From assembly GCA_021820845.1 (NCBI GenBank), contig JAKADC010000004.1, positions 1-64,000 of the forward strand: 64,000 bases of DNA. Direction: 5' to 3'. The position numbers and the translations under genes were made by a program. The notes below the pieces were generated by a model that was not told where the DNA came from, did no database searches, and saw nothing but the letters and a program-made list of their open reading frames with translations. Shown in pieces: positions 1 through 64,000 of the stretch; position 1 is the stretch's first letter, and the number at the start of each line of letters is the position of its first letter. Source of the DNA: Pseudomonadota bacterium (GTDB lineage: Bacteria > Pseudomonadota > Gammaproteobacteria > Burkholderiales > Thiobacillaceae).

Positions 1-1381
1 TGGAGAGCACCCAGATTTCCTCGGCGTCGTCGCCCGCGGTCTCGACGTCGATCTCGTTGATCATCTCCATCACGCTGACGTTCTTGCGCACCTGCTTGAC
101 GCGCTCGTAGCCGGCGCCGGCCGCCTTGTCGAAATCGAATTCCTCGAATTCCCAGAAGTAGCGATTGTCGTCGCGATAGGGCGCAGTGAGCACATCGGTG
201 CGCGGATTGAACGGGATTTTCTTCTGCGTCAGGACGTGCGCGAGCTGCACGCCGATTTCCCACGACGTGACGTTGGCGTCGAGCCGGTCCTGCGCGGCGG
301 CGAACAGCATACGGCCCTCGGTGACCCAGGCATCGTCATCCTGGTAGCCGTCGTCCAGCAGCGCGCGCGCCAGCCGGTTGAGGTAATCGCCCACGCTGTT
401 TCCCATCGCCGGCGTCGCACTGTGCAGCTTGCTCCAGAGCTGCTTCAGGCCGGGAAAGCGGCGGATCGACAGGGTTTCGACGCGCGCGTCCTCGATCACC
501 GAAATCACCGCCATCTGCATCGGGTTCAGCGCTTCGGCGGAAATCGGCTGCTTCGTTTCCACCACATGCGCGGCGCAGTGCGCGGCGGTGGCGCGGTAGA
601 GTTCGAGACCCGACACCGGCTCCTGCCCGTCGATGGTCCAGTCGTCGAAGGCGTCGGGCAGATGCAGCAGGTAGTCCTCGATGTAGGGACGATAGCCTTC
701 GCGGGCCTCGAAGTCGCCCGAGGTCGGGCGCATGAAGAAGTCGCGCGCCCACAGCGCGCGCAGGTACATGTTGATGCGGCGCTGCACGTCCACCAGCAGG
801 GTGCCCTTGCGCTCCTTCTGCAGCATCGCGAGCGACTCTTTCGACTCCAGGCTGAAATAGCGGATCTGCTCTTCGTAGTTCGTGCGGTGCGCGTGCGCGC
901 CCCACAGCGCCCAGCGACGCAGGCCGCCGAGCGTCAGATGCTGGAACAGCACTTCCAGCTTGTCGAGCATCGCCCGGACGCCGCGCGGCGCCTGCGCGAT
1001 CAGGGTGTTGATGAACTGCAGATACTTGAGAAACAGCTCCGCGTCGCCCAGCCGGTTGGCGGCGGTCGGCGCGCTCGCGAGCAGCAGCTCGATCACCGCG
1101 CCCGAGGTCTTCGACGCCAGCATCAGCGAGGCGGTCGCCAGATCGGCCACCACGTCCTCGCCCACTTCCTTGGCGACGTTCGGCGCCTGTTCGATCCAGG
1201 TTTCGACGAGCGTGTCGCCGCGCCCGAGGCCGCGGATTGCCGACACGCCCTTCAGGTAGTTGTCGAGCCCGCGCGGCGAGAACACCTTGGTCGCCTCGTG
1301 CCAGTTGGCATCGAGCACCTCGCGGCTGCGCGGCGACAGGTCTTCCAGCAGTTCGGCGTAGTCTTCGAGTTTGATCGACAT
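1..1381 (-). CDS. cbbO: CbbO, RuBisCO activase adaptor (5' part, cut by window edge)
   Basis: Partial gene: the frame is open from an ATG at 1381 to the left edge, about 460 codons, beginning MSIKLEDYAELLEDLSP. CbbO proteins pair with the hexameric AAA+ ATPase CbbQ to pull inhibitory sugar phosphates off RuBisCO; their C-terminal von Willebrand A domain contacts the enzyme. Only the helical N-terminal part and the start of the linker lie inside the window, so the metal-binding DxSxS motif is not seen. It follows cbbQ by 80 bp and ends the cbbL-cbbS-cbbQ-cbbO operon. It aligns by eye with the complete second copy at 27237-29528 (shared stretches such as KERKGTLLVDVQRRIN versus RERHGTLLADVERKLD). 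The start is supported by position and by this alignment. NorD is the other relative, but the cbb context decides the name. Confidence 0.9.
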   Translation of the reverse strand, partial: MSIKLEDYAELLEDLSPRSREVLDANWHEATKVFSPRGLDNYLKGVSAIRGLGRGDTLVETWIEQAPNVAKEVGEDVVADLATASLMLASKTSGAVIELLLASAPTAANRLGDAELFLKYLQFINTLIAQAPRGVRAMLDKLEVLFQHLTLGGLRRWALWGAHAHRTNYEEQIRYFSLESKESLAMLQKERKGTLLVDVQRRINMYLRALWARDFFMRPTSGDFEAREGYRPYIEDYLLHLPDAFDDWTIDGQEPVSGLELYRATAAHCAAHVVETKQPISAEALNPMQMAVISVIEDARVETLSIRRFPGLKQLWSKLHSATPAMGNSVGDYLNRLARALLDDGYQDDDAWVTEGRMLFAAAQDRLDANVTSWEIGVQLAHVLTQKKIPFNPRTDVLTAPYRDDNRYFWEFEEFDFDKAAGAGYERVKQVRKNVSVMEMINEIDVETAGDDAEEIWVLS

Positions 1382-1461
1382 GGTTTACCTCAAAGCATTG
1401 AACGGGCTCGTGTGGCCGACCCGGCTCCGGTCGGCCAGTGTGCACGGCCCTTCCGCATCGT

Positions 1462-2265
1462 TCAGAAGAACGTGCTGACCGCCGCGTCCAGCGCGTCGCG
1501 CATGTCGGGGTCGTCGGTGATCGGACGCACCAGCGCGACCCGGCAGGCGGCCATCGGGTTGACGCCCTTGGCGATCAGCGAGCCGGCGTAGATCAGCATG
1601 CGGGTGGAGAGGCCTTCGTCGAGGCCGTGGCCCTTGAGGTTGCGGCTGCGCTCGGCGATCGACACCAGCTTGCCGGCGACGTCGGCATTGACGCCAGACT
1701 CGTGCGTGACGATCTCGGTCTCGATGGCGTGCTCCGGATAGGTGAAGTCGAGGCCGCCGAAACGCTGCTTGGTCGACTGCTTGAGATCCTTCATCAGGCT
1801 CTGGTAGCCGGGGTTGTAGGAAATCACAATCTGGAAATCGGGGTGGGCGTGCACCAGCTCGCCCTTCTTTTCCAGCGGCAGCACGCGGCGGTTGTCGGTC
1901 AGCGGGTGGATCACCACGGTCGTGTCCTGGCGCGCTTCGACCACTTCGTCGAGGTAGCAGATCGCGCCGTGGCGCGCGGCGATGGCCAGAGGTCCGTCCT
2001 GCCACTCGGTGCCGGACGCGGACAGCAGGAAGCGGCCGACCAGGTCGGACGCGGTCATGTCCTCGTTGCACGCCACGGTGATCAGCGGCTTGCCGAGCTT
2101 GTACGCCATGTATTCGACGAAGCGCGTCTTGCCGCAGCCGGTCGGGCCCTTGAGCATCATCGGCATGCGCACCGAATAGGCGGCTTCGTACAACTCGACC
2201 TCGTCGGCGACGGGACGATAGTAGGGTTCCTGGGTGACGCGATACTGGTCGACGATGTTGCTCAT
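1462..2265 (-). CDS. cbbQ: CbbQ, MoxR-type AAA+ RuBisCO activase
   Basis: A 267-residue AAA+ ATPase of the MoxR/NorQ/CbbQ type. Walker A is GPTGCGKT at residues 40-47 and Walker B CYLDE at about 103-107. The length matches the family. CbbQ forms a ring that uses ATP to drive remodelling of RuBisCO through CbbO. A clear Shine-Dalgarno (GAGGAGA) lies just before the ATG at 2265. It is separated from cbbS by about 250 bp holding three inverted repeats, one a strong terminator, so it is probably expressed at a lower or different level from cbbLS. A close paralogue of equal length (29577-30380) serves the form II operon. Confidence 0.95.
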
Positions 2266-2311
2266 GAGGTCTCCTCAAGGGAAAGGCTAACTGATCAAAT
2301 AATCCAACCTT

Positions 2312-2377
2312 CCGTTCGTGTTGAGCCTGTCGAAACATGAGCGGGCTCTTGGCCTTCGACAAGCTCAGACCGAACGG
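2312..2377. repeat. REP-like palindromic repeat between cbbS and cbbQ
   Basis: Imperfect inverted repeat with 23-base arms: 2312-2334 begins CCGTTCGTGTTGAGCCTGTC and 2355-2377 is its near reverse complement, with 19 of 23 positions matching. The spacer is 20 bases. The TTCGACAAGCTCAG/CTGAGCCTGTCGAA core resembles a family of interspersed extragenic palindromes seen in many proteobacterial genomes. It would fold into a long hairpin in the cbbLSQO transcript. Only one copy is visible in this window. Confidence 0.7.
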
Positions 2378-2412
2378 TGGTCAGGTTCAATTCGTTCCGG
2401 TTCGATATTTAT

Positions 2413-2453
2413 CCGCGAATGCCTTGCCGGTCTTGTCGACACGGCATTCGCGG
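2413..2453. repeat. Perfect 11-bp inverted repeat upstream of cbbQ
   Basis: CCGCGAATGCC at 2413-2423 pairs perfectly with GGCATTCGCGG at 2443-2453 across a 19-base spacer. It lies between the REP-like element and the cbbS terminator. It has no T-run, so it is more likely an RNA-stability or processing hairpin, or a protein site, than a terminator. Confidence 0.6.
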
Positions 2454-2460
2454 GCAAACA

Positions 2461-2494
2461 AAAAGCCCCCGCGCCCTGCGGGCGACGGGGGCTG
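2461..2494 (-). terminator. Rho-independent terminator after cbbS
   Basis: Read on the minus strand, AGCCCCCG (2487-2494) pairs with CGGGGGCT (2465-2472), an 8-bp outer stem. A 5-bp inner stem (GGGCG 2481-2485 with CGCCC 2473-2477) extends it, and a TTTTTGTTT tract follows. It sits 20 bases beyond the cbbS stop and before cbbQ. It probably makes cbbQO a minor read-through product. Confidence 0.85.
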
Positions 2495-2514
2495 TTACGG
2501 TCTCCCGTCGCGAC

Positions 2515-2871
2515 TTAAACCGTCTTGCCGCGGTAGATCACCATCGACGCGCCCTGGCTCTGCGAGAAGTTGTCGTAGCCAATCAGGCGGACGTGGTTGT
2601 TGGGGTTGGCCTTATGGCAGGCTTCGGCTTCGCCCAGCACGCGATCCACATCGGTTTCGCCGAACATCGGCAGCTTCCACATGTACCAGTAGGAATCCAT
2701 CATGTGCTCGGGCTCGATGTGCTCGATCGCCGGGTTCCAGCCCTTCTTCACAAGGTACTCGACCTGCTTCTTGATATTGTCCTTGTCCATGGCGGGCAGG
2801 TAGGAGAAGGTCTCGAATTTGCGGCTGGCGGGATCGCTCAGACGGCTTTTGTAATCCATTACTTCAGACAT
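2515..2871 (-). CDS. cbbS: Form I RuBisCO small subunit
   Basis: 118-residue small subunit ([20 protein letters not shown]...). Four dimers' worth of small subunits cap each pole of the CbbL8 core in the cytosolic or carboxysomal holoenzyme. The conserved stretches [16 protein letters not shown] and [15 protein letters not shown] are plain to see. The longer upstream frame was rejected: the ATG at 2871 carries a GGAAATGAA ribosome site and gives the family's normal N-terminus. It lies 108 bp after cbbL in the same operon, with a GC-rich hairpin in the gap, and is followed by a terminator before cbbQ. Small subunits help create the CsoS2-binding face, so this gene matters for whether this RuBisCO can enter the carboxysome. 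Confidence 0.98.
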
Positions 2872-2934
2872 TTCATTTCCTTTATGCGAATAGGTTGAGT
2901 GGGGGGCAAGCAGGCGGCCCGCCGGGGGTCGCAT

Positions 2935-2956
2935 CCCCGCCGCGTCTGCGGCGGGG
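2935..2956 (-). other. Perfect 9-bp hairpin in the cbbL-cbbS gap
   Basis: CCCCGCCGC (2935-2943), loop GTCT, GCGGCGGGG (2948-2956). It lies about 24 bases after the cbbL stop on the transcribed strand and has no U-tract. It is probably an mRNA-stability element that sets the cbbL to cbbS message ratio. Confidence 0.6.
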
Positions 2957-2979
2957 GCCCTGCTCTGCCCCTCGAGCCT

Positions 2980-4401
2980 TTACTTGTGGGCGACGTCCAG
3001 CTTGTCGACGGTATCGAACTCGAACTTGATCTCTTTCCACGTTTCCATGGCGATCTTCAGTTCCGGCGAGTTCTTGGCCGCTTCGGTCAGGATGGCCTTG
3101 CCTTCCTTCTCGACCGGGACACCCTTGTTGCGGGCTTCCACACAGGCTTCCAGCGCGACGCGGTTGGCGGCGGCGCCAGCGGCGTTGCCCCAGGGGTGGC
3201 CGAGCGTACCGCCACCGAACTGCAGCACGGAGTCGTCACCAAAGATGGTGACCAGCGCGGGCATGTGCCACACGTGGATGCCACCGGAGGCCACCGGCAT
3301 CACGCCGGGCATGGAGCCGAAGTCCTGGTCGAAGAAGATGCCGCGCGAACGGTCTTCCTTGATGAAGCTGTCGCGCATGCAATCGATCCAGCCCAGGGTC
3401 GCTTCGCGGTCGCCTTCCAGCTTGCCGACGACGGTGCCGGAGTGCAGGTGGTCGCCGCCCGACAGACGCAGCACCTTGGTCAGCACGCGGAAGTGGATGC
3501 CGTGGTGCGGGTTGCGGTCGAGCACGGCGTGCATGGCACGGTGGATGTGCAGCAGCATGCCGTTGTTGCGACACCAGTTGGCCAGGCCCGTGTTGGCGGT
3601 GAGGCCGCCGGTCAGGTAGTCGTGCATGATGATCGGGGCGCCGATTTCCTTGGCGAATTCGGCACGCTTGTACATCTCTTCCGGAGTCGGCGCGGTCACG
3701 TTCAGGTAGTGGCCCTTGCGTTCGCCGGTCTCGCGGACCGCCTTTTCGGTCGCTTCCTGGACGAAGGCGAAACGGTCACGCCAACGCATGAACGGCTGGC
3801 TGTTGACGTTCTCGTCGTCCTTGGTGAAGTCCAGACCGCCGCGCAGGCACTCGTACACGGCACGGCCGTAGTTCTTGGCGGACAGACCCAGCTTCGGCTT
3901 GATGGTGCAGCCCAGCAGCGGACGGCCGTACTTGTTCATCTTGTCGCGCTCGACCTGGATGCCCTGGGGCGGGCCGCCGCAGGTCTTCACGTAGGCGATC
4001 GGGAAGCGCACGTCTTCCAGACGCAGGGCGCGCAGGGCCTTGAAGCCGAACACGTTGCCGACCAGCGAGGTCAGCACGTTGACCATCGAGCCTTCTTCGA
4101 ACAGGTCGATCGGGTAGGCCACGAACGCGTAGAAGCAGGTGTCGTCGCCGGGCACGTCTTCGATGCGGTAGGCGCGGCCCTTGTAGTAGTCGAGGTCGGT
4201 CAGCAGGTCGGTCCACACCGTGGTCCAGGTACCGGTCGACGATTCGGCGGCCACGGCAGCAGCGACTTCTTCACGATCCACGCCCGGCTGCGGGGTGATT
4301 TTGAAACACGCAAGGATGTCGGTGTCGAGCGGGGTGTACTCGGGCATCCAGTAAGTCTGGCGGTACTCTTTCACGCCAGCGTTGTAAGTCTTGACAGCCA
4401 T
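2980..4401 (-). CDS. cbbL: Form I (IA) RuBisCO large subunit
   Basis: 473-residue large subunit that carboxylates ribulose 1,5-bisphosphate in the Calvin cycle. Active-site landmarks are intact: TIKPK at 166-170, the carbamylated lysine and magnesium ligands in FTKDDE (K194, D196, E197), the catalytic HIHRAMH around H287, H320, and loop-6 lysine K327 in GKLEGD. The start MAVKTYNAG at 4401 was chosen because AGGAGGAATC precedes it and because this is the usual form IA N-terminus; 17 upstream codons are discarded. Linkage to cbbQ and cbbO marks it as the so-called IAq arrangement, usually not encapsulated, yet the nearby csoS operon lacks any RuBisCO of its own. A divergent cbbR1 shares the promoter region. 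Confidence 0.98.
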
Positions 4402-4565
4402 GATTCCTCCTAGCAAAAGGTTAGGGTTACGCGACATGCCAGAAGTGGTCATGCACGATGGGTCGGATCATGCAGGAGGCCAACCATAAATAACAGTCGA
4501 TTTTCTCTATCTGAATGATAGACTAGTCTCTATACGAAACCGCCCGAAACCTCCGCGTTCCCGCC
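4402..4565. promoter_or_regulatory. Divergent cbbL/cbbR1 promoter region with LysR-type sites
   Basis: 164 bp between the two start codons. It holds an inverted repeat TCTATC-TGAAT-GATAGA (4506-4522), which satisfies the LysR T-N11-A rule, overlapping a perfect palindrome AGACTAGTCT (4520-4529) and followed by GTCTCTATA (4526-4534). Similar G(A/T)CT...TATA strings occur in the other cbb, dab and cso promoter regions here. These are probable CbbR operators close to the cbbR1 start, as expected for an autoregulated LysR gene. Confidence 0.6.
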
Positions 4566-5504
4566 ATGCGCAGCCACACAACTTTTCGCCAGCTGGAAAT
4601 TTTCGAGGCCATCGCCCGCCTCGGCAGCTTCACCCGCGCGTCCGAGGAGCTGTTCCTCACGCAACCGACCGTGTCGATGCAGATGAAGAAGCTCACCGAA
4701 GCGGTCGGCGTGCCGCTGATCACGCAGGTCGGCAAGAAGATCCACCTGACGCCCGACGGCCAGCACCTCGCGCAGGCGACGCGCGAGATCTTCAGCACGC
4801 TCGACCGCTTCACGATGTCGGTCGCCGAGCGCCAGGGCCTCAAGCAGGGCCGCCTGAGCCTCGTCGCGATCACCACGGCATCGTACTTCGCGCCGCGCCT
4901 GCTGGGCGAATTTTCCAGGCTCTACCCCGGCATCGACGTTTCGCTGCGCGTCACCAACAAGGAGCAGGTGCTCGCCAGCATCGCCGACGGCCTCGACGAC
5001 CTCTATTTCGTCGGCCAGCCGCCGGAGGACATCGACGTCGTCGCCACGCCGATCATGGACAATCCCATCGCCGTGCTCGCCGCGCCGGATCATCCGCTGG
5101 CGCGCCGGAAAAGGATCCCGCTCGAGCGGATCGCGGCGGAGCCGTGGCTGATGCGGGAAAAGGGATCGGGCACGCGCAACGCCATCGAGCGCACGTTCAC
5201 CGGGCACGGCCTCAATATCCACCCGCGCCTGGAGCTCGGGAGCAACGAGGCCATCAAGCAGGCGATCCTCGCCGGGCTCGGCATCTCGGCCCTTTCACTC
5301 CACGCGCTCGCCCTCAACCAGCCGGGGCAGTTCGCGGTGCTCGACGTCGAGCACTTTCCCATCCTGCGCCACTGGTACGCGGTCTATCCCGCGGGGCGCC
5401 AGCTCTCGGTCGTCGCGCGGGCGTTTCTCGATTATCTGCTCGCCCGCGAGGAAATCGCCCCGTTGCCGCCCTCCGGCAAGCGGCCGGCGCGCGCCAAAGC
5501 CTGA
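4566..5504 (+). CDS. cbbR: CbbR, LysR-type regulator next to form I RuBisCO
   Basis: 312-residue LysR-family regulator. The winged helix-turn-helix is at about residues 5-65 (RQLEIFEAIARLGSFTRASE, then LTQPTVSMQMKKL), followed by the periplasmic-binding-protein-like effector domain. CbbR proteins sense Calvin-cycle metabolites or NADPH and switch on cbb operons. Its divergent orientation from cbbL, 164 bp away, is the classical cbbR arrangement. It reads toward the dab operon 426 bp downstream, so it may control both. It is one of three CbbR paralogues in the window. A 7-bp hairpin (ACCGCCG/CGGCGGT, 5505-5524) follows the stop directly. Confidence 0.93.
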   Translation: MRSHTTFRQLEIFEAIARLGSFTRASEELFLTQPTVSMQMKKLTEAVGVPLITQVGKKIHLTPDGQHLAQATREIFSTLDRFTMSVAERQGLKQGRLSLVAITTASYFAPRLLGEFSRLYPGIDVSLRVTNKEQVLASIADGLDDLYFVGQPPEDIDVVATPIMDNPIAVLAAPDHPLARRKRIPLERIAAEPWLMREKGSGTRNAIERTFTGHGLNIHPRLELGSNEAIKQAILAGLGISALSLHALALNQPGQFAVLDVEHFPILRHWYAVYPAGRQLSVVARAFLDYLLAREEIAPLPPSGKRPARAKA

Positions 5505-5930
5505 ACCGCCGACCGCGCGGCGGTGACACGCCGTCCAGTATTCCGCATCCCCGAAAAGCCCCCGCCACGCCTGCGTCCGCGCGCCTTCAGCGCCGGGCGC
5601 GCGGCGAATCCACGCCGGGCAGCGCCGCCACATTCATTTACGATCGTTAATCGTTGCCATAAAAAAATAAGACTGTTTTATATGGATCGACGACTCTAGG
5701 ATTGCCGTGGCATATCGGGATTGCCGACGTGACACGCCCTCCGTGGCCACAGCCGCTGCGCACGCAATGATAAGCATCGCGCAAGCCACATGGCCAGCAC
5801 CAAGACGATTGGTTATGGATTAACCATCCTCTCGCCAGGGTCAGCCGCGCCGCCTTCCACGATGCGCCGCCGAACCGCCCGCGGAATGTCCGGGCACACG
5901 ACGACACTCGATTCAGGAGGATTTGACGCG
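5505..5930 (+). promoter_or_regulatory. 426-bp leader upstream of the dab operon
   Basis: No convincing gene is seen in this gap. It starts with a hairpin after the cbbR1 stop (5505-5524). An AT-rich tract at 5635-5690 stands out in a GC-rich neighbourhood and contains ACGATCGT and GACTGTTTTATATG (5671-5684), which resembles the cbb promoter motif. An inverted repeat TGGTTA-TGGAT-TAACCA lies at 5810-5826. It probably holds the dabB promoter and a CbbR-type site. A strong AGGAGG ribosome site precedes the dabB ATG at 5931. Confidence 0.5.
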
Positions 5931-7610
5931 ATGGACAAGCTCATGATCCTGCTTCCGGCCACGCCCTTGCTCGCGGCCTTGCTGGTCGCGCTGCGCCCCG
6001 GCCTGGCGCGGCGCAGCGTCGCGCGCCTGAGCGTCGGCTTCAGCGTGCTCACGCTCCTGCTCGCCGCGGCCTCGCTCGCGCTCTATCTGGCGGAAGGCCG
6101 GCCGCAGTGGATGGGATTCGGCGCCGGCTGGGGCAGCCTGTATCTCGATCCCCTGACCAGCGTGATGTCGCTGATGGTCGCGGGCATCAGCCTCGTCGTG
6201 CACGTCTACTCGGTGCGCTACATGGCCGAGGAACCCGGCTACGCGCGCTTCTACGTCCTGCTCGACCTGATGGCGATGGCGATCCTGCTGATGGTCGCCG
6301 CAGGCGATCTCGTCACGCTGCTGGTGGCATGGCACCTGATCGGCGTGCTGCTCTATTTCCTGCTCGGCCACGACAGCGCGCGGCCCGCCGCGCAGCGCTA
6401 TGCCTTCTGGACCTTCCTGACCTATCGCCTGGGCGACCTGCCGCTGGTGCTGGCCGCGGTCCTGCTGTACGAAAGCTACGGCACCGTGGCCCTGCCGACG
6501 CTGTTCGAGCGCATCGCCGCGGCGCCCGACGCGCACACGATCGCGGGCCTGCCGTTGCTCGGCGTCGTGGCGCTGCTCGTCGCGCTGGCGGCGTTCGCCC
6601 GCTCGGCCCAGTTCCCGCTCCACACCTGGCTGCCCTACACGATGGAGGGTCCGACCCCGGTGTCGGCGCTGATGCATGCCGGCATCGTCAACGCCGGCGG
6701 CTTCATCATCAACCGCTTCGCGCCGGTGTTCGTCCACGCCGGCGGCGTCCTCCACCTGGTCTTCGCGGTGGGGCTGGTCACGGCACTGCTCGGCTCGATC
6801 CTGATGCTCACCCAGAACGACATCAAGAAGTCGCTCGGCTACTCGACGATGGGCCAGATGGGCTTCATGTTCGTCGAGATCGGCGTCGGCGCGTTCTCGC
6901 TCGCGATCTACCACCTGATCGCGCACGGCCTGTTCAAGGGCACGCTCTTCCTGGGCGCCGGCAGCGTGATCGGCAACGCGCGCAAGCACGACGGCGTGCC
7001 GCACGACGACGTCTACACCTTCGTCGTCGAACGCAAGCCGCTGGCGTCCCGCCTGCCCTGGGTGGTGGCAGCCGTCATCACGGTGGCGGTGCCGTTCATC
7101 GTGCTCGGCGCGTCGCGCTGGCTGATGGGCGGCAACTCGGTCGGCGAACAGGGCGCGATCATCCTGCTGTTCTTCGGCTGGGTGACCGGCGCCCAGCTTC
7201 TGTTCGCGACCTACCGCCTGCGCGTCGACAGTCCGTGGCGCGTGATGGCGATGATCATCCTCTCGCTGGTCATCGTGGTCGCCGGCTACACGCTGATCGA
7301 ACACGGCTTCGACCTCTTCCTCTATCCCGACCGGATGCTGAGCGAGCGCATCTACGCCGCGGCGAGCATTCCGCTCGCGACCTTCGAAGTGCTGGTGACG
7401 ATCCTCACCGCCGCGATCGTGGTCGGCTGGCTCGCCACCTACTACGCGGCCGCCAACGGCCGCGAGCGGCGCGGCGACACGCCGCCGCTGCGGCTCGCCC
7501 TCTATTCGCTGATTTCGCGCGAGTTCTACGTCGCCGACGTGTACGCCTGGTTCACCCAGGCCGTGCTCGGCCTATCGCGGCGCCTCAACGTTTGGTCAAG
7601 GTGGGTGTGA
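5931..7610 (+). CDS. dabB: DabB, NuoL/MrpA-like membrane subunit of the DAB carbon pump
   Basis: 559-residue polytopic inner-membrane protein of the NADH-quinone oxidoreductase subunit 5/Mrp antiporter superfamily. It has the PVSALMHAGIVNAGGFIINR signature helix and the lysine- and histidine-bearing helices that carry ions in this superfamily. DabB works with DabA: it is thought to pass a cation down its gradient to drive DabA's one-way hydration of CO2 to bicarbonate. The upstream in-frame extension was rejected because AGGAGG sits before the ATG at 5931 and the protein then begins with a hydrophobic helix (MDKLMILLPATPLLAALL). It is the first gene of a four-gene operon with 1-bp gaps or start-stop overlaps. 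Confidence 0.93.
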   Translation: MDKLMILLPATPLLAALLVALRPGLARRSVARLSVGFSVLTLLLAAASLALYLAEGRPQWMGFGAGWGSLYLDPLTSVMSLMVAGISLVVHVYSVRYMAEEPGYARFYVLLDLMAMAILLMVAAGDLVTLLVAWHLIGVLLYFLLGHDSARPAAQRYAFWTFLTYRLGDLPLVLAAVLLYESYGTVALPTLFERIAAAPDAHTIAGLPLLGVVALLVALAAFARSAQFPLHTWLPYTMEGPTPVSALMHAGIVNAGGFIINRFAPVFVHAGGVLHLVFAVGLVTALLGSILMLTQNDIKKSLGYSTMGQMGFMFVEIGVGAFSLAIYHLIAHGLFKGTLFLGAGSVIGNARKHDGVPHDDVYTFVVERKPLASRLPWVVAAVITVAVPFIVLGASRWLMGGNSVGEQGAIILLFFGWVTGAQLLFATYRLRVDSPWRVMAMIILSLVIVVAGYTLIEHGFDLFLYPDRMLSERIYAAASIPLATFEVLVTILTAAIVVGWLATYYAAANGRERRGDTPPLRLALYSLISREFYVADVYAWFTQAVLGLSRRLNVWSRWV

Positions 7611-7611
7611 C

Positions 7612-8355
7612 ATGACATTGCTGCTGATCGCCTCGCTGTTCCTGCCGCTGTTTCCGCTGAGTGCGGTGTTCAACGCCGCACTCACGCGGACGCAGAATCC
7701 CGCCGTGCGCTACGTGCTGCTGCTCGTGTGGCCGCAGCTGGGCGTGGCGCTGCTGCAGCTCGCCGCGCACGACGTGCCGCCCTATTTCGTGCCCTGGGCG
7801 CTCATGACGTCGGGACTCTACGCACTTCGGCTGCTGACGGTGCGCGACATGGGCCGCTGGGCCGGCTTTCTCGCCACCTCCGGCCTCGCGCTCGCCTGGG
7901 CGCTCGCCGCAAGCGGCGCCGACATCGCCGACCTGCACCTCTTCGCCTTCTGGTTCAGCCTGCCGTCCGCGGTGATGGCGCTGCTCGCCCATGCGCTGGA
8001 CCGGCGTTTCGGCGCGGCGTACGCCGGCCTTCACGGCGGGCTCATCGGGCCGCTGCCGCGCCTGTCGGGCGTGCTGGCGGTGACGGCGCTGGCCGCGGTC
8101 GCCACGCCGCCCTTTCCCGGCTTCTTCGGCCTGTTACGGGTGCTGCACGCGCTCGACTGGACGGGTGCGGTGGCCGGACTCGCGATATGGCTCGTCTGGG
8201 GCTGGGCCGCGACGAAGCTGCTGCAGGGATTCATCTTCGGCGTCGACCGTCCCGCGCCCGGCGCGGACATCGGACGGGCCTCGACGCTCGCGTTTACCGG
8301 TGTGTTCGGCCTTTTCGTCGCAGCCGGTCTCTACCTGACGGGAGGGGGTCTATGA
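7612..8355 (+). CDS. Polytopic membrane protein between dabB and dabA
   Basis: 247-residue, very hydrophobic protein with about seven predicted membrane segments. The VATPPFPGFFGLLR stretch recalls antiporter-like subunits of complex I (NuoM/NuoN family), so it may be a short accessory ion-channel subunit. It starts one base after the dabB stop and overlaps dabA by ATGA, which implies coupled translation and membership in the pump. I do not recognise a standard gene name. DAB operons of some chemolithotrophs carry an extra membrane gene here, whereas minimal DAB systems need only DabA and DabB. Confidence 0.85.
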   Translation: MTLLLIASLFLPLFPLSAVFNAALTRTQNPAVRYVLLLVWPQLGVALLQLAAHDVPPYFVPWALMTSGLYALRLLTVRDMGRWAGFLATSGLALAWALAASGADIADLHLFAFWFSLPSAVMALLAHALDRRFGAAYAGLHGGLIGPLPRLSGVLAVTALAAVATPPFPGFFGLLRVLHALDWTGAVAGLAIWLVWGWAATKLLQGFIFGVDRPAPGADIGRASTLAFTGVFGLFVAAGLYLTGGGL

Positions 8356-11300
8356 AGCTCGAACTGGGACGACGCCTGAAGATTCGCGCCATGGTCCACG
8401 TGGCCGGGGAGCCCATTCCGTTTTTCTGGCCGATGCGCACCTTCATCCACCACAACCCGCTCTACGGGCTGGAACATCTTCCGTTCGAGCAGGCGGTCGG
8501 CGAGGGCGAGCGCCTGTTCCACGCGCGCGGCTTCCTGCCGCGTCCGCTCCAGCAGCGCTATCTGGCGTCGGGCGCGGTCGAACTCGGCGCGCTCGAGGCG
8601 CAGGTGCAGCGCTTCGTCGCGGCCCAGCCCGACATCGCCGGCCTCGACCTGCAGCGGCTGCTGATGACGCTGATGACGGAAACCGAGGCGCCCATCGGCG
8701 CGCCGCCCTCGCTCGCCGACGCCGGCGACATCCACGCCGCGCTGAACGGCTTTGCCGTGCCGCCGCGGAAAATCGGCGGCGCCGCGCTCACGGCCCAGGT
8801 CGGCGCGGACATGCCGCCCGGCCGCCCGCTCTACGCGATCGTGGACATGCTCTTCGGCAGCGAGATCGGCGCGACGCTGAACGAACTCGTGATCAAGAGC
8901 TGCCTCGATTTCTTCGACGAAGGGCAGTCGGTGTGGCAGATGCCCGGCCGCGAGAAGGGCCTGTTCGCCGCGTGGAGCGCGGTGGCGCGGCGCAACCTCC
9001 GGCTGTTCATCCGCGGCCTGCACATCAAGCGCATCCTCGCCGCCGACAACACCCCCGAGGGCGTCATCCAGCACGTCATGGACGAGCTCGGCGTGCCCGA
9101 AGACGACTGGATGAGCCACTTCACCTGCGAACTGACGCGGCTGCACGGCTGGGCCGGCTTCATCCGCTGGCGCGCGGGCGCCAAGCATTACCACTGGAGC
9201 CGGCACTACCCGGCCGACCTCGTCGACTATCTCGCGATCCGCCTGGTGCTGGGCCTCGCCCTGCTGCGCGAGCACGCGCAGCGCAAGGGCACGCCCGCCC
9301 GCCTCGCCGACCTCGCGCGCTTCGTCGAGGCGCATCCGGCCGAGGCCTACCTGCGGCGCGAACTGCACAGCGGGCGCGTGCTGCCGGACATGGCGCACGC
9401 GGTCGAGGAGGCGATCAGCGCGGCGCGGCCGGCGCGCATCGAGCGCATCCTGCCGGACTACCTGTCGCGCAAGCGCGAGCGCGAGGCACAGCGCCACGCC
9501 GCCGCCCTGCGCACACTCGCGACCCGCGCCGGATTGGCCGACGCGCTGCCGCGGCTCGCGCCCGAGGCGGTCGGGCAGCTGACGGCCCTGCTCGCGCGCT
9601 TCGAACGGGAAGAGGGTCTCATGTGGCTCAACGCGCGCGAAGCCCACTACATGGGCGGCCTGCTGCGCGAACTCGTCCTCGCCGATCCCGCGCCGCGCGA
9701 GAAGCGTCCGTTCGCCCAGGTCATGTTCTGCATCGACGTCCGCTCCGAACGCATCCGGCGCCACCTGGAGAAGGTCGGCGACTACCAGACCTTCGGCATC
9801 GCGGGCTTCTTCGGGATTCCCGTGAGCTTCATCGGTCTCGACAAAGGCAGCGAGACGCAGCTCTGCCCGGTCGTCGCAACCCCGAAGAACGTCGTGCTGG
9901 AACTCGCGATCACGCGCAGCGCCGACGACCAGGCCTTCATGTCGACGCTCGAGCAGGTGTTCCACGAGTTGAAGGCGTCGGTGCTCTCGCCCTTCATCAC
10001 GGTCGAGGCGATCGGCCTGCTGTTCGGGCTCGACATGTTCGGCAAGAGCCTCGCGCCGCTCGCCTACAACCGCTGGCGCCGGCGGCTGCATCCCGACAGG
10101 CCCGACAGCCGGCTGCTGCTCGACAAGCTTTCGCGCGAGCAGGCCGATTCGATCATCCGCTCGCTGCAGCGCGCGATGATCGTCAAGGCGGTGGGGCGCG
10201 AACTCGGCATCGAGCGCGAGGCGCTCACCGACGAGATGATCCGCGAGCTGCGCGAGACGGCGCTCGGCAATCATTCCGGCCCCACGGACTTCGCGCGCGC
10301 GTTCAAGCTCGACGCCGCGGCCGAGACGCGCTTCGTCGAGCGCCTGCGCGCGGTGTACCGCATCAACCGCGGCTATGCGCGCATTCAGCTCGAGCGGCTC
10401 GGACGGATCGGGTTCAGTCTCGACGAGCAGGTGCATTTCGTCAGCCAGGCGTTGCGTTCGATCGGCCTGACCGAAGGCTTCTCGCGTTTCGTGCTGCTGG
10501 CCGGACACGGCAGCACGTCGGAGAACAACCCCTACGAATCGGCGCTCGATTGCGGCGCCTGCGGCGGCAACCACGGCATCACGAACGCCCGCGTGCTCGC
10601 CCAGATCGCCAACAAGTCCGCGGTGCGCGCCCGCTTGCGCGAGCAGGGCATCGCGATCCCCGACGACGCCTGGTTCGTGCCGGCCTTCCACAACACGACC
10701 ACCGACGAACTGCGCCTGTACGACCTCGACCTCCTGCCGTCGAGCCACCTCGTCTACGTCGAGCGGCTCAGCAACGGCCTGCAGGCTGCGTCGCGCCTGT
10801 GCGCCGCGGAACGCATCGGGACGCTGGAGAACCTGCGGGACAAGGATGCCGATCCGGCGAGCGCCTACCGGCTCGCGCGCCGCAATGCCATGGACTGGTC
10901 GCAGGTGCGGCCGGAGTGGGGGCTCGCGGGCAATGCGGCCTTCGTCATCGGGCGCCGCCACGTCACCGACCGGCTCGACCTCGCGGGCCGCGTGTTCCTG
11001 CATTCCTATGATTACCGCTGCGACCCCAAGGGGCGCCTGCTCGAAAACATCCTCGCCGGCCCGCTCGTGGTCGGCCAGTGGATCAACATGGAGCATTACT
11101 TCTCGGCGGTCGACAACGATCACTACGGCAGCGGCAGCAAGGTCTACCACAACATCGCCGGACGCTTCGGCGTCATGACCGGCAACCTGTCGGACCTGCG
11201 CACCGGGCTGCCGGCGCAGACCGTGCTCAAGGACGGCGCGCCCTACCACGAGCCGCTGCGCCTGCTCACCGTGATCGAGGCGCCGTTCGCGCACGCGCGG

Positions 11301-11474
11301 TCCGCCATCGAAGGCGTCGTGAAGGTGCGCAACCTGGTGCACAACGGCTGGCTGCGCATGGCGGTGGCCGATCCGGAATCCGGCGACGTTTACGTGTTCG
11401 AGGACGGCGCGTGGCAACCGCACGCGCTGCGCGCCGTCGGCAACGCCATCGAAGAAAAGGAGCTCACGCTATGA
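8352..11474 (+). CDS. dabA: DabA, zinc protein of the DAB inorganic-carbon pump (DUF2309)
   Basis: 1040-residue protein with the beta-carbonic-anhydrase-like zinc site of DabA. Visible ligands and partners are C460 and D462 in MFCIDVRSE, H719 in LAGHGST, and C734 in LDCGACGGNHG. The H-to-C spacing of 15 equals that in the characterised Halothiobacillus protein, and the C-x-D motif is kept. It is longer than the roughly 830-residue form and so belongs to the long DabA subgroup. With DabB it is thought to convert CO2 to bicarbonate vectorially at the cytoplasmic membrane, filling the bicarbonate pool that carboxysomes use. The start at 8352 overlaps the previous stop by ATGA. The C-terminus overlaps the PII-like gene the same way. 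Confidence 0.95.
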   Translation: MKLELGRRLKIRAMVHVAGEPIPFFWPMRTFIHHNPLYGLEHLPFEQAVGEGERLFHARGFLPRPLQQRYLASGAVELGALEAQVQRFVAAQPDIAGLDLQRLLMTLMTETEAPIGAPPSLADAGDIHAALNGFAVPPRKIGGAALTAQVGADMPPGRPLYAIVDMLFGSEIGATLNELVIKSCLDFFDEGQSVWQMPGREKGLFAAWSAVARRNLRLFIRGLHIKRILAADNTPEGVIQHVMDELGVPEDDWMSHFTCELTRLHGWAGFIRWRAGAKHYHWSRHYPADLVDYLAIRLVLGLALLREHAQRKGTPARLADLARFVEAHPAEAYLRRELHSGRVLPDMAHAVEEAISAARPARIERILPDYLSRKREREAQRHAAALRTLATRAGLADALPRLAPEAVGQLTALLARFEREEGLMWLNAREAHYMGGLLRELVLADPAPREKRPFAQVMFCIDVRSERIRRHLEKVGDYQTFGIAGFFGIPVSFIGLDKGSETQLCPVVATPKNVVLELAITRSADDQAFMSTLEQVFHELKASVLSPFITVEAIGLLFGLDMFGKSLAPLAYNRWRRRLHPDRPDSRLLLDKLSREQADSIIRSLQRAMIVKAVGRELGIEREALTDEMIRELRETALGNHSGPTDFARAFKLDAAAETRFVERLRAVYRINRGYARIQLERLGRIGFSLDEQVHFVSQALRSIGLTEGFSRFVLLAGHGSTSENNPYESALDCGACGGNHGITNARVLAQIANKSAVRARLREQGIAIPDDAWFVPAFHNTTTDELRLYDLDLLPSSHLVYVERLSNGLQAASRLCAAERIGTLENLRDKDADPASAYRLARRNAMDWSQVRPEWGLAGNAAFVIGRRHVTDRLDLAGRVFLHSYDYRCDPKGRLLENILAGPLVVGQWINMEHYFSAVDNDHYGSGSKVYHNIAGRFGVMTGNLSDLRTGLPAQTVLKDGAPYHEPLRLLTVIEAPFAHARSAIEGVVKVRNLVHNGWLRMAVADPESGDVYVFEDGAWQPHALRAVGNAIEEKELTL

Positions 11475-11797
11475 ACCACCTCAATCTCAGCCCGTTGAAG
11501 AAGATCGAGATCATTCTCGAAGGCGCGCATCAGGAATTCGCCACCGACCTGCTCGACCGCGCCGGCGTGACGGGCTACACCATCGTCGGCAACCTCTCGG
11601 GCAAGGGCCGCCACGGTTTCCACGAAGGCCACCTCATGTTCAACGAGGATGCCGTGCTGATCATGATCATCGTCGCCGTGCCGGGGGAACTGGTCGAGCC
11701 GATCCTCGAAGGCTTTTCGCCCTTCTTCAACAGCCATACGGGCGTCGTGTTCATCTCCGACATCCAGGTCAGCCGGCTGGTGAAGTTCAAGAGCTAG
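11471..11797 (+). CDS. PII-like signalling protein of the DAB operon (CPII-type)
   Basis: 108-residue protein with the PII ferredoxin-like fold pattern: KKIEIILEGAHQEFATDLL at the start, a T-loop region around NLSGKGRHGFHEGH, and a C-terminal GVVFISDIQVSRLVKF strand. The uridylylated tyrosine motif of GlnB is absent. Related carboxysome- and bicarbonate-linked PII-like proteins bind adenine nucleotides and bicarbonate. It starts inside the dabA stop (ATGA), so it is translated with the pump and probably tunes its activity to energy or bicarbonate state. It ends 18 bp from the convergent cbbR2 stop. Confidence 0.85.
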   Translation: MNHLNLSPLKKIEIILEGAHQEFATDLLDRAGVTGYTIVGNLSGKGRHGFHEGHLMFNEDAVLIMIIVAVPGELVEPILEGFSPFFNSHTGVVFISDIQVSRLVKFKS

Positions 11798-11815
11798 GCG
11801 CCGCGCGCCGGGCGG

Positions 11816-12766
11816 CTATGAGCGCGTCACCCGCCGGCGCGAGCGCGTCACCGGCTTCGGCTGCGGCAGCTTCATGATGCGGTCGGCCTCGTTCAGCACG
11901 AATTCGTGGAACGCCTGCGCGATCGGCGACATGCGCTTGCCGCTGCGGTGGACCATGTACCACTCCTTCATGATCGGGAAGCCCTCGACGCTGAGGATGG
12001 CGACGCGGCCCAGCGCCAGCTCGAATTCCAGCGTGTGCAGCGACACGATGCCGAGGCCCAGGCCCGCCATCACCGCGTGCTTGATCGCCTCGTTGCGACT
12101 CATCTCCATCGACGCGTTGAACTTGACGCCGTGCTGCTGGAAGAAGCGCTCGACCGCGTTGCGCGTGCCGGAGCCGCGCTCGCGCAGGATGAAGTTCTCC
12201 TCGACGAGCCGGCTCAGCGACACGCGGGAGACGCCGACGAGCGGATGGTCCGGCGGCGCGATGATCACCAGCGGGTTCTGCATGAAGGCCTGCGACTGCA
12301 GCTCGATGTTCTCGGGCGGCGTGCCCATGATCGCCATGTCGGGCGCGTTGTCCTGCAGCTGCTGCACGACTTCCTCGCGGTTGGTGACCTCGAGATGCAC
12401 CTGGGTGCCGGGATAGCGCTTGAGGAAGGCCGCCAGCAGGTAGGGGGCGAAGTATTTGCCCGTGCTGGTGACGGTGAGCGAGAGCGTCCCGCGCTTCACG
12501 CCCTTCATGTCGTCGAGCACCGATTCGATGTCGCGGAATTGCTGGGCGATGGCGCGGCTGAAGGCATAGACCTCCTTGCCGACCTCGGTGAGAAAGATCT
12601 TCTTGCCCATCTGCTCGAAGAGCGGCATCCCGACCTCCTCCTCGAGCTGCTTGATCTGGGTCGAGACCGCGGGCTGCGTGAGATGCAGCTCCTCGGACGC
12701 GCGGGTGAAGCTGGAATGGCGCGCGACGGCCTCCAGCAGGCGCAATTGGCGAAATGTGACGTTCAC
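11816..12766 (-). CDS. cbbR: CbbR-type LysR regulator next to the carboxysome operon
   Basis: 316-residue LysR regulator of the CbbR subfamily. The helix-turn-helix is near residues 5-65 (FRQLRLLEAVARHSSFTRAS, LTQPAVSTQIKQLEEE) and an effector domain follows. The C-terminus is arginine-rich (TRSRRRVTRS). It is transcribed away from csoS2 across a 171-bp AT-rich region, in the place where many carboxysome loci have cbbR followed by cbbLS. It is most likely the carboxysome-operon regulator. It differs from cbbR1 (4566-5504) and cbbR3 (32025-32918) throughout the effector domain, which fits separate effectors or thresholds. Confidence 0.93.
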   Translation of the reverse strand: MNVTFRQLRLLEAVARHSSFTRASEELHLTQPAVSTQIKQLEEEVGMPLFEQMGKKIFLTEVGKEVYAFSRAIAQQFRDIESVLDDMKGVKRGTLSLTVTSTGKYFAPYLLAAFLKRYPGTQVHLEVTNREEVVQQLQDNAPDMAIMGTPPENIELQSQAFMQNPLVIIAPPDHPLVGVSRVSLSRLVEENFILRERGSGTRNAVERFFQQHGVKFNASMEMSRNEAIKHAVMAGLGLGIVSLHTLEFELALGRVAILSVEGFPIMKEWYMVHRSGKRMSPIAQAFHEFVLNEADRIMKLPQPKPVTRSRRRVTRS

Positions 12767-12937
12767 GGTGATCCTTTCCGGGCGCTTTATCCATTCACCT
12801 TAGTGAATGACAACAATAAATATTATTCATTTTTTATTATGCAACTGTCTCTTTATAGTTTGCAACAAGGGCAACAGGCACGCATGCCCGACGCCAGACC
12901 CTAATGATCAACCGCTGAAGCATAAGGAAACCAGATT
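12767..12937. promoter_or_regulatory. Divergent cbbR2/csoS2 promoter region
   Basis: Strongly AT-rich for this genome. It carries a perfect inverted repeat CATTCAC-CTTA-GTGAATG (12792-12809) compatible with T-N11-A, a TAA-N7-TCA match (12817-12829) to the CbbR TNA-N7-TNA consensus, and GTCTCTTTATAG (12847-12858), which is like strings in the other cbb promoters. A TAAGGA ribosome site precedes the csoS2 ATG at 12938. Confidence 0.6.
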
Positions 12938-14926
12938 ATGAGTGAAGCGACAGCAACCGCCACAACCGAACGCCTCAGCGGCCGGGAAGCGGCCATCGCC
13001 CGCCGCCAGGCGCTCTCCCTCCACGGGAAGAGTGCGCTCCAGACCGGCAAGACCGCTGCGCCCAGGAGCGCAACCGAAGCCCGTATGGCTGCGCGCGCCA
13101 GCGCACCCGTTCCCACCGCGACGTCAGCGGCACCGGCCGGAACGCCGAGCTGCGGCTGCCAGCATAGCGAGACCTATTCCGCGCGCGTCGAAGAGGCGCG
13201 GCCAGCCACGCCCGTGGCGCTGGCGCCGATCTCCAGCGCACGCCAGCGCCGCATCGAGCAATCGCTGCGCGGCCGTGGCGACGCGCCGCCCTGCCGCCCC
13301 TGCGGCCGCATCAAGCCCGAGCCGCCGAAGGTGGAAATCGGCACGACGCTGGCAGGCAGCACCGTGACCGGCAACCAGGTCGAGCGCACCGCGCACGTGA
13401 CCGGCAACGAGCCGGGCACCTGCCGCACCGTCACCGGTACCGAATACGTCGGCGCCGAGCAGTTCGGCGAATTCTGCGGCACGCTGCCCGAGCCGGCACC
13501 GGCCAAGGTCGGCACGACCAGCACCAGCCGCGGCCGCCGCGTCACCGGCACCGAAGTCGGCCGCAGCACGCGGGTGACCGGCGACGAGACCGGCACCTGC
13601 AAGCGCGTGACCGGCACCGAATACCTCGCCGCCGAGCAGGCCGGCGAATTCTGCGGCACGGCACCCGAGCCGCGCCCGGAAAAGGCGGTGATGGGCATGA
13701 CGGCGGCGCGCAATGCCGTGTCCGGCAGCGATCTCGCCCGCACCACGAAGGTGACCGGCGGCGAGTCCGGCGCGTCGCGCAACATCACCGGCAGCGCCTA
13801 CGCCGACGCGCTGGTGCGCCCATCCGCCGAGGGCAACAGCCCAAAAAAGGTGGAAACCCGTCGCACGAGCAATGGCGCAACGGTGAGCGGCACCCTACCG
13901 GGTCGTTCACCGAAACTTTCCGGCGATGAGCCGGGCGCCTGCGCACGCGTGACGGGTTCCGACTACGTCAATACCGAAGAATTCAAGTCCTTCTGCCGCG
14001 CCGAACCCTACCAGTCGCCGGCCAAGGTCGGCGTGTCGCGCACCCTCAAGGGCCTCGACGTGTCCGGCACCCAGGTCGGCCGTTCGGCGCAGGTGACCGG
14101 CGACGAGCACGGCGCCTGCAAGCCGGTGACCGGGACGTCCTACATCGGCGCCGACCAGTACGCCGAGTTCTGCGCGGCGCGCACCGCGGCGGAAGCGATC
14201 AACCGCGCCCGCCTCGGCCGCAACGCCGACCTCACCGGCATCCAGCCGGGGCCCGACGACAAGATGACCGGCAACGAGCGCGGCACCTGCCAGCCGGTGA
14301 GTGGCACGCCCTACCAGGGCGAGAGCCAGACCGCGGCCGCCTGCGGTCGTCCGCCCATGGCACAGGCCTACCGCAGCCGCGGCCCCGAGGGCTCGCAGGC
14401 GCCTGCCGCGATCACCGGCAACGCGATGGACGCCGGCCAGGGCGGCAACCGCACCGGCGACTTTTCCGTGGTGTCGCCGGCGCGCGCCGCGCAGTCGAGC
14501 GAGACCCGTCGCGTCACCGGCAGCGCCTACGGCGTCGGCGGCCGCATCACCGGTCCCCTGGCCCGCGCCACCGGCCTGGTGTCCGGCACGCCCGAATTCC
14601 GCTACCGCGACGAGGCGGGCGCCGTGGCCGTTCCGGCCGCGCCGCAGCCGGTGACCGAGCCCGCGCCCCAACGCATCACCGGCGAAGGCCGCGAGCGCCA
14701 CATCACCGGCGACGCCTGGGATCGCGGCAACCGCGTGACCGGCACCGAAGGTCCGGCGACCCGTCGCAATCCGACCCTGCGCGGCGATCCGCGTGGCAAC
14801 GGCGCCACCGCCCGCGACAACCGCGAGATCGAGCGTCCGGCACCGACCGCCAGCCGCATCACCGGCAGCAGCGGCAATGCCAGCGGCGGCGCGGCGATCA
14901 CCGTGTCCGGCGGCGCCCGGGGCTGA
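12938..14926 (+). CDS. csoS2: CsoS2, carboxysome assembly scaffold protein
   Basis: 662-residue, disordered, low-hydrophobicity scaffold that joins RuBisCO to the alpha-carboxysome shell. The N-region has one good RuBisCO-binding helix (residues 14-31, REAAIARRQALSLHGK) and a degenerate second one near 100-112. The middle region has repeats with paired VTG/VSG motifs and cysteines at about 131-180, 190-239, 249-292, 303-353, 362-412 and a weak one at 423-469; the third lacks its cysteines. The C-region (490-560) and the C-terminal peptide (570-662, repeated ITG) contact the shell. At 662 residues it is short: the Halothiobacillus protein is about 870 residues with four N-repeats. It starts the operon and is followed by csoSCA after 25 bp. 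A candidate -1 frameshift site lies at 13843-13849. Confidence 0.96.
   Translation: MSEATATATTERLSGREAAIARRQALSLHGKSALQTGKTAAPRSATEARMAARASAPVPTATSAAPAGTPSCGCQHSETYSARVEEARPATPVALAPISSARQRRIEQSLRGRGDAPPCRPCGRIKPEPPKVEIGTTLAGSTVTGNQVERTAHVTGNEPGTCRTVTGTEYVGAEQFGEFCGTLPEPAPAKVGTTSTSRGRRVTGTEVGRSTRVTGDETGTCKRVTGTEYLAAEQAGEFCGTAPEPRPEKAVMGMTAARNAVSGSDLARTTKVTGGESGASRNITGSAYADALVRPSAEGNSPKKVETRRTSNGATVSGTLPGRSPKLSGDEPGACARVTGSDYVNTEEFKSFCRAEPYQSPAKVGVSRTLKGLDVSGTQVGRSAQVTGDEHGACKPVTGTSYIGADQYAEFCAARTAAEAINRARLGRNADLTGIQPGPDDKMTGNERGTCQPVSGTPYQGESQTAAACGRPPMAQAYRSRGPEGSQAPAAITGNAMDAGQGGNRTGDFSVVSPARAAQSSETRRVTGSAYGVGGRITGPLARATGLVSGTPEFRYRDEAGAVAVPAAPQPVTEPAPQRITGEGRERHITGDAWDRGNRVTGTEGPATRRNPTLRGDPRGNGATARDNREIERPAPTASRITGSSGNASGGAAITVSGGARG
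13829..13912 (+). promoter_or_regulatory. Candidate programmed -1 frameshift signal in csoS2
   Basis: The heptamer A AAA AAG (13843-13849) is in the csoS2 reading phase (codons 302-304, CCA AAA AAG), the same slippery sequence as in E. coli dnaX. A Shine-Dalgarno-like GAGGG (13829-13833) lies 9 bases upstream. An 11-bp stem (13881-13891 with 13902-13912, two G.U pairs, 10-base loop) lies 31 bases downstream. A -1 shift would add 26 residues and stop at 13927-13929, giving a 330-residue short CsoS2. Halothiobacillus csoS2 is known to use -1 frameshifting to make a short form. Confidence 0.5.
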
Positions 14927-14951
14927 GCAGGCGTAGCGAGGACGATCCGGC

Positions 14952-16526
14952 ATGAATACCCGTCAACGTCTCGACGCGATGCGCGCGCGCCAATCCGCTC
15001 CGGCGGGCATGGCGATGCGCACCGCGCCGGCCGCGAGCATGCTGCCGAGCTGGCCCCAGCGCGTGAGCTTCTGCCCGCCCGGCATGCAGGAACGCGCCGG
15101 CGAGTGCGTGACCAGCGCCTGCGCGCCGCAAGCCCATCCGCTGATCGACGCGGCGCGCAATGCCGAACTGGCCGACTACGAGCGCACGGTGCGCGCCCGC
15201 TTCGACGCCATCGTGCCGACGCTCAAGGAGATCGCCGCGCAGCAGCATGAGGCCGGTTTCGAGCAGCGCGCGCAGCAGATCGCACGCGAGCGCCTCGGCT
15301 TCGAACTGCCTGAAACGGTGCTCGCCGACGCCTGGGTGACCACGCTCGACATGCGCAAGCTTTACGGCCACAGCGTGCTGCAGACCTACCACACCCTGGC
15401 CCGGGACTACGCCGCGCGCTGGAACGGCCGCGACGAGGTCGAAGCCATGCAGCGCTTCTTCGTCGAATGCGGCTTCCACGAGATCGACATCAGCCCCTGC
15501 GCCGATGGCCGTCTCAAGGGCCTGCTGCAGTTCGTGCTGCGCCTGCCGCTCCAGGCGGTGCGCCGCAAGTCCTACGCCGGCGCCATGTTCGACGTCGAAC
15601 TGAACGTCAAGCACTGGACCGAGACCGAGCTGCGCCGCTTCCGCGAGGGCGTGCCGACGCTGTCGGACGCCGGCACGCGCTACCTCAAGATCGCCGTCTA
15701 CCACTTCAGCAGTTCGGACCCGCATCACGAAGGCTGCGCGGCTCACGGCAGCGACGATCGCAAGGCCGCCCAGGCTGCGCTCGATCGCCTGGCCGCCTTC
15801 CGCACCGCGATCGAGAACGGCTTCTGTTGCGGCGCCTCGGTCGCGACGCTGCTGATCGGCGTGGACACCGACAACGACGCGATCAAGATCCACGTGCCCG
15901 ACGCCAACGGTGAAATGGACACGGCATGCTTCGTCGACAACTTCGCCGTGTACCAGCAGACCGCCGGCATGGCCGCCTCGGAAGCACGCTGGCGCCTCGG
16001 CGCCGCGATCGACGAGGCCGTGCGCGAGGCTGGCCGCAGCGCGCCGGAAACCGGCATGCGCAGCCTGATCGAGCGCCTGCTCACGAACAATCTGTCGCAG
16101 ATCGACTATGTCTGCGCCAACCACGGCGGCCGCTACGCCGACGTCGGCCACGCCGAGCGCTTCATCAACCTCGGCGACAGCTTCGATGTGCTGCATCTGC
16201 GCAACCTGGCCTACTTCGGCCACCTGAACACGATCGAGGAAGGCGCGGCGGACGTGGACGTCGGCATCAAGATCTTCAGCAAGCTGAACGTGGCACACGG
16301 CCTGCCGATTCCGATCGCGATCCATTTTCGCTACGACGAGCAGGTGCCGGGTTCGCGCGAGCGCGCGGCGGCGCGCTGCCGCCGAATCAGGGCCGCGATC
16401 GAGACGCGCTATCCGGTTCTGGCCAAGGAAGGCCTGCTGTTCTGCGGCATGACGGTGCAGGGCAAGCAGCCGGGCAGCGCGCAGGAAGCCGTGACGGACA
16501 TCGAACCCGATTCGCATGGGCATTGA
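14952..16526 (+). CDS. csoSCA: CsoSCA (CsoS3), carboxysomal carbonic anhydrase
   Basis: 524-residue epsilon/beta-type carbonic anhydrase that sits inside the carboxysome shell and turns bicarbonate into CO2 for RuBisCO. The zinc ligands are clear: C183 in SPCADGR, where the Asp-Arg pair is also kept, H251 in AVYHFSSSDPHHEGC, and C262 at the end of that stretch. Domain order is normal: an N-terminal disordered and helical part, the catalytic domain, then a C-terminal domain that has lost its own zinc site. The N-terminal about 50 residues contain arginines and anchor the family's RuBisCO-binding peptide. It lies 25 bp after csoS2 and 9 bp before csoS4A. Confidence 0.96.
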   Translation: MNTRQRLDAMRARQSAPAGMAMRTAPAASMLPSWPQRVSFCPPGMQERAGECVTSACAPQAHPLIDAARNAELADYERTVRARFDAIVPTLKEIAAQQHEAGFEQRAQQIARERLGFELPETVLADAWVTTLDMRKLYGHSVLQTYHTLARDYAARWNGRDEVEAMQRFFVECGFHEIDISPCADGRLKGLLQFVLRLPLQAVRRKSYAGAMFDVELNVKHWTETELRRFREGVPTLSDAGTRYLKIAVYHFSSSDPHHEGCAAHGSDDRKAAQAALDRLAAFRTAIENGFCCGASVATLLIGVDTDNDAIKIHVPDANGEMDTACFVDNFAVYQQTAGMAASEARWRLGAAIDEAVREAGRSAPETGMRSLIERLLTNNLSQIDYVCANHGGRYADVGHAERFINLGDSFDVLHLRNLAYFGHLNTIEEGAADVDVGIKIFSKLNVAHGLPIPIAIHFRYDEQVPGSRERAAARCRRIRAAIETRYPVLAKEGLLFCGMTVQGKQPGSAQEAVTDIEPDSHGH

Positions 16527-16535
16527 GGTGAAGTC

Positions 16536-16793
16536 ATGAAGATCATGCAAGTGGAAAAAACCCTGGTGTCGACCAACCGCGTACGCGAGATGGGCCACCG
16601 GCCGCTGCTGGTGGTGCGGGAGAAGGCCGGCGGTGCACGCAGCGTGGCGGTCGATGCAGTGGGCTGCATCCCGGGCGACTGGGTGATCTGCGTCGGCAGT
16701 TCGGCGGCGCGCGAGGCAGCGGGCGCGAAGGACTTCCCGAGCGACCTGACCATCATCGGCATCATCGACCACTGGCAGCAGCAGGAGCATTGA
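16536..16793 (+). CDS. csoS4A: CsoS4A, carboxysome vertex protein
   Basis: 85-residue EutN/CcmL-type pentamer (MKIMQVEKTLVSTNRV...). Pentamers of this family close the twelve vertices of the icosahedral shell. Family marks are the LVSTNRV start, the DAVGCIPGDWVICVGSSAAR core and the TIIGIIDHW end. It starts after a GAGGTGAAG ribosome site and is separated from csoS4B by one base, so the two vertex genes are translated together. Its length is normal for the family. Confidence 0.95.
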   Translation: MKIMQVEKTLVSTNRVREMGHRPLLVVREKAGGARSVAVDAVGCIPGDWVICVGSSAAREAAGAKDFPSDLTIIGIIDHWQQQEH

Positions 16794-16794
16794 G

Positions 16795-17085
16795 ATGGAG
16801 ATCATGCGCGTGGTGTCCGATCTGGTGTGCACGCGGCGCATTCCCGGCCTCTTTCACGCGTCGCTGCGCGTGCTGGCCGACGCGAAAGGCACGCTCGCCG
16901 TGGCCGTGGATCCAGTCGGTGTTCCGGAAGGGAAATGGGTATTTACCGCCGGCGGCTCGGCCGCCCGCTATGGCGCCGGCGATTACAGGATTCTTACCGA
17001 TTTGACGATCCTCGGGATCATCGATCAGTGGAATGTGGTGGATGAGCACCACAAGGCAAGCAAGGCAGTTTCATTAACCGTGTAA
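16795..17085 (+). CDS. csoS4B: CsoS4B, second carboxysome vertex protein
   Basis: 96-residue EutN/CcmL-type pentamer, paralogous to CsoS4A (core DPVGVPEGKWVFTAGGSAAR and end LTILGIIDQWNVVDE). In alpha-carboxysomes CsoS4A and CsoS4B together seal the shell; loss of both makes it leak CO2. It starts one base after the csoS4A stop. Its C-terminal tail is about ten residues longer than in CsoS4A. It is followed by the first csoS1 gene after 12 bp with a strong AAAGGAGAAA ribosome site. Confidence 0.95.
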   Translation: MEIMRVVSDLVCTRRIPGLFHASLRVLADAKGTLAVAVDPVGVPEGKWVFTAGGSAARYGAGDYRILTDLTILGIIDQWNVVDEHHKASKAVSLTV

Positions 17086-17097
17086 AGGAGAAACATC

Positions 17098-17397
17098 ATG
17101 GCAAACGTAATGACGGGCATCGCTCTGGGAATGATTGAAACACGCGGTCTGGTGCCGGCGATCGAAGCCGCCGACGCCATGACCAAGGCCGCCGAAGTGC
17201 GCCTGATCGGCCGCCAGTTCGTCGGCGGCGGCTACGTGACCGTGCTGGTGCGCGGCGAGACGGGTGCGGTCAACGCCGCGGTCCGTGCCGGCGCCGACGC
17301 CTGCGAGCGCGTGGGTGACGGCCTGGTCGCCGCCCACATCATCGCCCGCGTGCACAACGAAGTCGAAAACATCCTGCCGACCGCGGCTGCGGCCTGA
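17098..17397 (+). CDS. csoS1: CsoS1, hexameric shell protein, copy 1
   Basis: 99-residue BMC-domain protein that forms the hexagonal facets of the carboxysome shell. The whole protein is one BMC fold (GMIETRGLVPAIEAADAM, then GQFVGGGYVTV-type pore region and HIIARVHNEVENILP). After the first four residues it is identical in protein sequence to copy 2, although the DNA of the first two thirds differs at many silent sites. A strong ribosome site (AAAGGAGAAA) fits a shell protein needed in thousands of copies. It corresponds to CsoS1A/CsoS1C of other bacteria; which letter applies cannot be decided from sequence alone. Confidence 0.96.
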   Translation: MANVMTGIALGMIETRGLVPAIEAADAMTKAAEVRLIGRQFVGGGYVTVLVRGETGAVNAAVRAGADACERVGDGLVAAHIIARVHNEVENILPTAAAA

Positions 17398-17433
17398 GCG
17401 AACTGAAAGCAACTTGTAATAGGAGATAGGAAA

Positions 17434-17733
17434 ATGGCTACTGGAATGACTGGCATTGCCCTCGGCATGATCGAAACCCGCGGACTGGTTCCCGCCATCG
17501 AGGCGGCGGACGCGATGACCAAGGCAGCGGAAGTGCGCCTGATCGGCCGCCAATTCGTCGGCGGCGGCTACGTGACGGTTCTGGTGCGCGGCGAGACCGG
17601 TGCGGTGAACGCCGCGGTTCGCGCCGGTGCGGATGCGTGCGAGCGCGTGGGTGACGGCCTGGTCGCCGCCCACATCATCGCTCGCGTGCACAACGAAGTC
17701 GAAAACATCCTGCCGACCGCTGCCGCGGCCTGA
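17434..17733 (+). CDS. csoS1: CsoS1, hexameric shell protein, copy 2
   Basis: 99-residue BMC shell hexamer, differing from copy 1 only near residues 3-4 (MATGM versus MANVM). It lies 36 bp downstream with its own TAGGAGATAGG ribosome site. The last 83 bp of shared coding sequence (17638-17720) match copy 1 (17302-17384) at all but one base, while upstream parts differ at many third positions, which suggests recent gene conversion. It tiles shell facets with the other CsoS1 paralogues and lets bicarbonate and sugar phosphates pass through its central pore. Confidence 0.96.
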   Translation: MATGMTGIALGMIETRGLVPAIEAADAMTKAAEVRLIGRQFVGGGYVTVLVRGETGAVNAAVRAGADACERVGDGLVAAHIIARVHNEVENILPTAAAA

Positions 17734-17745
17734 TGGGGGTGCGCC

Positions 17746-18120
17746 ATGGACATGGCAGTTGAAACGAAGCGTCCGGTCATGACGGGCACGGCCACCGGGC
17801 TTGCGCTCGGCATGATCGAGACGCGGGGCCTGGTGCCCGCGATCGAGGCGGCGGACGCGATGACCAAGGCGGCGGAGGTGCGGCTGATCGGCCGCCAGTT
17901 CGTCGGCGGCGGCTACGTCACCGTCCTCGTTCGCGGCGAGACCGGCGCGGTCAACGCGGCGGTTCGCGCCGGCGCGGATGCGTGCGAGCGGGTGGGCGAC
18001 GGGCTGATCGCCGCCCACATCATCGCCCGCGTGCACGGCGAAGTGGAAACCATCCTGCCGACGGAGCCCGGTGCCGGCGAAGCCGGACGCGACGGCGACG
18101 TGACCGGCATCGCCGCCTAG
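17746..18120 (+). CDS. csoS1B: CsoS1B-like shell protein with extended termini
   Basis: 124-residue BMC shell protein. The central domain matches the two shorter copies almost residue for residue, but it has about 13 extra N-terminal residues (MDMAVETKRPVMTGTATG) and about 14 extra acidic, glycine-rich residues at the C-terminus (EPGAGEAGRDGDVTGIAA). A C-terminal extension is the mark of CsoS1B. It begins 12 bp after copy 2 behind a GGGGGTG ribosome site; a second ATG at 17752 is a possible start. It ends 14 bp before the bacterioferritin gene. It is probably a minor facet component mixed with the other hexamers. Confidence 0.93.
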   Translation: MDMAVETKRPVMTGTATGLALGMIETRGLVPAIEAADAMTKAAEVRLIGRQFVGGGYVTVLVRGETGAVNAAVRAGADACERVGDGLIAAHIIARVHGEVETILPTEPGAGEAGRDGDVTGIAA

Positions 18121-18134
18121 CGAAAGGGGGCGGC

Positions 18135-18584
18135 ATGGCAATCGATCCACGGCTGTTGGGGTATCTGAACCGGGCGCTGGGCCATGAAATGGCGGCAGTC
18201 CAGCAATACATGGCCCAGTCCAGGCTCTGCGACCAGTGGGGCATGGCGGACCACTGCGCGCATTTTCGCGAGGACGTCACCGAGGAACTCGGCCACGTGC
18301 AAAGCCTGATGGACGCCCTGCTCCGGCTCGGTTCCGCGCCCAATGCCACGCAGTTGCCGCCGGTGCGGCTCGGCCGCAGCCTGGGCGAAATGATCGCGAT
18401 CGATCGCGTGCTCGAAGTCGAGGCGGTCCGGCTGTACGAGGAAGCTGCGGCCTATTGTGCGCGGGTGCGCGACTTCGTCCACCACGGCCTGTTCACGGGC
18501 ATCCTGCGCGACGAGTTGACGCATCTGGACGAGCTTCGCAAGATGGAGGCCGACTTGCCCGAAAAGGAACAGCGTTATGCCTGA
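18135..18584 (+). CDS. bfr: Bacterioferritin-like protein of the carboxysome operon
   Basis: 149-residue ferritin-like four-helix protein. All six di-iron ferroxidase ligands are at canonical bacterioferritin numbers: E18, E51, H54, E94, E127, H130; Y25 is also present. The haem-ligating methionine 52 is leucine here (EELGH), so the protein probably lacks the bis-Met haem. Bacterioferritin homologues are common in alpha-carboxysome operons, but their role is unknown; iron or redox homeostasis near the shell is a guess. The ATG at 18135 follows a GAAAGGGGG ribosome site. An upstream out-of-phase extension was rejected. It overlaps the acRAF gene by 8 bp. Confidence 0.93.
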   Translation: MAIDPRLLGYLNRALGHEMAAVQQYMAQSRLCDQWGMADHCAHFREDVTEELGHVQSLMDALLRLGSAPNATQLPPVRLGRSLGEMIAIDRVLEVEAVRLYEEAAAYCARVRDFVHHGLFTGILRDELTHLDELRKMEADLPEKEQRYA

Positions 18585-18846
18585 AGACAACAACCCCATT
18601 CCGCACTGGCGGCGGCAGGACCTGCCGCCCATGCTGACGCGGCGTTACGAATTCGAGACCTACGCCCAGACGCGGCATTTCCTGGACGGCGTCGCCAAGC
18701 TGTCCGAGGAGGCGGGCCTGTATCCGAACCTGAGCTTCGGCAAGACCTACGTCAGCGTCACCCTCGACGCCGACGGCAAGAAGATCGGACCCGACTGCGT
18801 CGCGCTGGCCCAGAAGATCGACGGCCTGGTCGCGCCGGCGAACTGA
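18577..18846 (+). CDS. acRAF, pterin dehydratase-like RuBisCO assembly factor
   Basis: 89-residue protein with the pterin-4a-carbinolamine dehydratase (PCD) fold pattern: YEFETYAQTRHFLDGVAKL helix, a GLYPNLSFGKTYVSVTL strand pair and an LAQKIDG C-terminal helix. The catalytic HHP motif of true PCD is replaced by LYP, so it is unlikely to be an enzyme. Alpha-carboxysome operons carry such a protein (acRAF), which aids folding or assembly of form I RuBisCO. Its presence implies that a form IA RuBisCO is handled by this operon even though no cbbLS lies in it. It overlaps the bacterioferritin gene by 8 bp and precedes mcdA by 5 bp. Confidence 0.9.
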   Translation: MPEDNNPIPHWRRQDLPPMLTRRYEFETYAQTRHFLDGVAKLSEEAGLYPNLSFGKTYVSVTLDADGKKIGPDCVALAQKIDGLVAPAN

Positions 18847-18851
18847 CGCCC

Positions 18852-19490
18852 ATGCCCGGCCTGCGCATCGCGGTCGCGAACCAGAAAGGCGGCACGGGCA
18901 AGACGACCCTGGCGCTCAACCTGGCCGCTGGCCTGCAGCGACGCGGCAGCACGCTCGTGCTGGACGCGGACCCGCAAGCCTCGATCAGCCAGTGGGCGGC
19001 CATCGGCGACGCGCGCGGGCACCTGCCCGCGGTCCACGCGGTGGCGCAGGACGACGTCCCCGGCCGCATCGCGGCCGGCATGCGCGGACACCGCTACGTC
19101 GTGATCGACTGCCCGCCCACGCTGCAGACCGCGACGGTGGGCGACGTGCTGAACAGCGTCGACGTGCTGCTGGTGCCGATCCAGCCCTCGCCCGTCGATC
19201 TCTGGGCGAGCGTGGACATCACCGCGGCGGTGCGCGACTCGCGCCGGCGCAACCCCCGGCTCAAGGCCTTCGCCGTGCTGAACCAGCTCGACACGCGCAA
19301 CGCGCTTTCGCGCGCCATGCACGAAGCCCTGGCCGAGCTGGAATTCCCCACCCTGCGCGCCGGCCTCGCGCGGCGCGCCGCCTACCGCAGCGCGGCCGTG
19401 GAAGGCACCAGCGTGTACGGCCTCGGCCACCGCGGCAAGGCGGCCGCCCACGAAGTTGAAGCCCTGATCGAGGAGTTACTGCAATCATGA
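18852..19490 (+). CDS. mcdA: McdA, ParA-type carboxysome positioning ATPase
   Basis: 212-residue ParA/MinD-family ATPase. The deviant Walker A KGGTGKTT at residues 12-19 includes the signature lysine K12. LVLDADPQAS and YVVIDCPP mark the switch and Walker B strands. Such short ParA proteins in cso operons are alpha-McdA: they bind the nucleoid with ATP and are released by McdB on carboxysomes, which spaces the compartments along the cell. The ATG at 18852 is 5 bp after acRAF, and the stop overlaps the next start as ATGA, so McdA and McdB are co-translated. A plasmid-partition role is unlikely in this operon. Confidence 0.93.
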   Translation: MPGLRIAVANQKGGTGKTTLALNLAAGLQRRGSTLVLDADPQASISQWAAIGDARGHLPAVHAVAQDDVPGRIAAGMRGHRYVVIDCPPTLQTATVGDVLNSVDVLLVPIQPSPVDLWASVDITAAVRDSRRRNPRLKAFAVLNQLDTRNALSRAMHEALAELEFPTLRAGLARRAAYRSAAVEGTSVYGLGHRGKAAAHEVEALIEELLQS

Positions 19491-19636
19491 ACAAGACATC
19501 CAGCAAGCTCGCGGACGGCGTGCGCAAAGTGAAGGCGCGCCAGGAAAGCGCCGCCGAAACCGAACCACCGAAGGCCGCGCCGGCACCCAAGCCCGCGCCG
19601 CAGCCGGTGCATCCCGACCGCGTCTGGCCGGACTGA
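19487..19636 (+). CDS. mcdB: McdB, small carboxysome positioning adaptor (alpha type)
   Basis: A 49-codon gene that is easy to miss. Its ATG overlaps the mcdA stop (ATGA). The product starts MNKTSSKLADGVRKVKARQE, a basic amphipathic segment, then a Pro/Ala/Lys-rich disordered stretch, and ends HPDRVWPD with W47 two residues from the end. Alpha-McdB proteins are known to be small and disordered with a conserved basic N-terminus and an invariant tryptophan near the C-terminus that attaches them to carboxysomes. Position, composition and this tryptophan all fit. At 49 residues it is at the short end for such proteins. It closes the carboxysome operon. Confidence 0.82.
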   Translation: MNKTSSKLADGVRKVKARQESAAETEPPKAAPAPKPAPQPVHPDRVWPD

Positions 19637-19755
19637 GCGGAATCGCGTCCAAGCGGCGCGCCGGCCGTGGCGCGCCCGGCTCGGCGCGCGCCTTGTCCGG
19701 CGGCCGTCCTGGACTACGCTGAAGACTCCAACGGTTGCCGGACAGGAGGCCCAGC

Positions 19756-19971
19756 ATGAAACCGAACATGGGTACGGCGGACAAGATCATTCGCCTCATC
19801 GCCGTCGCGATTGTCGTCATCCTCTATTTCACGGGCCAGATCTCCGGTACGGCAGCGATCATCCTCGGCATCATCGCGATCGCGTTCCTCGCCACCAGCC
19901 TCGTCGGCTGGTGCCCCGTCTACTCGCTGTTCGGCGTTTCCACCCGGAAGACGCACAGACCGCAGACCTGA
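19756..19971 (+). CDS. DUF2892 small inner-membrane protein
   Basis: 71-residue protein with two membrane helices (IIRLIAVAIVVILYFTGQIS and a second at about 33-52), ending in a GWCPVYSLFGVST motif typical of the DUF2892/YgaP-like C-terminal family. In some relatives this unit is fused to a rhodanese domain. The cysteine in GWCP is conserved in the family; its role is unknown. Start ATG at 19756 follows GACAGGAGG. It is 119 bp after mcdB, where a GC-rich inverted repeat (GGCGCGCC twice) lies, so it is probably a separate unit. Confidence 0.85.
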   Translation: MKPNMGTADKIIRLIAVAIVVILYFTGQISGTAAIILGIIAIAFLATSLVGWCPVYSLFGVSTRKTHRPQT

Positions 19972-19995
19972 CGCCCCGGCGCCGCACCAGACGCC

Positions 19996-21000
19996 GTGGA
20001 CGGGCTTGCCGCGCAATACGCGCTGTTCCTGGCCGAAGCCGTGACGGTCGTGCTGGCGGTCGTCGGCGTCGCCGGCGGGGTCGCCGTCGTCTCGCGCCGT
20101 CGCGGGCGCGACGCCGGCCAGATCCAGGTCACCGACGTCAAGCGCCAGCTCGAGGCGGCCGGCGACAGGATCCAGGCCGCGCAGCTTTCCAGGAAGGCGT
20201 TCAGAACGCTGCGCAAGCAGCGCAAGGCCGAACGCAAGGCGCAGAAAAAACAGACCGAAGCCGTCGCCTGCAGCTACCTGCTCGACTTCAAGGGCGATCT
20301 CCGCGCCTCGGCGCTGGCGTCGCTGCGGGAGGAAATCAGCGCCATCCTGCACGCGGCGAGGCCGGGCGACGCCGTGTTGCTGCGGCTCGAAAGCGGAGGC
20401 GGCATGGTCAACCGCTACGGCCTTGCGGCGGCCGAACTGCTCCGGCTCCGCGACGCCCGGTTGCCGCTGACCGTGATGGTGGACGCGGTGGCCGCGAGCG
20501 GCGGCTATCTGATGGCTGCCGTCGCCGACCGCATCGCGGCCTCGCCTTTCGCGCTCGTCGGCTCCATCGGCGTGGTCGCGCAAATCCCCAACTTCCACCG
20601 CTGGCTGCAGGCCAGGGACATCGACTGGGAACAGTTCACCGCCGGAAAATTCAAGCGCACGGTCACGCTGTTCGGCGAAAACACCGAAACGGGCCGTGCC
20701 AAGCTGCGCGAGGAGCTGGAGGACATCCACGCGCAATTCCGCGCGTTCGTGCAAGACCGCCGCGCGCAGCTCGACATCGAAAAGGTCGCGACCGGCGAAG
20801 CATGGCTCGGCGCAAAGGCGCTCGACCTCGGCCTGGTGGACGAACTCGCGACGAGCGACGAAATCATTCGCCGCGCCTGCCAGCGCGGCCGCGTGCTGCA
20901 CGTCTGTTTCCAGCGAAAAGCCGGCCTCTCCGAGCGCCTGCGGGTCTCGGCGCAGGCGGCCTGGGACGGCATCTGGCAGCCGCCCTCCCCGCTGGGGTGA
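19996..21000 (+). CDS. sohB: SohB-type S49 membrane serine protease
   Basis: 334-residue S49-family peptidase. An N-terminal membrane helix (LAEAVTVVLAVVGVAGGVAV) is followed by a charged coiled stretch (KAFRTLRKQRKAERKAQKK) and the S49 domain: the LRLESGGGMVNRYG strand, the nucleophile region AVAASGGYLMAAVADRI with its serine, and GSIGVV. The general-base lysine of the Ser-Lys dyad should lie in the FTAGKFKRTVTLFGE segment. SohB-like proteases face the periplasm and degrade signal peptides or misfolded proteins. The start is a GTG at 19996, 24 bp after the DUF2892 gene; no ATG gives the membrane helix. Confidence 0.88.
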   Translation: MDGLAAQYALFLAEAVTVVLAVVGVAGGVAVVSRRRGRDAGQIQVTDVKRQLEAAGDRIQAAQLSRKAFRTLRKQRKAERKAQKKQTEAVACSYLLDFKGDLRASALASLREEISAILHAARPGDAVLLRLESGGGMVNRYGLAAAELLRLRDARLPLTVMVDAVAASGGYLMAAVADRIAASPFALVGSIGVVAQIPNFHRWLQARDIDWEQFTAGKFKRTVTLFGENTETGRAKLREELEDIHAQFRAFVQDRRAQLDIEKVATGEAWLGAKALDLGLVDELATSDEIIRRACQRGRVLHVCFQRKAGLSERLRVSAQAAWDGIWQPPSPLG

Positions 21001-21114
21001 CGGCGTGCAAGTGCGGGCGTCTGCGCGGCGCGGTTCACCGACGTCTGCATTCCCGCCCGCGGCCCGCTTCGTGTAACGTTGCATATCCTCCCCTGCCGCC
21101 ACGGATCGACCGCG

Positions 21115-21774
21115 ATGTCTTCCCTCACCCTCGTCATCGGCAACAAGAACTACTCGTCCTGGTCCTTGCGCCCCTGGCTCGCGATGCGCCAGGCGGACAT
21201 TCCCTTCGCGACGGTGCGCGTTCCGCTTTACGCGCCCGGATCGGCCGCGGAGCTCGCGGCGTGGTCGCCGTCCGGCAAGGTGCCTGCGCTGCACGACGGC
21301 GAGCTCCGGGTGTGGGATTCGCTGGCGATCTGCGAATACCTGCACGAGCGTTTTCCGGACAGGCAGCTTTGGCCGGCCGACGCGGCGGCGCGGGCGACGG
21401 CGCGCTCGGTGAGCGCGGAGATGCACGCGGGCTTCGGCGCGCTGCGCGAGCAGATGTCGATGAACATCCGGGCGCGGCGTCCGGGCCAGGGGCGCACCGC
21501 AGCGAGCGTGGCGGACATCGAACGCATCCTGGCAATCTGGGCCGACTGCCGCGCGCGCTTCGGCCGCGGCGGCGACTTCCTGTTCGGGCGCTTCGGGATC
21601 GCCGACGCGATGTTCGCGCCCGTGGTGCTGCGCTTCCAGACCTACGACGTGACGCTGCAGGGCGCGGCGCGCGAGTACGCCGAGGCGATGCTGGCGCTGC
21701 CTGCGATGCGGGAGTGGGTGGCGGATGCGGTGCTGGAAGCCGAGCGCATCGAGCAGTTCGAGCGCGACGAATAA
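21115..21774 (+). CDS. Glutathione S-transferase family protein
   Basis: 219-residue GST. The thioredoxin-like N-terminal domain has NYSSWSLRPWLAM with serines in the place of the catalytic residue. The glutathione site has SGKVPALHDGELRVWDSLAI, where VPAL and DSLAI are the usual cis-proline and gamma-glutamyl contacts. An all-helical C-terminal domain follows. Twelve upstream codons were dropped because the homologous start MSSLTLVIGNKNYSSW begins at 21115. It stands alone between sohB and a secreted protein, on the same strand. The substrate cannot be told from sequence. Confidence 0.9.
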   Translation: MSSLTLVIGNKNYSSWSLRPWLAMRQADIPFATVRVPLYAPGSAAELAAWSPSGKVPALHDGELRVWDSLAICEYLHERFPDRQLWPADAAARATARSVSAEMHAGFGALREQMSMNIRARRPGQGRTAASVADIERILAIWADCRARFGRGGDFLFGRFGIADAMFAPVVLRFQTYDVTLQGAAREYAEAMLALPAMREWVADAVLEAERIEQFERDE

Positions 21775-21910
21775 GGCGGCGACGATGCCGCAGCGAGGGG
21801 GTGCTTGCGGGAACGGCGCAGGCCGAAACTTGTCGGCGGGAGTGCGGGTCGAATGTTCGATGGGCGTTTCCCGCGCGGCCCACGGCGCGTTGTCTGGACG
21901 AGGAGATTCG

Positions 21911-22312
21911 ATGAACACGCTTCGCTCGATGAACCGGCTTCGCGCGGCGTCTGCGCTGCTTCTGGGGGCGCTCGCCTGCCTCGGCTCCGGCGTCGCGGCG
22001 GCAGACCGCGGGCACTGGCGCGGGCACGTCGGGGTCGGCGTTGTCGTCGACCCGTTCTGGTTCGGCCCGCCTTATCCCGCGCCCTACTACTATCCCTATC
22101 CCGGTTATTACCCGTATTACTATCCGCCGCCGGTCGTGACGGTTCCGTCCGAGCCGCCGGTCTATATCGAGCGCGAGGCGATCCCGGAGTCCGCGCCGCC
22201 GGCGTACTGGTATTACTGCACCCGGCCGCGCGGCTATTATCCGCAGGTGAAGAAATGTCCCGGGGGCTGGCAGCCTGTCGCGCCGCAGCCCCCGTCCGAT
22301 GAGGAGCGATGA
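21911..22312 (+). CDS. Secreted tyrosine/proline-rich protein of unknown function
   Basis: 133-residue protein with a signal peptide (LRAASALLLGALACLGSGVAAA, likely cut after about residue 30). The mature part is short and very rich in Tyr and Pro (PPYPAPYYYPYPGYYPYYYP, positions about 46-66), followed by a small C-terminal region with two cysteines (YYCTRPRGYYPQVKKCPGGW). Such proteins occur in many beta- and gammaproteobacteria and are presumed cell-envelope associated. Start ATG at 21911 follows GAGGAGATTCG. It overlaps the next lipoprotein gene by ATGA, so the two envelope proteins form a pair. Confidence 0.85.
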   Translation: MNTLRSMNRLRAASALLLGALACLGSGVAAADRGHWRGHVGVGVVVDPFWFGPPYPAPYYYPYPGYYPYYYPPPVVTVPSEPPVYIEREAIPESAPPAYWYYCTRPRGYYPQVKKCPGGWQPVAPQPPSDEER

Positions 22313-22848
22313 GCATGCGTAGCCTGCCAGGAATGTTTGCCTTGGCCCTGCTTGTGGCCGGATGCACCACGATGCCGACCGGCCCGAGCGTCATGGTGCT
22401 GCCGGGCAGCGGCAAGAGCTTCGCGCAGTTCCGCGCCGACGACGCGGAATGCCGCAGCTACGCGCTGGCCAGCGTGGGCGGCAGGACGCCCGGCGAGGTG
22501 GCGGAGACCAGCGGCGTGAAGAGCGCGGTGGTCGGCACCGCGATCGGCGCCGCCGCCGGCGCCGCGCTCGGCGGGCACGAGGGCGCAGGGGTCGGAGCGG
22601 GAACCGGGCTTCTGATCGGGGGACTGGCCGGCACCGAAACCGCCGCGGCGTCGGGCTACGGCCTGCAGCGCCGCTATGACGTCCATTACGTGCAATGCAT
22701 GTATTCCAAGGGCCACCAGGTTCCGGTTTCCGGCCGCATCTACCGGCCAAGCCGCTCGCCGTATTACGAGCCCTACGAGCCCTTGCCGCCGGGCGTGCCG
22801 CCGCCGCCCGCGGGCTATCCGCCGCCCCCGCCGCCGGAACTCCGGTAA
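22309..22848 (+). CDS. Glycine-zipper outer-membrane lipoprotein
   Basis: 179-residue lipoprotein. The lipobox LVAGC puts the acylated cysteine at residue 19. The middle holds a glycine-zipper segment (VVGTAIGAAAGAALGGHEGA, continuing GVGAGTGLLIGGLAG, residues about 75-110), typical of YMGG/OmpA-linker-like proteins that insert in membranes. The C-terminus is Pro/Tyr-rich (PPGVPPPPAGYPPPPPPELR), echoing its upstream partner. It is translationally coupled to 21911-22312. Function unknown; envelope stress or structural roles are usual guesses. Confidence 0.87.
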   Translation: MSMRSLPGMFALALLVAGCTTMPTGPSVMVLPGSGKSFAQFRADDAECRSYALASVGGRTPGEVAETSGVKSAVVGTAIGAAAGAALGGHEGAGVGAGTGLLIGGLAGTETAAASGYGLQRRYDVHYVQCMYSKGHQVPVSGRIYRPSRSPYYEPYEPLPPGVPPPPAGYPPPPPPELR

Positions 22849-22959
22849 CTCCTTTTCCACGGCCGGGTGCGCCGTGCCGGTGCGCCCATCGTGAGCGCGG
22901 CGGGGAACCTTTCCGCCGCCTCGACGGCCCCATCCGGGGAAATTTTCCGGACACCGTTC

Positions 22960-24219
22960 ATGACGCAACCCAGCAAGGACGCCTTCGCCTCCGGCGCCCC
23001 CGCGGCGCCCGACACGGCGCGCGCCGCGGCCTTGAAACGGCCCGAGATCAGCGCGTCCGTCTTCACCGGCTTCAGGCGCGTGCTCAACAAGGGCGTGCTG
23101 ATCTTCGCGCTCATCATCGCGGTGCTGCTCGCCATGATCGTCTACCTGCACCAGCGCTCGGAAGAGGCGATCCGCTCGGTCGACCACACGCGGGAAGTGA
23201 TCGCCTACATCAACGCGCTGCGCACCTACCTCCTCAATCTCGACAGTGCGGTTCGCAAGCACGCCGAGTCGCAGAATCCCGCCGATCTCGACCGCAACCT
23301 GATCTGCCGCCAATCGTCGTGCCCGAGCGCCAGACAGCTCATCGCGCTGGTCGGCGACGACAGCGCGCAGGCGGCCCGGCTCGCGCCCCTGCCCGCGCTG
23401 CAGGCGGCGCTCGAAACCGGGCTCAGTTCGCTCCAGCAAAGCGCGAGCGGAGGCGCGGCGACGCCGCCTCCCGACCCGGGGCTCGGCGGCTTCGACAAGT
23501 CCGCCATCGAGCAGATCCATCGCATCCTGATCGAGACCGAACGCGACGAATTGAACGAACTGGAAACGCGTGAAGCGGCGCGCGTTCGCGGCGAAGGCCT
23601 GTCGTCGGCGCTGCTCGGAATCGCCGGCCTGTGGATGGGACTCGCGCTGTTCGGGCTGTACCGGGAAACCGTCCGCCTGATTGCCGCCGGCGTCCACGCG
23701 GAACGCACGATCCGACAGCTCAGTCTGCACGATCCGCTGACGGGACTCGTCAATCGGCGTTACCTGCAGGAAAACGAGACGCACCTGATCGCCGGCGCGA
23801 AACGCTCGCGCACGCAACTGGCCGTGCTGGCGATCGACCTGGACGATTTCAAGGCGGTCAACGATCACCACGGGCACGGCGCGGGCGACGAGGTGCTCGT
23901 GGCCTCGGCGCAGCGCATGAAACAGCTGCTGCGCGAAGCGGACGTGATCGCCCGGTTCGGCGGCGACGAATTCGTCATCGTGCTGACCCAGGTCGACGAT
24001 GCGGCGGCGGCGCGCGAAGTCGCCGGCCGCGTGGTGGACAGCCTGCGCCGGCCGGTCCGGCTTGCCGCCGGCGCGACCGCGCGCGTGGGGGCGTCGGTGG
24101 GCATCGCCATGTGCTGCCCCGGCGAGGAGAGCCTGAGCGCGTTGCTGAAGAAAGCCGACGCTGCGCTTTACGCGGCGAAGCGCGACGGCAAGCGGACCTT
24201 CCGCGAGGCCGCGGCGTGA
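22960..24219 (+). CDS. Membrane-bound diguanylate cyclase (GGDEF)
   Basis: 419-residue c-di-GMP synthase. Two membrane helices (about 40-60 and 210-232) bracket a periplasmic sensor region of about 150 residues rich in helix, CHASE-like in layout, with the pair CRQSSC. The GGDEF domain is catalytically intact: RFGGDEF at 334-338, with the product-inhibition I-site R325-x-x-D328 five residues before it. The ATG at 22960 gives a short cytoplasmic tail before the first helix. It ends 20 bp from the convergent GGDEF-EAL gene, so two c-di-GMP enzymes lie tail to tail. Confidence 0.92.
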   Translation: MTQPSKDAFASGAPAAPDTARAAALKRPEISASVFTGFRRVLNKGVLIFALIIAVLLAMIVYLHQRSEEAIRSVDHTREVIAYINALRTYLLNLDSAVRKHAESQNPADLDRNLICRQSSCPSARQLIALVGDDSAQAARLAPLPALQAALETGLSSLQQSASGGAATPPPDPGLGGFDKSAIEQIHRILIETERDELNELETREAARVRGEGLSSALLGIAGLWMGLALFGLYRETVRLIAAGVHAERTIRQLSLHDPLTGLVNRRYLQENETHLIAGAKRSRTQLAVLAIDLDDFKAVNDHHGHGAGDEVLVASAQRMKQLLREADVIARFGGDEFVIVLTQVDDAAAAREVAGRVVDSLRRPVRLAAGATARVGASVGIAMCCPGEESLSALLKKADAALYAAKRDGKRTFREAAA

Positions 24220-24239
24220 CGCCAGCGGCTTCACTCGGG

Positions 24240-26975
24240 TCAGCGCGCCTCCGCGGCCTCCCGTGCCTGCTTCGACGCCCCGTTCGTGCCTGGCGCGATG
24301 CCCTTGCGGAGAAACTCGGCGAACCGCTCGCGCGGCAGGGGCGGGCTGTAGAAGAAGCCCTGAATTTCATCGCAGCCGTATTCGCGCAGCCGTTCGACCT
24401 GTGCTTCGGTCTCCACGCCTTCGGCGATCACGGTGTGCCGCAGGCTTTTCGCCATCGCGATGATGGCCATGACGATCGCGGCATCGTCCGGGTTGTCCAC
24501 CATTCCGTCCACGAATGACTTGTCGATCTTGAGCTTGTTGAGCGGGAAATGCTTGAGGTAGCTCAACGAGGAATAGCCGGTGCCGAAGTCGTCGATGGCG
24601 AGCGTCACCCCCATGTCCTTGAGCGTGTTGAGGACTGAAATGGCCCGGGTGGCGTCCTGCATGACGACGCTTTCGGTGACCTCGATCTCCAGGAATTGCG
24701 GGGCAAGGCCCGAGGTCTTCAGGGCCGCGGAAACCTTTTCCACCGTGTGATCGATGCCGATCTGGCGCCCCGAAATATTCACCGCCATCCGCACGCCGGG
24801 CAGTCCGGCAGTCTGCCAGGCCCTGGCGTCGGTGCACGCGTTGATGAGCACCCATTCGCCTATCGGGCCGATCATTCCGCTCTCCTCGGCCAACGGAATG
24901 AACACGCTCGGCAGGATCATCCCGCGGGTAGGATGGTGCCAGCGCGCGAGGGCTTCGGCGCCGACGATCCGCCCGCTCGCGAGGTCGATCTGCGGCTGGT
25001 AATACACCTCCAGCTCGCCGCGCACCAGCGCCTGGCGCAGGTCGCTCTCCAGTTCGAGGTGCTCCATCCCGGCGGCGGTCATTTCGTTGGAGTAAAACTG
25101 GTAGCCGTTCCGCCCTTTGTCCTTCGCGCGATACATGGCGGCGTCGGCATTCTTGAGCAGGGTGCTGACGTCCTCTCCATCCTCGGGGTAGAGGCTGATG
25201 CCGATGCTGAGGCCGGTCACGATTTCATGGCCGCCGAGCGAGAACGGACGGCTGATTTCGGTCAGCATCCGCGTCGCCAGCAGCGCCGCGTCCTCGGGCT
25301 GGGCGACCCCCTTCTGGATCACCACGAACTCGTCGCCGCCCATGCGCGCGACGGTGTCTTCGCCGCGCAGGCAGCCGGTCAGGCGCTGCGCGACCTCGCG
25401 CAGCAGAAGGTCGCCCGCCTCGTGTCCCAGGGTGTCGTTGATCACCTTGAAGCGGTCGAGATCAAGAAAGAGCACCGCGACGCCGCTGCCGCTCCTGCGC
25501 GACAGCACCAGCGCCTGCTCCAGGCGGTCGCGGAACAGCAGCCGGTTCGGCAGCCCCGTGAGCGCGTCATGGTGGGCAGTGTACTCGACGCGGTCGCGGG
25601 CTTCCTTGATCGACGTGATGTCCGAGAACACGCCGATGTAATTGGCGATCGCGCCCGCGTCGTCGCGCACCACGCTGATATTGAGCCACTCCGGGTAATC
25701 GGATCCGTTCTTGCGCCGGTTCCATATCTCGCCCTGCCAGCGGCCGTGCGAATCGATCGCCCTCCACATCCGGTCGTAGTATTCGGCGTCGTGGCGGCCG
25801 GACTGCAGGAGAGACGGCTCGCGGCCCATGACCTCGTCTTCGCTGTAGCCGGTGATGCGCGTGAACGCGCGGTTCACGGCCACGATGCGTCGCGCCGCGT
25901 CGGTGATCACGACGCCCTCGCTGGTGTTTTCGAAGACCTTGGCCGCCTGGTACAGCCGCAATTCGGCGGCCTTCTGCTCGGTGATGTCCTGCACCGTTCC
26001 GACCATGCGCACGGCGTTGCCGTCGGCATCGTAGGCGATCTCCCCGCGCTCCTGGACCACGCGCTCCGAGCCGTCGGGACGCACGATGCGGTGCTCGACG
26101 CCGTACGGCTTGCCGTGCTCGCGGGCCGCCTCGAGGGCCTGCTGCACACGCGCGCGGTCGTCCGGATGAATGGTCTGGAGAAACGCCGCGAAGGTCGCGC
26201 CGAAGACTTCGCGCGAGAGGCCGAAGATGCGATAGCTGCCGTCGGACCAGCGCAGCTCGCCGGTGGCGAGGTCCCACTCCCAGCTGCCGAGGTTGGCGAT
26301 GCGCTGCGCCTCGGCGAGGCTGATCTGGCTCTGGCGCAGTTCGCGCTCGACTGCCTTGCGCGCGGTGATGTCACGATCGACGCCGCGGTAGCCGACAAGC
26401 TCTCCGCTCGGGCCGAAAACGGGAACCGCGCTGGTTTCGAGCACGACCTCATGGCCGTCCTTGTGGCGGTTGACGTTCTCGATGCCGAAGCCGGGCTCTC
26501 GCGACGCCGTGATGACGTCGAACAACATGCGCACGCGCTCGGCCTCCGCGGCGGGCATCAGGTCGAAAGGCGTCTTGCCGATCACTTCCTCGGGCGCGTA
26601 GCCCAGCAGATCCCGGATCTTCGGGCTGACATAGGTGTAGACGGTGCGTGCGTCGACCTCCCAGATCAGGTCGCTCGAACTCTCGACCAGCGCGCGGAAA
26701 CGCGCTTCGCTTTCCTTCAGTTCGGTCTGGGATTTCAGGAGCCGCCGCTCCGCCTGCCGGATGAGCACATAGGAAGCCGCGAACAGCGCGCTCGTCGACA
26801 CCACCGCAAGAACGGCGAACGGCCATACGCCGTGTCCCTCATCCGCCTCCGCGTGGCTCCAGTAGCCGCCCAGAACGCCGGCAGCCAGCACGGCCAGCAC
26901 GAGCGACAACGGCGCCAGGATGGCCAGTCTGAGGCCCGGTGTTGGAGGAGTTTCCGCTTTCACTGTTCGGTGCAC
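24240..26975 (-). CDS. PAS-PAS-PAS-GGDEF-EAL c-di-GMP turnover protein
   Basis: 911-residue protein. Order: two N-terminal membrane helices (about 17-37 and 48-70), three PAS/PAC sensor domains (about 85-210, 215-335, 340-460), a GGDEF domain with intact RMGGDEF and an I-site RGED five residues before it, and an EAL domain with AEALARWHHP. Both catalytic halves look competent, so it could make or break c-di-GMP depending on signal. PAS domains often sense redox or oxygen. The start is a GTG at 26975; another GTG at 26963 is possible and no clear ribosome site separates them. Confidence 0.9.
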   Translation of the reverse strand: MHRTVKAETPPTPGLRLAILAPLSLVLAVLAAGVLGGYWSHAEADEGHGVWPFAVLAVVSTSALFAASYVLIRQAERRLLKSQTELKESEARFRALVESSSDLIWEVDARTVYTYVSPKIRDLLGYAPEEVIGKTPFDLMPAAEAERVRMLFDVITASREPGFGIENVNRHKDGHEVVLETSAVPVFGPSGELVGYRGVDRDITARKAVERELRQSQISLAEAQRIANLGSWEWDLATGELRWSDGSYRIFGLSREVFGATFAAFLQTIHPDDRARVQQALEAAREHGKPYGVEHRIVRPDGSERVVQERGEIAYDADGNAVRMVGTVQDITEQKAAELRLYQAAKVFENTSEGVVITDAARRIVAVNRAFTRITGYSEDEVMGREPSLLQSGRHDAEYYDRMWRAIDSHGRWQGEIWNRRKNGSDYPEWLNISVVRDDAGAIANYIGVFSDITSIKEARDRVEYTAHHDALTGLPNRLLFRDRLEQALVLSRRSGSGVAVLFLDLDRFKVINDTLGHEAGDLLLREVAQRLTGCLRGEDTVARMGGDEFVVIQKGVAQPEDAALLATRMLTEISRPFSLGGHEIVTGLSIGISLYPEDGEDVSTLLKNADAAMYRAKDKGRNGYQFYSNEMTAAGMEHLELESDLRQALVRGELEVYYQPQIDLASGRIVGAEALARWHHPTRGMILPSVFIPLAEESGMIGPIGEWVLINACTDARAWQTAGLPGVRMAVNISGRQIGIDHTVEKVSAALKTSGLAPQFLEIEVTESVVMQDATRAISVLNTLKDMGVTLAIDDFGTGYSSLSYLKHFPLNKLKIDKSFVDGMVDNPDDAAIVMAIIAMAKSLRHTVIAEGVETEAQVERLREYGCDEIQGFFYSPPLPRERFAEFLRKGIAPGTNGASKQAREAAEAR

Positions 26976-27040
26976 CTGCAGGCCCTGTCCGGTTGTGCCG
27001 CCGCCGTTCGGCAGCGGGCACGCAAGGGGCGCGATCCGTC

Positions 27041-27083
27041 AAAAAGACGCCCGGCGACCCGGCGAGCCGGCGGCCCCGGGCGT
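27041..27083 (-). terminator. Rho-independent terminator after cbbO2
   Basis: On the minus strand, ACGCCCGG (27076-27083) pairs with CCGGGCGT (27047-27054), a smaller CCGGC/GCCGG stem lies inside, and a CTTTTT tract follows (27041-27046). It lies about 150 bases past the cbbO2 stop and ends the cbbM-cbbQ2-cbbO2 operon. Nothing else is seen in the 26976-27236 gap. Confidence 0.7.
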
Positions 27084-27236
27084 TCCCGCCAAGGCAGCCG
27101 GCTGGACGAATCGTATGGCTCATAACGGCTGCGACGCAAACAACTTTATTCAATACAGCCGCTTATGTCTCTGCCCGGTGGACGCTCGCGGCAACGGCGG
27201 GTGGGAGACGCCGGCTGCGGCAAACTGAGCAGCGCG

Positions 27237-29528
27237 CTACTTCGTCAGCGCCATGAAGAGCGCAGGCAGTTTTTCCGGCAGCCGCTCGACGCGGTCGACG
27301 ACCGTGTACTGGCGACCGAAGATGTCGCCGACATATTCGTCGGCCCTCGCGTCGAGGCTGATGCAGTAGGTGAAGATATCGTCCTGTTCGAGCTCCTTCA
27401 CCGCCTGCCGGGCGTCCTCGACGAGCAGGCGCTCGTCGTGCGCGTCGACGTCGGACGGCCTGCCGTCGGTGAGGACGAGCATGAGCTTCTTGTCGGCACG
27501 CCGCGCCGCGAGATAGTGGCCGGCGTGGCGCATCGCCGCACCCATGCGCGTGGAGTAGCCCGCTTCCATCGCAGCCAGGCGCGCCTTGACCTCGTCGTTC
27601 CAGTGTTCGCCGTAGCCCTTGACGTGGAGATAGCGCACGTCGTGGCGCGTGTTGGAGTGGAAGCCCGCGATGGCGAACGGGTCGCCGAGCTTCTCGATCG
27701 CCCACGCCAGGAGCGATACCGCTTCCTGCGAGAGCTCGAGGATGGTCTGGCCGGAACCCGGCGCCTTCTCGTTGAGCGATTCCGACAGATCGAGCAGCAG
27801 CATCACGGCGATATCGCGGCCGGAGGTCCTGTGGCTCATGTTGATGCGCGGATCGGGGGTGGCGCCGCTCTTGAAGTCGATCAGCGAGCGGATGGCGACG
27901 TCGAGGTCGAGTTCGCTGCCTTCCTCCTGGTAGCGGATGCGCACCTTGTCCTGCGGTTTCAAGAGGTCGAGCAGCTTCTTCAGCTGCTTGGCGAGCGCGC
28001 CGTGCTTGGCGAGCAGGCGGTCGATGTCGGCGGCGTTCCCGGCGGGATGCAGCGCCTCGTAGACGCTGACCCAGTCCGGACGATAGGTCTGGCTGCCGTA
28101 ATCCCACTCGGGATAGTGGCGCGGCGGCAGGCCGCGGATTTCTTCGCCCGGCTCGATCTTGCGCTGCGCGTCGAAGGCCTCTTCCTCGTCGCCTTCCTCG
28201 ATGAATTTCCATAGCTGGCGGTTGTCGTCCCGGTAGTCGACGACGGTGTCGGCGAAGTGGATCTTTGCGAACTGGTCGCTCGCGCGCCGGGTCCTGGCGA
28301 CGTAGCTCAGCGCAAGCGAGGCCATTTCCTGCGTCGACGATTCGCCTTGCGCCATGACGGCGTGGAAGCGCTGCACGGCATCGAGCAGGTCGGCGTCGAC
28401 GTAGCCATGGCCGGGGTCGAGCAGCGCGCGCGACAGCATGGCGAGACGATGGCGCAGGCACGAGGTCGTTTCCGGGTCGCACGCATCTGCCGACGGCTTC
28501 GGATGCAGCGCGAGAAAGAGCGGGCCGAGGCCGGGGTATTCGCGAATCAGCAGCGTTTCGATGCGGCAGTCCTCGAAGAACTCGACCGCCATGCGCTGGA
28601 ACGGGCTCCAGTTGTCGGCGATCTGCGCCTCGGACCAGCGGCGGTGGCCGACGATGTGGGCGAGCACGGCACGGTAGCGGTCGAGGCCGCGGATGCGGAC
28701 GGGCTCCCCGCCCGTATCCGCGGCGACGACGAGATCGTCGTAGACGTCGGGCACGCGAATGCCGAGCTTGTCGTAGTACGGCACCGGCTTGCGGATTTCA
28801 TCGAACGCCGTCGAGTAGGGCACGAGGTGATCGTGATCGCGCCACAGGCCGCGCAGGTAAAGGTCAAGCTTGCGTTCGACGTCGGCAAGCAGGGTGCCGT
28901 GGCGTTCGCGTTGCAGCACGGCGCGGGCGTCGGCCGACTGGAGGCCGAAGTAATCCTTCTGCCGCTCGGGGTGGGTGCGATAGTTGCGGATGCCGTATTC
29001 GACCCAGTTCTTCAGGCCGGCGAGCGAAAGCTGATGGAGCAGGGCCGGCGCCTGCGCGAGAAATTCCGGCAGGCCGGGGCTCGGGAACGTGGTGTGGTGG
29101 CCATGGATCGATCCGGTGGTCCGCTCCATGAAGTCGAGGGTGACGTCGAGGTAGTCCTGCAACAGTTCCTGCGACTGCAATCGCTTCGCCACCGACGCCA
29201 CGGTTTGCAGAAAGGGGGCGATGGCGCGGCCGTTGGGCGATTTCTGCATGCGCTGGATCAGCGCCATCACCGAGGGCAGCGCCGATTCACCCACCGCCTT
29301 CGCGGCGGACGGCCACTCCTCCATGAAGGCGAGCATCGGCTCGACGCCGCGGCCGAGCTTGCCGATGACGCGTCCCGCTTCGAGATAGGCAGCGAAGCCT
29401 TCGGGCGTGAGCACCGCCAAGGCTTCGGCCACGAGGTCGTCGAACACCGCTTCCACCTGCGCGAAGCGGGTGTCGAGCCGCGTCCAGTACGCAGCCATGA
29501 GGGGGTGCCGGTATTCGGTTTCGGTCAT
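27237..29528 (-). CDS. cbbO: CbbO2, RuBisCO activase adaptor with VWA domain
   Basis: 763-residue CbbO, complete here. The N-terminal helical part (1-about 540) is followed by a von Willebrand A domain with the metal-binding DLSES at residues 580-584 (DxSxS), then TDGRPSD. CbbO binds form II RuBisCO through this site and links it to the CbbQ ring that removes inhibitors. Start ATG at 29528 follows GAGAGGAAC; the longer frame was rejected. It ends the cbbM-cbbQ2-cbbO2 operon, 48 bp after cbbQ2 with a hairpin in the gap. It resembles but clearly differs from the copy at the left edge, so each RuBisCO form has its own adaptor. Confidence 0.95.
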   Translation of the reverse strand: MTETEYRHPLMAAYWTRLDTRFAQVEAVFDDLVAEALAVLTPEGFAAYLEAGRVIGKLGRGVEPMLAFMEEWPSAAKAVGESALPSVMALIQRMQKSPNGRAIAPFLQTVASVAKRLQSQELLQDYLDVTLDFMERTTGSIHGHHTTFPSPGLPEFLAQAPALLHQLSLAGLKNWVEYGIRNYRTHPERQKDYFGLQSADARAVLQRERHGTLLADVERKLDLYLRGLWRDHDHLVPYSTAFDEIRKPVPYYDKLGIRVPDVYDDLVVAADTGGEPVRIRGLDRYRAVLAHIVGHRRWSEAQIADNWSPFQRMAVEFFEDCRIETLLIREYPGLGPLFLALHPKPSADACDPETTSCLRHRLAMLSRALLDPGHGYVDADLLDAVQRFHAVMAQGESSTQEMASLALSYVARTRRASDQFAKIHFADTVVDYRDDNRQLWKFIEEGDEEEAFDAQRKIEPGEEIRGLPPRHYPEWDYGSQTYRPDWVSVYEALHPAGNAADIDRLLAKHGALAKQLKKLLDLLKPQDKVRIRYQEEGSELDLDVAIRSLIDFKSGATPDPRINMSHRTSGRDIAVMLLLDLSESLNEKAPGSGQTILELSQEAVSLLAWAIEKLGDPFAIAGFHSNTRHDVRYLHVKGYGEHWNDEVKARLAAMEAGYSTRMGAAMRHAGHYLAARRADKKLMLVLTDGRPSDVDAHDERLLVEDARQAVKELEQDDIFTYCISLDARADEYVGDIFGRQYTVVDRVERLPEKLPALFMALTK

Positions 29529-29540
29529 ATCCGTTCCTCT

Positions 29541-29562
29541 CCGCCTGCCTGCCTGCAGGCGG
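29541..29562 (-). other. 8-bp hairpin in the cbbQ2-cbbO2 gap
   Basis: CCGCCTGC (29541-29548) pairs with GCAGGCGG (29555-29562) over a 6-base loop. It lies just before the cbbO2 ribosome site on the transcript and may limit cbbO2 translation or stabilise the message. Confidence 0.5.
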
Positions 29563-29576
29563 GGAAGAGATGCCAA

Positions 29577-30380
29577 TCAGGCAAACGTCGCGTCGATGGC
29601 GTGGTCGAGCGTTTCGCGGATGTCGGCGTCGTCGGTGATCGGCCGCACCAGCGCCATGCGGCAGGCGTCCGTCGGCGCGACGCCGTCCTTGATCAGCGTG
29701 GCCGCGTACACCAGCAGGCGGGTGGAAACGCCTTCGTCGAGCCCATGTCCCTTGAGCGCGCGCGCGACGCCGCCGATCTTCACCAGGCGCGCGGCGACCG
29801 CTTCGTCCGCGCCGGTTTCCTGCGCAACGATCCGCGCTTCCAGCGCCGCGTCCGGATAGTCGAAGTCGAACGCGGTGAAGCGCTGCTTGGTCGACTGCTT
29901 CAGGTCCTTCATCAGCGTCTGGTAGCCGGGATTGTAGGAAATCACCAGCTGGAAGTCGGGGTGCGCGTGGATCAGCTCGCCCTTCTTGTCGAGCGGCAGC
30001 GTGCGGCGGTGGTCGGTGAGCGGATGGATCACCACGGTGGTGTCCTGGCGCGCCTCGACGATCTCGTCGAGATAGCAGATCGCGCCGATGCGCGCGGCGG
30101 TGGTGAGCGGCCCGTCGATCCAGCGGGTGCCGTTCGCTTCGAGCAGATAGCGCCCGACGAGGTCCGACGCGGTCATGTCCTCGTTGCACGCGACGGTGAT
30201 GAGCGGCTTGCCGAGTTTCCACGCCATGTATTCGACGAAGCGCGACTTGCCGCAGCCGGTCGGTCCTTTCACCATCACCGGCAGGCGGTTGCGGTAGGCG
30301 GCTTCGTAGAGCGCGACTTCGTTCTTCTGCGGCTGATAGAAGGGCGCCTGCTGAACCTGGTATTGCGCTTTGTCCGTCAT
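29577..30380 (-). CDS. cbbQ: CbbQ2, AAA+ activase of form II RuBisCO
   Basis: 267-residue MoxR-type AAA+ ATPase. Walker A GPTGCGKS is at residues 39-46 and Walker [11 protein letters not shown] at about 103-111. It is closely similar to CbbQ1 at 1462-2265 (shared [15 protein letters not shown] and [10 protein letters not shown]). It forms the hexameric motor of the CbbQO activase for CbbM. The ATG at 30380 matches the paralogue's N-terminus; a much longer frame that runs into cbbM was rejected. It lies downstream of a strong terminator that separates it from cbbM. Confidence 0.95.
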
Positions 30381-30400
30381 CTTCGTTTCCTCGCGGGGAG

Positions 30401-30430
30401 AAAAAAACGCCCCCGGAAAGCCGGGGGCGT
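30401..30430 (-). terminator. Rho-independent terminator between cbbM and cbbQ2
   Basis: Perfect 9-bp GC stem CGCCCCCGG (30408-30416) and CCGGGGGCG (30421-30429), loop AAAG, followed on the minus strand by T7 (30401-30407). It lies about 80 bases past the cbbM stop and 20 bases before cbbQ2. It mirrors the terminator after cbbS. Confidence 0.9.
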
Positions 30431-30482
30431 GTAGTGCGGGACGGCTCTCCACGGCTAGGAGATCGCTTCGAGCCTGGCCCGC

Positions 30483-30503
30483 GCGGGGATTTTCCATCCC
30501 CGC
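30483..30503 (-). other. Hairpin directly after cbbM
   Basis: GCGGGGAT (30483-30490) pairs with ATCCCCGC (30496-30503) over a 5-base loop, 4 bases past the cbbM stop and with no U-tract. It is likely a 3'-end stability hairpin for the abundant cbbM message. Confidence 0.55.
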
Positions 30504-30507
30504 TTGC

Positions 30508-31887
30508 TTATTTGTGCACGCCCAGCTTCTCGCGCCAGCCCGGGAAGAGCTTGTCGGCGTCGCCCGGAAAGGACTCGAACGCGCGGGCGAATTCCTTGTG
30601 CTCCTTGGCGAACTCGATCGGGTCGGCACCCGACTTCCAGCACTCGTACGACTGGCGCAGCGAGATCGCGCCGGCGGCCGGGGAGTCGATGTGGCCGTAG
30701 GCGCCGCCGCCGGCGGTGTTGATGACGTTGCCGTGGCCCAGGTTCTCGAAGAAGCCGGGCAGGCGCAGCGCGTTCATGCCGCCGGAGATGATCGGGGTGG
30801 TGGGCTTCATGCCATACCACTTCTGGAAGTAGACCGGGCCCTGGCACTCGTCGCGCTCGATCATGTAGGCGATGATCTTGTCGTCGCCCTCGCCTTCCAT
30901 CTTGCCGTAGCCCATGGTGCCGACGTGGATGCCCGAGGCGCCCTGCAGGCGGCTCATCTTGGCGAGCACGAAGGCGGTGTAGCCGCGCTTGGCGCTGGGG
31001 CTGGTGACGGCGCCGTGGCCGGCGCGGTGATAGTGCAGGTACTGGCCGGGGTACTGGCGGCGGGCGGTGGTCACCATGCCGGGACCGCCGACGTAGCCGT
31101 CGACCAGGAAGGCGAGCTTGTCGGCGTCGGGGCCGAAGGTTTCCAGCGCGAAGTCGGCGCGGGCGCACATCTCATAGTGGTCGTCGGCGGTGATGTTCAT
31201 CGAGAACAGCTTGGCCTGGCCGGTTTCGTCCTGCGCGCGCTTCATGGCGTCGTACACCAGCGGCAGGGTCTTCTTGATCGGGGCGAACACCTGGTTGCCC
31301 TGCGGCTCGTCGTTCTTGATGAAGTCGCCGCCCAGCCAGAACTGGTAGGCCGCGTGGGCGAACGGCTCGGGGCGCAGGCCCAGCTTGGGCTTGATGATGG
31401 TGCCGGCGATGTAGCCGCCGTTCTCGACCGGGCGGCCGAGGATGCGCCACAGGTCGGAGATGTCCTTGGAGGGGCCGTCGAACATCTGGATCACGCGCTC
31501 GGGCACGTAGAAGTCGATCATCTTGGCATGTTCGATGTCGCCCATGCCCTGGTTGTTGCCGATCGTCAGGGTCAGGAACGAGACCAGCATGAAGCGGCCG
31601 TCGGTGACGTTGCGGTCGAACAGGTCGATCGGATAGGCGATCCGCATGTCCTCGGTGGCTTCGTCGATGTGATAGACCAGCGCGTCGACGCCCTTGGTGA
31701 ACTCGTCGGTGGTGGAAACCTCGACGTTGGTGCCGGTCGACGACTCGGCGGCGAAGTGCGCCGCGGCTTCCAGATAGCCATGGCCCGACTTGGGCTTCAT
31801 CTTGTAGGCGACGAGGATGTGCTTGCCACCCTTGACCAGGTCTTCCTCTTTCAGGCTGAGGTCGGCGTAACGTGCGGATTGATCCAT
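30508..31887 (-). CDS. cbbM: Form II RuBisCO
   Basis: 459-residue form II RuBisCO, active as a homodimer or multiple of it without small subunits, suited to high CO2 and low oxygen. Catalytic residues keep canonical numbers: K166 in TIIKPKLGL, carbamylated K191 with D193 and E194 in FIKNDE, and [11 protein letters not shown] containing the loop-6 lysine. The ATG at 31887 follows GCAGGAGCAAGC. The gene has its own activase pair, cbbQ2 and cbbO2, downstream, and a divergent regulator, cbbR3, upstream. Together with form I, it gives the cell flexibility across CO2 and oxygen levels. Confidence 0.98.
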
Positions 31888-32024
31888 TGCTTGCTCCTGC
31901 GGTAGATAAACGAGGCTTCAGGAGCAAAGCCCCTTGACCCGACGGGGAGGGACTATACGCAGACTCTTATATAATGAATATTAAATTGTTATGATAAAAA
32001 CTATATAGACAGACTTATATATCA
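31888..32024. promoter_or_regulatory. Divergent cbbM/cbbR3 promoter region
   Basis: 137 bp, very AT-rich. Two similar blocks occur 48-50 bp apart: ACTATA (31953-31958) then CAGACTCTTATATA (31961-31974), and ACTATA (32001-32006) then CAGACTTATATAT (32011-32023). Between them run TAA-N7-TAA (31973-31985) and TAA-N7-TGA (31983-31995), two overlapping matches to the CbbR TNA-N7-TNA consensus. TATAAT occurs at 31971-31976. This is a likely CbbR3 operator array for both genes. Confidence 0.65.
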
Positions 32025-32918
32025 ATGCGCCGACTCACGCTTCGCCAATTCCGGGTGTTCGAAGCGGTCGCCCGCCATCTTTCGTTTTCGCGGGCGGCCG
32101 AGGAACTGCATCTTTCCCAGCCCGCCGTCTCGATGCAGGTGCGGGGAATCGAAGTCATCCTGGGCTTGCCGCTCACCGAGCAGCTCGGCAAGAAAATCTT
32201 CCTCACCCAGGCGGGACAGGAGGTGCTGCACGCGAGCCAGGCGATCACCGCGCGGCTGGACGATCTGCGCGCGAATCTGGCGCAGCTCCAGGGGATCGAC
32301 AGCGGCCGCCTCAACCTGGCGGTGACCTCGACCGTGAACGCCGTCGCCACCGACATCCTGGTGCGGTTTCGCGGGCAGCATCCCGGCGTGTCGATCCACC
32401 TCGGCGTCTCCAACCGCGCCGAAGTGCTCGACCTCCTCGCCGCCAACCGCATCGATCTCGCCATCATGGGCCAGGTGCCCGAGCATCTGGGCCTGGAAGC
32501 CATCCGCTTCATGGACAACCCGCTGGTGGTGATCGCGCCGCTCGATCATCCGCTCGCGCGCAAGAAAACCGTCGGCATCGAGGCGCTCGCCGCCGAATCG
32601 TTCGTGGTCCGCGAAGCCGGCTCGGGAACGCGCGCGGCGATGGAGCGCTTCTTCGCGGCGCGCGGGCTGGAAATCCGGAGCAGCATGGAAATGAACAGCA
32701 ACGAGGCGATCAAGCAGGCGGTTCAGGCCGGGCTGGGGCTCGGCGTCCTCTCGCTGCAGACGCTCGAAATGGAACGTGCGCTCAAGCGGCTCGCCGTGCT
32801 CGACGTCGAAGACTTTCCGATCATGCGCCACTGGTACGTCGTCCACCGCGCCGACAAGCGGCTTTCGCCGACGGCGCAGGCGTTCAAGGAATTCGTGCTG
32901 GCGTCCGGCGGCTCGTGA
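32025..32918 (+). CDS. cbbR: CbbR-type LysR regulator next to form II RuBisCO
   Basis: 297-residue LysR regulator. The helix-turn-helix at about residues 3-62 (LRQFRVFEAVARHLSFSRAA, LSQPAVSMQVRGIE) precedes a CbbR-type effector domain. Divergence from cbbM makes it the probable form II activator. It is the shortest of the three CbbRs in the window and lacks the C-terminal basic tail of cbbR2. There is no clear Shine-Dalgarno before the ATG at 32025, and promoter motifs lie close to the start, which fits low, autoregulated expression. Confidence 0.93.
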   Translation: MRRLTLRQFRVFEAVARHLSFSRAAEELHLSQPAVSMQVRGIEVILGLPLTEQLGKKIFLTQAGQEVLHASQAITARLDDLRANLAQLQGIDSGRLNLAVTSTVNAVATDILVRFRGQHPGVSIHLGVSNRAEVLDLLAANRIDLAIMGQVPEHLGLEAIRFMDNPLVVIAPLDHPLARKKTVGIEALAAESFVVREAGSGTRAAMERFFAARGLEIRSSMEMNSNEAIKQAVQAGLGLGVLSLQTLEMERALKRLAVLDVEDFPIMRHWYVVHRADKRLSPTAQAFKEFVLASGGS

Positions 32919-33046
32919 TGACGGCGGCCGGCTCGCCGAAGCGCGCCGCCGGGCAACCCGGGCGCGCCATTTGCGAGTAAATTTGACGGGTCATCGGCGC
33001 GTGCGCCCTTTCCGGCCCGCGCGCCCATCGTTGATGTGAGGACAGC

Positions 33047-33430
33047 ATGGAAATCAAGATCCAGCCGGCACCCAAGCGCTGCGGGTGCTCCAACCCTACC
33101 GAGAAATGCGAGGAACTGGCGCGCACGATCAAGCCGGCCAAGGTGAACCCCGACAAGGCGCTGGTGTTCGACGTGCGCCGCGAGGCCGACTACGCGGCCT
33201 CGGATGAAGTCATTCCGGGCGCGATCTGGAAGAATCCGGACAAGATCGACGCCTGGATCGGCGCGCTGCCGCGCACCCAGGACGTCGTGATCTACTCGCA
33301 ACGCGGCGGCGCGGTGTCGAACAGCGTGATCGACCGGCTGCACGCGGTGGGCGTCAAGGCGCGCTTCATCGAGGGCGGGATCGAGGCCTACAGGGCGGCC
33401 GGCGGCAGGATCGACCGCAAGCGGAGATAA
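33047..33430 (+). CDS. Rhodanese-like protein lacking the catalytic cysteine
   Basis: 127-residue rhodanese-fold protein (VFDVRREADYAASDEVIPGA, then VVIYSQRGGAVSN, and FIEGGIEAYRAAGG). The active-site loop, normally CxxGxR, starts with serine (S84), so it cannot form the usual persulfide there. Three cysteines near the N-terminus (C12, C14, C21; RCGCSNPTEKC) might bind metal or sulfur instead. The ATG at 33047 follows GTGAGGACAG. It stands alone after cbbR3. It could be a sensor or carrier that binds sulfur compounds in a sulfur oxidiser; this is a guess. Confidence 0.85.
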   Translation: MEIKIQPAPKRCGCSNPTEKCEELARTIKPAKVNPDKALVFDVRREADYAASDEVIPGAIWKNPDKIDAWIGALPRTQDVVIYSQRGGAVSNSVIDRLHAVGVKARFIEGGIEAYRAAGGRIDRKRR

Positions 33431-33476
33431 TCGCCGATCCAGCGCCGCCGTAATGGTGCCTGCGAAAAGGCGCCCG

Positions 33477-34133
33477 TCAGCGCGCCGGCTCGGCGACGAA
33501 AATCTCCACCCGCCGGTTCTTCGCGCGGCCCGCCGCCGTGGCGTTGTCCGCGATCGGTTCGCGCGACCCGTGGCCCTCGATGGCGATGCGGCTCGCCGCA
33601 ACCCCGCGGGCAACGAGGTAATCCCGCGTCGCCGCCGCGCGGTTGACCGAAAGCCGGTTGTTGATCGCGTCGGTGCCGGTGGAATCGGTATGGCCGATGA
33701 TGGTCACCACGGTCACGGGGTTCTGATTCAGCGTGGTCGCGAAGCGATCGAGGACCGGACGCAGATTGGGCTTGATGTCGTAGCGACCGGTATCGAAGGA
33801 CACATCGCTCGGGATGTCCAGCTTGAGCCGGTTGTCGGCGGTCTGGCTGACGCTCACGCCGGTTCCCTGGGTCGCCTGCTCCATCGCCGCCTTCTGTTCG
33901 GCCATGTGCTTCGACCACAGGTAGCCGCCGCCGGCGCCCACCGCGGCGCCGATTGCCGCGCCCGTCGCCGCGCTCCTGCCGCCCCCGGTCGCGGCGCCGA
34001 TGACCCCGCCCGCGACGGCGCCGATCGCCGCACCCGTTCCCGTGCTCTTCTGGGTTTCGCTCATGTTGGCGCAGCCGGAAAGCCCGCTGAGGGCGATTGC
34101 GACCGCACTGAGAGACACCACGATTTTTTCCAT
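33477..34133 (-). CDS. OmpA-family lipoprotein with glycine zipper
   Basis: 218-residue lipoprotein. The lipobox LSGC places the acylated cysteine at residue 21. A glycine-zipper segment (GAAIGAVAGGVIGAATGGG) follows, then a periplasmic OmpA-like domain that should bind peptidoglycan (SFDTGRYDIKPNLRPVLDRF, GHTDSTG, LSVNRAAATRDYL, NRRVEIF). The much longer frame was rejected; the ATG at 34133 has GGAGGG before it and starts the signal peptide. It resembles YiaD/Pal-like proteins that tie the outer membrane to the wall. It is convergent with the rhodanese-like gene. Confidence 0.92.
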   Translation of the reverse strand: MEKIVVSLSAVAIALSGLSGCANMSETQKSTGTGAAIGAVAGGVIGAATGGGRSAATGAAIGAAVGAGGGYLWSKHMAEQKAAMEQATQGTGVSVSQTADNRLKLDIPSDVSFDTGRYDIKPNLRPVLDRFATTLNQNPVTVVTIIGHTDSTGTDAINNRLSVNRAAATRDYLVARGVAASRIAIEGHGSREPIADNATAAGRAKNRRVEIFVAEPAR

Positions 34134-34304
34134 GTCATACCCTCCGGTTTGTTGGACCGCTTTGATTGTAGGCAAATATGCGGCGCGTGCGGGGTCTTTG
34201 CCGCTGAAGCGCAGTTGCCAGCACGCCCTCCGGACCCGTATGCTGGGGGAGCCGCCCCCAGGCGGACCGCCCCTTTGGATGCCGACGAGATTCCGACCGT
34301 ATCG

Positions 34305-34793
34305 ATGAATCCTGACTACGCCCGCATGCTGCGCCACCTGCTGCAAACGCAGGAGGTGGCGGCGCTCGGGACGCTGCATCACGGACGCCCCCACGTATCG
34401 ATGGTGCCCTTCGCGCTGCTGCCCGGCGGCGCCGGTTTCGCGATTCACGTCAGCCAGCTCGCCGCGCACACGCGCGACATGCTGGCGAAACCGGAGGTGA
34501 GCCTGCTGGTCGTCGCGCCGCCGTCGCCCGGCGTCCCCGTCCAGGGCCTCGCCCGCATCACGGTGCAGGGCCGGGCCGAGCGATATGCCGAAGGAAGCGA
34601 AGGCCGTGCCGAGGCCAAGGCGGCGTATCTCGCCCGCTTTCCCGGCAGCGCGGACCTGTTCGGGTTTGCCGATTTCTCCGTGTTCGCGATATGGCCTGAC
34701 TCGATCCGCTTCGTCGGCGGGTTCGGGCAGGCGACGACGATTTCGCCGCGGACGCTTGCGGAAGCGCTGAGCGACAACGCGCCCGCACGCTGA
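34305..34793 (+). CDS. HugZ/pyridoxamine phosphate oxidase-like FMN-fold protein
   Basis: 162-residue split-barrel protein. Recognisable parts are QEVAALGTLHHGRPHVSMVPF, the LLVVAPPSPGVPVQGLARITV core and a C-terminal FSVFAIWPDSIRFVGGFGQA, like the HugZ/PNPOx family that binds FMN or haem. The ATG at 34305 is chosen; the frame is open far upstream but that part overlaps the OmpA-like gene antisense. A hairpin follows the stop. The substrate cannot be told. Confidence 0.85.
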   Translation: MNPDYARMLRHLLQTQEVAALGTLHHGRPHVSMVPFALLPGGAGFAIHVSQLAAHTRDMLAKPEVSLLVVAPPSPGVPVQGLARITVQGRAERYAEGSEGRAEAKAAYLARFPGSADLFGFADFSVFAIWPDSIRFVGGFGQATTISPRTLAEALSDNAPAR

Positions 34794-34797
34794 TCGC

Positions 34798-34816
34798 GCG
34801 CACGGAATCCGTGCGC
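34798..34816 (+). terminator. Possible terminator after the HugZ-like gene
   Basis: GCGCACGG (34798-34805) pairs with CCGTGCGC (34809-34816) over a 3-base loop, followed by AAATTTCTTCC. The T-tract is weak, so it is only a candidate. Confidence 0.4.
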
Positions 34817-34953
34817 AAATTTCTTCCATTACATTTTCGTTCTGCGGCACCAATAATGCTCAATGTGGTCGAACGATGGCCGTTATGGAGTTGACGTGAT
34901 CATCGCAAGCGTCGCGCCGGTCCACCGCCACTGATCAACGACAGGAGTACGTC

Positions 34954-36873
34954 ATGAGCTTGTTCAATCAGTACATCGAACGCTACCGCCAGGAGGAAGA
35001 GGAATACTCGCTGGAGGACTTCCTGGAGATCTGCAGGAAGGACCGCATGGCCTATGCAAGCTCCGCCGAGCGCATGCTGGCCGCGATCGGCGAAGCCGAG
35101 CTGGTGGACACGCGTCAGGACCCGCGCCTCTCGCGCATTTTTTCCAACAAGGTCATCAAGGTCTACCCGGCCTTCAAGGATTTCTACGGCATGGAGGAAA
35201 CGATCGAGCAGATCGTGTCCTACTTCCGCCACGCCGCGCAGGGCCTCGAGGAGAAGAAGCAGATCCTCTACCTGTTGGGCCCCGTCGGAGGCGGCAAATC
35301 CTCTCTGGCGGAAAAGCTCAAGCACCTGATGGAGAAGGCGCCGTTCTATGCCATCAAGGGCTCGCCGGTGAACGATTCGCCGCTGTCGCTGTTCTCCGCC
35401 GACGAGGACGGCGACATCCTCGAACAGGAATACGGCATCGCGCGCCGCTACCTCGGCAAGGTGCTGTCGCCCTGGGCCGTGAAGCGGCTCCACGAATACA
35501 ACGGCGACATCACCCAGTTCCGCGTGGTCAAGCGCTGGCCGTCGGTGCTGGGCCAGGTCGGCATCTCGAAGACCGAGCCGGGCGACGAGAACAACCAGGA
35601 CATCTCCTCGCTGGTCGGCAAGGTCGACATCCGCAAGCTCGAAAAATTCTCGCAGGACGACCCCGATGCGTATAGCTATTCGGGCGGGCTGTGCCTGTCC
35701 AACCAGGGGCTGATGGAATTCGTCGAGATGTTCAAGGCGCCGATCAAGGTGCTGCACCCGCTGCTGACCGCGACGCAGGAGGGCAACTACAAGGGCACCG
35801 AGGGCTTCGGCGCGATTCCCTTCGACGGCGTGGTGCTGGCCCACAGCAACGAGTCGGAGTGGACGGCGTTCCGCAACAACAAGAACAACGAGGCCTTCCT
35901 CGACCGCATCTACATCGTCAAGGTGCCCTACTGCCTGCGCGTGTCCGAGGAGATGAAGATCTACCGCAAGCTGCTGCAGCACAGCTCGCTGTCGGAATCG
36001 CCGTGCGCGCCCGGCACGCTCGAGATGCTCGCGCAGTTCGCCGTGCTGACCCGGCTCAAGGAGCCGGAGAATTCCAGCATCTACTCCAAGATGCGCATCT
36101 ACGACGGCGAGAATCTCAAGGATACCGACCCCAAGGCCAAGAGCTATCAGGAATACCGGGACTTCGCCGGCGTCGATGAGGGCATGACCGGCGTCTCGAC
36201 GCGCTTCGCCTTCAAGATCCTGTCGCGCGTGTTCAACTTCGACCACAGCGAGATCGCCGCCAACCCGGTGCACCTGCTCTACGTGCTGGAGCAGCAGATC
36301 GAGCAGGAGCAGCTGCCGCCCGAGACGGAACAGCGCTACGTGGCCTACCTGAAGGAATATCTGTCGCCGCACTACGCCGCCTTCATCGAGAAGGAACTGC
36401 AGACCGCGTATCTCGAGTCCTACTCGGAATACGGCCAGAACATCTTCGACCGCTACGTGATCTACGCCGACATGTGGATCCAGGACCAGGAATTCCGCGA
36501 CCCCGACACCGGCGAGATCCTCGACCGCGCCCAGCTCAACACCGAGCTGGAGAAGATCGAGAAGCCCGCCGGCATCGCCAACCCGAAGGACTTCCGCAAC
36601 GAGGTGGTCAACTTCGTGCTGCGCGCCCGCGCGCAGAACCACGGCAGCAATCCGGCGTGGACGAGCTACGAGAAGCTGCGCGCAGTGATCGAGAAGCGCA
36701 TGTTCTCCAGCACCGAGGACCTGCTGCCGGTGATTTCCTTCAATGCCAAGGCGTCGAGCGACGAGCAGAAGAAGCACCAGGACTTCGTCGCCCGCATGGT
36801 CGCCAAGGGCTACACCGACAAGCAGGTGCGCCTGCTGGCCGAATGGTATCTGCGGGCGAGGAAGACGTCGTGA
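34954..36873 (+). CDS. prkA: PrkA serine protein kinase
   Basis: 639-residue PrkA (YeaG) kinase. An AAA-like N-terminal domain has Walker A GPVGGGKSS at about 109-117, followed by the C-terminal kinase-like domain. PrkA, YeaH and SpoVR genes occur together in many proteobacteria and are induced in starvation and nitrogen or general stress; the precise substrates are not settled. The length matches the family. The ATG at 34954 follows ACAGGAG. It is the first of a three-gene operon with 13-bp and 1-bp gaps. Confidence 0.95.
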   Translation: MSLFNQYIERYRQEEEEYSLEDFLEICRKDRMAYASSAERMLAAIGEAELVDTRQDPRLSRIFSNKVIKVYPAFKDFYGMEETIEQIVSYFRHAAQGLEEKKQILYLLGPVGGGKSSLAEKLKHLMEKAPFYAIKGSPVNDSPLSLFSADEDGDILEQEYGIARRYLGKVLSPWAVKRLHEYNGDITQFRVVKRWPSVLGQVGISKTEPGDENNQDISSLVGKVDIRKLEKFSQDDPDAYSYSGGLCLSNQGLMEFVEMFKAPIKVLHPLLTATQEGNYKGTEGFGAIPFDGVVLAHSNESEWTAFRNNKNNEAFLDRIYIVKVPYCLRVSEEMKIYRKLLQHSSLSESPCAPGTLEMLAQFAVLTRLKEPENSSIYSKMRIYDGENLKDTDPKAKSYQEYRDFAGVDEGMTGVSTRFAFKILSRVFNFDHSEIAANPVHLLYVLEQQIEQEQLPPETEQRYVAYLKEYLSPHYAAFIEKELQTAYLESYSEYGQNIFDRYVIYADMWIQDQEFRDPDTGEILDRAQLNTELEKIEKPAGIANPKDFRNEVVNFVLRARAQNHGSNPAWTSYEKLRAVIEKRMFSSTEDLLPVISFNAKASSDEQKKHQDFVARMVAKGYTDKQVRLLAEWYLRARKTS

Positions 36874-36886
36874 CGGGGATGCATCG

Positions 36887-38149
36887 ATGAATCGTCTGGT
36901 CGACCGCCGTCTCTCGGGCAAGAACCGCAGCGCCGTCAACCGGCAGCGCTTCCTGCGCCGCTTCAAGGTGCAGATTCGCAAGGCCGCCGCGCAGGCGGTG
37001 TCGGGCCGCAAGGTGGCGGACCTGGAACGCGGCGAGAAGATCTCCATCCCGAGCAAGGACCTGTCGGAGCCCACCTTCCACCACGGCCCCGGCGGCCGCC
37101 GCAACATCGTGCTGCCGGGCAACCGCGAGTTCGTCAGCGGCGACCGGGTGGAGCGGCCCGAGGACGGCGGCGGAAACAGGGGCAGCGGCGGCTCGCCGGA
37201 CGGCGAGGGCATGGATGAATTCGTGTTCGAGTTGTCGAAGGAAGAGTTCATGGACTACTTCTTCGAGGATCTGGCCCTGCCGGACCTGGTGAAGAAGCAG
37301 CTCGCCGCCGTGCCCGAGGTCAAGAAGGCGCGTGCCGGCTTCATCAATCAGGGCAATCCGTCCAGCCTGCACGTGGTGCGTTCGATGAAACAGGCCATCG
37401 GCCGCCGCATGGCGATGGCCGCCGGCCCGCGCGAGGCGCTGCGCGAAGCCGAGGACGCGCTCGATGCGCTCGAAGCGCGGGGCCTCGGCGCGAGTCCCGA
37501 GGCCGACGAACTGCGCGACGAAATCGAGGCGCTCAAGGCCCGCATCGCCGCCCTGCCCTTCATCGACACCTGGGATCTGCGCTACGCCAACCGCATCGAC
37601 AAGCCGACGCCGAGCAGCCAGGCGGTGATGTTCTGCCTGCTCGACGTCTCCGGCTCGATGGACGAGGACCGCAAGAACATCGCGAAGCGCTTCTTCATGC
37701 TGCTCTATCTTTTCCTCACCAAGAGCTACGAACGCATCGACGTCGTGTTCATCCGCCACCACACGGTGGCCAAGGAAGTCGACGAGGAGGAATTCTTCGC
37801 CTCGCGGGAATCCGGCGGCACGGTGGTGTCGAGCGCACTCGAGCTGATGCGCGAGATCATCCTCCAACGCTATCCCTCCGCCAGCTGGAACATCTACGCC
37901 GCGCAGGCGTCTGACGGCGACAACTGGGAAAGCGATTCGCCGCGCTGCCGCGAACTGCTGCTGCAAAGCATCCTTCCCCTGACGCAGTACTTCGCGTACG
38001 TGGAAATCGAGGCCACCGAGCCGCAGAGCCTGTGGCACGAGTATGAACGCGTGAAGGCGGCGAACCCGCGCTTCGCCATGCAGCGCATCCTCACGCTGGA
38101 AGACATCTACCCGGTGTTTCGCGAACTGTTCAGGAAGAAGGCGGCCTGA
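36887..38149 (+). CDS. yeaH: YeaH/UPF0229 family protein with VWA-like domain
   Basis: 420-residue UPF0229 protein. It starts MNRLVDRRLSGKNRSAVNRQ and ends in a von Willebrand A-like domain with CLLDVSGSMDEDRKN (DxSxS metal site) and TVVSSALELM. The 48 upstream codons in the open frame overlap prkA and were dropped; the family start is at 36887. It lies 13 bp after prkA and one base before spoVR. In E. coli YeaH works with the kinase YeaG (PrkA); it probably acts as its scaffold or substrate. Confidence 0.93.
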   Translation: MNRLVDRRLSGKNRSAVNRQRFLRRFKVQIRKAAAQAVSGRKVADLERGEKISIPSKDLSEPTFHHGPGGRRNIVLPGNREFVSGDRVERPEDGGGNRGSGGSPDGEGMDEFVFELSKEEFMDYFFEDLALPDLVKKQLAAVPEVKKARAGFINQGNPSSLHVVRSMKQAIGRRMAMAAGPREALREAEDALDALEARGLGASPEADELRDEIEALKARIAALPFIDTWDLRYANRIDKPTPSSQAVMFCLLDVSGSMDEDRKNIAKRFFMLLYLFLTKSYERIDVVFIRHHTVAKEVDEEEFFASRESGGTVVSSALELMREIILQRYPSASWNIYAAQASDGDNWESDSPRCRELLLQSILPLTQYFAYVEIEATEPQSLWHEYERVKAANPRFAMQRILTLEDIYPVFRELFRKKAA

Positions 38150-38150
38150 C

Positions 38151-39674
38151 ATGGGAACCGATCCTGCGTCGACCTCCGGCGCTCGTCGCGAGCCGCTGTT
38201 CGAGGGTTCGGAATGGACCTTCGAGCTGCTCGACCGCTGCGACCGCGAGATCGCACGGGTCGCCGCGCATTACGGTCTCGACACCTATCCGAGCCAGATC
38301 GAGGTCATCAGCTCCGAGCAGATGATCGACGCCTATTCCTCAGTGGGGATGCCGGTCGGCTATCACCACTGGTCGTACGGCAAGCAGTTCCTGTCGACGC
38401 AACGGAGCTACAAGCGCGGCCAGATGGGCCTCGCGTACGAGATCGTCATCAACTCCAATCCCTGCATCGCCTATCTCATGGAAGAGAACACGATGGCCAT
38501 GCAGGCGCTGGTGATCGCCCACGCCGCCTACGGCCACAACTCCTTCTTCAAGGGCAACTACCTGTTCCGCGCCTGGACCGATGCGGAGGGCATCCTCGAC
38601 TACCTGGTGTTCGCGCGCAATTTCATCGCCGAATGCGAACAACGCTACGGCGAGCTGGCGGTCGAAGAGCTGCTGGACTCCTGCCACGCGCTGATGAATC
38701 TCGGGGTCGACCGCTACAAACGGCCGGCCAAGCTCTCCATGGCCAAGGAGCAGGTTCGGCAGGCCGAGCGCGAGGCCTACCTGCAGTCGCAGGTCAACGA
38801 CCTGTGGCGCACCCTGCCGGCGCGCCCCGAAGGCGAGCGGCGCAAGACGCCGCGCCGCTTCCCCAGCGAGCCGCAGGAAAACCTCCTGTATTTCATCGAG
38901 AAGAACGCCCCGCGGCTGGAGCCCTGGCAGCGCGAGGTCGTCAGGATCGTGCGGAAAATCGCGCAGTATTTCTATCCGCAACGGCAGACCCAGGTCATGA
39001 ACGAGGGCTGGGCCACCTTCTGGCACTACACGCTCCTCAATCACCTGTACGAGGAAGGCAAGCTCACCGACGGCTTCATGATGGAGTTCCTGCAGAGCCA
39101 CACCAACGTGATCTTCCAGCCGCCTTTCAATAGCCGCTTCTACAGCGGCATCAACCCCTACGCGCTCGGCTTTTCCATGTTCCAGGACATACGCCGCATC
39201 TGCGAGCAGCCCACCGACGAGGATCGCCGCTGGTTCCCCGAACTCGCCGGAAGCGACTGGGTGAAGTCGCTCGACTTCGCCATGCGCAACTTCAAGGACG
39301 AAAGCTTCGTCGCGCAATACCTGTCGCCCAGGCTGATCCGCGAGCTCAAGCTGTTCGCCCTGGTGGACGACGACCGCGACGACAAGCTGGAGGTCACCGC
39401 GATCCACGACGACACCGGCTACCGCACGGTGCGCCAGCTGCTCGCCGACCAGTACAACCTCGGCAACCGCGAGCCCAACATCCAGGTCTACGCAGTCGAT
39501 GTCTTCGGCGATCGCGCGCTCACGCTGCGCCATTTCATGCACGACCGCCGGCCGCTGGGCGACTCGGCCCCGGAAATGCTGCGCCACGTCGCGCGGCTCT
39601 GGGGTTACGCGGTCAAGATCGAGAGCGTCGACGAAGCCGGCGCGATCCGCTTCGTCACCGGCAGCGACGCCTGA
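38151..39674 (+). CDS. spoVR: SpoVR family protein
   Basis: 507-residue SpoVR homologue. Family segments are MPVGYHHWSYGKQF, AHAAYGHNSFFKGNYLF, MNEGWATFWHYTLLNHLYE and NPYALGFSMFQDI. The histidine-rich HAAYGHN and NEGWATFWHY motifs suggest a metal site, but no activity is established. In Bacillus SpoVR takes part in spore cortex formation; in proteobacteria it travels with prkA and yeaH as a stress module. The gene begins one base after the yeaH stop. Confidence 0.95.
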   Translation: MGTDPASTSGARREPLFEGSEWTFELLDRCDREIARVAAHYGLDTYPSQIEVISSEQMIDAYSSVGMPVGYHHWSYGKQFLSTQRSYKRGQMGLAYEIVINSNPCIAYLMEENTMAMQALVIAHAAYGHNSFFKGNYLFRAWTDAEGILDYLVFARNFIAECEQRYGELAVEELLDSCHALMNLGVDRYKRPAKLSMAKEQVRQAEREAYLQSQVNDLWRTLPARPEGERRKTPRRFPSEPQENLLYFIEKNAPRLEPWQREVVRIVRKIAQYFYPQRQTQVMNEGWATFWHYTLLNHLYEEGKLTDGFMMEFLQSHTNVIFQPPFNSRFYSGINPYALGFSMFQDIRRICEQPTDEDRRWFPELAGSDWVKSLDFAMRNFKDESFVAQYLSPRLIRELKLFALVDDDRDDKLEVTAIHDDTGYRTVRQLLADQYNLGNREPNIQVYAVDVFGDRALTLRHFMHDRRPLGDSAPEMLRHVARLWGYAVKIESVDEAGAIRFVTGSDA

Positions 39675-39952
39675 CGTCCGTTCCCCGGTCGCTTTAGCTT
39701 AGCCGAGCACCGACCCCCCCTTCTTCCGCCTGGAAAGACCGTTTTTTCGGCAGCGATCCGTCGCGCCGCCATATTTAATACAAAAAAGTGCTTTTATCTT
39801 CGATGGCGGTTCGCCTCGAGCGGCGTGCGATGCAGGGGACGGCCTTGCTGAAAGCCGCGCCTGGACTGGCACGCTGCGAGAGGTTGACTACTTTACTCGG
39901 TTATTTTATGGTTGCGAGTCCAACTCATCTTTTTCACAACAAGGACTGCACC

Positions 39953-40285
39953 ATGGAACGCGAAATCAACGGAAAAATTGTCGAAACCGACCCCGAGGGC
40001 TACCTCGTCAATCTGGACGACTGGTCCGAGGAACTGGCGATCGAACTGGCGAAGGAAGACAAGCTCGAACTGGGCGAGAACCACTGGAAGATCATCCATT
40101 ACATGCGCGACCAGTTCGCGCAGAACGGCACGGCGCCCAACCTGCGCTTCCTGCAGAAAGGCCTGAAGGAGGAATTCGGCGACGAATGGGGCGACAAGAA
40201 ATTCCTGTTCGACCTGTTCCCGTTCGGCCCCGCCAAGCAGGCAGGCCGCTACGCGGGGACCCCGAAGCCGACCGGGTGCGTGTGA
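39953..40285 (+). CDS. TusE/DsrC-family sulfur-transfer protein with one cysteine
   Basis: 110-residue DsrC/TusE protein. It has the family start INGKIVETDPEGYLVNLDDW, the middle ENHWKIIHYMRDQF and the C-terminal arm TPKPTGCV with the penultimate C109. The second cysteine of true DsrC, about ten residues upstream, is glycine (G98), so it cannot form the DsrC disulfide and is of the TusE type. It probably carries persulfide in tRNA thiolation or acts as a DsrC-like regulator. The ATG at 39953 gives the standard N-terminus; 55 upstream codons were dropped. Its 278-bp upstream gap holds an AT-rich stretch (39770-39800) but no gene. A strong terminator follows. Confidence 0.9.
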   Translation: MEREINGKIVETDPEGYLVNLDDWSEELAIELAKEDKLELGENHWKIIHYMRDQFAQNGTAPNLRFLQKGLKEEFGDEWGDKKFLFDLFPFGPAKQAGRYAGTPKPTGCV

Positions 40286-40303
40286 AGCAGGATGCCCCGG
40301 AGC

Positions 40304-40328
40304 AAGCCCCGCGCCGCGGGGCTTTTTT
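40304..40328 (+). terminator. Rho-independent terminator after the TusE/DsrC gene
   Basis: AAGCCCCGC (40304-40312), loop GCC, GCGGGGCTT (40316-40324), then a T-run to 40328. A perfect 9-bp stem, 18 bases past the stop. The rest of the gap to 40529 shows no gene. Confidence 0.9.
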
Positions 40329-40529
40329 CATGGCGGGGTCATCCGGTATTGGAAAAAACCAAGAACGGGAACATAAACTGGCCGATCGTCATCTATCGAG
40401 TCCGGAGGCCAGTGTCGAGCAGTGGATGTGAAATCGCTGAGAACGTGCCCCGAGCCTCCCACCCGGAGGACTCCACCTTGACTCTGCGGTGGCGGGGCAA
40501 GTCAGTTCGTCCACGAGGCCAAGTCCCGC

Positions 40530-41204
40530 ATGTTGAACAGGATATTCAAAGCCTTATCGAGGCGATGGCGCGGCGGGATCACCCTCCTGCTGCTCGTCTT
40601 GTCCGGCACGGCTTCCGCCGATCTCCTCGATGACGCGCTGATGCGTTACGCCAAGCTCGAGACCTACCAGGCCACCCTGAGATCGTCGGCCTTCCCCGGA
40701 GGAAAATTCCGGGAAGTCATCCGCTACACCTACAAAAAGCCCGGATGGGTACGAATGGATTTCCAACGACCCCATCCTGGCCTGGTGCTTACCTATGACC
40801 CGGAAAAAAACGGGGTGCGATTATGGCCGTTTGGCCCGAAAGGCCCGGATTTCTCCGTCAGCCCGGACATAGCGTGGCTCAGAAGCGGCGGCGGAGAGCG
40901 GGTGGACCGTTCGGACATCGGGACCTTGCTGCATCGGGCGATCACGCTTAGGCAGAGCGGCAATGCCCGGATTCTGGGCAAGGAGTCGGTGAATCACCGG
41001 GATACGGTGCGCCTGCGGGTAATCGGAGGCGCGGGGAAGAATGTGGAGGGCGTGCACCGCTTCGACTTGTGGCTCGATGACCGCACCCTCATGCCCCTGA
41101 AGGTCGAAGCCTATGATGAGCACGACGCTCCGCTGGATATTGTATTAATGGATGACCTGCAGATCGATACGCCATTGCCGGAGCGGATCTTTCTGGGGCC
41201 ATGA
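40530..41204 (+). CDS. LolA-like periplasmic protein
   Basis: 224-residue exported protein. The N-terminus has a signal peptide (LSRRWRGGITLLLLVLSGTASA, cut at about residue 30). The mature part has a LolA/LolB-like pattern (LLDDALMRYAKLETYQATLR, WVRMDFQRPHPGLVLTYDPE, RFDLWLDDRTLMPLKVEAYD), in which a half beta-barrel holds a lipid chain. It may bind a hydrophobic ligand or act in lipoprotein sorting. It stands alone, with the YceI-like gene convergent on it. Confidence 0.8.
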   Translation: MLNRIFKALSRRWRGGITLLLLVLSGTASADLLDDALMRYAKLETYQATLRSSAFPGGKFREVIRYTYKKPGWVRMDFQRPHPGLVLTYDPEKNGVRLWPFGPKGPDFSVSPDIAWLRSGGGERVDRSDIGTLLHRAITLRQSGNARILGKESVNHRDTVRLRVIGGAGKNVEGVHRFDLWLDDRTLMPLKVEAYDEHDAPLDIVLMDDLQIDTPLPERIFLGP

Positions 41205-41264
41205 GTATCCATGACGCGCGCGCTCTTGGCGTATCCGTACCCAATCGCCCGGGCAAAGCGAGCC

Positions 41265-42002
41265 TCACTCGCCAAGCAGCTTGAATTCGATCACGACCTC
41301 GTTCTGCACCGCGAGGAATCCGCCGAACACGGAGTAGGGCTGCACGCCAAAATCGGTTTGACGCAGCACGAACGATCCGGCGACCGAGACGTGTTCCGGC
41401 AATCCCTCGACGCTGAGTGGAATCCACATCGCTTGCTGCTGGCCATGCATTTCGATCTCCACCTTGGCGGCGAGTTTTGGGGGTTCGCCGGTGATCTGAA
41501 GCGAATGCACGCGGACAAAGGGGAATTTGTCGGCTTGCATGTTGTTCGCGCCGAGCATGTGCTCACGTACCCCTTTGATGTCCTCGCGCGTCAGAACGGA
41601 CGAGAACGCGTCGCCGAGGGCCGACCGGTACCTGGGGTTATCGATCTCCAGTTGATCGAGGCGGAATGCCAGGTCAAATCGTCCCTTCGCTGCTCCGGTA
41701 GCAGGCAGGTAAAGGAATCCAGCGAAATGGGGCGCGGAGAGGACATGATTGTGTCCCGCGGTTGCAGCCCGGCCACCCCGGAATACGTAGATACGGACCG
41801 TCGACTTACCCGGGTCGAGGGTGAAGACTCTTCCGCCCCCTTTACGCAATGGGGAATATTCGGCCTTCAATTCCGCCCCCGGGTCGCCCCGGGCGGCCGC
41901 CGGTCCGCCCGTTGGCGAAGCGGGCGGTGTCACGGTGCAGCTCAGCAGCGTCATGGCGGCAACCGCGCCGGATAGAAAAATCAGGATCTTCCGCAGAGGC
42001 AT
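41265..42002 (-). CDS. YceI-family lipocalin-like lipoprotein
   Basis: 245-residue protein with a lipobox-like MTLLSC (C22) and a YceI domain: STVRIYVFRGGRAATAGHNH at the start of the barrel, then DIKGVREHMLGANNMQADKF, and DFGVQPYSVFGGFLAVQNEV at the end. YceI proteins bind isoprenoid quinones or similar lipids in the periplasm. The ATG at 42002 has GGAAG upstream; an ATG eight codons earlier is possible. It lies 63 bp after the transporter gene on the same strand. Confidence 0.88.
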   Translation of the reverse strand: MPLRKILIFLSGAVAAMTLLSCTVTPPASPTGGPAAARGDPGAELKAEYSPLRKGGGRVFTLDPGKSTVRIYVFRGGRAATAGHNHVLSAPHFAGFLYLPATGAAKGRFDLAFRLDQLEIDNPRYRSALGDAFSSVLTREDIKGVREHMLGANNMQADKFPFVRVHSLQITGEPPKLAAKVEIEMHGQQQAMWIPLSVEGLPEHVSVAGSFVLRQTDFGVQPYSVFGGFLAVQNEVVIEFKLLGE

Positions 42003-42065
42003 GGTGGCTTCCAAAAGGTCCGGCATTCCACGAATGCTGCGCCGATGATCCTAGTACGTAAAGCT

Positions 42066-43307
42066 TTACTGGGTCAGCAACCAAAGGTAGGCGCTTGTTA
42101 TCGCCAGACTGATCAGGCTAACCGGAACCCCAAGCTTGGCGTGCTCTACCCAATCGATCCTGATGCCGTTGCGTGCCGCCTCGTTCACCACGATGATGTT
42201 GGCGATGCTGCCGACAATCAGAAGATTTCCCGCCAGGGTGCTGGAGAGAGCCAGCACCGTCCCGGCGTGTTCGCCCATCGTCGTCGGCAACAGCAGCATG
42301 ACGGCGGGCACGTTGGAAACGACATTGCTGAGAACAAAACTGGTCGCGAGGAGCGGCCCTTGCGAACGCAGGTCGAAGCCATGGGATGCGAGCGCGTCCA
42401 CCACGCGGGAGGGAAGTCCCGTCTGCTGCATGGCGTGATTGACCACGAACAGCCCCATGAAAAGGATCAGCAATTGCCAGTCCACAAGGCCGAGCATCTT
42501 GCGCGAATGGAGGCTGCGACTGGTTAGGAGCAGCCCGGCGCCAGCCAAGGCCATCAGTTCGCGCGGCCAGGGCGCGAACAGGAAGCACGCGAAAAGGGCT
42601 GCAGAAACCGCCAGTCCCTTCCCGGTTTGCCATCGATTGAGGGAGGCTTCTTGCCTGTCATGGCCTTCGCTGGCCGCTGCCGCGGAATAGTTCGCGACAA
42701 TCCAGCCCTGGCGACGCGCAAAGGCCACGATGAGGGCCCAGGTCGCGAACAGGCTCAGCACGACTGGAAGGGATGCGACCAGAAGATACCGGCCGAATGA
42801 CAGATTGAGCGTTTGGCCGATCAGCATGCTTTGGGGATTTCCGATGAGCGTCGCCGCGGAGCCGATATTGGCTGCGCAGGCGGTGGCAATCAGGAAGGGT
42901 ATGGGATTGAGCCGCCTGGAAAGGCATATTTCCGCGAGTACCGGCGCTATCGCCAGGCAGACGACGTCGTTGCTGAATACTGCAGAGAGCGCCGCGGCAA
43001 TGGCAATGATGGTGCCCAGGAGCATCGAAGGGCGAACGTTCAGCATGCCGGCTCGACGTGTCACCCAGGGATAGAAGCCGCCCAAGCGAAGCTGCGCGGA
43101 GATCACCATGAAGGAAAACAGCAATATCAACGTCGGAGCATGCAACGACCGATAGGCTTCATCGACGCTCATCGATCGCGATGCAACGAGAACAATGGCC
43201 CCGAGCAACGCAATGCCGGTTCGGTCTAATCGCAGAAACGGAAGTCCGCCGAAGAGCATTCCCAGGTAGACGAGCAGGAATACAAGAACAACGAGCGAAG
43301 TCATCAT
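42066..43307 (-). CDS. ArsB/CitM-type ion transporter (IT superfamily)
   Basis: 413-residue protein with about eleven membrane helices. The two IT-superfamily signature regions are visible: FSNDVVCLAIAPVLAEICLS with NIGSAATLIGNPQSMLIG, and LSNVVSNVPAVMLLLP with GSIANIIVVNEAARN. Family members include ArsB, NhaD, CitM and SLC13-like anion transporters. The pattern, with NPQS and no citrate-specific motif, leans to the ArsB/Na+:H+ side, but the substrate cannot be told. Two consecutive ATG codons (43307 and 43304) can start it. Confidence 0.85.
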   Translation of the reverse strand: MMTSLVVLVFLLVYLGMLFGGLPFLRLDRTGIALLGAIVLVASRSMSVDEAYRSLHAPTLILLFSFMVISAQLRLGGFYPWVTRRAGMLNVRPSMLLGTIIAIAAALSAVFSNDVVCLAIAPVLAEICLSRRLNPIPFLIATACAANIGSAATLIGNPQSMLIGQTLNLSFGRYLLVASLPVVLSLFATWALIVAFARRQGWIVANYSAAAASEGHDRQEASLNRWQTGKGLAVSAALFACFLFAPWPRELMALAGAGLLLTSRSLHSRKMLGLVDWQLLILFMGLFVVNHAMQQTGLPSRVVDALASHGFDLRSQGPLLATSFVLSNVVSNVPAVMLLLPTTMGEHAGTVLALSSTLAGNLLIVGSIANIIVVNEAARNGIRIDWVEHAKLGVPVSLISLAITSAYLWLLTQ

Positions 43308-43490
43308 GATCCGAGGCGGCGTGAATTGGTCATCGAGCTACTCGGCATGTGGTTTGCCCTCGGAAAACGCGGGCAGGACCGGGGTATGCAGGGAGGCGGG
43401 CATGTGAACGCCGATATCGAACGCCATTGTAGGGAATCCGCTCGGGTGCGGCGCTGTTAAAATGCGGCCTTTCGCATTGCGGGGGTGGGC

Positions 43491-43988
43491 ATGATGAACG
43501 CGCCTCAGGTTGGGGTGGTGATGGGGTCTTCCAGCGACTGGGAGGTGATGAAGCATGCGGCGACGCTGCTCGCGCAGTTCGGCATCCCCTTCGAGAAGCG
43601 CGTGGTCTCCGCGCACCGCACCCCCGACCTCCTGTACGACTACGCCGCTGCCGCCGAGGCGCGCGGACTCAAGGCGATCATCGCCGGCGCCGGCGGCGCG
43701 GCCCACCTCCCCGGCATGCTCGCGGCCAAGACGATCGTGCCGGTTCTCGGCGTGCCGGTGCCGTCGAAATACCTCAAGGGCATGGATTCGCTGCTGTCCA
43801 TCGTGCAGATGCCGAAGGGCATCCCGGTCGCCACCTTCGCCATCGGCGAAGCGGGCGCGGCCAACGCGGCGCTGTTCGCCGCGGCACTGATCGCGCGCCA
43901 CGACAGCGCGCTCGCCGGCAAGCTCGCCGACTTCCGGCGCGCGCAGTCCGATTCCGTGCTGGCCATGGAACTGCCCGATGTCGAGTAA
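43491..43988 (+). CDS. purE: PurE, N5-CAIR mutase
   Basis: 165-residue class I PurE. It moves the carboxylate of N5-carboxyaminoimidazole ribonucleotide to give CAIR in purine synthesis. The active-site signatures [12 protein letters not shown] and [15 protein letters not shown] are complete. Starts at 43491 or 43494 (ATGATG) lie behind a GGGGGTGGG purine tract; a GTG at 43485 is also open. A -10-like TAAAAT is at 43458-43463. It overlaps purK by 11 bp, in keeping with substrate hand-over between the two enzymes. Confidence 0.97.
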
Positions 43989-45114
43989 GGCACTGCCCAT
44001 CCTGCCGGGTGCGACGCTCGGCATCCTCGGCGGCGGCCAGCTCGGCCGCATGTTCACCATCGCCGCCCGCACCATGGGCTACAAGGTCATGGTGCTCGAC
44101 CCCGACTTCGCCAGTCCCGCCGGGCAGATGGCCGACGTCCACCTGCAGGCCGACTACACCGACCACGGCGCGCTGAAGCAGCTCGGCGCAGCGTGCGCCG
44201 CCGTCACCACCGAATTCGAGAATGTCCCGGCGGCGAGCCTCATCGAACTGGCGAACCATTGCCGGGTGTCGCCCGGCGCCCAATGCGTCGCCATCGCGCA
44301 GGACCGCAGCCACGAGAAATCCTGGCTCGCCGAGAACGGCTTCGCCACGGCGCCCTTCGCGCTGGTCTACAACGAGGGCGACCTCGACCAGGGCATCGCC
44401 GACACCGGCGCCCCCGCGCTCCTGAAGGTTGCGCGCTTCGGCTACGACGGCAAAGGCCAGGCGCGGGTCAACAGCCTTGAAGAGGCGCGCGCCGCGTTCC
44501 GCGAATTCGGCGGGCAGCCCTGCGTGCTGGAAGGCTTCGTCGAGCTGGAACGCGAGGTGTCGGTGGTGCTGGCGCGCGACGATGCGGGCGAGTGCGCGCT
44601 GTTCCCGGTGGCCGAGAACCGCCACGAGAACGGCATCCTCGACGTCTCCATCGTCCCCGCCCGCGTGCCCGGTGCGCTCGCGGAAGCGGCATGCAGCATG
44701 GCGCGCGACGTCGCCGGCACGCTCGGCTACGTCGGCGTGATGGCCGTCGAGTTCTTCGTCGCCGGCGGCCGCCTGCTGGTCAACGAAATCGCCCCGCGTC
44801 CCCACAACTCCGGGCACTACACGCTCGACGCCTGCGTCACCGACCAGTTCGAGCAGCAGGTGCGCGCGCTGTGCGGACTGCCGCTGGGCGACACGCGCCT
44901 GCTGTCGCCGGTGGCGATGGTCAACATCCTGGGCGACCGCTGGCGCGACGGCGGCCCGAATTGGGGCGCGCTGCTCGCGCACCCGAACATCAAGCTGCAC
45001 CTGTACGGCAAGGAAACGGCGCGAGCGGGCCGCAAGATGGGACATTTCAACGTCCTCGACGCCGACCTCGACGCCGCATTGCGGCTCGCCGAACAGATGC
45101 GCCATGCGCTTTAG
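43978..45114 (+). CDS. purK: PurK, N5-CAIR synthase
   Basis: 378-residue ATP-grasp enzyme that joins bicarbonate to AIR using ATP. Landmarks: [20 protein letters not shown] at the start, the [15 protein letters not shown] loop, [13 protein letters not shown], and [18 protein letters not shown]. It overlaps purE by 11 bp. Its TAG stop (45112-45114) lies inside the first unit of a three-copy 27-bp tandem repeat, so the last residues and the start of the next gene share repeat DNA. Confidence 0.97.
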
Positions 45115-45622
45115 CGCATTCTTTAAGGCCAAGCGCTTTAGCGCATCCTTTAGGGTTAGGCGCTTTAGCGCATTCTTCACGCCCCGACGCAACGGCGCGG
45201 TCGCAAGGCGAAGCGCCCTGGCGCTGCTCGCGCCGTCCGCCCTCGCCAGCGCGGCAGGCGGCACCGCGTCGCTGCCGCTGCATATCGGCCCCCACGTCTT
45301 CCACGTCGAAGTCGCCGCCACCGCGCAGCAACGTCAGCACGGCCTTATGGGGCGCACCCATCTTGCCGCCGACGGCGGCATGCTGTTCGTGTTCGAGCAG
45401 CCGGGACGGTATTGCTTCTGGATGCGCGACACGCCCCTGCCGCTGACGATCGCGTTCATCGACGCGGCCGGCCGCATCGCCGGCATCGACGACATGCAGC
45501 CGCGAAGCGAGGCGTCGCACTGTCCGTCCGTGAAGATCCGCTACGCCCTGGAAGTGCGGCAAGGCGAATTCCGCCGGCGCGGGATACGCGCCCCGGCGCA
45601 GGTAAGCGGCTTGCCCCGTTAG
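45104..45622 (+). CDS. DUF192 exported protein
   Basis: 172-residue protein with a DUF192 domain: the FHVEVAATAQQRQHGLMGRT start, GGMLFVFEQPGRYCFWMRDT, and PLTIAFIDAAGRIAGIDDMQ. These small beta-sheet proteins are often exported; their role is unknown. The first 29 residues are made by the tandem repeat ([20 protein letters not shown]) and do not look like a natural N-terminus; a hydrophobic segment follows (RSALALLAPSALASAAGG) that would serve as a signal peptide. The true start may lie after the repeats, though no good ATG or GTG is seen there. Confidence 0.8.
   Translation: MRFSAFFKAKRFSASFRVRRFSAFFTPRRNGAVARRSALALLAPSALASAAGGTASLPLHIGPHVFHVEVAATAQQRQHGLMGRTHLAADGGMLFVFEQPGRYCFWMRDTPLPLTIAFIDAAGRIAGIDDMQPRSEASHCPSVKIRYALEVRQGEFRRRGIRAPAQVSGLPR
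45106..45186. repeat. Three 27-bp tandem repeats with an internal palindrome
   Basis: Units at 45106-45132, 45133-45159 and 45160-45186. Each begins with GCGCTTTAGCGC, an inverted repeat (GCGCT-TT-AGCGC), followed by ATTCTTTA or a close variant. The array spans the purK stop codon and the first codons of the DUF192 gene, where it encodes (K/R)RFSAFF-like units. Confidence 0.8.
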
Positions 45623-45657
45623 AGGCCAAGCGCAATCGATTTCTGGAGCGCGGGGCG

Positions 45658-46695
45658 CTATTCCACCGCGCTGATCGAGCGAATCGTCAGCTCGCCCTCG
45701 ACGCCGCCCCCCTCCACCCGCAGCACGCGCACCGGCAGATAGTGCCGGTCGACGGCGAGCCAGATTTCGAAGCGCTCGTCGTCGCTCGCCACGCGTGCGA
45801 GGTGCAGCGTGCGCAGCGGGCCGAGCGCCGTATCCAGCGTTTCTTCGCCACGCACCGCATAAGTGTAGTCACGCAGCTTCTTGCCGTTGAACACGGTGCT
45901 GGTGAGCTGCCCGTCGGGCGGTGGTGCCGTCAGCGCGAGCTGGAAAATCAGGCTCAGCACGTCCTGGACGTCGCCGTGATAGGTGAAATGGCGCGGTTCG
46001 CCCTGCGACGCGATCAGGGTGATGTCGTTGTGCGCCGCGTCGAAGCGCGCGCTGCTCTGCTTGTCGCCACGCTGATCCCAGAATTCCTCCGGCTGCAGAC
46101 CGCGCGGCGTGATGCGGCCGCGGCTGGTCTGCACGAAACGCCCGCGGTAGAAAAGGCCCGTGAGGCCCGTCGCCCCCGCCACGCTGGTGAGCGTGTAGTG
46201 CGTGCCGTCGTTCACCCACAGCAGCGTCTGCTCGCCCGACGCCAGGCCGTAGCGCAGCCGGTAATGCAGATCGAGCCGTTTGGGCAGCGGATTCAACGGC
46301 GGCGGGGGGGGTTCGGCGGGGGGCGGCGGGGCCGCGTCGGGGGCGCGCTCGGGGGGCGCCGCCGTGACAGTCGCGCGGCTGGCGTCAGCGACGGCGGTCG
46401 CGTCGGCATCGGCGGCGGGCGGTTCGGCAGCGGTTTCCGAGCGCGGGCGAGGTTCCGCAACCTTCGGCCGCACGGGCGGCCGGCGCGCGGCGGGCTCGGG
46501 ACGCGCGGGACGGGGTGGTGAAGCAGCGACCGCAGGTGGCGGTGGCGGCGCCGAAACCAGCCGCACATCCAGCGGCGGCGTCTCGGCCGGTGCCTTCCAC
46601 CGCGGCAGCCGCCAGTCGAAGCCGCCCAGGATGCCGACGTGCAGGAGCAGCGAAACCGCCAGGGCCGCCCACCACGGTCGAGCGCTGCGCCTCAT
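45658..46695 (-). CDS. DUF3108 protein with TonB-like N-terminus
   Basis: 345-residue protein. An N-terminal membrane anchor (WAALAVSLLLHVGILGGFDW) carries a histidine as TonB anchors do. A long Pro/Ala-rich linker (about 45-135, PPPPPAVAASPPRPARPEPA and PPPPAEPPPPPLNPLP) spans the periplasm, and a DUF3108 domain (about 140-345) follows. It is the last of a purM-purN-DUF3108-DUF3108 series and lies 22 bp after the sister gene. Function unknown. The frame is unambiguous because the Pro-rich linker is open only here. Confidence 0.85.
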   Translation of the reverse strand: MRRSARPWWAALAVSLLLHVGILGGFDWRLPRWKAPAETPPLDVRLVSAPPPPPAVAASPPRPARPEPAARRPPVRPKVAEPRPRSETAAEPPAADADATAVADASRATVTAAPPERAPDAAPPPPAEPPPPPLNPLPKRLDLHYRLRYGLASGEQTLLWVNDGTHYTLTSVAGATGLTGLFYRGRFVQTSRGRITPRGLQPEEFWDQRGDKQSSARFDAAHNDITLIASQGEPRHFTYHGDVQDVLSLIFQLALTAPPPDGQLTSTVFNGKKLRDYTYAVRGEETLDTALGPLRTLHLARVASDDERFEIWLAVDRHYLPVRVLRVEGGGVEGELTIRSISAVE

Positions 46696-46717
46696 CTTGG
46701 CTAGCGCCCTGCTCCGC

Positions 46718-47416
46718 TCAGCGCCTGACCGTGGCGCGCACCAGGCGCTGCTCGACGGTGACGCCGTCTTCGCTCACGCGGATCCGCACCGGCAGATTGT
46801 TGCGGGCCGGGGCCACCCACACGGTGATGGCCTTTTCGTCGGGCTTTTGCGTGATGCGCTGATATTGCTGCGTCGCCAGCGCGCCCATCGGCGTCTGGAT
46901 GTCGCCGCCCGCGCTCCGCGCGTAGTGGTAGTCGTTGAGATCGCGTCCGCTCACGACCTGCACGCTGTAGTCCGCGGGCAGGCGCGGGGCGAACATGAAC
47001 TGATAGACCTGCGACAACTGGTCCTGCGCGCCGTCCCTGAGGCCGTCGACCCGCCGCGTTTCCCCTTTGTACTCGTACGTGATGCTGTGCTGCTTCCAGT
47101 CGAGCCGCGCGGTCGCAAGCTTGTTCGGCGCATCGCTGCGGGCATGCTGGAATTGCGCGGGCCGCAGGCCTTTCGGCGTCACGGCGCCGGTGCTTTCCAG
47201 ACGGATGTTGCCCGGCCACAGCATCTGCAGCGGACCCGTCGCGCGGGTTTCGCTCGTAAGCGTGTAGCGGCTTCCGACGCGGGTGAAGGTGTCGGTCACC
47301 TGGCCGAGCTTGACGCCGTTGCGGTACAGCTCGTACGTCACGTTCATCCGGGTCGGGCCCACGGCATGCGCGGTTCCTGCGATCAGGCTGGCGGCCAGCA
47401 AGAGAAATTTGATCAT
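46718..47416 (-). CDS. DUF3108 periplasmic protein
   Basis: 232-residue exported protein: signal peptide (MIKFLLLAASLIAGTAHAVG) and a DUF3108 domain (MNVTYELYRNGVKLGQVTDT, GRDLNDYHYARSAGGDIQTP, ITVWVAPARNNLPVRIRV). It is a beta-rich paralogue of the C-terminal domain of its neighbour. The ATG at 47416 is preferred (AGGAA eight bases upstream); a GTG at 47422 that overlaps the purN stop as GTGA is the alternative. The pair is common downstream of purN in betaproteobacteria; the role is unknown. Confidence 0.87.
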   Translation of the reverse strand: MIKFLLLAASLIAGTAHAVGPTRMNVTYELYRNGVKLGQVTDTFTRVGSRYTLTSETRATGPLQMLWPGNIRLESTGAVTPKGLRPAQFQHARSDAPNKLATARLDWKQHSITYEYKGETRRVDGLRDGAQDQLSQVYQFMFAPRLPADYSVQVVSGRDLNDYHYARSAGGDIQTPMGALATQQYQRITQKPDEKAITVWVAPARNNLPVRIRVSEDGVTVEQRLVRATVRR

Positions 47417-47418
47417 CG

Positions 47419-48047
47419 TCACGTTCCTGGGGATAACACAGACTGTGACGTCGAATCGTCCTTCAAGTTTACGCGGCCATGCGAATTGACGAGCCTGCCC
47501 TCGGCAAACCAGCGGATGGCCTGCGGGTAGATGCGGTGTTCCTGCGCCAAGACGCGCGCCGCCAGCGAATCCGGCGTATCGTCCGCCCGCACCGGCACCG
47601 CGGCCTGGATGACGATGGGGCCGTGATCGAGATCGGCGGTGACGAAGTGCACCGTGCAGCCGTGGATCTTCACCCCCTCTTCCAGCGCCCGCTCGTGGGT
47701 TTTCAGCCCCGGGAACATGGGCAGCAGCGAGGGATGGATGTTCAGCAGACGGCCTTCGAAACGGGCGATGAAGGCCGGGCTGAGGATGCGCATGTAGCCG
47801 GCGAGCACCACCAGGTCGGGACGATGGCGTTCGATCTCGTCGCCCAGCATGGCATCGAAAAGCACGCGGTCGGGATGCGCGGTGTGATCGAGCGCGACGG
47901 CGGGAATGCCGCGCGAACGCGCGTATTCCAGTCCCGCGGCCTGCGGCCGGTTGCTGATGACCGCGACGATGTCGATCGGCAGCTGCGCCTCGGCGATCGC
48001 CCGGAAATTGCTGCCGCGCCCGGACAGCAGCACGACGACCTTGCAGG

Positions 48048-48051
<4 letters not shown>
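47419..48051 (-). CDS. purN: PurN, glycinamide ribonucleotide formyltransferase
   Basis: 210-residue folate-dependent GAR transformylase of purine synthesis. Visible: [16 protein letters not shown] at the phosphate-binding start, [21 protein letters not shown] with catalytic N, H and the nearby [15 protein letters not shown] aspartate. It starts with a GTG at 48051 that overlaps the purM stop (GTGA), so PurM and PurN are co-translated; the longer upstream frame lies within purM. Its stop overlaps the DUF3108 start region. Confidence 0.96.
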
Positions 48052-49076
<1,025 letters not shown>

Positions 49077-49117
49077 GGCCGGCTCCAGAATCAAAAAAGT
49101 GCGTTATTTTACCGCCT

Positions 49118-51115
49118 ATGCCTCCGATCCGACGCCCCGGCCTTCCCGGCAACATCCCCTGGCTTGCCTTCGCCGCAGTGCTCGTCACGGGCGGATTGGT
49201 TTACCTGCTGGGCCCCATCCTGACGCCTTTTCTCGCGGGGGCTCTGCTCGCCTACATGTTCGATCCGCTGGTCGACCGCCTGGAAGCGCGCGGGCTGTCG
49301 CGCACGGTGGGGACGGTCGTCGTGATCGCGCTGGCGGGTCTGGCGCTGGCCGCCCTGTTGCTGGTGGCCTTCCCGCTGTTTCAGGGGCAGTTCGTCCAGT
49401 TGTCGGAGCGCGTGCCGGCTGCCCTCGACGCGCTGCAGACCCGCTTTCTGCCGTGGCTGCGGCAGACTTTCGGCATCGCGATCCATTTCGACCCGGCCGC
49501 GCTGAAGAGCTGGCTGGCCGACAAGGCCACCCAGAACGGGGCCGCCTGGCTGCCCTCCCTGCAGACCGGCGCCCTCGCCATCGTCGGTCTGCTGGCCAAC
49601 CTGCTGCTGATCCCGGTGGTGATGTTCTATCTCCTGAAGGACTGGGACCTGCTGGTGGCGCAGGCCGCCGAACTGGCCCCGCGTCCCTGGCTCGGCGCCG
49701 TCCGCCGCATCGCCTGCGCGATGGACGCCGTGGTCGGCGAGTTCCTGCGCGGCCAGCTGTCGGTGATGGGCGCCCTGTCGCTGTATTACGCCGTCGCTTT
49801 GTGGTTCGCCGGGCTGGATTACGCGTTGCCGATCGGGCTTCTCACCGGCGTGCTGTCCTTCGTGCCCTTCCTCGGTTTCGGCCTCGGCATGGCCCTGGCG
49901 TTGCTGGTGGCAGTACTGCAATTTTCCGATTGGACCTCGGTGGCCTGGGTAGCGGGCATCTACCTCGCCGGCCAGGCGCTGGAAAGCTACGTCGTCACGC
50001 CGCGGCTCGTCGGCGAGCGCGTCGGCCTGCACCCGGTGACGGTGATCTTCGCGCTGGCCGCATTCGGCCAGCTGTTCGGCTTCGTCGGCGTGCTCCTCGC
50101 CGTGCCGCTGGCGGCGATCCTGCTGGTGGCGCTGCGCGAATTGCGGGGGGTGTACGAGGCAAGTGCCTTCTACCGCGGCGGCTATAATGCCGGCTCTTCC
50201 GACTCCGCCACGCCCGCCATGCCCGCCCCCCGTCCCGGCCAGCCCCTGTTCGAATCGCGCATCGCCTCGCTCCCGCTGGTGCATCGCGGCAAGGTGCGCG
50301 ACATCTACGCCGTCGGCGACGACAAGCTGCTCATCGTCACGACCGACCGGCTGTCCGCCTTCGACGTGGTGATGCCGACCCCGATTCCCGGCAAGGGCGA
50401 GGTGCTGACGAAGGTGTCGGCATTCTGGTTCGACAAGCTGAAGAACATCGTGCCGAGCCAGGCGCTCGACATCGCGCCGGAGTCGGTCGTCGCCGAAGAC
50501 GAACGCGACCAGGTGGCCGGCCGCGCCATCGTCGTGAGGAAACTGAAGGCGCTCCCGGTCGAAGCCATCGTGCGCGGGTATCTGGTCGGCTCGGGCTGGA
50601 AGGAATACCAGGCCAGCCAGTCGGTGTGCGGCATCCGCTTGCCCGCAGGCCTCGCGCAGGCCGATCGCCTGCCGGAGCCTATCTTCACCCCGTCGACCAA
50701 GGCGGCGGTCGGCGCGCACGACGAGAACATCGCGTTCGCCCACGTGGCCGAACTGATCGGCGAGGATCTCGCCGCGCAGGTGCGCGACGTCAGTCTTGCG
50801 CTGTACAAGTCCGCCGCGGCGTATGCGCTCACGCGCGGCATCATCATCGCCGACACCAAGTTCGAGTTCGGGCTGGACGAAGCCGGCGCGCTGGTATGGA
50901 TCGACGAGGCGCTGACGCCGGATTCATCGCGCTTCTGGCCGGCCGACGATTACCGGCCGGGCAGCAATCCGCCCAGCTTCGACAAGCAGTTCGTGCGCGA
51001 CTGGCTGGAGGCCAGCGGCTGGAACAAGCGGGCCCCGGGGCCGGCGCTGCCCCCCGAGATCGTCGCCCGGACCAGCGAGAAATACCGCGAAGCGATGGCG
51101 CGGCTGCTGGGCTGA
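49118..51115 (+). CDS. AI-2E/PerM-type permease continuing in frame into PurC
   Basis: One open frame of 665 codons with no stop. The first about 350 residues are an AI-2E transporter (PerM family) with about eight helices: [54 protein letters not shown], and the end [21 protein letters not shown] short linker ([14 protein letters not shown]) leads into complete PurC (from 50219). The PerM part might export a small metabolite or protons. The lack of a stop could be a true fusion, a lost stop codon or a sequencing error; read codon by codon from 50102 to 50221 no stop occurs. The start at 49118 is the first methionine before the first helix. Confidence 0.8.
50219..51115 (+). CDS. purC: PurC, SAICAR synthetase (part of or internal to the permease frame)
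   Basis: 298-residue SAICAR synthase from the internal ATG at 50219. It joins aspartate to CAIR with ATP. Visible: [70 protein letters not shown] and [13 protein letters not shown]. Its length matches stand-alone bacterial PurC of the yeast-like type. A TATAAT at 50183-50188 may be a -10 box for separate transcription, but no good -35 or Shine-Dalgarno was found, so the product may be made only as a fusion with the permease. Confidence 0.9.
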
Positions 51116-51116
51116 C

Positions 51117-51866
51117 TTATTTCAGGGTGTCGTTCAGAAACGCGGCAACGGTTTCAACCATCTCTTCCTCGTGCCCGGTATAGAAATGGTCGGCATGGGG
51201 CATCACGACCTGCCTCGAGCGGCTGTCGGCCAGACTGGCCCGGCGCTTCGCCGCGCCCGCCTGCACCGGCGGCAGGTCGTTGTCGCCATACATATCCAGA
51301 ATCGGCAGCTTCAGCCGGCGATAGTCATCCTGCTGCAGCCCCAGGCTCGCCCACGCCTTCACCGACGTGTCGGGTTTGCCCGACAGGTACACACGGCTCA
51401 TGCGCGACCCCATGCTGTGTGAGACGATTGCCAGATCCGTATAGCCCTTCGCCTTGAGGAAATCGACGGCTTGGGCGATGCGCTCGGCCGCCTCGGGGAA
51501 AGTCGGCGGATAGGCCGTTCCCGGCGCATCGGCGGCGAGCACGGGCATCTGGATCGAAAGGGTGGCAAAACCGCGATCGGCAAGCTCGGTGCGCAGCGTG
51601 CCAATCAAGCCCCAGTCGGGATGGATTCCCATGCCATGTACGACGATGGCGGCGCGGTGCCCTTCGGCGGGCGTGAACAGCGCAAGAAACTTGTGATGGC
51701 CGCGCGGCGTTTGCAGATAGACCGGGTCGCCGACGACCACGCCGGGCACGACCTCGTCCGCCCACTTCTTCTCGCGGCCGTAATCGGCGGCCGGTGCCGC
51801 GAACGCCGCGAGGGAAAACAGCGCGGCCAAGGCGGCCGCCAGCCGAAACCATAGGTTTTGCTTCAT
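51117..51866 (-). CDS. Exported alpha/beta-hydrolase (DUF3530-like)
   Basis: 249-residue protein with a signal peptide (FRLAAALAALFSLAAFAAPA) and an alpha/beta-hydrolase fold: an oxyanion-type HGMGIHPDW, nucleophile elbow SHSMGS, acid region DMYGDNDLP, and the C-terminal HADHFYTGHEEEM histidine. It probably works in the periplasm as an esterase or lipase-like enzyme. It converges with purC, the stops being one base apart, and diverges from rpfG. Substrate unknown. Confidence 0.83.
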   Translation of the reverse strand: MKQNLWFRLAAALAALFSLAAFAAPAADYGREKKWADEVVPGVVVGDPVYLQTPRGHHKFLALFTPAEGHRAAIVVHGMGIHPDWGLIGTLRTELADRGFATLSIQMPVLAADAPGTAYPPTFPEAAERIAQAVDFLKAKGYTDLAIVSHSMGSRMSRVYLSGKPDTSVKAWASLGLQQDDYRRLKLPILDMYGDNDLPPVQAGAAKRRASLADSRSRQVVMPHADHFYTGHEEEMVETVAAFLNDTLK

Positions 51867-51955
51867 ATCGGTTCACCGTGGGATTAAAGTAAACATTTCC
51901 TTCACCCGATAATTCTATCGAAACCGTGGTCTGATCAACCGTCAAGGTAAACAAA

Positions 51956-53068
51956 GTGACCCTCAAGCTGTTGCGCCTCGTGCCTCCTTCCGAATCGCCA
52001 ACGTCGCAGCGCGACGCACGTCCTCGCGAAAGCGCGCGCGTCGTCATCGTCGACGACCGCAGCACGGCACGCAATCTTCTGGAAGGGCTGGCCCGCACGC
52101 TGGAGCCCGGGGTGATCGTCGACACCTACGCCGATCCGGCGGAGGCGCTGGCGCACATGCAGCACCATACGCCCGACCTCATCATCACCGACTACCGCAT
52201 GCCCGGCATGGACGGCATCGAGTTCACCCGCCGCATCCGCGCGGAGCGCCGCCTGAGCGACGTGCCCATCGTCATCGTCACCGTGGTCGAAGACCGCCAG
52301 ATCCGTTACCAGGCGCTGGAGAACGGCGCGACGGATTTCCTGACCCGGCCCATCGACCCGCAGGAATGCCGCGCCCGCTGTCTCAATCTACTGGCGTTGC
52401 GGCGCAGCCAGAAGCTGGTCGCCGACCGGGCGCTGTGGCTGGAGGATCAGGTTCTGCAGGCGACCCGCGAAGTGCGGACGCGCGAGCGCGAAACCCTGAT
52501 GAAGCTGGCCAAGGCGGGCGAATACCGCGACGAGGAGACCGGCAACCACATTCTCCGGATGTCCCGCTACGCGCGGCTGATCGCCGAGGAGCTCGGCCTC
52601 AGCGCGATGGAATGCGACGAGATCGAGGTGGCCTCGCCGATGCACGACATCGGCAAGATCGGCATTCCCGACCAGATCCTGCTGAAGCCGGGGCAGCATA
52701 CGCCCGAGGAGCGCGAGATCATGCGGCGCCACCCCCTCATCGGCCACGAGATCCTGGACGGCAGCCCGTCGCGTTATCTCCAGGTCGGCGCGATCATCGC
52801 GCTCGGCCACCACGAAAGATTCGACGGCACCGGCTACCCGCACAAGCTGGCGGGCGACGCGATTCCACTGCAGGCGCGCATCGTGGCCGTGGCCGACGTG
52901 TTCGACGCCCTCACCTCCAAGCGGCCCTACAAGGGCGCCTGGCTGTTCGAGGACGCGCTGGAATACCTCCGGGCCGAAAGCGGCCGTCAATTCGATCCTG
53001 CCTGCGTGAGCGCATTCGAACGGCGCATCGACGCGGTGGCGGCCATCATGCGCGTGCTGGGCGATTAG
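51956..53068 (+). CDS. rpfG: RpfG-type response regulator with HD-GYP phosphodiesterase
   Basis: 370-residue two-domain protein. The receiver domain (about 28-150) keeps VDD near the start, phospho-acceptor D79 in IITDYRMPG and a conserved lysine-region change. The HD-GYP domain (about 180-365) has HD at 230-231 (PMHDIGKIGIPD) and HHERFDGTGYP at 285-295, so it should hydrolyse c-di-GMP. Linked to rpfC and rpfF it is the output of DSF signalling. It starts with a GTG at 51956 behind AAGG. It is 19 bp upstream of the sensor kinase. Confidence 0.93.
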   Translation: MTLKLLRLVPPSESPTSQRDARPRESARVVIVDDRSTARNLLEGLARTLEPGVIVDTYADPAEALAHMQHHTPDLIITDYRMPGMDGIEFTRRIRAERRLSDVPIVIVTVVEDRQIRYQALENGATDFLTRPIDPQECRARCLNLLALRRSQKLVADRALWLEDQVLQATREVRTRERETLMKLAKAGEYRDEETGNHILRMSRYARLIAEELGLSAMECDEIEVASPMHDIGKIGIPDQILLKPGQHTPEEREIMRRHPLIGHEILDGSPSRYLQVGAIIALGHHERFDGTGYPHKLAGDAIPLQARIVAVADVFDALTSKRPYKGAWLFEDALEYLRAESGRQFDPACVSAFERRIDAVAAIMRVLGD

Positions 53069-53087
53069 ACGCCGACGCAAGACGCTC

Positions 53088-55604
53088 ATGCTTTTCGCTT
53101 CGCCGTCCCGCTACCTGCACTATCTCATCAGACGGTTTCATAGCCGGCCCGACACGGAATGCCAGCAGGCTCTGATCCGCGTCGTGATCGGGCTCATCTT
53201 TCTGGTTTATTTCTCCAGCGACTACGCGGTTCTCGACGACGCGATTCGCGCTCCGGCTCAACTCGTCAGTGCCCTCTTCACCGGGGTCGCGCTGCTGATA
53301 AGCGCGCTTCCGCTAATCAGCTTGAACGTGTCGCCCGCACGCCGGCTGATTGCGATGTCGCTGGACTATGCGACATGCTCGTTTCTGCTGGTCTACACGG
53401 GTGAAGCCGGTGCTCCCCTGCTGGTCGTGTATTTGTGGGTCACGCTGGGCAACGGCTTTCGATACGGTGTCCGATACCTGTATGTCGCTACCGGGATGGC
53501 CGTAGCGGGATTTGTGCTGGTCCTGGCGCTCTCATCCTACTGGAGCCAGCACATGTCCGTCGGACTGGCCTTCCTGCTGTCGATGATCGCCGTACCGCTT
53601 TATTCGGCGTCACTTCTTAAGCAGCTCCATTCCGCAATCCAGCGCGAGCGCAAGGCCAACCGGGCGAAATCGAATTTTCTCGCCAACATGAGCCATGAGC
53701 TCCGCACGCCGCTGAATGGCGTCATCGGCGTGGCCGACCTGCTCGCGGAGACAAGGCTGGACAAGGAGCAGAGCGAACTCGCCGAGATCATTCGCACATC
53801 GGCCAACACGCTGCTTCACCTGATCGATGATGTGCTCGATATCTCTCGCATCGAAGCCGGCCGCATCACCCGCATAGACGAAGATTTCGACCTGCACCGG
53901 CTGATGAGCGGCATGATCGCGATACTGTCGACGCAGGCTCGCGGCAAGGGACTGGCGCTCGCGTCACATATCGCGCCGCAGACGCCGTTCCATTTGCACG
54001 GCGACGTGCGCCACTTGCGCCATGTCCTCATCAATCTGATCGGGAATGCGATCAAGTTCACCGACAACGGACGCGTTGACGTCTACGTTCGCCCGGTCGG
54101 ACAAGCCCTTTCTCAACGTCTGCGGTTCGACGTCGTCGACACGGGCATCGGCATACCGGAAGACGCCCAGTCCCGCATCTTCGACACCTTCACCCAGGCG
54201 GACGCGAGCATCACGCGGCGCTTCGGCGGCAGCGGGCTCGGGACCGCGATCGCCAAGCAACTCGTCGAAGCGCTCGGCGGCCAGATCGGCCTGCACAGCC
54301 GGGAGGGAGAAGGCACGACCTTCTGGTTCGAATTGCCGTTCGCCCCGCAGCCAGGCCGGGACGGCTCGGCGCCCGAAGGATTCGACACGCCGATGCGGGT
54401 GGCGATCCTCGCGAGCAGCGAGCTTGCCGACCGCCTTCAGACCATGATCCGCAGCTGGGGAGCCGACCCCGTGGCGGTGCGCAACACCGCGCGCCTCGCC
54501 GCCGAATTGTCGACCCACTTGCCGGGCGCCGCGCCGCTCGGCGCAGCGGTCGTGGAACGCAGCATCTTGCCGGGCGATCCCGCGGCCCTGCTGCGCCTGC
54601 TGCGCGACGATCCCGGCCTCGCGGCGCTCCCGGTCATCCTGATCGAATCGGAGGCGAGCGCCCTGCCGCGCGATGCGCAGCTCTTGCGCGACGGCTATGC
54701 CGCGGTACTCCGGACGCCGGTCAACACGACCTTGCTGTTCAACGCCATCCACGCCGCCACCAGCCGCGACGCGTCGTCCAACGTGGTCTCGCTGGCCAAT
54801 CACCTGCAGACGCAGGCACGACACGCGCCGGGCCTGAATATCCTCGTGGCCGAAGACAATCCGGTCAACCAGCGGGTGATCCGCGGCCTGCTGGAATACG
54901 CCGGTCACAAAACGACGCTCGCGCATGATGGCGAAGAGGCGCTGGACATGCTCGAATCCAGCGAGCAGCCGTTCGATCTCGCCATCATCGACATGCACAT
55001 GCCTCAGCTGTCCGGCCCCGAGGTGGTGCAGCGCTGGCGTTTCATGGAATCGGGGCATCTGCCGATCATCATGCTGACCGCGGACGCACGCAACGAGGCC
55101 CAGGCGGCTTGCGAAGAAGCTGGAGCAGACGCGTTCCTCACCAAGCCCGTCAATAGCCGCGAGCTGATCGGGGTGATCGCTCGTTTGACAGAATCGCGGC
55201 CTCAGGAAGAGACGGCGAGGACCCATACGCAACACGCAGCGGACGAGTTGGATGAGTCGATTCTCGATAACCTCGCCCAGCTTGGCGGACCGGCGTTTGT
55301 GCAGGATCTGCTGACCAGTTTCGAAGAAGACGGCACCCGCGCACTTCGGGACATCGAGCACGCACTGGCCGAGCAGGATTACGGCCAATGGCACGATCAT
55401 TTGCACATGCTCAAGGGCGGAGCGCGGGACATCGGGGCCAACCGGCTGGCCCAGCTTTGTTCCGAGGCCGAACACATCAAACCGTTCGAACTCGCAACCC
55501 CCGCCGCCAATGCACGACTCGATGCCGTCAGGGAGGCGCTGGACGCCGTGCATGCCATGCTGGCCGCCTATCAATCCGGCAAGTTACGCGCTGAGCACAA
55601 CTGA
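53088..55604 (+). CDS. rpfC: RpfC-type hybrid sensor kinase for DSF signals
   Basis: 838-residue hybrid kinase. Order: five or so membrane helices (about 28-175), phosphoacceptor domain with H203 in MSHELRTPLNG, an ATPase domain (VDTGIGIPED, GSGLGTAIAKQL), a degenerate receiver-like region (about 435-570) without the aspartate, a true receiver with D635 in IIDMHMPQ, and an HPt domain with H773 in HMLKGGARD. RpfC of Xanthomonas senses DSF fatty acid and relays phosphate to RpfG. The extra pseudo-receiver is unusual. It overlaps the 3' end of rpfF by 21 bp, tail to tail. Confidence 0.93.
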   Translation: MLFASPSRYLHYLIRRFHSRPDTECQQALIRVVIGLIFLVYFSSDYAVLDDAIRAPAQLVSALFTGVALLISALPLISLNVSPARRLIAMSLDYATCSFLLVYTGEAGAPLLVVYLWVTLGNGFRYGVRYLYVATGMAVAGFVLVLALSSYWSQHMSVGLAFLLSMIAVPLYSASLLKQLHSAIQRERKANRAKSNFLANMSHELRTPLNGVIGVADLLAETRLDKEQSELAEIIRTSANTLLHLIDDVLDISRIEAGRITRIDEDFDLHRLMSGMIAILSTQARGKGLALASHIAPQTPFHLHGDVRHLRHVLINLIGNAIKFTDNGRVDVYVRPVGQALSQRLRFDVVDTGIGIPEDAQSRIFDTFTQADASITRRFGGSGLGTAIAKQLVEALGGQIGLHSREGEGTTFWFELPFAPQPGRDGSAPEGFDTPMRVAILASSELADRLQTMIRSWGADPVAVRNTARLAAELSTHLPGAAPLGAAVVERSILPGDPAALLRLLRDDPGLAALPVILIESEASALPRDAQLLRDGYAAVLRTPVNTTLLFNAIHAATSRDASSNVVSLANHLQTQARHAPGLNILVAEDNPVNQRVIRGLLEYAGHKTTLAHDGEEALDMLESSEQPFDLAIIDMHMPQLSGPEVVQRWRFMESGHLPIIMLTADARNEAQAACEEAGADAFLTKPVNSRELIGVIARLTESRPQEETARTHTQHAADELDESILDNLAQLGGPAFVQDLLTSFEEDGTRALRDIEHALAEQDYGQWHDHLHMLKGGARDIGANRLAQLCSEAEHIKPFELATPAANARLDAVREALDAVHAMLAAYQSGKLRAEHN

Positions 55605-56486
55605 ATCACCGACATGCGGGGATTCGGCCCTGCCGGTCTGCCGCGCGACCAGCCGTTCCATCATCCGCAAATCCTTGCTTTCGAGCCGCAACGCCGCATC
55701 CACCCAGATTTCGGCAATCCGGGTCAGTTCGTCATGGGGGATCGGCTGGGACAGTTCGCGTGCCGCCCGCAATGCCAGGGCGCCATTGCGCTGGCGTGCC
55801 TCCTTGCGAACGAAATCGTAGACTGCCTGCTCGCCGCTTCCCGGGTCAGCCAGAATATCCACGGCGCCCAATTCATACATTTCCTCCGCGGTATAGAGCT
55901 TGCCGCTGAGGATGACTTTTTCAGCCTTGCCGTGGCCGATTTTGCGGCCGAGCAAGGTCATGGCGCCCATCCCGGGGAACAGGTTGAACAGTATCTCCGG
56001 AAAGCCCATCTTCGTACCGCGTTCGGCGATCAGGACGTTTCCAGAAAGCGCGCACTCGAAGCCGCCGCCCAGGGCGTCTCCCTGCACGAGGGTAACGGTT
56101 TTCAGGCTGGGGCGGTTCAGATGCAGGGCATTCAAGAAAAGGGGGCGTATGCAAGCCTGCGCATATTTGTGCAGGCTGTCGCGATCACGCGTCTCGATCA
56201 ACTGGCGGAACAGATTGAGGTCTCCCCCAAGGTTGTATATTCCGGGGTGGCTGGAAGCCACTACGACATAGTTCACGTCGGGACGTTGCGGATCGTCCAC
56301 ACGCCGGGCCACGTCACCAAACCAATCGACGATCTCCCGCAGCAATGTCCCGGTAAAGCAGGGACGGGGCGCGGCGTTCATGTAGCCCCAGGCAATCTGA
56401 TTGTGTTCGTCGTAATACGTCGTGAGTTGACTGTAATCGTTCTGCTCCGGTTGCAGTGCGGTCTGTACAGCTTGCAGGTGTGCCAT
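55584..56486 (-). CDS. rpfF: RpfF-type DSF synthase (crotonase family)
   Basis: 300-residue enoyl-CoA-hydratase-fold enzyme. The two catalytic glutamates of RpfF are present with the correct 20-residue spacing: E144 in GGGFECALSG and E164 in GFPEILFNLFPG. RpfF dehydrates and cleaves 3-hydroxyacyl-ACP to release the DSF cis-2-enoic acid. Other marks: RPCFTGTLLREI, SSHPGIYNLGGDLNLF. The ATG at 56486 with GGAG upstream is preferred; a GTG four codons earlier is possible. It is convergent with rpfC, so the signal maker, sensor and output lie together. Confidence 0.93.
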   Translation of the reverse strand: MAHLQAVQTALQPEQNDYSQLTTYYDEHNQIAWGYMNAAPRPCFTGTLLREIVDWFGDVARRVDDPQRPDVNYVVVASSHPGIYNLGGDLNLFRQLIETRDRDSLHKYAQACIRPLFLNALHLNRPSLKTVTLVQGDALGGGFECALSGNVLIAERGTKMGFPEILFNLFPGMGAMTLLGRKIGHGKAEKVILSGKLYTAEEMYELGAVDILADPGSGEQAVYDFVRKEARQRNGALALRAARELSQPIPHDELTRIAEIWVDAALRLESKDLRMMERLVARQTGRAESPHVGDSVVLSA

Positions 56487-56655
56487 GGGAATCTCCACGT
56501 AGTCGTTGATCGGTCATGCGGCGAGGTGTCGGCATGCACTGAAAGACTAGCGCGGACAGTATTGCCGTCAAGCACGGAAAAGTGATAGGCGGCGCGTTCC
56601 GCTGGGGAGCGGTGCCCGCAGGGCCGAAAGCGTAAAAACAGCGCCGAACGGGAGC

Positions 56656-57489
56656 CTAGAACGTCCAGGCCATGCGCAGCGCCAGCGCGAGCAGGAGCAG
56701 CGCAAAAATCCGCTTCAAGGGGCGGACCGGCAGGCGGTGGGCGGTGCGCGCCCCGAGCGGGGCGGTCAGTACGCTGCCGGCGACGATGCCGACGAGCGCT
56801 GGCAGGTACACGAAGCCGAGGCTTCCCGCGGGCAGGCCGCTCGCGTGCCAGCCGCCGAGCGCGTAACCCGCCGCGCCGGCGAGCGCGATCGGGAAGCCGA
56901 TGGCGGCCGAGGTGGAGATCGCCCGGTGCAGCGGAACGTTGTGCCACAGCAGAAACGGCACCGAGAGCGTGCCGCCGCCGATGCCGACCCAGCTCGACAC
57001 GGCACCGATCACGCTGCCGGCGAGACCCGTCCCGGCGCCGCCCGGCAGTTCGCGATGCGGCGCCGGCTTGAAGTCGAGCCACATCTGGGCAGCGGCATAG
57101 AACAGGAAGACGACGAAAAACAGCTTCAGCGCCGTCGCCGGCATGCTCGCCGCCAGCACTGCGCCCGCCAGGGTGCCGAGCACGATACCGGGCGCGATGC
57201 GCCGCACCAGCGGCCATTCGACGGCGCCGTGGCGGTGGTGCGCGCGCACGCTGGAGAGCGAAGTGAACAGGATCGAGGCGAGCGAGGTGCCGAGCGCGAG
57301 CTGCGGCTCCCTCCCCGCCGCGAGACCGTGCGCGTGCAGCAGCATGATCAGCACCGGCACGATGATGAGGCCGCCGCCGACGCCGAGGAGGCCGGCGACG
57401 AAGCCGACCGCCAGTCCCAGTGCCGCGTAGCCCGCGAACAGCGGCAGGCCGCCGTAGGGCGCCAGCTGCGCGAGCGCGGGATCGACCAT
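56656..57489 (-). CDS. TauE/SafE-family exporter
   Basis: 277-residue membrane protein of about eight helices. Both halves carry the family's glycine-rich repeat: GFVAGLLGVGGGLIIVPVLI at the N-terminus and GAVSSWVGIGGGTLSVPFLL in the second half. The family moves sulfite, sulfoacetate or other sulfur-containing anions, which suits a sulfur oxidiser, but the substrate is not shown by sequence. The start overlaps the EVE-gene stop (TAATG), so the two are co-translated. The long upstream extension was rejected. Confidence 0.9.
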   Translation of the reverse strand: MVDPALAQLAPYGGLPLFAGYAALGLAVGFVAGLLGVGGGLIIVPVLIMLLHAHGLAAGREPQLALGTSLASILFTSLSSVRAHHRHGAVEWPLVRRIAPGIVLGTLAGAVLAASMPATALKLFFVVFLFYAAAQMWLDFKPAPHRELPGGAGTGLAGSVIGAVSSWVGIGGGTLSVPFLLWHNVPLHRAISTSAAIGFPIALAGAAGYALGGWHASGLPAGSLGFVYLPALVGIVAGSVLTAPLGARTAHRLPVRPLKRIFALLLLALALRMAWTF

Positions 57490-57944
57490 TACAGGTGCTT
57501 GACGATGAAGGCGTATTCGGCCGGGTCGACCGGCGTGATCGAGAGGCGATTGCCCCTCTGCAGGATGCGCAAGTTGGCGAGTTCCGGGTAGCCGCGGATT
57601 TCGGCCAAAGGCATCAGGCGCGTCTTCTTCACCAGTTTGACGTCGACGTTGAACCAGCGCGGCGTTTCCGGCGTCGCCTTGGGATCGAAATACTTGTTCT
57701 TGGGATCGAACTGGGTGGCGTCGGGATACGCCGGCGTGCTCACCTCGGCCAATCCGACGACGCCGGGCTCGGCGCACGACGAATGGTAGAACAGCACCTT
57801 GTCGCCGGGCCTCATCTGGTCACGCATGAAATTGCGCGCCTGGTAATTGCGCACCCCGTACCAGGCGACGCTTTGCTTCGGCATGGCGGCGAGATCGTCG
57901 ATGCTCACGTCGCTCGGTTCGGATTTCATCAGCCAGTAACGCAT
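57489..57944 (-). CDS. EVE-domain protein
   Basis: 151-residue EVE-domain protein (PUA-like fold): RYWLMKSEPSDVSIDDLAAM, AWYGVRNYQARNFMRD, VLFYHSSCAEPGVVGLAEV, and the C-terminal RILQRGNRLSITPVD. EVE proteins recognise modified bases in DNA or RNA; stand-alone ones may act in thiouridine or methylcytosine recognition. The start at 57944 gives the family's MRYWLMKSEP; 14 upstream codons were dropped. It overlaps the TauE gene by one base. Confidence 0.92.
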   Translation of the reverse strand: MRYWLMKSEPSDVSIDDLAAMPKQSVAWYGVRNYQARNFMRDQMRPGDKVLFYHSSCAEPGVVGLAEVSTPAYPDATQFDPKNKYFDPKATPETPRWFNVDVKLVKKTRLMPLAEIRGYPELANLRILQRGNRLSITPVDPAEYAFIVKHL

Positions 57945-57989
57945 GGGATCTCTCGGTGCTCCTGAAATACGGTTCTGCAAACGCAAAAA

Positions 57990-58649
57990 TCAGACCGCGC
58001 CCCGGGTCTGGCGAAAGGAGAGGACGGCAAACAGCGCGCCGACGACGATGCCGCCTACCGCGTCCAGGACGACGTGCTGCCGGGTCGCGATGGTCGACCA
58101 GATGATAACGGAACACTGCAGCGCGCTCAGCCACCTCAGCGTCCTGGGCGCGCCGAGCTGGCCGAACACGCGGTCGAGCCAGAGGGCTGAAAACACGGCC
58201 GAGGCGACGTGCAGCGAGGGGAAGGCGTTGCCCGCCGCATCCATGCCTTTGATGACGGCGAATTCGGGGTAGGCCTTCCAGTCGATGGGAAACAACGGGG
58301 TGCTCGTCGGGAAAAGCCAGAAAATCGCCAGGCAGAACAGGCACAGCCAGCCCATCCAGCGCCCGAATCCGAGCAGCGAACGCAGGTTCCCCAGCAGGGC
58401 CGGCGGCAGCGAAACGTAGACCCAGAGCGAGACATAGGCCGGAAACGCCGAAGGCGAAAACCCGATCCACGTGTCGAGCCAGGTCACCGGCATGACACGC
58501 GGCGGCGTGAGCGGATTGTGCAGAACCGTGAAATAGCCCCAGAAGAACAGGACCATGAAGCTCATCGTCCCCGCGGCCTTGAGCGGCCACATGTAGACGA
58601 CGCGGCCGGCGACCTGGCGGTACCAGGGAAGGACGAGTGAAGACGCCAT
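57990..58649 (-). CDS. PAP2-superfamily membrane phosphatase
   Basis: 219-residue membrane protein with about six helices. The PAP2 catalytic motifs are present: AFPSLHVA with the key histidine and STIATRQHVVLDAVGG with the second histidine and aspartate. The first motif (KxxxxxxRP) is not clear, so membership is by the other two. Likely substrates are undecaprenyl or phosphatidyl phosphates or inositol-type lipids. It is upstream of and divergent from the polyene-type operon by 105 bp. Confidence 0.85.
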   Translation of the reverse strand: MASSLVLPWYRQVAGRVVYMWPLKAAGTMSFMVLFFWGYFTVLHNPLTPPRVMPVTWLDTWIGFSPSAFPAYVSLWVYVSLPPALLGNLRSLLGFGRWMGWLCLFCLAIFWLFPTSTPLFPIDWKAYPEFAVIKGMDAAGNAFPSLHVASAVFSALWLDRVFGQLGAPRTLRWLSALQCSVIIWSTIATRQHVVLDAVGGIVVGALFAVLSFRQTRGAV

Positions 58650-58716
58650 CGGTGGTTGCGTTTACCTGAACATGCGAAACATCAGATTCCGGGCAGCGCG
58701 GGCGCGTCGCGAAGTC

Positions 58717-58745
58717 TTGGGGCCAAGGGGTCGATCGGGTAAAAT
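58717..58745 (+). promoter_or_regulatory. Sigma-70-like promoter of the ACP/ketosynthase operon
   Basis: TTGGGG (58717-58722), a 17-base spacer and TAAAAT (58740-58745). The ATG of the first ACP begins at 58755, ten bases after the -10 box, and no Shine-Dalgarno is seen, so the message may be leaderless or nearly so. Confidence 0.5.
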
Positions 58746-58754
58746 TTGCATAGT

Positions 58755-58994
58755 ATGAAATCCATTGAACTGATACGCAATTTTCTCGCTGCCCGGCAGG
58801 GTATCGAGGCGACGAAAGTTGTTCCTGAAGCGTTGCTTGCCGATCTCGGCGTCGACTCCCTGATGATGCTCGAGCTGGTCTTCGAATTCGAGGACCAGCT
58901 CGGCGTGACGCTTCCCGATGAACTGGAGAGTCCGAAGACCGTCGGCGAAATGGTGGCGCTGATGGACGGACTGGTCGCCAGCCAGAAGGGCTGA
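58755..58994 (+). CDS. Acyl carrier protein, first of the polyene-type operon
   Basis: 79-residue acyl carrier protein. The 4'-phosphopantetheine serine is S35 in LGVDSLMMLEL, followed by the acidic helix VFEFEDQLGVTLPDELE. It is the first gene of an operon with ketosynthase and a second ACP, three bases before the ketosynthase. ATG at 58755 chosen; a TTG at 58746 is open but lies on the promoter. It is distinct from housekeeping AcpP in the DSL context. Confidence 0.9.
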   Translation: MKSIELIRNFLAARQGIEATKVVPEALLADLGVDSLMMLELVFEFEDQLGVTLPDELESPKTVGEMVALMDGLVASQKG

Positions 58995-58997
58995 ACC

Positions 58998-60251
58998 ATG
59001 GGCCAGCGGCGTGTGGCGATTACGGGCCTCGGCCTGGTCAGCCCTTATTGCGGCGATCTCGCGGACTTTTTCGTCCGCCTGACCGCCGGCGAATCCGCCA
59101 TTCGCCATCTGCGGATGGAAGACGCGCCGCAGCCGCTTTCGATCCCTTTCGCCGGCTGTCCCGGCTTCGATCCCGACGCCGCGCTCGGCAAGCCGCTCGT
59201 CTCGATGACGGATCGCTTTGCCCAGCTTGCCGTGGCCGCCGCGTTCTCCGCGTGGGACGACGCCGGCCTGCCGCGCGCCGGCGACGAATCGCGCGAGGCC
59301 TGGGGCGTGAGCTGGGGAACCGCGCTGGGCGGCACGCTGACTCACGAGAAGGTCTACCGCGACCTGTGGCTGAAGGGCCGCGACCGTCTGCCGCCGCTCA
59401 CCGTCGTGCTCGGCATGAACAACGCCGCCAACGCGCACATCTCGATCCAGTTGGGCCTCGGCGGGGTCAGCATGAGCCATACGGTAGCCTGCGCCTCGTC
59501 GACCATCGCCATCGGCGAGGCCTTCCGCCGCGTACGCAGCGGGGAGGCGGCCGTGATGCTCACCGGCGGCTCGGACGTGCCCCAGGCCTACGGCGTCGCC
59601 CGCGCGTGGGAAGCGCTGCGCGTGATGGCGCCGGGCGATGCGGAGACCTCGGCGGCGGCCTGCCGCCCGTTCGCCGCGAACCGTCGCGGCCTGGTGCTCG
59701 GCGAGGGCGGCGCGGCGCTGGTGCTCGAGGACTGGGACCATGCCGTCGCCCGCGGCGCCCGCATCCACGGCGAAATCGCGGGCTACGGGACGAGCTGCGA
59801 CCACAGCCATCTGGTCCGCCCCGAGGCCGCCGGCCAGGTCCGCGCGCTGAACGCCACGCTGGCCGACGCGGGGCTCGCCGCCGCCGACATCGATTACGTC
59901 AACGCCCACGGTACCGCGACCGCCGAGGGCGACCCGGTCGAGATCGCCGCCCTCAGGACCGTTTTCGGCGAACATGCGGAAACGCTCCCGGTCAGCGCGA
60001 CGAAATCGATGCATGGCCATCTGCTCGGCGCGGCGGGAGCGATCGAGGCGATCGCCACCGTGCTTGCGCTGCGCGAGCAGGCCATTCCGCCGACCGCCAA
60101 CCTGACGCCGGACACGCTCGACCCCGCCTGCCGCGGCGTCGACCATGTCTTCAGCGGCCGCCACGGCGTAAAGCTGCGCGCCGCGCTGTCCAATTCCTTC
60201 GCTTTCGGCGGCAGCAACGCGGTGCTCGCGTTCCGCGCCGTCGCCCCATAA
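58998..60251 (+). CDS. Beta-ketoacyl-ACP synthase (FabF-like)
   Basis: 417-residue condensing enzyme with the full Cys-His-His set: C165 in VACASST, the first histidine in VNAHGTATAEGDP and the second in SMHGHLLGAAG. It matches KS enzymes of aryl-polyene and related clusters as well as FabF; the accessory gene context decides for the former. It adds malonyl units to an ACP-bound chain. It lies three bases after the first ACP and 18 bp before the second. Confidence 0.93.
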   Translation: MGQRRVAITGLGLVSPYCGDLADFFVRLTAGESAIRHLRMEDAPQPLSIPFAGCPGFDPDAALGKPLVSMTDRFAQLAVAAAFSAWDDAGLPRAGDESREAWGVSWGTALGGTLTHEKVYRDLWLKGRDRLPPLTVVLGMNNAANAHISIQLGLGGVSMSHTVACASSTIAIGEAFRRVRSGEAAVMLTGGSDVPQAYGVARAWEALRVMAPGDAETSAAACRPFAANRRGLVLGEGGAALVLEDWDHAVARGARIHGEIAGYGTSCDHSHLVRPEAAGQVRALNATLADAGLAAADIDYVNAHGTATAEGDPVEIAALRTVFGEHAETLPVSATKSMHGHLLGAAGAIEAIATVLALREQAIPPTANLTPDTLDPACRGVDHVFSGRHGVKLRAALSNSFAFGGSNAVLAFRAVAP

Positions 60252-60269
60252 ATCCACGGAAATTTCGCC

Positions 60270-60554
60270 ATGTCCGAAGCCATCCCCCAGCACACCGTCG
60301 ACGCCCTGCTGCCGGAGGTCGCCCGCCTCATCGTCGAAGCCCTCAATCTCGAAATGGCGCCCGAGGACATCGAACCGGATGCGCCGCTGTTCGGCGACGG
60401 GCTCGGCCTCGATTCGATCGACGTGCTTGAGATCGCGCTCGTCATTTCCAAGCATTACGGCTTTCAACTGCGCTCTGACAACGCCGACAACGTGCGGATC
60501 TTCGCCTCGCTGCGCGCGCTGACCGCCTACATCGCCAGCCAGCGGACAAAATGA
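60270..60554 (+). CDS. Second acyl carrier protein
   Basis: 94-residue ACP. The phosphopantetheine serine is S49 in GLGLDSIDVLEIALVIS. It has a longer N-terminal segment than the first ACP. Paired ACPs are usual in aryl-polyene and flexirubin-like clusters, where one is thought to serve starter and the other extension steps. It overlaps the next gene by 4 bp (ATGA). Confidence 0.9.
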   Translation: MSEAIPQHTVDALLPEVARLIVEALNLEMAPEDIEPDAPLFGDGLGLDSIDVLEIALVISKHYGFQLRSDNADNVRIFASLRALTAYIASQRTK

Positions 60555-61198
60555 CCCCGATCCAGGTGCTGCGCAGCCTGGCCCTCGCCGCCCTGATGGC
60601 CGCCTGGGCCGCCGCGGCATTTTTCGGCAGCACCGGGCAGGGCAGACCCGACTTCAACACCGCCGTCGGCGCAGCGCCCTTCGTCGGCATTCTCGCCGTG
60701 CTGCTCTGGCGCACGCGGCATCCGCTCTGGATGGCCCTCGGCGGCGTTTCCATGGCCGCCGCGCTCGCGTGGCTGTGGCCGGCGCTGCGCGAGAACGTCG
60801 CCCTCCTCTATCTGACCGAACACGTCGGAACCAACCTCGCGTTCGCGGCACTGTTCGGCAAGACCCTCATCGCTCCCGGGGAGGCGCTGATCACCCAGTT
60901 CGCCCGGATCGTCAACCAGGGCGTGCTGTCCGCGCGCCAACTCCGCTACACCCGGCAGGCCACGCTGGCGTGGACCGCCTTCTTCGTCGCCAACGCCACG
61001 CTGTCGGCCCTGCTCTACGCGCTTGCCTCCCGTGCCGCATGGTCGTTTTACGCCAGCCTGCTGACCGCGCCGCTCATCGGCCTGATGTTCGCCGCCGAAC
61101 ACCTGTGGCGCATGCGGGCGCTGCCACCCGACGAACGCCCGAGCATCGCCGACGTCGTCCGTTCCTGGCGCCAGCGCGCCGCCACCAAGGGCTCATGA
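60551..61198 (+). CDS. COG4648-type membrane protein
   Basis: 215-residue protein with about five membrane helices (LRSLALAALMAAWAAAAFFG, PFVGILAVLLW, WMALGGVSMAAALAWLWPAL and two near the C-terminus, ATLAWTAFFVANATLSALLY). Genes of this type sit at the same place in aryl-polyene clusters and are often called ketosynthase in databases without reason. Its role may be membrane docking of the pathway or lipid hand-over. It overlaps both neighbours by ATGA. Confidence 0.85.
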   Translation: MTPIQVLRSLALAALMAAWAAAAFFGSTGQGRPDFNTAVGAAPFVGILAVLLWRTRHPLWMALGGVSMAAALAWLWPALRENVALLYLTEHVGTNLAFAALFGKTLIAPGEALITQFARIVNQGVLSARQLRYTRQATLAWTAFFVANATLSALLYALASRAAWSFYASLLTAPLIGLMFAAEHLWRMRALPPDERPSIADVVRSWRQRAATKGS

Positions 61199-62538
61199 GC
61201 ACGCTGCCGCTGATCGCAGGCCTCGGGCTCGAGGCCATCATCGCCTGGCGCCCGGACGGTCCGCGCCGGGTGCGCGATTTCCTCGCCGACGTCGACGCGC
61301 TGGCCGACCGGTTGCCGGCCGGCACCGCCCTGCTCAACCTGTGCCACGACCGCTACCGCTTCGCCGCGGGCTTCGCCGCCGGCCTCGTCGGCGGCAAGAT
61401 CAGCCTGCAGCCCGCGTCGCAGTCGGCCGAAACGCTCGCGCGCATCCGCGCCGATTTCCCCGATGTCGCCTGTCTCACCGACGGCGAGTTCGACACCTTC
61501 GACCTGCCGCGCTGCGATTTTCCCGATCTCGCCGCGGCCGATCCGGGCAGCGTCACCGCCATCCCGCGCATCCCCGCCGACCGCCTCGCCGCCGTCCTGT
61601 TCACCTCGGGTTCGACCGGCTTGCCGCAGCCGCAGCGCAAGACCTGGGGCAAGCTGGTCGCCAACGGCCGGGCCGAAGCGGCGGCACTCGGCCTCGACCG
61701 CGCGCCGCACACGCTCGTCGCCACGGTGCCGGTCCAGCACAGCTACGGCTTCGAATCGAGCTTCCTGCTCGCGCTGCACGGCGGCTGCGCCTTCTGGTCC
61801 GGCAGGCCGTTCTATCCGCAGGACATCGCCGCCGCGCTCGAAGCGGTGCCGCCGCCGCGGCTGCTGGTGACCACGCCCTTCCACCTGTCGACGCTGCTGG
61901 CGGCCGGCATCGACCTGCCGGCCATCGATCACGTACTGTGCGCCACCGCGCCCCTGAGCGCCGCGCTCGCCGCCGAGACCGAAGCCCGCACCGGCGCGCC
62001 GCTCACGGAGATCTACGGTTCGACCGAGAGCGGCCAGCTCGCCAGCCGGCGCACGACCGCGGGCCCCGCCTGGACGCTCCTGCCCGGTGTGCAGCTGGAA
62101 CAGGATGCAGATGCCACGGTCGCGTGCGAGGGGCACGTCGAAGGGCGCGTCGCGCTGTCCGACGTCATCGAACTGCTGCCCGACCGGCGTTTCCTGCTCC
62201 ACGGCCGTCACGCCGACGTCGTCAACATCGCCGGCAAGCGCACCTCGCTCGCCTACCTCAATCACCAGATCGCCGCGGTGCCGGGGGTGGTCGACGCCGC
62301 GTTTTTTTTGCCCGAGGACGAGGCCGGCGGCGGCGTCACGCGCCTGACCGCCTTCGTCGTCGCCCCGACGCTCAGCACCGGCCAGCTGCTCGCCGCGCTG
62401 CGCCGGCGCATCGACGCGATCTTCCTGCCGCGCCCGCCGATCTTCGTCGACGCGCTGCCGCGCAACGGCACCGGCAAGTTGCCGCGCAGCGCGCTGCAGG
62501 CCCTGTACGCCGAGAAAACCCGCCATGCAGCCCGCTGA
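61195..62538 (+). CDS. AMP-dependent acyl/aryl ligase
   Basis: 447-residue adenylate-forming enzyme. The P-loop-like LFTSGSTGLPQPQRKTWGK, the ITGFE-type EIYGSTESGQLASRR and the C-terminal NGTGKLPR with the catalytic lysine are present. The P-loop carries glutamine rather than lysine after the proline. In aryl-polyene clusters this ligase loads 4-hydroxybenzoate or a related starter onto an ACP. The ATG at 61195 overlaps the previous stop; the longer frame was rejected. It overlaps the next gene by 14 bp. Confidence 0.9.
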   Translation: MSTLPLIAGLGLEAIIAWRPDGPRRVRDFLADVDALADRLPAGTALLNLCHDRYRFAAGFAAGLVGGKISLQPASQSAETLARIRADFPDVACLTDGEFDTFDLPRCDFPDLAAADPGSVTAIPRIPADRLAAVLFTSGSTGLPQPQRKTWGKLVANGRAEAAALGLDRAPHTLVATVPVQHSYGFESSFLLALHGGCAFWSGRPFYPQDIAAALEAVPPPRLLVTTPFHLSTLLAAGIDLPAIDHVLCATAPLSAALAAETEARTGAPLTEIYGSTESGQLASRRTTAGPAWTLLPGVQLEQDADATVACEGHVEGRVALSDVIELLPDRRFLLHGRHADVVNIAGKRTSLAYLNHQIAAVPGVVDAAFFLPEDEAGGGVTRLTAFVVAPTLSTGQLLAALRRRIDAIFLPRPPIFVDALPRNGTGKLPRSALQALYAEKTRHAAR

Positions 62539-62824
62539 ATTCGTCTGGACCGTTGCGCCCGGCCATCCCGCCTTCCCCGGCCACTTTCCCGGCCGCCCCA
62601 TCGTGCCGGGCGTCGTGCTGCTCGACCGCGCCATCCTGTTCGCGCAAACCCTGATCGAGAAGGAACCCGAACGCTGGCAAGTCGGCACGGCAAAGTTCCT
62701 GAGCCCGGTGGGCCCCGGCGAAACGCTGGTCTTTTCGCTTCAACCCACGCCGCGCGGTTCGATCGCCTTCAGCGTCAAAGCCGGCGGGCGCGAGGTCGCG
62801 TCGGGCAGCCTGACCGCGGCATGA
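62525..62824 (+). CDS. FabZ/ApeI-like hot-dog dehydratase
   Basis: 99-residue hot-dog protein with the dehydratase motif HPAFPGHFPGRPIVPGVVLL (H20), a shorter version of FabZ. The second catalytic acid is aspartate (D34, LLDRA) in place of glutamate. ApeI-type dehydratases of polyene clusters make the conjugated double bonds. It overlaps the ligase by 14 bp and the acyltransferase by 4 bp. Confidence 0.88.
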   Translation: MQPAEFVWTVAPGHPAFPGHFPGRPIVPGVVLLDRAILFAQTLIEKEPERWQVGTAKFLSPVGPGETLVFSLQPTPRGSIAFSVKAGGREVASGSLTAA

Positions 62825-63741
62825 GCGGACACGCGACGCCGGGCTGGATGCGCCAGCAGGAACGCAGCAATCTCGCCATCCTGAAGCTGATGGTGTGGAT
62901 TTCGCTCACCTTCGGCCGTACGCCCGGGCGCATCGTGCTGCATGCCATCGCCCTGTATTTCACCCTGTTCGCGCCGCGCGCGCGCCGCGCCAGCCGCGCC
63001 TACCTGAAGCGCGTGCTCGGGCGCTGGGCGAACTGGGCCGACGGCTATCGCCACGTGTTCAGCTTCGCCACCACGATCCACGACCGCATCTACCTGCTGA
63101 ACGAACGTTTCGACCTGTTCGACATCGAAGTCTTCGGTGCCGAGGCGCTGCACGAGGCGCTCGCGCGGCAACCCGGCGCCATGCTGATGGGCGCCCACCT
63201 CGGCAGCTTCGAGGTGCTGCGCGCGGCGGGCCGCGGGCAGGCGGGCCTCAAGGTGGCGATGTTGATGTACGAGGAAAATGCCCGCAAGATCAACGCGACG
63301 CTCGAAGCCGTGAACCCCAGGGCGGTGCAGGACATCATCCCGCTCGGCCGCATGGAGTCGATGCTCGAGGCCCGCGACAAGCTCGAATCGGGATATCTTG
63401 TCGGCATGCTGGCCGATCGTTCGCTGGGCGACGACGCCACCGCGGACGTCCCGTTCCTCGGCGAACCCGCGCCGTTCCCGCTCGGCCCATGGCGGCTGGC
63501 GGCGATGCTGCAGCGGCCGGTCTTCTTCATGACCGGCCTCTACCTCGGCGGCAACCGCTATCAGCTGCATTTCGTGCCGCTCGCGGATTTTTCCGCGACG
63601 CGACGCGACGAACGCGACGCCGCCATCGCCGCGGCGATGCAAGGCTACGCCGATTGCCTCACCCGCTTCTGCGGGCTGGTGCCCTACAACTGGTTCAACT
63701 TTTTCGATTTCTGGCAGAAGAAAAAATGTTCCGAAACCTGA
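62821..63741 (+). CDS. LpxL/HtrB-like acyltransferase
   Basis: 306-residue lysophospholipid-type acyltransferase. The catalytic HX4E is H126-E131 in GAHLGSFEV. It resembles lipid A late acyltransferases but lies in the polyene-type operon, where such enzymes are thought to attach the polyene to a glycerol or sugar anchor in the outer membrane. It overlaps the next gene by 16 bp. An N-terminal segment of about 20 hydrophobic residues (34-51) would hold it at the membrane. Confidence 0.9.
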   Translation: MSGHATPGWMRQQERSNLAILKLMVWISLTFGRTPGRIVLHAIALYFTLFAPRARRASRAYLKRVLGRWANWADGYRHVFSFATTIHDRIYLLNERFDLFDIEVFGAEALHEALARQPGAMLMGAHLGSFEVLRAAGRGQAGLKVAMLMYEENARKINATLEAVNPRAVQDIIPLGRMESMLEARDKLESGYLVGMLADRSLGDDATADVPFLGEPAPFPLGPWRLAAMLQRPVFFMTGLYLGGNRYQLHFVPLADFSATRRDERDAAIAAAMQGYADCLTRFCGLVPYNWFNFFDFWQKKKCSET

Positions 63742-64000
63742 TCGCCGGCGTCGCCCTCGCAAGCCTTGCGGCGACGGCGCACGCCGCCTTCAACATCGAC
63801 CAGTTGATGGCCGGGCTCGCGCAGCACCCCGGCGGCCGCGCGAAGTTCGTCGAGAAGCGCACCCTCGCCGTGCTCGACCGTCCGCTCGTCGCCACCGGCG
63901 AGATGACCTACACGCCGCCCGACCGGCTGGAAAAGCGCACCCTGACGCCCCGGCCCGAGACCCTCGTGCTCGACCGCGATCAGGTCAGCATCGAGCGCGA
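63726..64000 (+). CDS. LolA-like outer-membrane carrier (5' part, cut by window edge)
   Basis: The first 91 codons, open to the right edge. It starts MFRNLIAGVALASLAATAHA, a signal peptide, then FNIDQLMAGLAQHPGGRAKF and FVEKRTLAVLDRPLVATGEM, as in LolA-type proteins of polyene clusters, which carry the lipid product across the periplasm. The ATG at 63726 lies inside the end of the acyltransferase gene. Further members of the operon, such as an exporter, should lie to the right. Confidence 0.85.
   Translation, partial: MFRNLIAGVALASLAATAHAAFNIDQLMAGLAQHPGGRAKFVEKRTLAVLDRPLVATGEMTYTPPDRLEKRTLTPRPETLVLDRDQVSIER

Follow-up and report, generated by a model that had tools for sequence, protein, structure and literature searches.

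An alpha-carboxysome operon without its own cbbLS in the Thiobacillaceae, and a cbbQ-linked form IA RuBisCO as its probable cargo

The DNA analysed here (the window; bases 1-64000 of a 210-kb contig) codes for an alpha-carboxysome operon that spans 12938-19490, from csoS2 to mcdA, and has no cbbLS of its own. We consider it probable that this is a real carboxysome operon and that its cargo is the cell's sole form IA RuBisCO, encoded 8.5 kb away, which would have a dual use. This reading rests mainly on the gene content and on the RuBisCO-binding peptide of CsoS2 (N-peptide). The gene content, the absence of another cbbLS, the lineages of cbbLS and csoS2 and the sequence conservation were observed directly. 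Packaging of the cbbQO-linked enzyme is likelier than a second cbbLS elsewhere. It is supported, at the sequence level, by the N-peptide, by docking-site residues, by linkage of the two loci (25 of 37 genomes) and by recurrence in other families.

The layout itself has already been published for the family. A complete csoS1-4 locus with cbbLS elsewhere (a split locus) is described for the Thiobacillaceae in PMC9164163, from five cultured genomes with csoS2 plus two informative MAGs; the trait was thought likely in all Thiobacillaceae. PMC2570492 names T. denitrificans as the exception that has a cso operon without cbbLS. The window genome belongs to this split category. It shares with the loci in PMC9164163 the genus, a csoS2 without adjoining cbbLS, a cbbLS kilobases away, and the placement of this cbbLS outside those of typical carboxysome loci. 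New here are the spread, the main lineage, the reduced CsoS2 and the docking-site pattern; a limited literature search found no report of a wider split lineage or of a reduced CsoS2 N-terminal domain.

The cso operon and the RuBisCO genes

The cbbLS locus lies on the minus strand. It consists of cbbQ (1462..2265; RuBisCO activase subunit, downstream of cbbS, assigned by homology and by its position beside cbbLS in relatives, with AAA-type matches below cut-off), cbbS (2515..2871; cbbQ-linked type according to alignments) and cbbL (2980..4401; form IA large subunit and proposed cargo, assigned by PF00016/PF02788, tree and residues). The stretch before cbbQ is taken as a putative cbbO because of its position. 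On the plus strand follow cbbR1 (4566..5504; LysR regulator divergent from cbbLSQ, by profile match and tree), a dabB-like gene (5790..7610; proton-antiporter-family subunit of inorganic carbon uptake, PF00361 and PF00662, named by its position before dabA), an ORF containing dabA (7728..11474; inorganic carbon transporter subunit, PF10070, E 9.2e-256) and a gene for a P-II-like protein (11480..11797, start approximate; PF00543 over aa 141-234 of ORF 11078-11797). The true start of dabA is later than the ORF start at 7728, and the Pfam match covers aa 223-1209. The LysR regulator gene cbbR2 (11816..12766, minus strand; profile match, CbbR tree with support 100) occupies the usual place of cbbLS and is separated by 171 bp from the divergent csoS2.

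The genes that follow are all on the plus strand. They are csoS2 (12938..14926; 662 aa with a short N-terminal domain; PF12288, solved homologues, trees), csoSCA (14952..16526; carboxysomal carbonic anhydrase, three CsoSCA Pfam domains, solved homologues), the vertex protein genes csoS4A (16536..16793) and csoS4B (16795..17085), both PF03319, and three csoS1 genes for shell hexamer proteins (17098..17397, 17434..17733 and, for a longer paralogue, 17746..18120; PF00936). An ORF with a bacterioferritin-like gene (17982..18584, start probably at ~18135; PF00210, with TIGR00754 below its cut-off) and the gene for an acRAF-type, pterin-dehydratase-like RuBisCO assembly factor (18577..18846; PF01329, acRAF being named by position) precede mcdA (18852..19490; ParA-type ATPase, NF041546 above cut-off). 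A 49-aa ORF (19487..19636), known from the ORF list only, is a possible mcdB. The order csoS2, csoSCA, csoS4AB, csoS1 is that of an alpha-carboxysome operon. Shell, CsoS2, CsoSCA and vertex genes are arranged as in the cso operon of H. neapolitanus (for the typical order, see PMC9164163), from which the window differs by having cbbR2 instead of cbbLS upstream of csoS2 and by a CsoS2 N-terminal domain of ~142 aa with one N-peptide.

A cso operon without cbbLS, with cbbR2 facing csoS2, had been predicted and was borne out by the coordinates and by the Pfam matches in 11816-19636 (CsoS2_M, CsoSCA, two EutN_CcmL, three BMC, a ParA/MinD-type ATPase, and the LysR-type cbbR2). The predicted cbbQ-linked cbbLS 8.5 kb away is likewise in place, as the pair at 2515-4401 with cbbQ next to it, ~8.5 kb from csoS2. 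The original prediction also considered CsoS2, CsoSCA, the vertex and shell proteins, acRAF and McdAB to be intact. This holds for all but McdB, for which there is just the bare 49-aa ORF, and CsoS2 is short. The cbbLS pair had been described as the only one in view, which is correct for form I, but the window also contains a form II cbbM (30508-31887; RuBisCO large-subunit match) with its own cbbQ- and cbbO-like genes (27237-31887).

The genome (2.85 Mb, 24 contigs, 99.98% complete) yields two matches to the RuBisCO large subunit (cbbL and cbbM, both within the window) and a single small-subunit match, the cbbS of the cbbLS pair. A second cbbLS elsewhere, which had been left open as an option, is thus practically excluded: searches with large and small subunits found one form I cbbLS, one cbbM and no further RuBisCO. 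The single-contig genomes of two relatives (G053, G058) likewise code for one form I and one form II enzyme. In T. thioparus DSM 505, the sole form I enzyme is of the cbbQ-linked type, and PMC9164163 mentions polyhedral inclusions in T. thioparus (strain unstated).

The window CsoS2, used as query, matched 15 loci with 68-92% identity among named genomes, including Thiobacillus thioparus DSM 505 (90%), Thiobacillus sp. 0-1251 (92%) and a MAG labelled T. denitrificans UBA2410 (92%); the window's own record may be missing among them. The source is thus a Thiobacillus or a very close relative. When compared with three relatives, csoS2, csoSCA, csoS4AB, csoS1, acRAF, mcdA and cbbR2 are free of stop codons and have dN/dS values of 0.00-0.31. 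LysR-type sites (TNA-N7/8-TNA) were matched four times between cbbR2 and csoS2, with three of the matches overlapping, and not at all between cbbL and cbbR1.

Distribution and descent of split loci

Of 117 family genomes, 64 have a CsoS2 match and 107 a match to the RuBisCO large subunit. Among 77 fetched CbbL rows from the family, some labels of which were refined later, 23 are beside csoS2, 31 have csoS2 elsewhere in the genome, and 23 have no csoS2 match. The 23 adjacent rows represent 21 genomes, 10 from the window's genus. The family and the genus of the window thus hold typical and split loci alike, and with 21 family genomes having an adjacent cbbLS, the published expectation of split loci in all Thiobacillaceae is contradicted.

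Split loci also occur outside the family. In a sample from the order, 44 of 399 genomes code for CsoS2; outside the family, 31 of 37 such genomes have an adjacent cbbLS (G386 being counted on its cbbS), while six, from four families, do not. In each of these six, csoS2 shares its contig with a single full-length form I cbbL, and there is one small subunit. In the class sample (csoS2 in 72 of 369 genomes), adjacency was read from coordinates. When the window is excluded, cbbLS is adjacent in 66 of 71 genomes, split in three, which belong to the genus g187, and at contig ends in two (G555, G810). In one genome counted as adjacent (G828), the gap measures 2.3 kb and cbbL is interrupted by a stop. 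Compared to PMC9164163, split loci are thus extended to four further families of the order and to one genus from another family of the class. The enzyme is cbbQ-linked in all nine split genomes from outside the family.

A CsoS2 tree that leaves out the N-terminal domain unites 32 split-locus rows in a single group (support 99); they come from five families, and no adjacent row falls among them. Three split genomes of the family (G019, G034, G046) are outside this clade and fall among adjacent-type CsoS2 rows, so that splitting or its reverse must have happened at least twice. The three CsoS2 of g187 form a group of their own (support 100). We considered a third independent origin in g187 and dropped it: a tree that holds g187 together with the 32-row clade gains 16.5 log units in fit, and the test does not reject it (p 0.805).

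Upstream regions were checked for 18 of 35 adjacent loci, and cbbR faces cbbL in 17 of them. The CbbR that faces csoS2 in G019, G034 and G046 groups with the cbbL-facing CbbR of the adjacent genomes G026 and G328 (support 99), as expected if cbbLS was removed from between cbbR and csoS2. One further CbbR, from G059, falls into the same group. The cbbR2 of the main lineage forms a separate clade of 14 (support 100), all beside a cbbLS-less csoS2, which points to an older or different splitting event.

The trees are quick trees with SH-aLRT support only, except for the family tree behind the tree-controlled pairs within the family and a family-only scan (see below). A distant form I enzyme (L108) and a partial sequence (L030) were dropped from the trees. 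Three genomes among the 34 split-locus rows (G067, G068, G107) have csoS2 within ~0.6 kb of a contig end, so that their split status is provisional. G113 was labelled adjacent in the first CsoS2 tree, has no cbbLS in the fetched stretch, and was omitted from the later tree.

The proposed cargo enzyme and its docking site

The enzyme of the window resembles form IAq RuBisCO (PMC8718961): cbbLS is followed by cbbQ, and the C terminus of CbbL (KLDVAHK) fits KLDXXHK. CbbS has the 6-aa N-terminal insertion that is also found in form IAq enzymes (PMC2570492). Form IAq enzymes are normally taken as cytosolic, whereas no other form I enzyme could serve as cargo in the window genome, and this one has kept docking-site residues. 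In the CbbLS tree, which covers family rows and H. neapolitanus only (PMC8718961 reports no such clean split more widely), a branch with support 99 has 25 rows on one side (22 adjacent family rows, H. neapolitanus, G047 and G036) and 51 on the other, which include the window enzyme and no adjacent row. The window enzyme thus does not group with the cbbLS of cso operons, as a form IAc enzyme would. Within the family, the CbbS of the window shares 83-100% identity with the cbbQ-linked type and 50-58% with the adjacent type; one distant form I CbbS stands apart (28% identity to that of the window). Two further features of form IAc CbbS, lack of the 6-aa insertion and Tyr96, are absent: the insertion is present and Phe is found at H. 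neapolitanus position 96. The form IAc docking residues of CbbL (Tyr72, Asp99, Ser345, Phe346, Gly362) are all there, but also occur in some of the non-carboxysomal enzymes.

In the window, the CsoS2 N-terminal domain is 142 aa long when counted from Met and contains a single strict match (REAAIARRQALSLHGK) to the motif RxxxxxRRxxxxxxGK (motif per PMC10614612), which is the canonical RuBisCO-binding N-peptide (aa 16-31; 12983..13030, plus strand). Adjacent-type CsoS2 in the family mostly have ~280-330 aa in this domain (counted from the preceding stop) and two to three strict matches. In the 32-row clade, with starts set by rule at the last Met before the motif, the domain has 128-157 aa in 31 members and 195 in G111. 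The N-peptide has RR and the final Lys in 32 of 32 members and the first Arg in 23, which thus have one canonical RuBisCO-binding peptide; the first Arg is replaced by Ser in eight and by Lys in one. The mean frequency of the commonest residue is 0.87 in the N-peptide versus 0.59 in the following linker. Towards its end, the domain has another conserved block (RQRR...GRG; 0.84), in which the first Arg is missing when judged by eye. Since H. neapolitanus CsoS2 has four N-peptide repeats (PMC9314367), avidity may be low with one. That the N-peptide is kept where the sole form I enzyme is cbbQ-linked is the simplest sign of its binding partner. A short N-terminal domain is not in itself a mark of split loci, as it also occurs in the adjacent genomes G453 and G466, while split g187 has a long one (306-341 aa before the first repeat).

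Peptides of CsoS2 and CsoSCA occupy one common site on RuBisCO (PMC10614612). Arg10 of CsoS2 is stacked between CbbL Tyr72 and CbbS Tyr96, and Arg23 of CsoSCA contacts Tyr72, Asp99, Ser345 and Gly362; Phe346 is close by, as may be CbbS Asp94 (PMC10614612). Because the site is shared, a signal at position 345 may concern CsoSCA as much as CsoS2. The window CbbL has Leu25, Tyr72, Asp99, Ser345, Phe346 and Gly362, together with Lys348 and Phe361; its CbbS has Asp94 and Phe96.

Residues were counted in 131 cbbQ-linked or csoS2-free enzymes (118 minus six distant or partial ones and one without CbbS, plus 20 added): 37 split-locus, 38 dual (the genome has another, csoS2-adjacent RuBisCO) and 56 without csoS2. 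L042, whose csoS2 lies at the start of a contig, was set aside, as was L098; L075 and L092 were relabelled dual. The 94 comparison enzymes may include some that are not cbbQ-linked, and some of their genomes are incomplete so that their lack of csoS2 may reflect gaps. In all 37 split-locus enzymes, cbbQ adjoins cbbLS; csoS2 and cbbL are on one contig in 25 of these genomes (~4.5-26 kb apart) and on separate contigs in 12. Ser/Gly345 is found in 33 of 37 split-locus versus 43 of 94 other enzymes, Leu25 (picked after the scan described below) in 37 of 37 versus 48 of 94, and both together in 33 of 37 versus 16 of 94. A residue other than Lys/Arg at position 348 occurs in 19 of 37 versus 7 of 94; the other 18 split-locus enzymes, including that of the window, have Lys348, the usual non-carboxysomal residue. 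Four of the 37 have Glu345. Leu25, Ser345 and Pro348 are all present in the three enzymes of g187. For comparison, 35 adjacent carboxysomal enzymes have Leu25 (35/35), Ser345 (34/35) and Pro/Ala348 (35/35). Fisher values on these counts ignore kinship.

An unbiased scan of 144 variable columns for differences between split-locus and other enzymes had L25, L345, L348 and S97 on top, three of which are at or beside the docking site. None of the four is in the top ten of a control scan (dual genomes versus genomes without csoS2). Taken together, the 14 near-docking columns show no enrichment in the unbiased scan (Mann-Whitney p 0.32); enrichment in its top ten has p 0.059, and there is none when split-locus are compared with dual genomes (p 0.73). 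Tree-controlled pairs for position 345 number 2.1-3.5 for and ~0.1 against across sets (wider set: 2.4 for, 0.06 against; family alone: 3.5 for, 0.1 against), which is never significant and cannot reach 0.05. For CbbS 94, such pairs gave no signal with the presence of csoS2.

Several candidates were discarded. Top columns of a first, wide scan were in several cases probably artefacts, as they were unaligned to H. neapolitanus (ORFs had not been trimmed before the start codon); the later scan was restricted to aligned columns. L333 came first in family-only scans and is outside the top ten in the wider set. The first Arg of the N-peptide and CbbS Asp94 looked like a co-evolving pair, since CbbS 94 is Asn in 7 of 7 members with known CbbS of the Ser-for-Arg clade of eight, but G083 combines Arg with Asn94 and the pattern may reflect one event. 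A comparison of contact residues had been proposed to tell carboxysomal from non-carboxysomal forms. Tyr72, Asp99 and Gly362 are poor markers for this, being present in most form IA enzymes, while positions 345, 25 and 348 discriminate better. The docking-site pattern is suggestive of packaging of the cbbQ-linked enzyme.

Cargo, alternatives and meaning

In the proposed mechanism, the cargo is encoded in a separate operon, cbbR1-cbbLSQ(O). The N-peptide would bind the enzyme at the CbbL2/CbbS groove and tether RuBisCO to the shell, with capture by one strong and perhaps one weaker CsoS2 peptide. CsoSCA would join at the same groove before the shell closes. As cbbLSQ and the cso operon each adjoin a CbbR, the enzyme could be made without shells. 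We infer a regulatory switch by which one enzyme would be cytosolic at ample CO2 and packaged when the cso operon is on. PMC9164163 cites array data for T. denitrificans in which cbbLS, and not csoS1-4, respond to aerobic conditions. In H. neapolitanus, packaging is decided by CbbL and not by CbbS, and the 6-aa CbbS insertion is tolerated (PMC2570492). Some observations speak against packaging: H. neapolitanus does not package the non-carboxysomal form I CbbL of T. crunogena (PMC2570492), the window has Lys348, Phe361 and CbbS Phe96, the pair Leu25 and Ser/Gly345 also occurs in 16 of the 94 comparison enzymes, Glu345 is found in four of the 37 split-locus ones, and a lone N-peptide, with Ser for its first Arg in eight clade members, may bind with low avidity.

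The most serious alternative, which we nonetheless regard as unlikely, is a shell without RuBisCO (empty, with other cargo, or just a CsoSCA container), the enzyme being cytosolic. Mutants of H. neapolitanus form shells that contain no RuBisCO (PMC2570492), carboxysomes were not detected in T. denitrificans according to PMC2570492 and PMC9164163, and the window cbbLS belongs to the cbbQ-linked rather than the adjacent lineage. Against this stand the conservation across five families of an N-peptide whose known role is RuBisCO binding, and the more frequent retention of docking-site residues than among enzymes that lack such an operon. It is very improbable that the operon is a recent foreign or decaying, functionless element. 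Two distinct CsoS2 lineages occur in the window's genus, so that cso operons may move, but the cso genes are intact, their dN/dS values are low, and the CsoS2 lineage spans five families.

The remaining alternatives have next to no probability. A second, carboxysomal cbbLS might be absent from the unclosed assembly of 24 contigs, against which stand its 99.98% completeness, the one small-subunit and two large-subunit matches, and the identical content of G053 and G058. Form II RuBisCO is just as improbable a cargo. Its gene lies 11 kb downstream and is accompanied by cbbQ- and cbbO-like genes of its own, but at the aligned docking positions 72, 345 and 346, CbbM has Phe, Tyr and Met. Form II RuBisCO has no small subunit, which also argues against CbbM as cargo. 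Immunoblots of H. neapolitanus mutant carboxysomes gave no evidence for form II (PMC2570492).

Packaging of the cbbQ-linked form IA enzyme is thus our preferred reading. It is an evenly balanced question if this represents a distinct, old and mobile alpha-carboxysome subtype, in which a cbbR2-csoS2...mcdA module that lacks RuBisCO genes and has a one-peptide CsoS2 recruits any cbbQO-linked form IA enzyme of its host, with switchable packaging and with selection on the enzyme to retain or recover Leu25, Ser345 and sometimes Pro348 at the docking groove. CbbL positions 25, 345 and 348 are candidate residues for the unexplained control of packaging by CbbL (PMC2570492). Should the cbbQO-linked enzyme indeed be packaged, a few docking residues and not lineage would set carboxysomal apart from cytosolic form IA enzymes. 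If true, this would guide the engineering of carboxysomes with chosen RuBisCOs.

Genes neighboring the CO2-fixation cluster

The putative McdB (19487-19636) is rich in Pro, Ala and Lys, and has a length of only 49 aa; McdB proteins are usually longer. The gene for form II RuBisCO, cbbM (30508-31887, minus strand), is followed by its own cbbQ-like gene (29577-30629, minus strand; CbbQ_C domain) and cbbO-like gene (27237-29576, minus strand; VWA domain), which represent a second activase set in the window. The CO2-fixation cluster is adjoined by a gene for a large PAS-GGDEF-EAL c-di-GMP protein (24240-26975, minus strand).

Paired and disrupted csoS2 loci

Two of the surveyed genome bins each contain two differing csoS2 loci (G066: L065 and L087; G090: L030 and L057). 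Because these bins are 8% and 6% contaminated, respectively, the pairs may result from a mixing of genomes. The csoS2 gene is interrupted by a stop codon in G084 (L020/L132) and spread across several ORFs in G071 (L029/L137), reflecting either MAG error or decay.

A variant N-peptide and CbbS position 94

In one clade of eight CsoS2 sequences (L021, L022, L023, L025, L026, L027, L028 and L031, from genomes G103, G067, G043, G068, G073, G100, G074 and G059), the first Arg of the RuBisCO-binding N-peptide is replaced by Ser. CbbS position 94 is Asn in all seven members for which CbbS is known. Together, these substitutions possibly represent a compensatory change.
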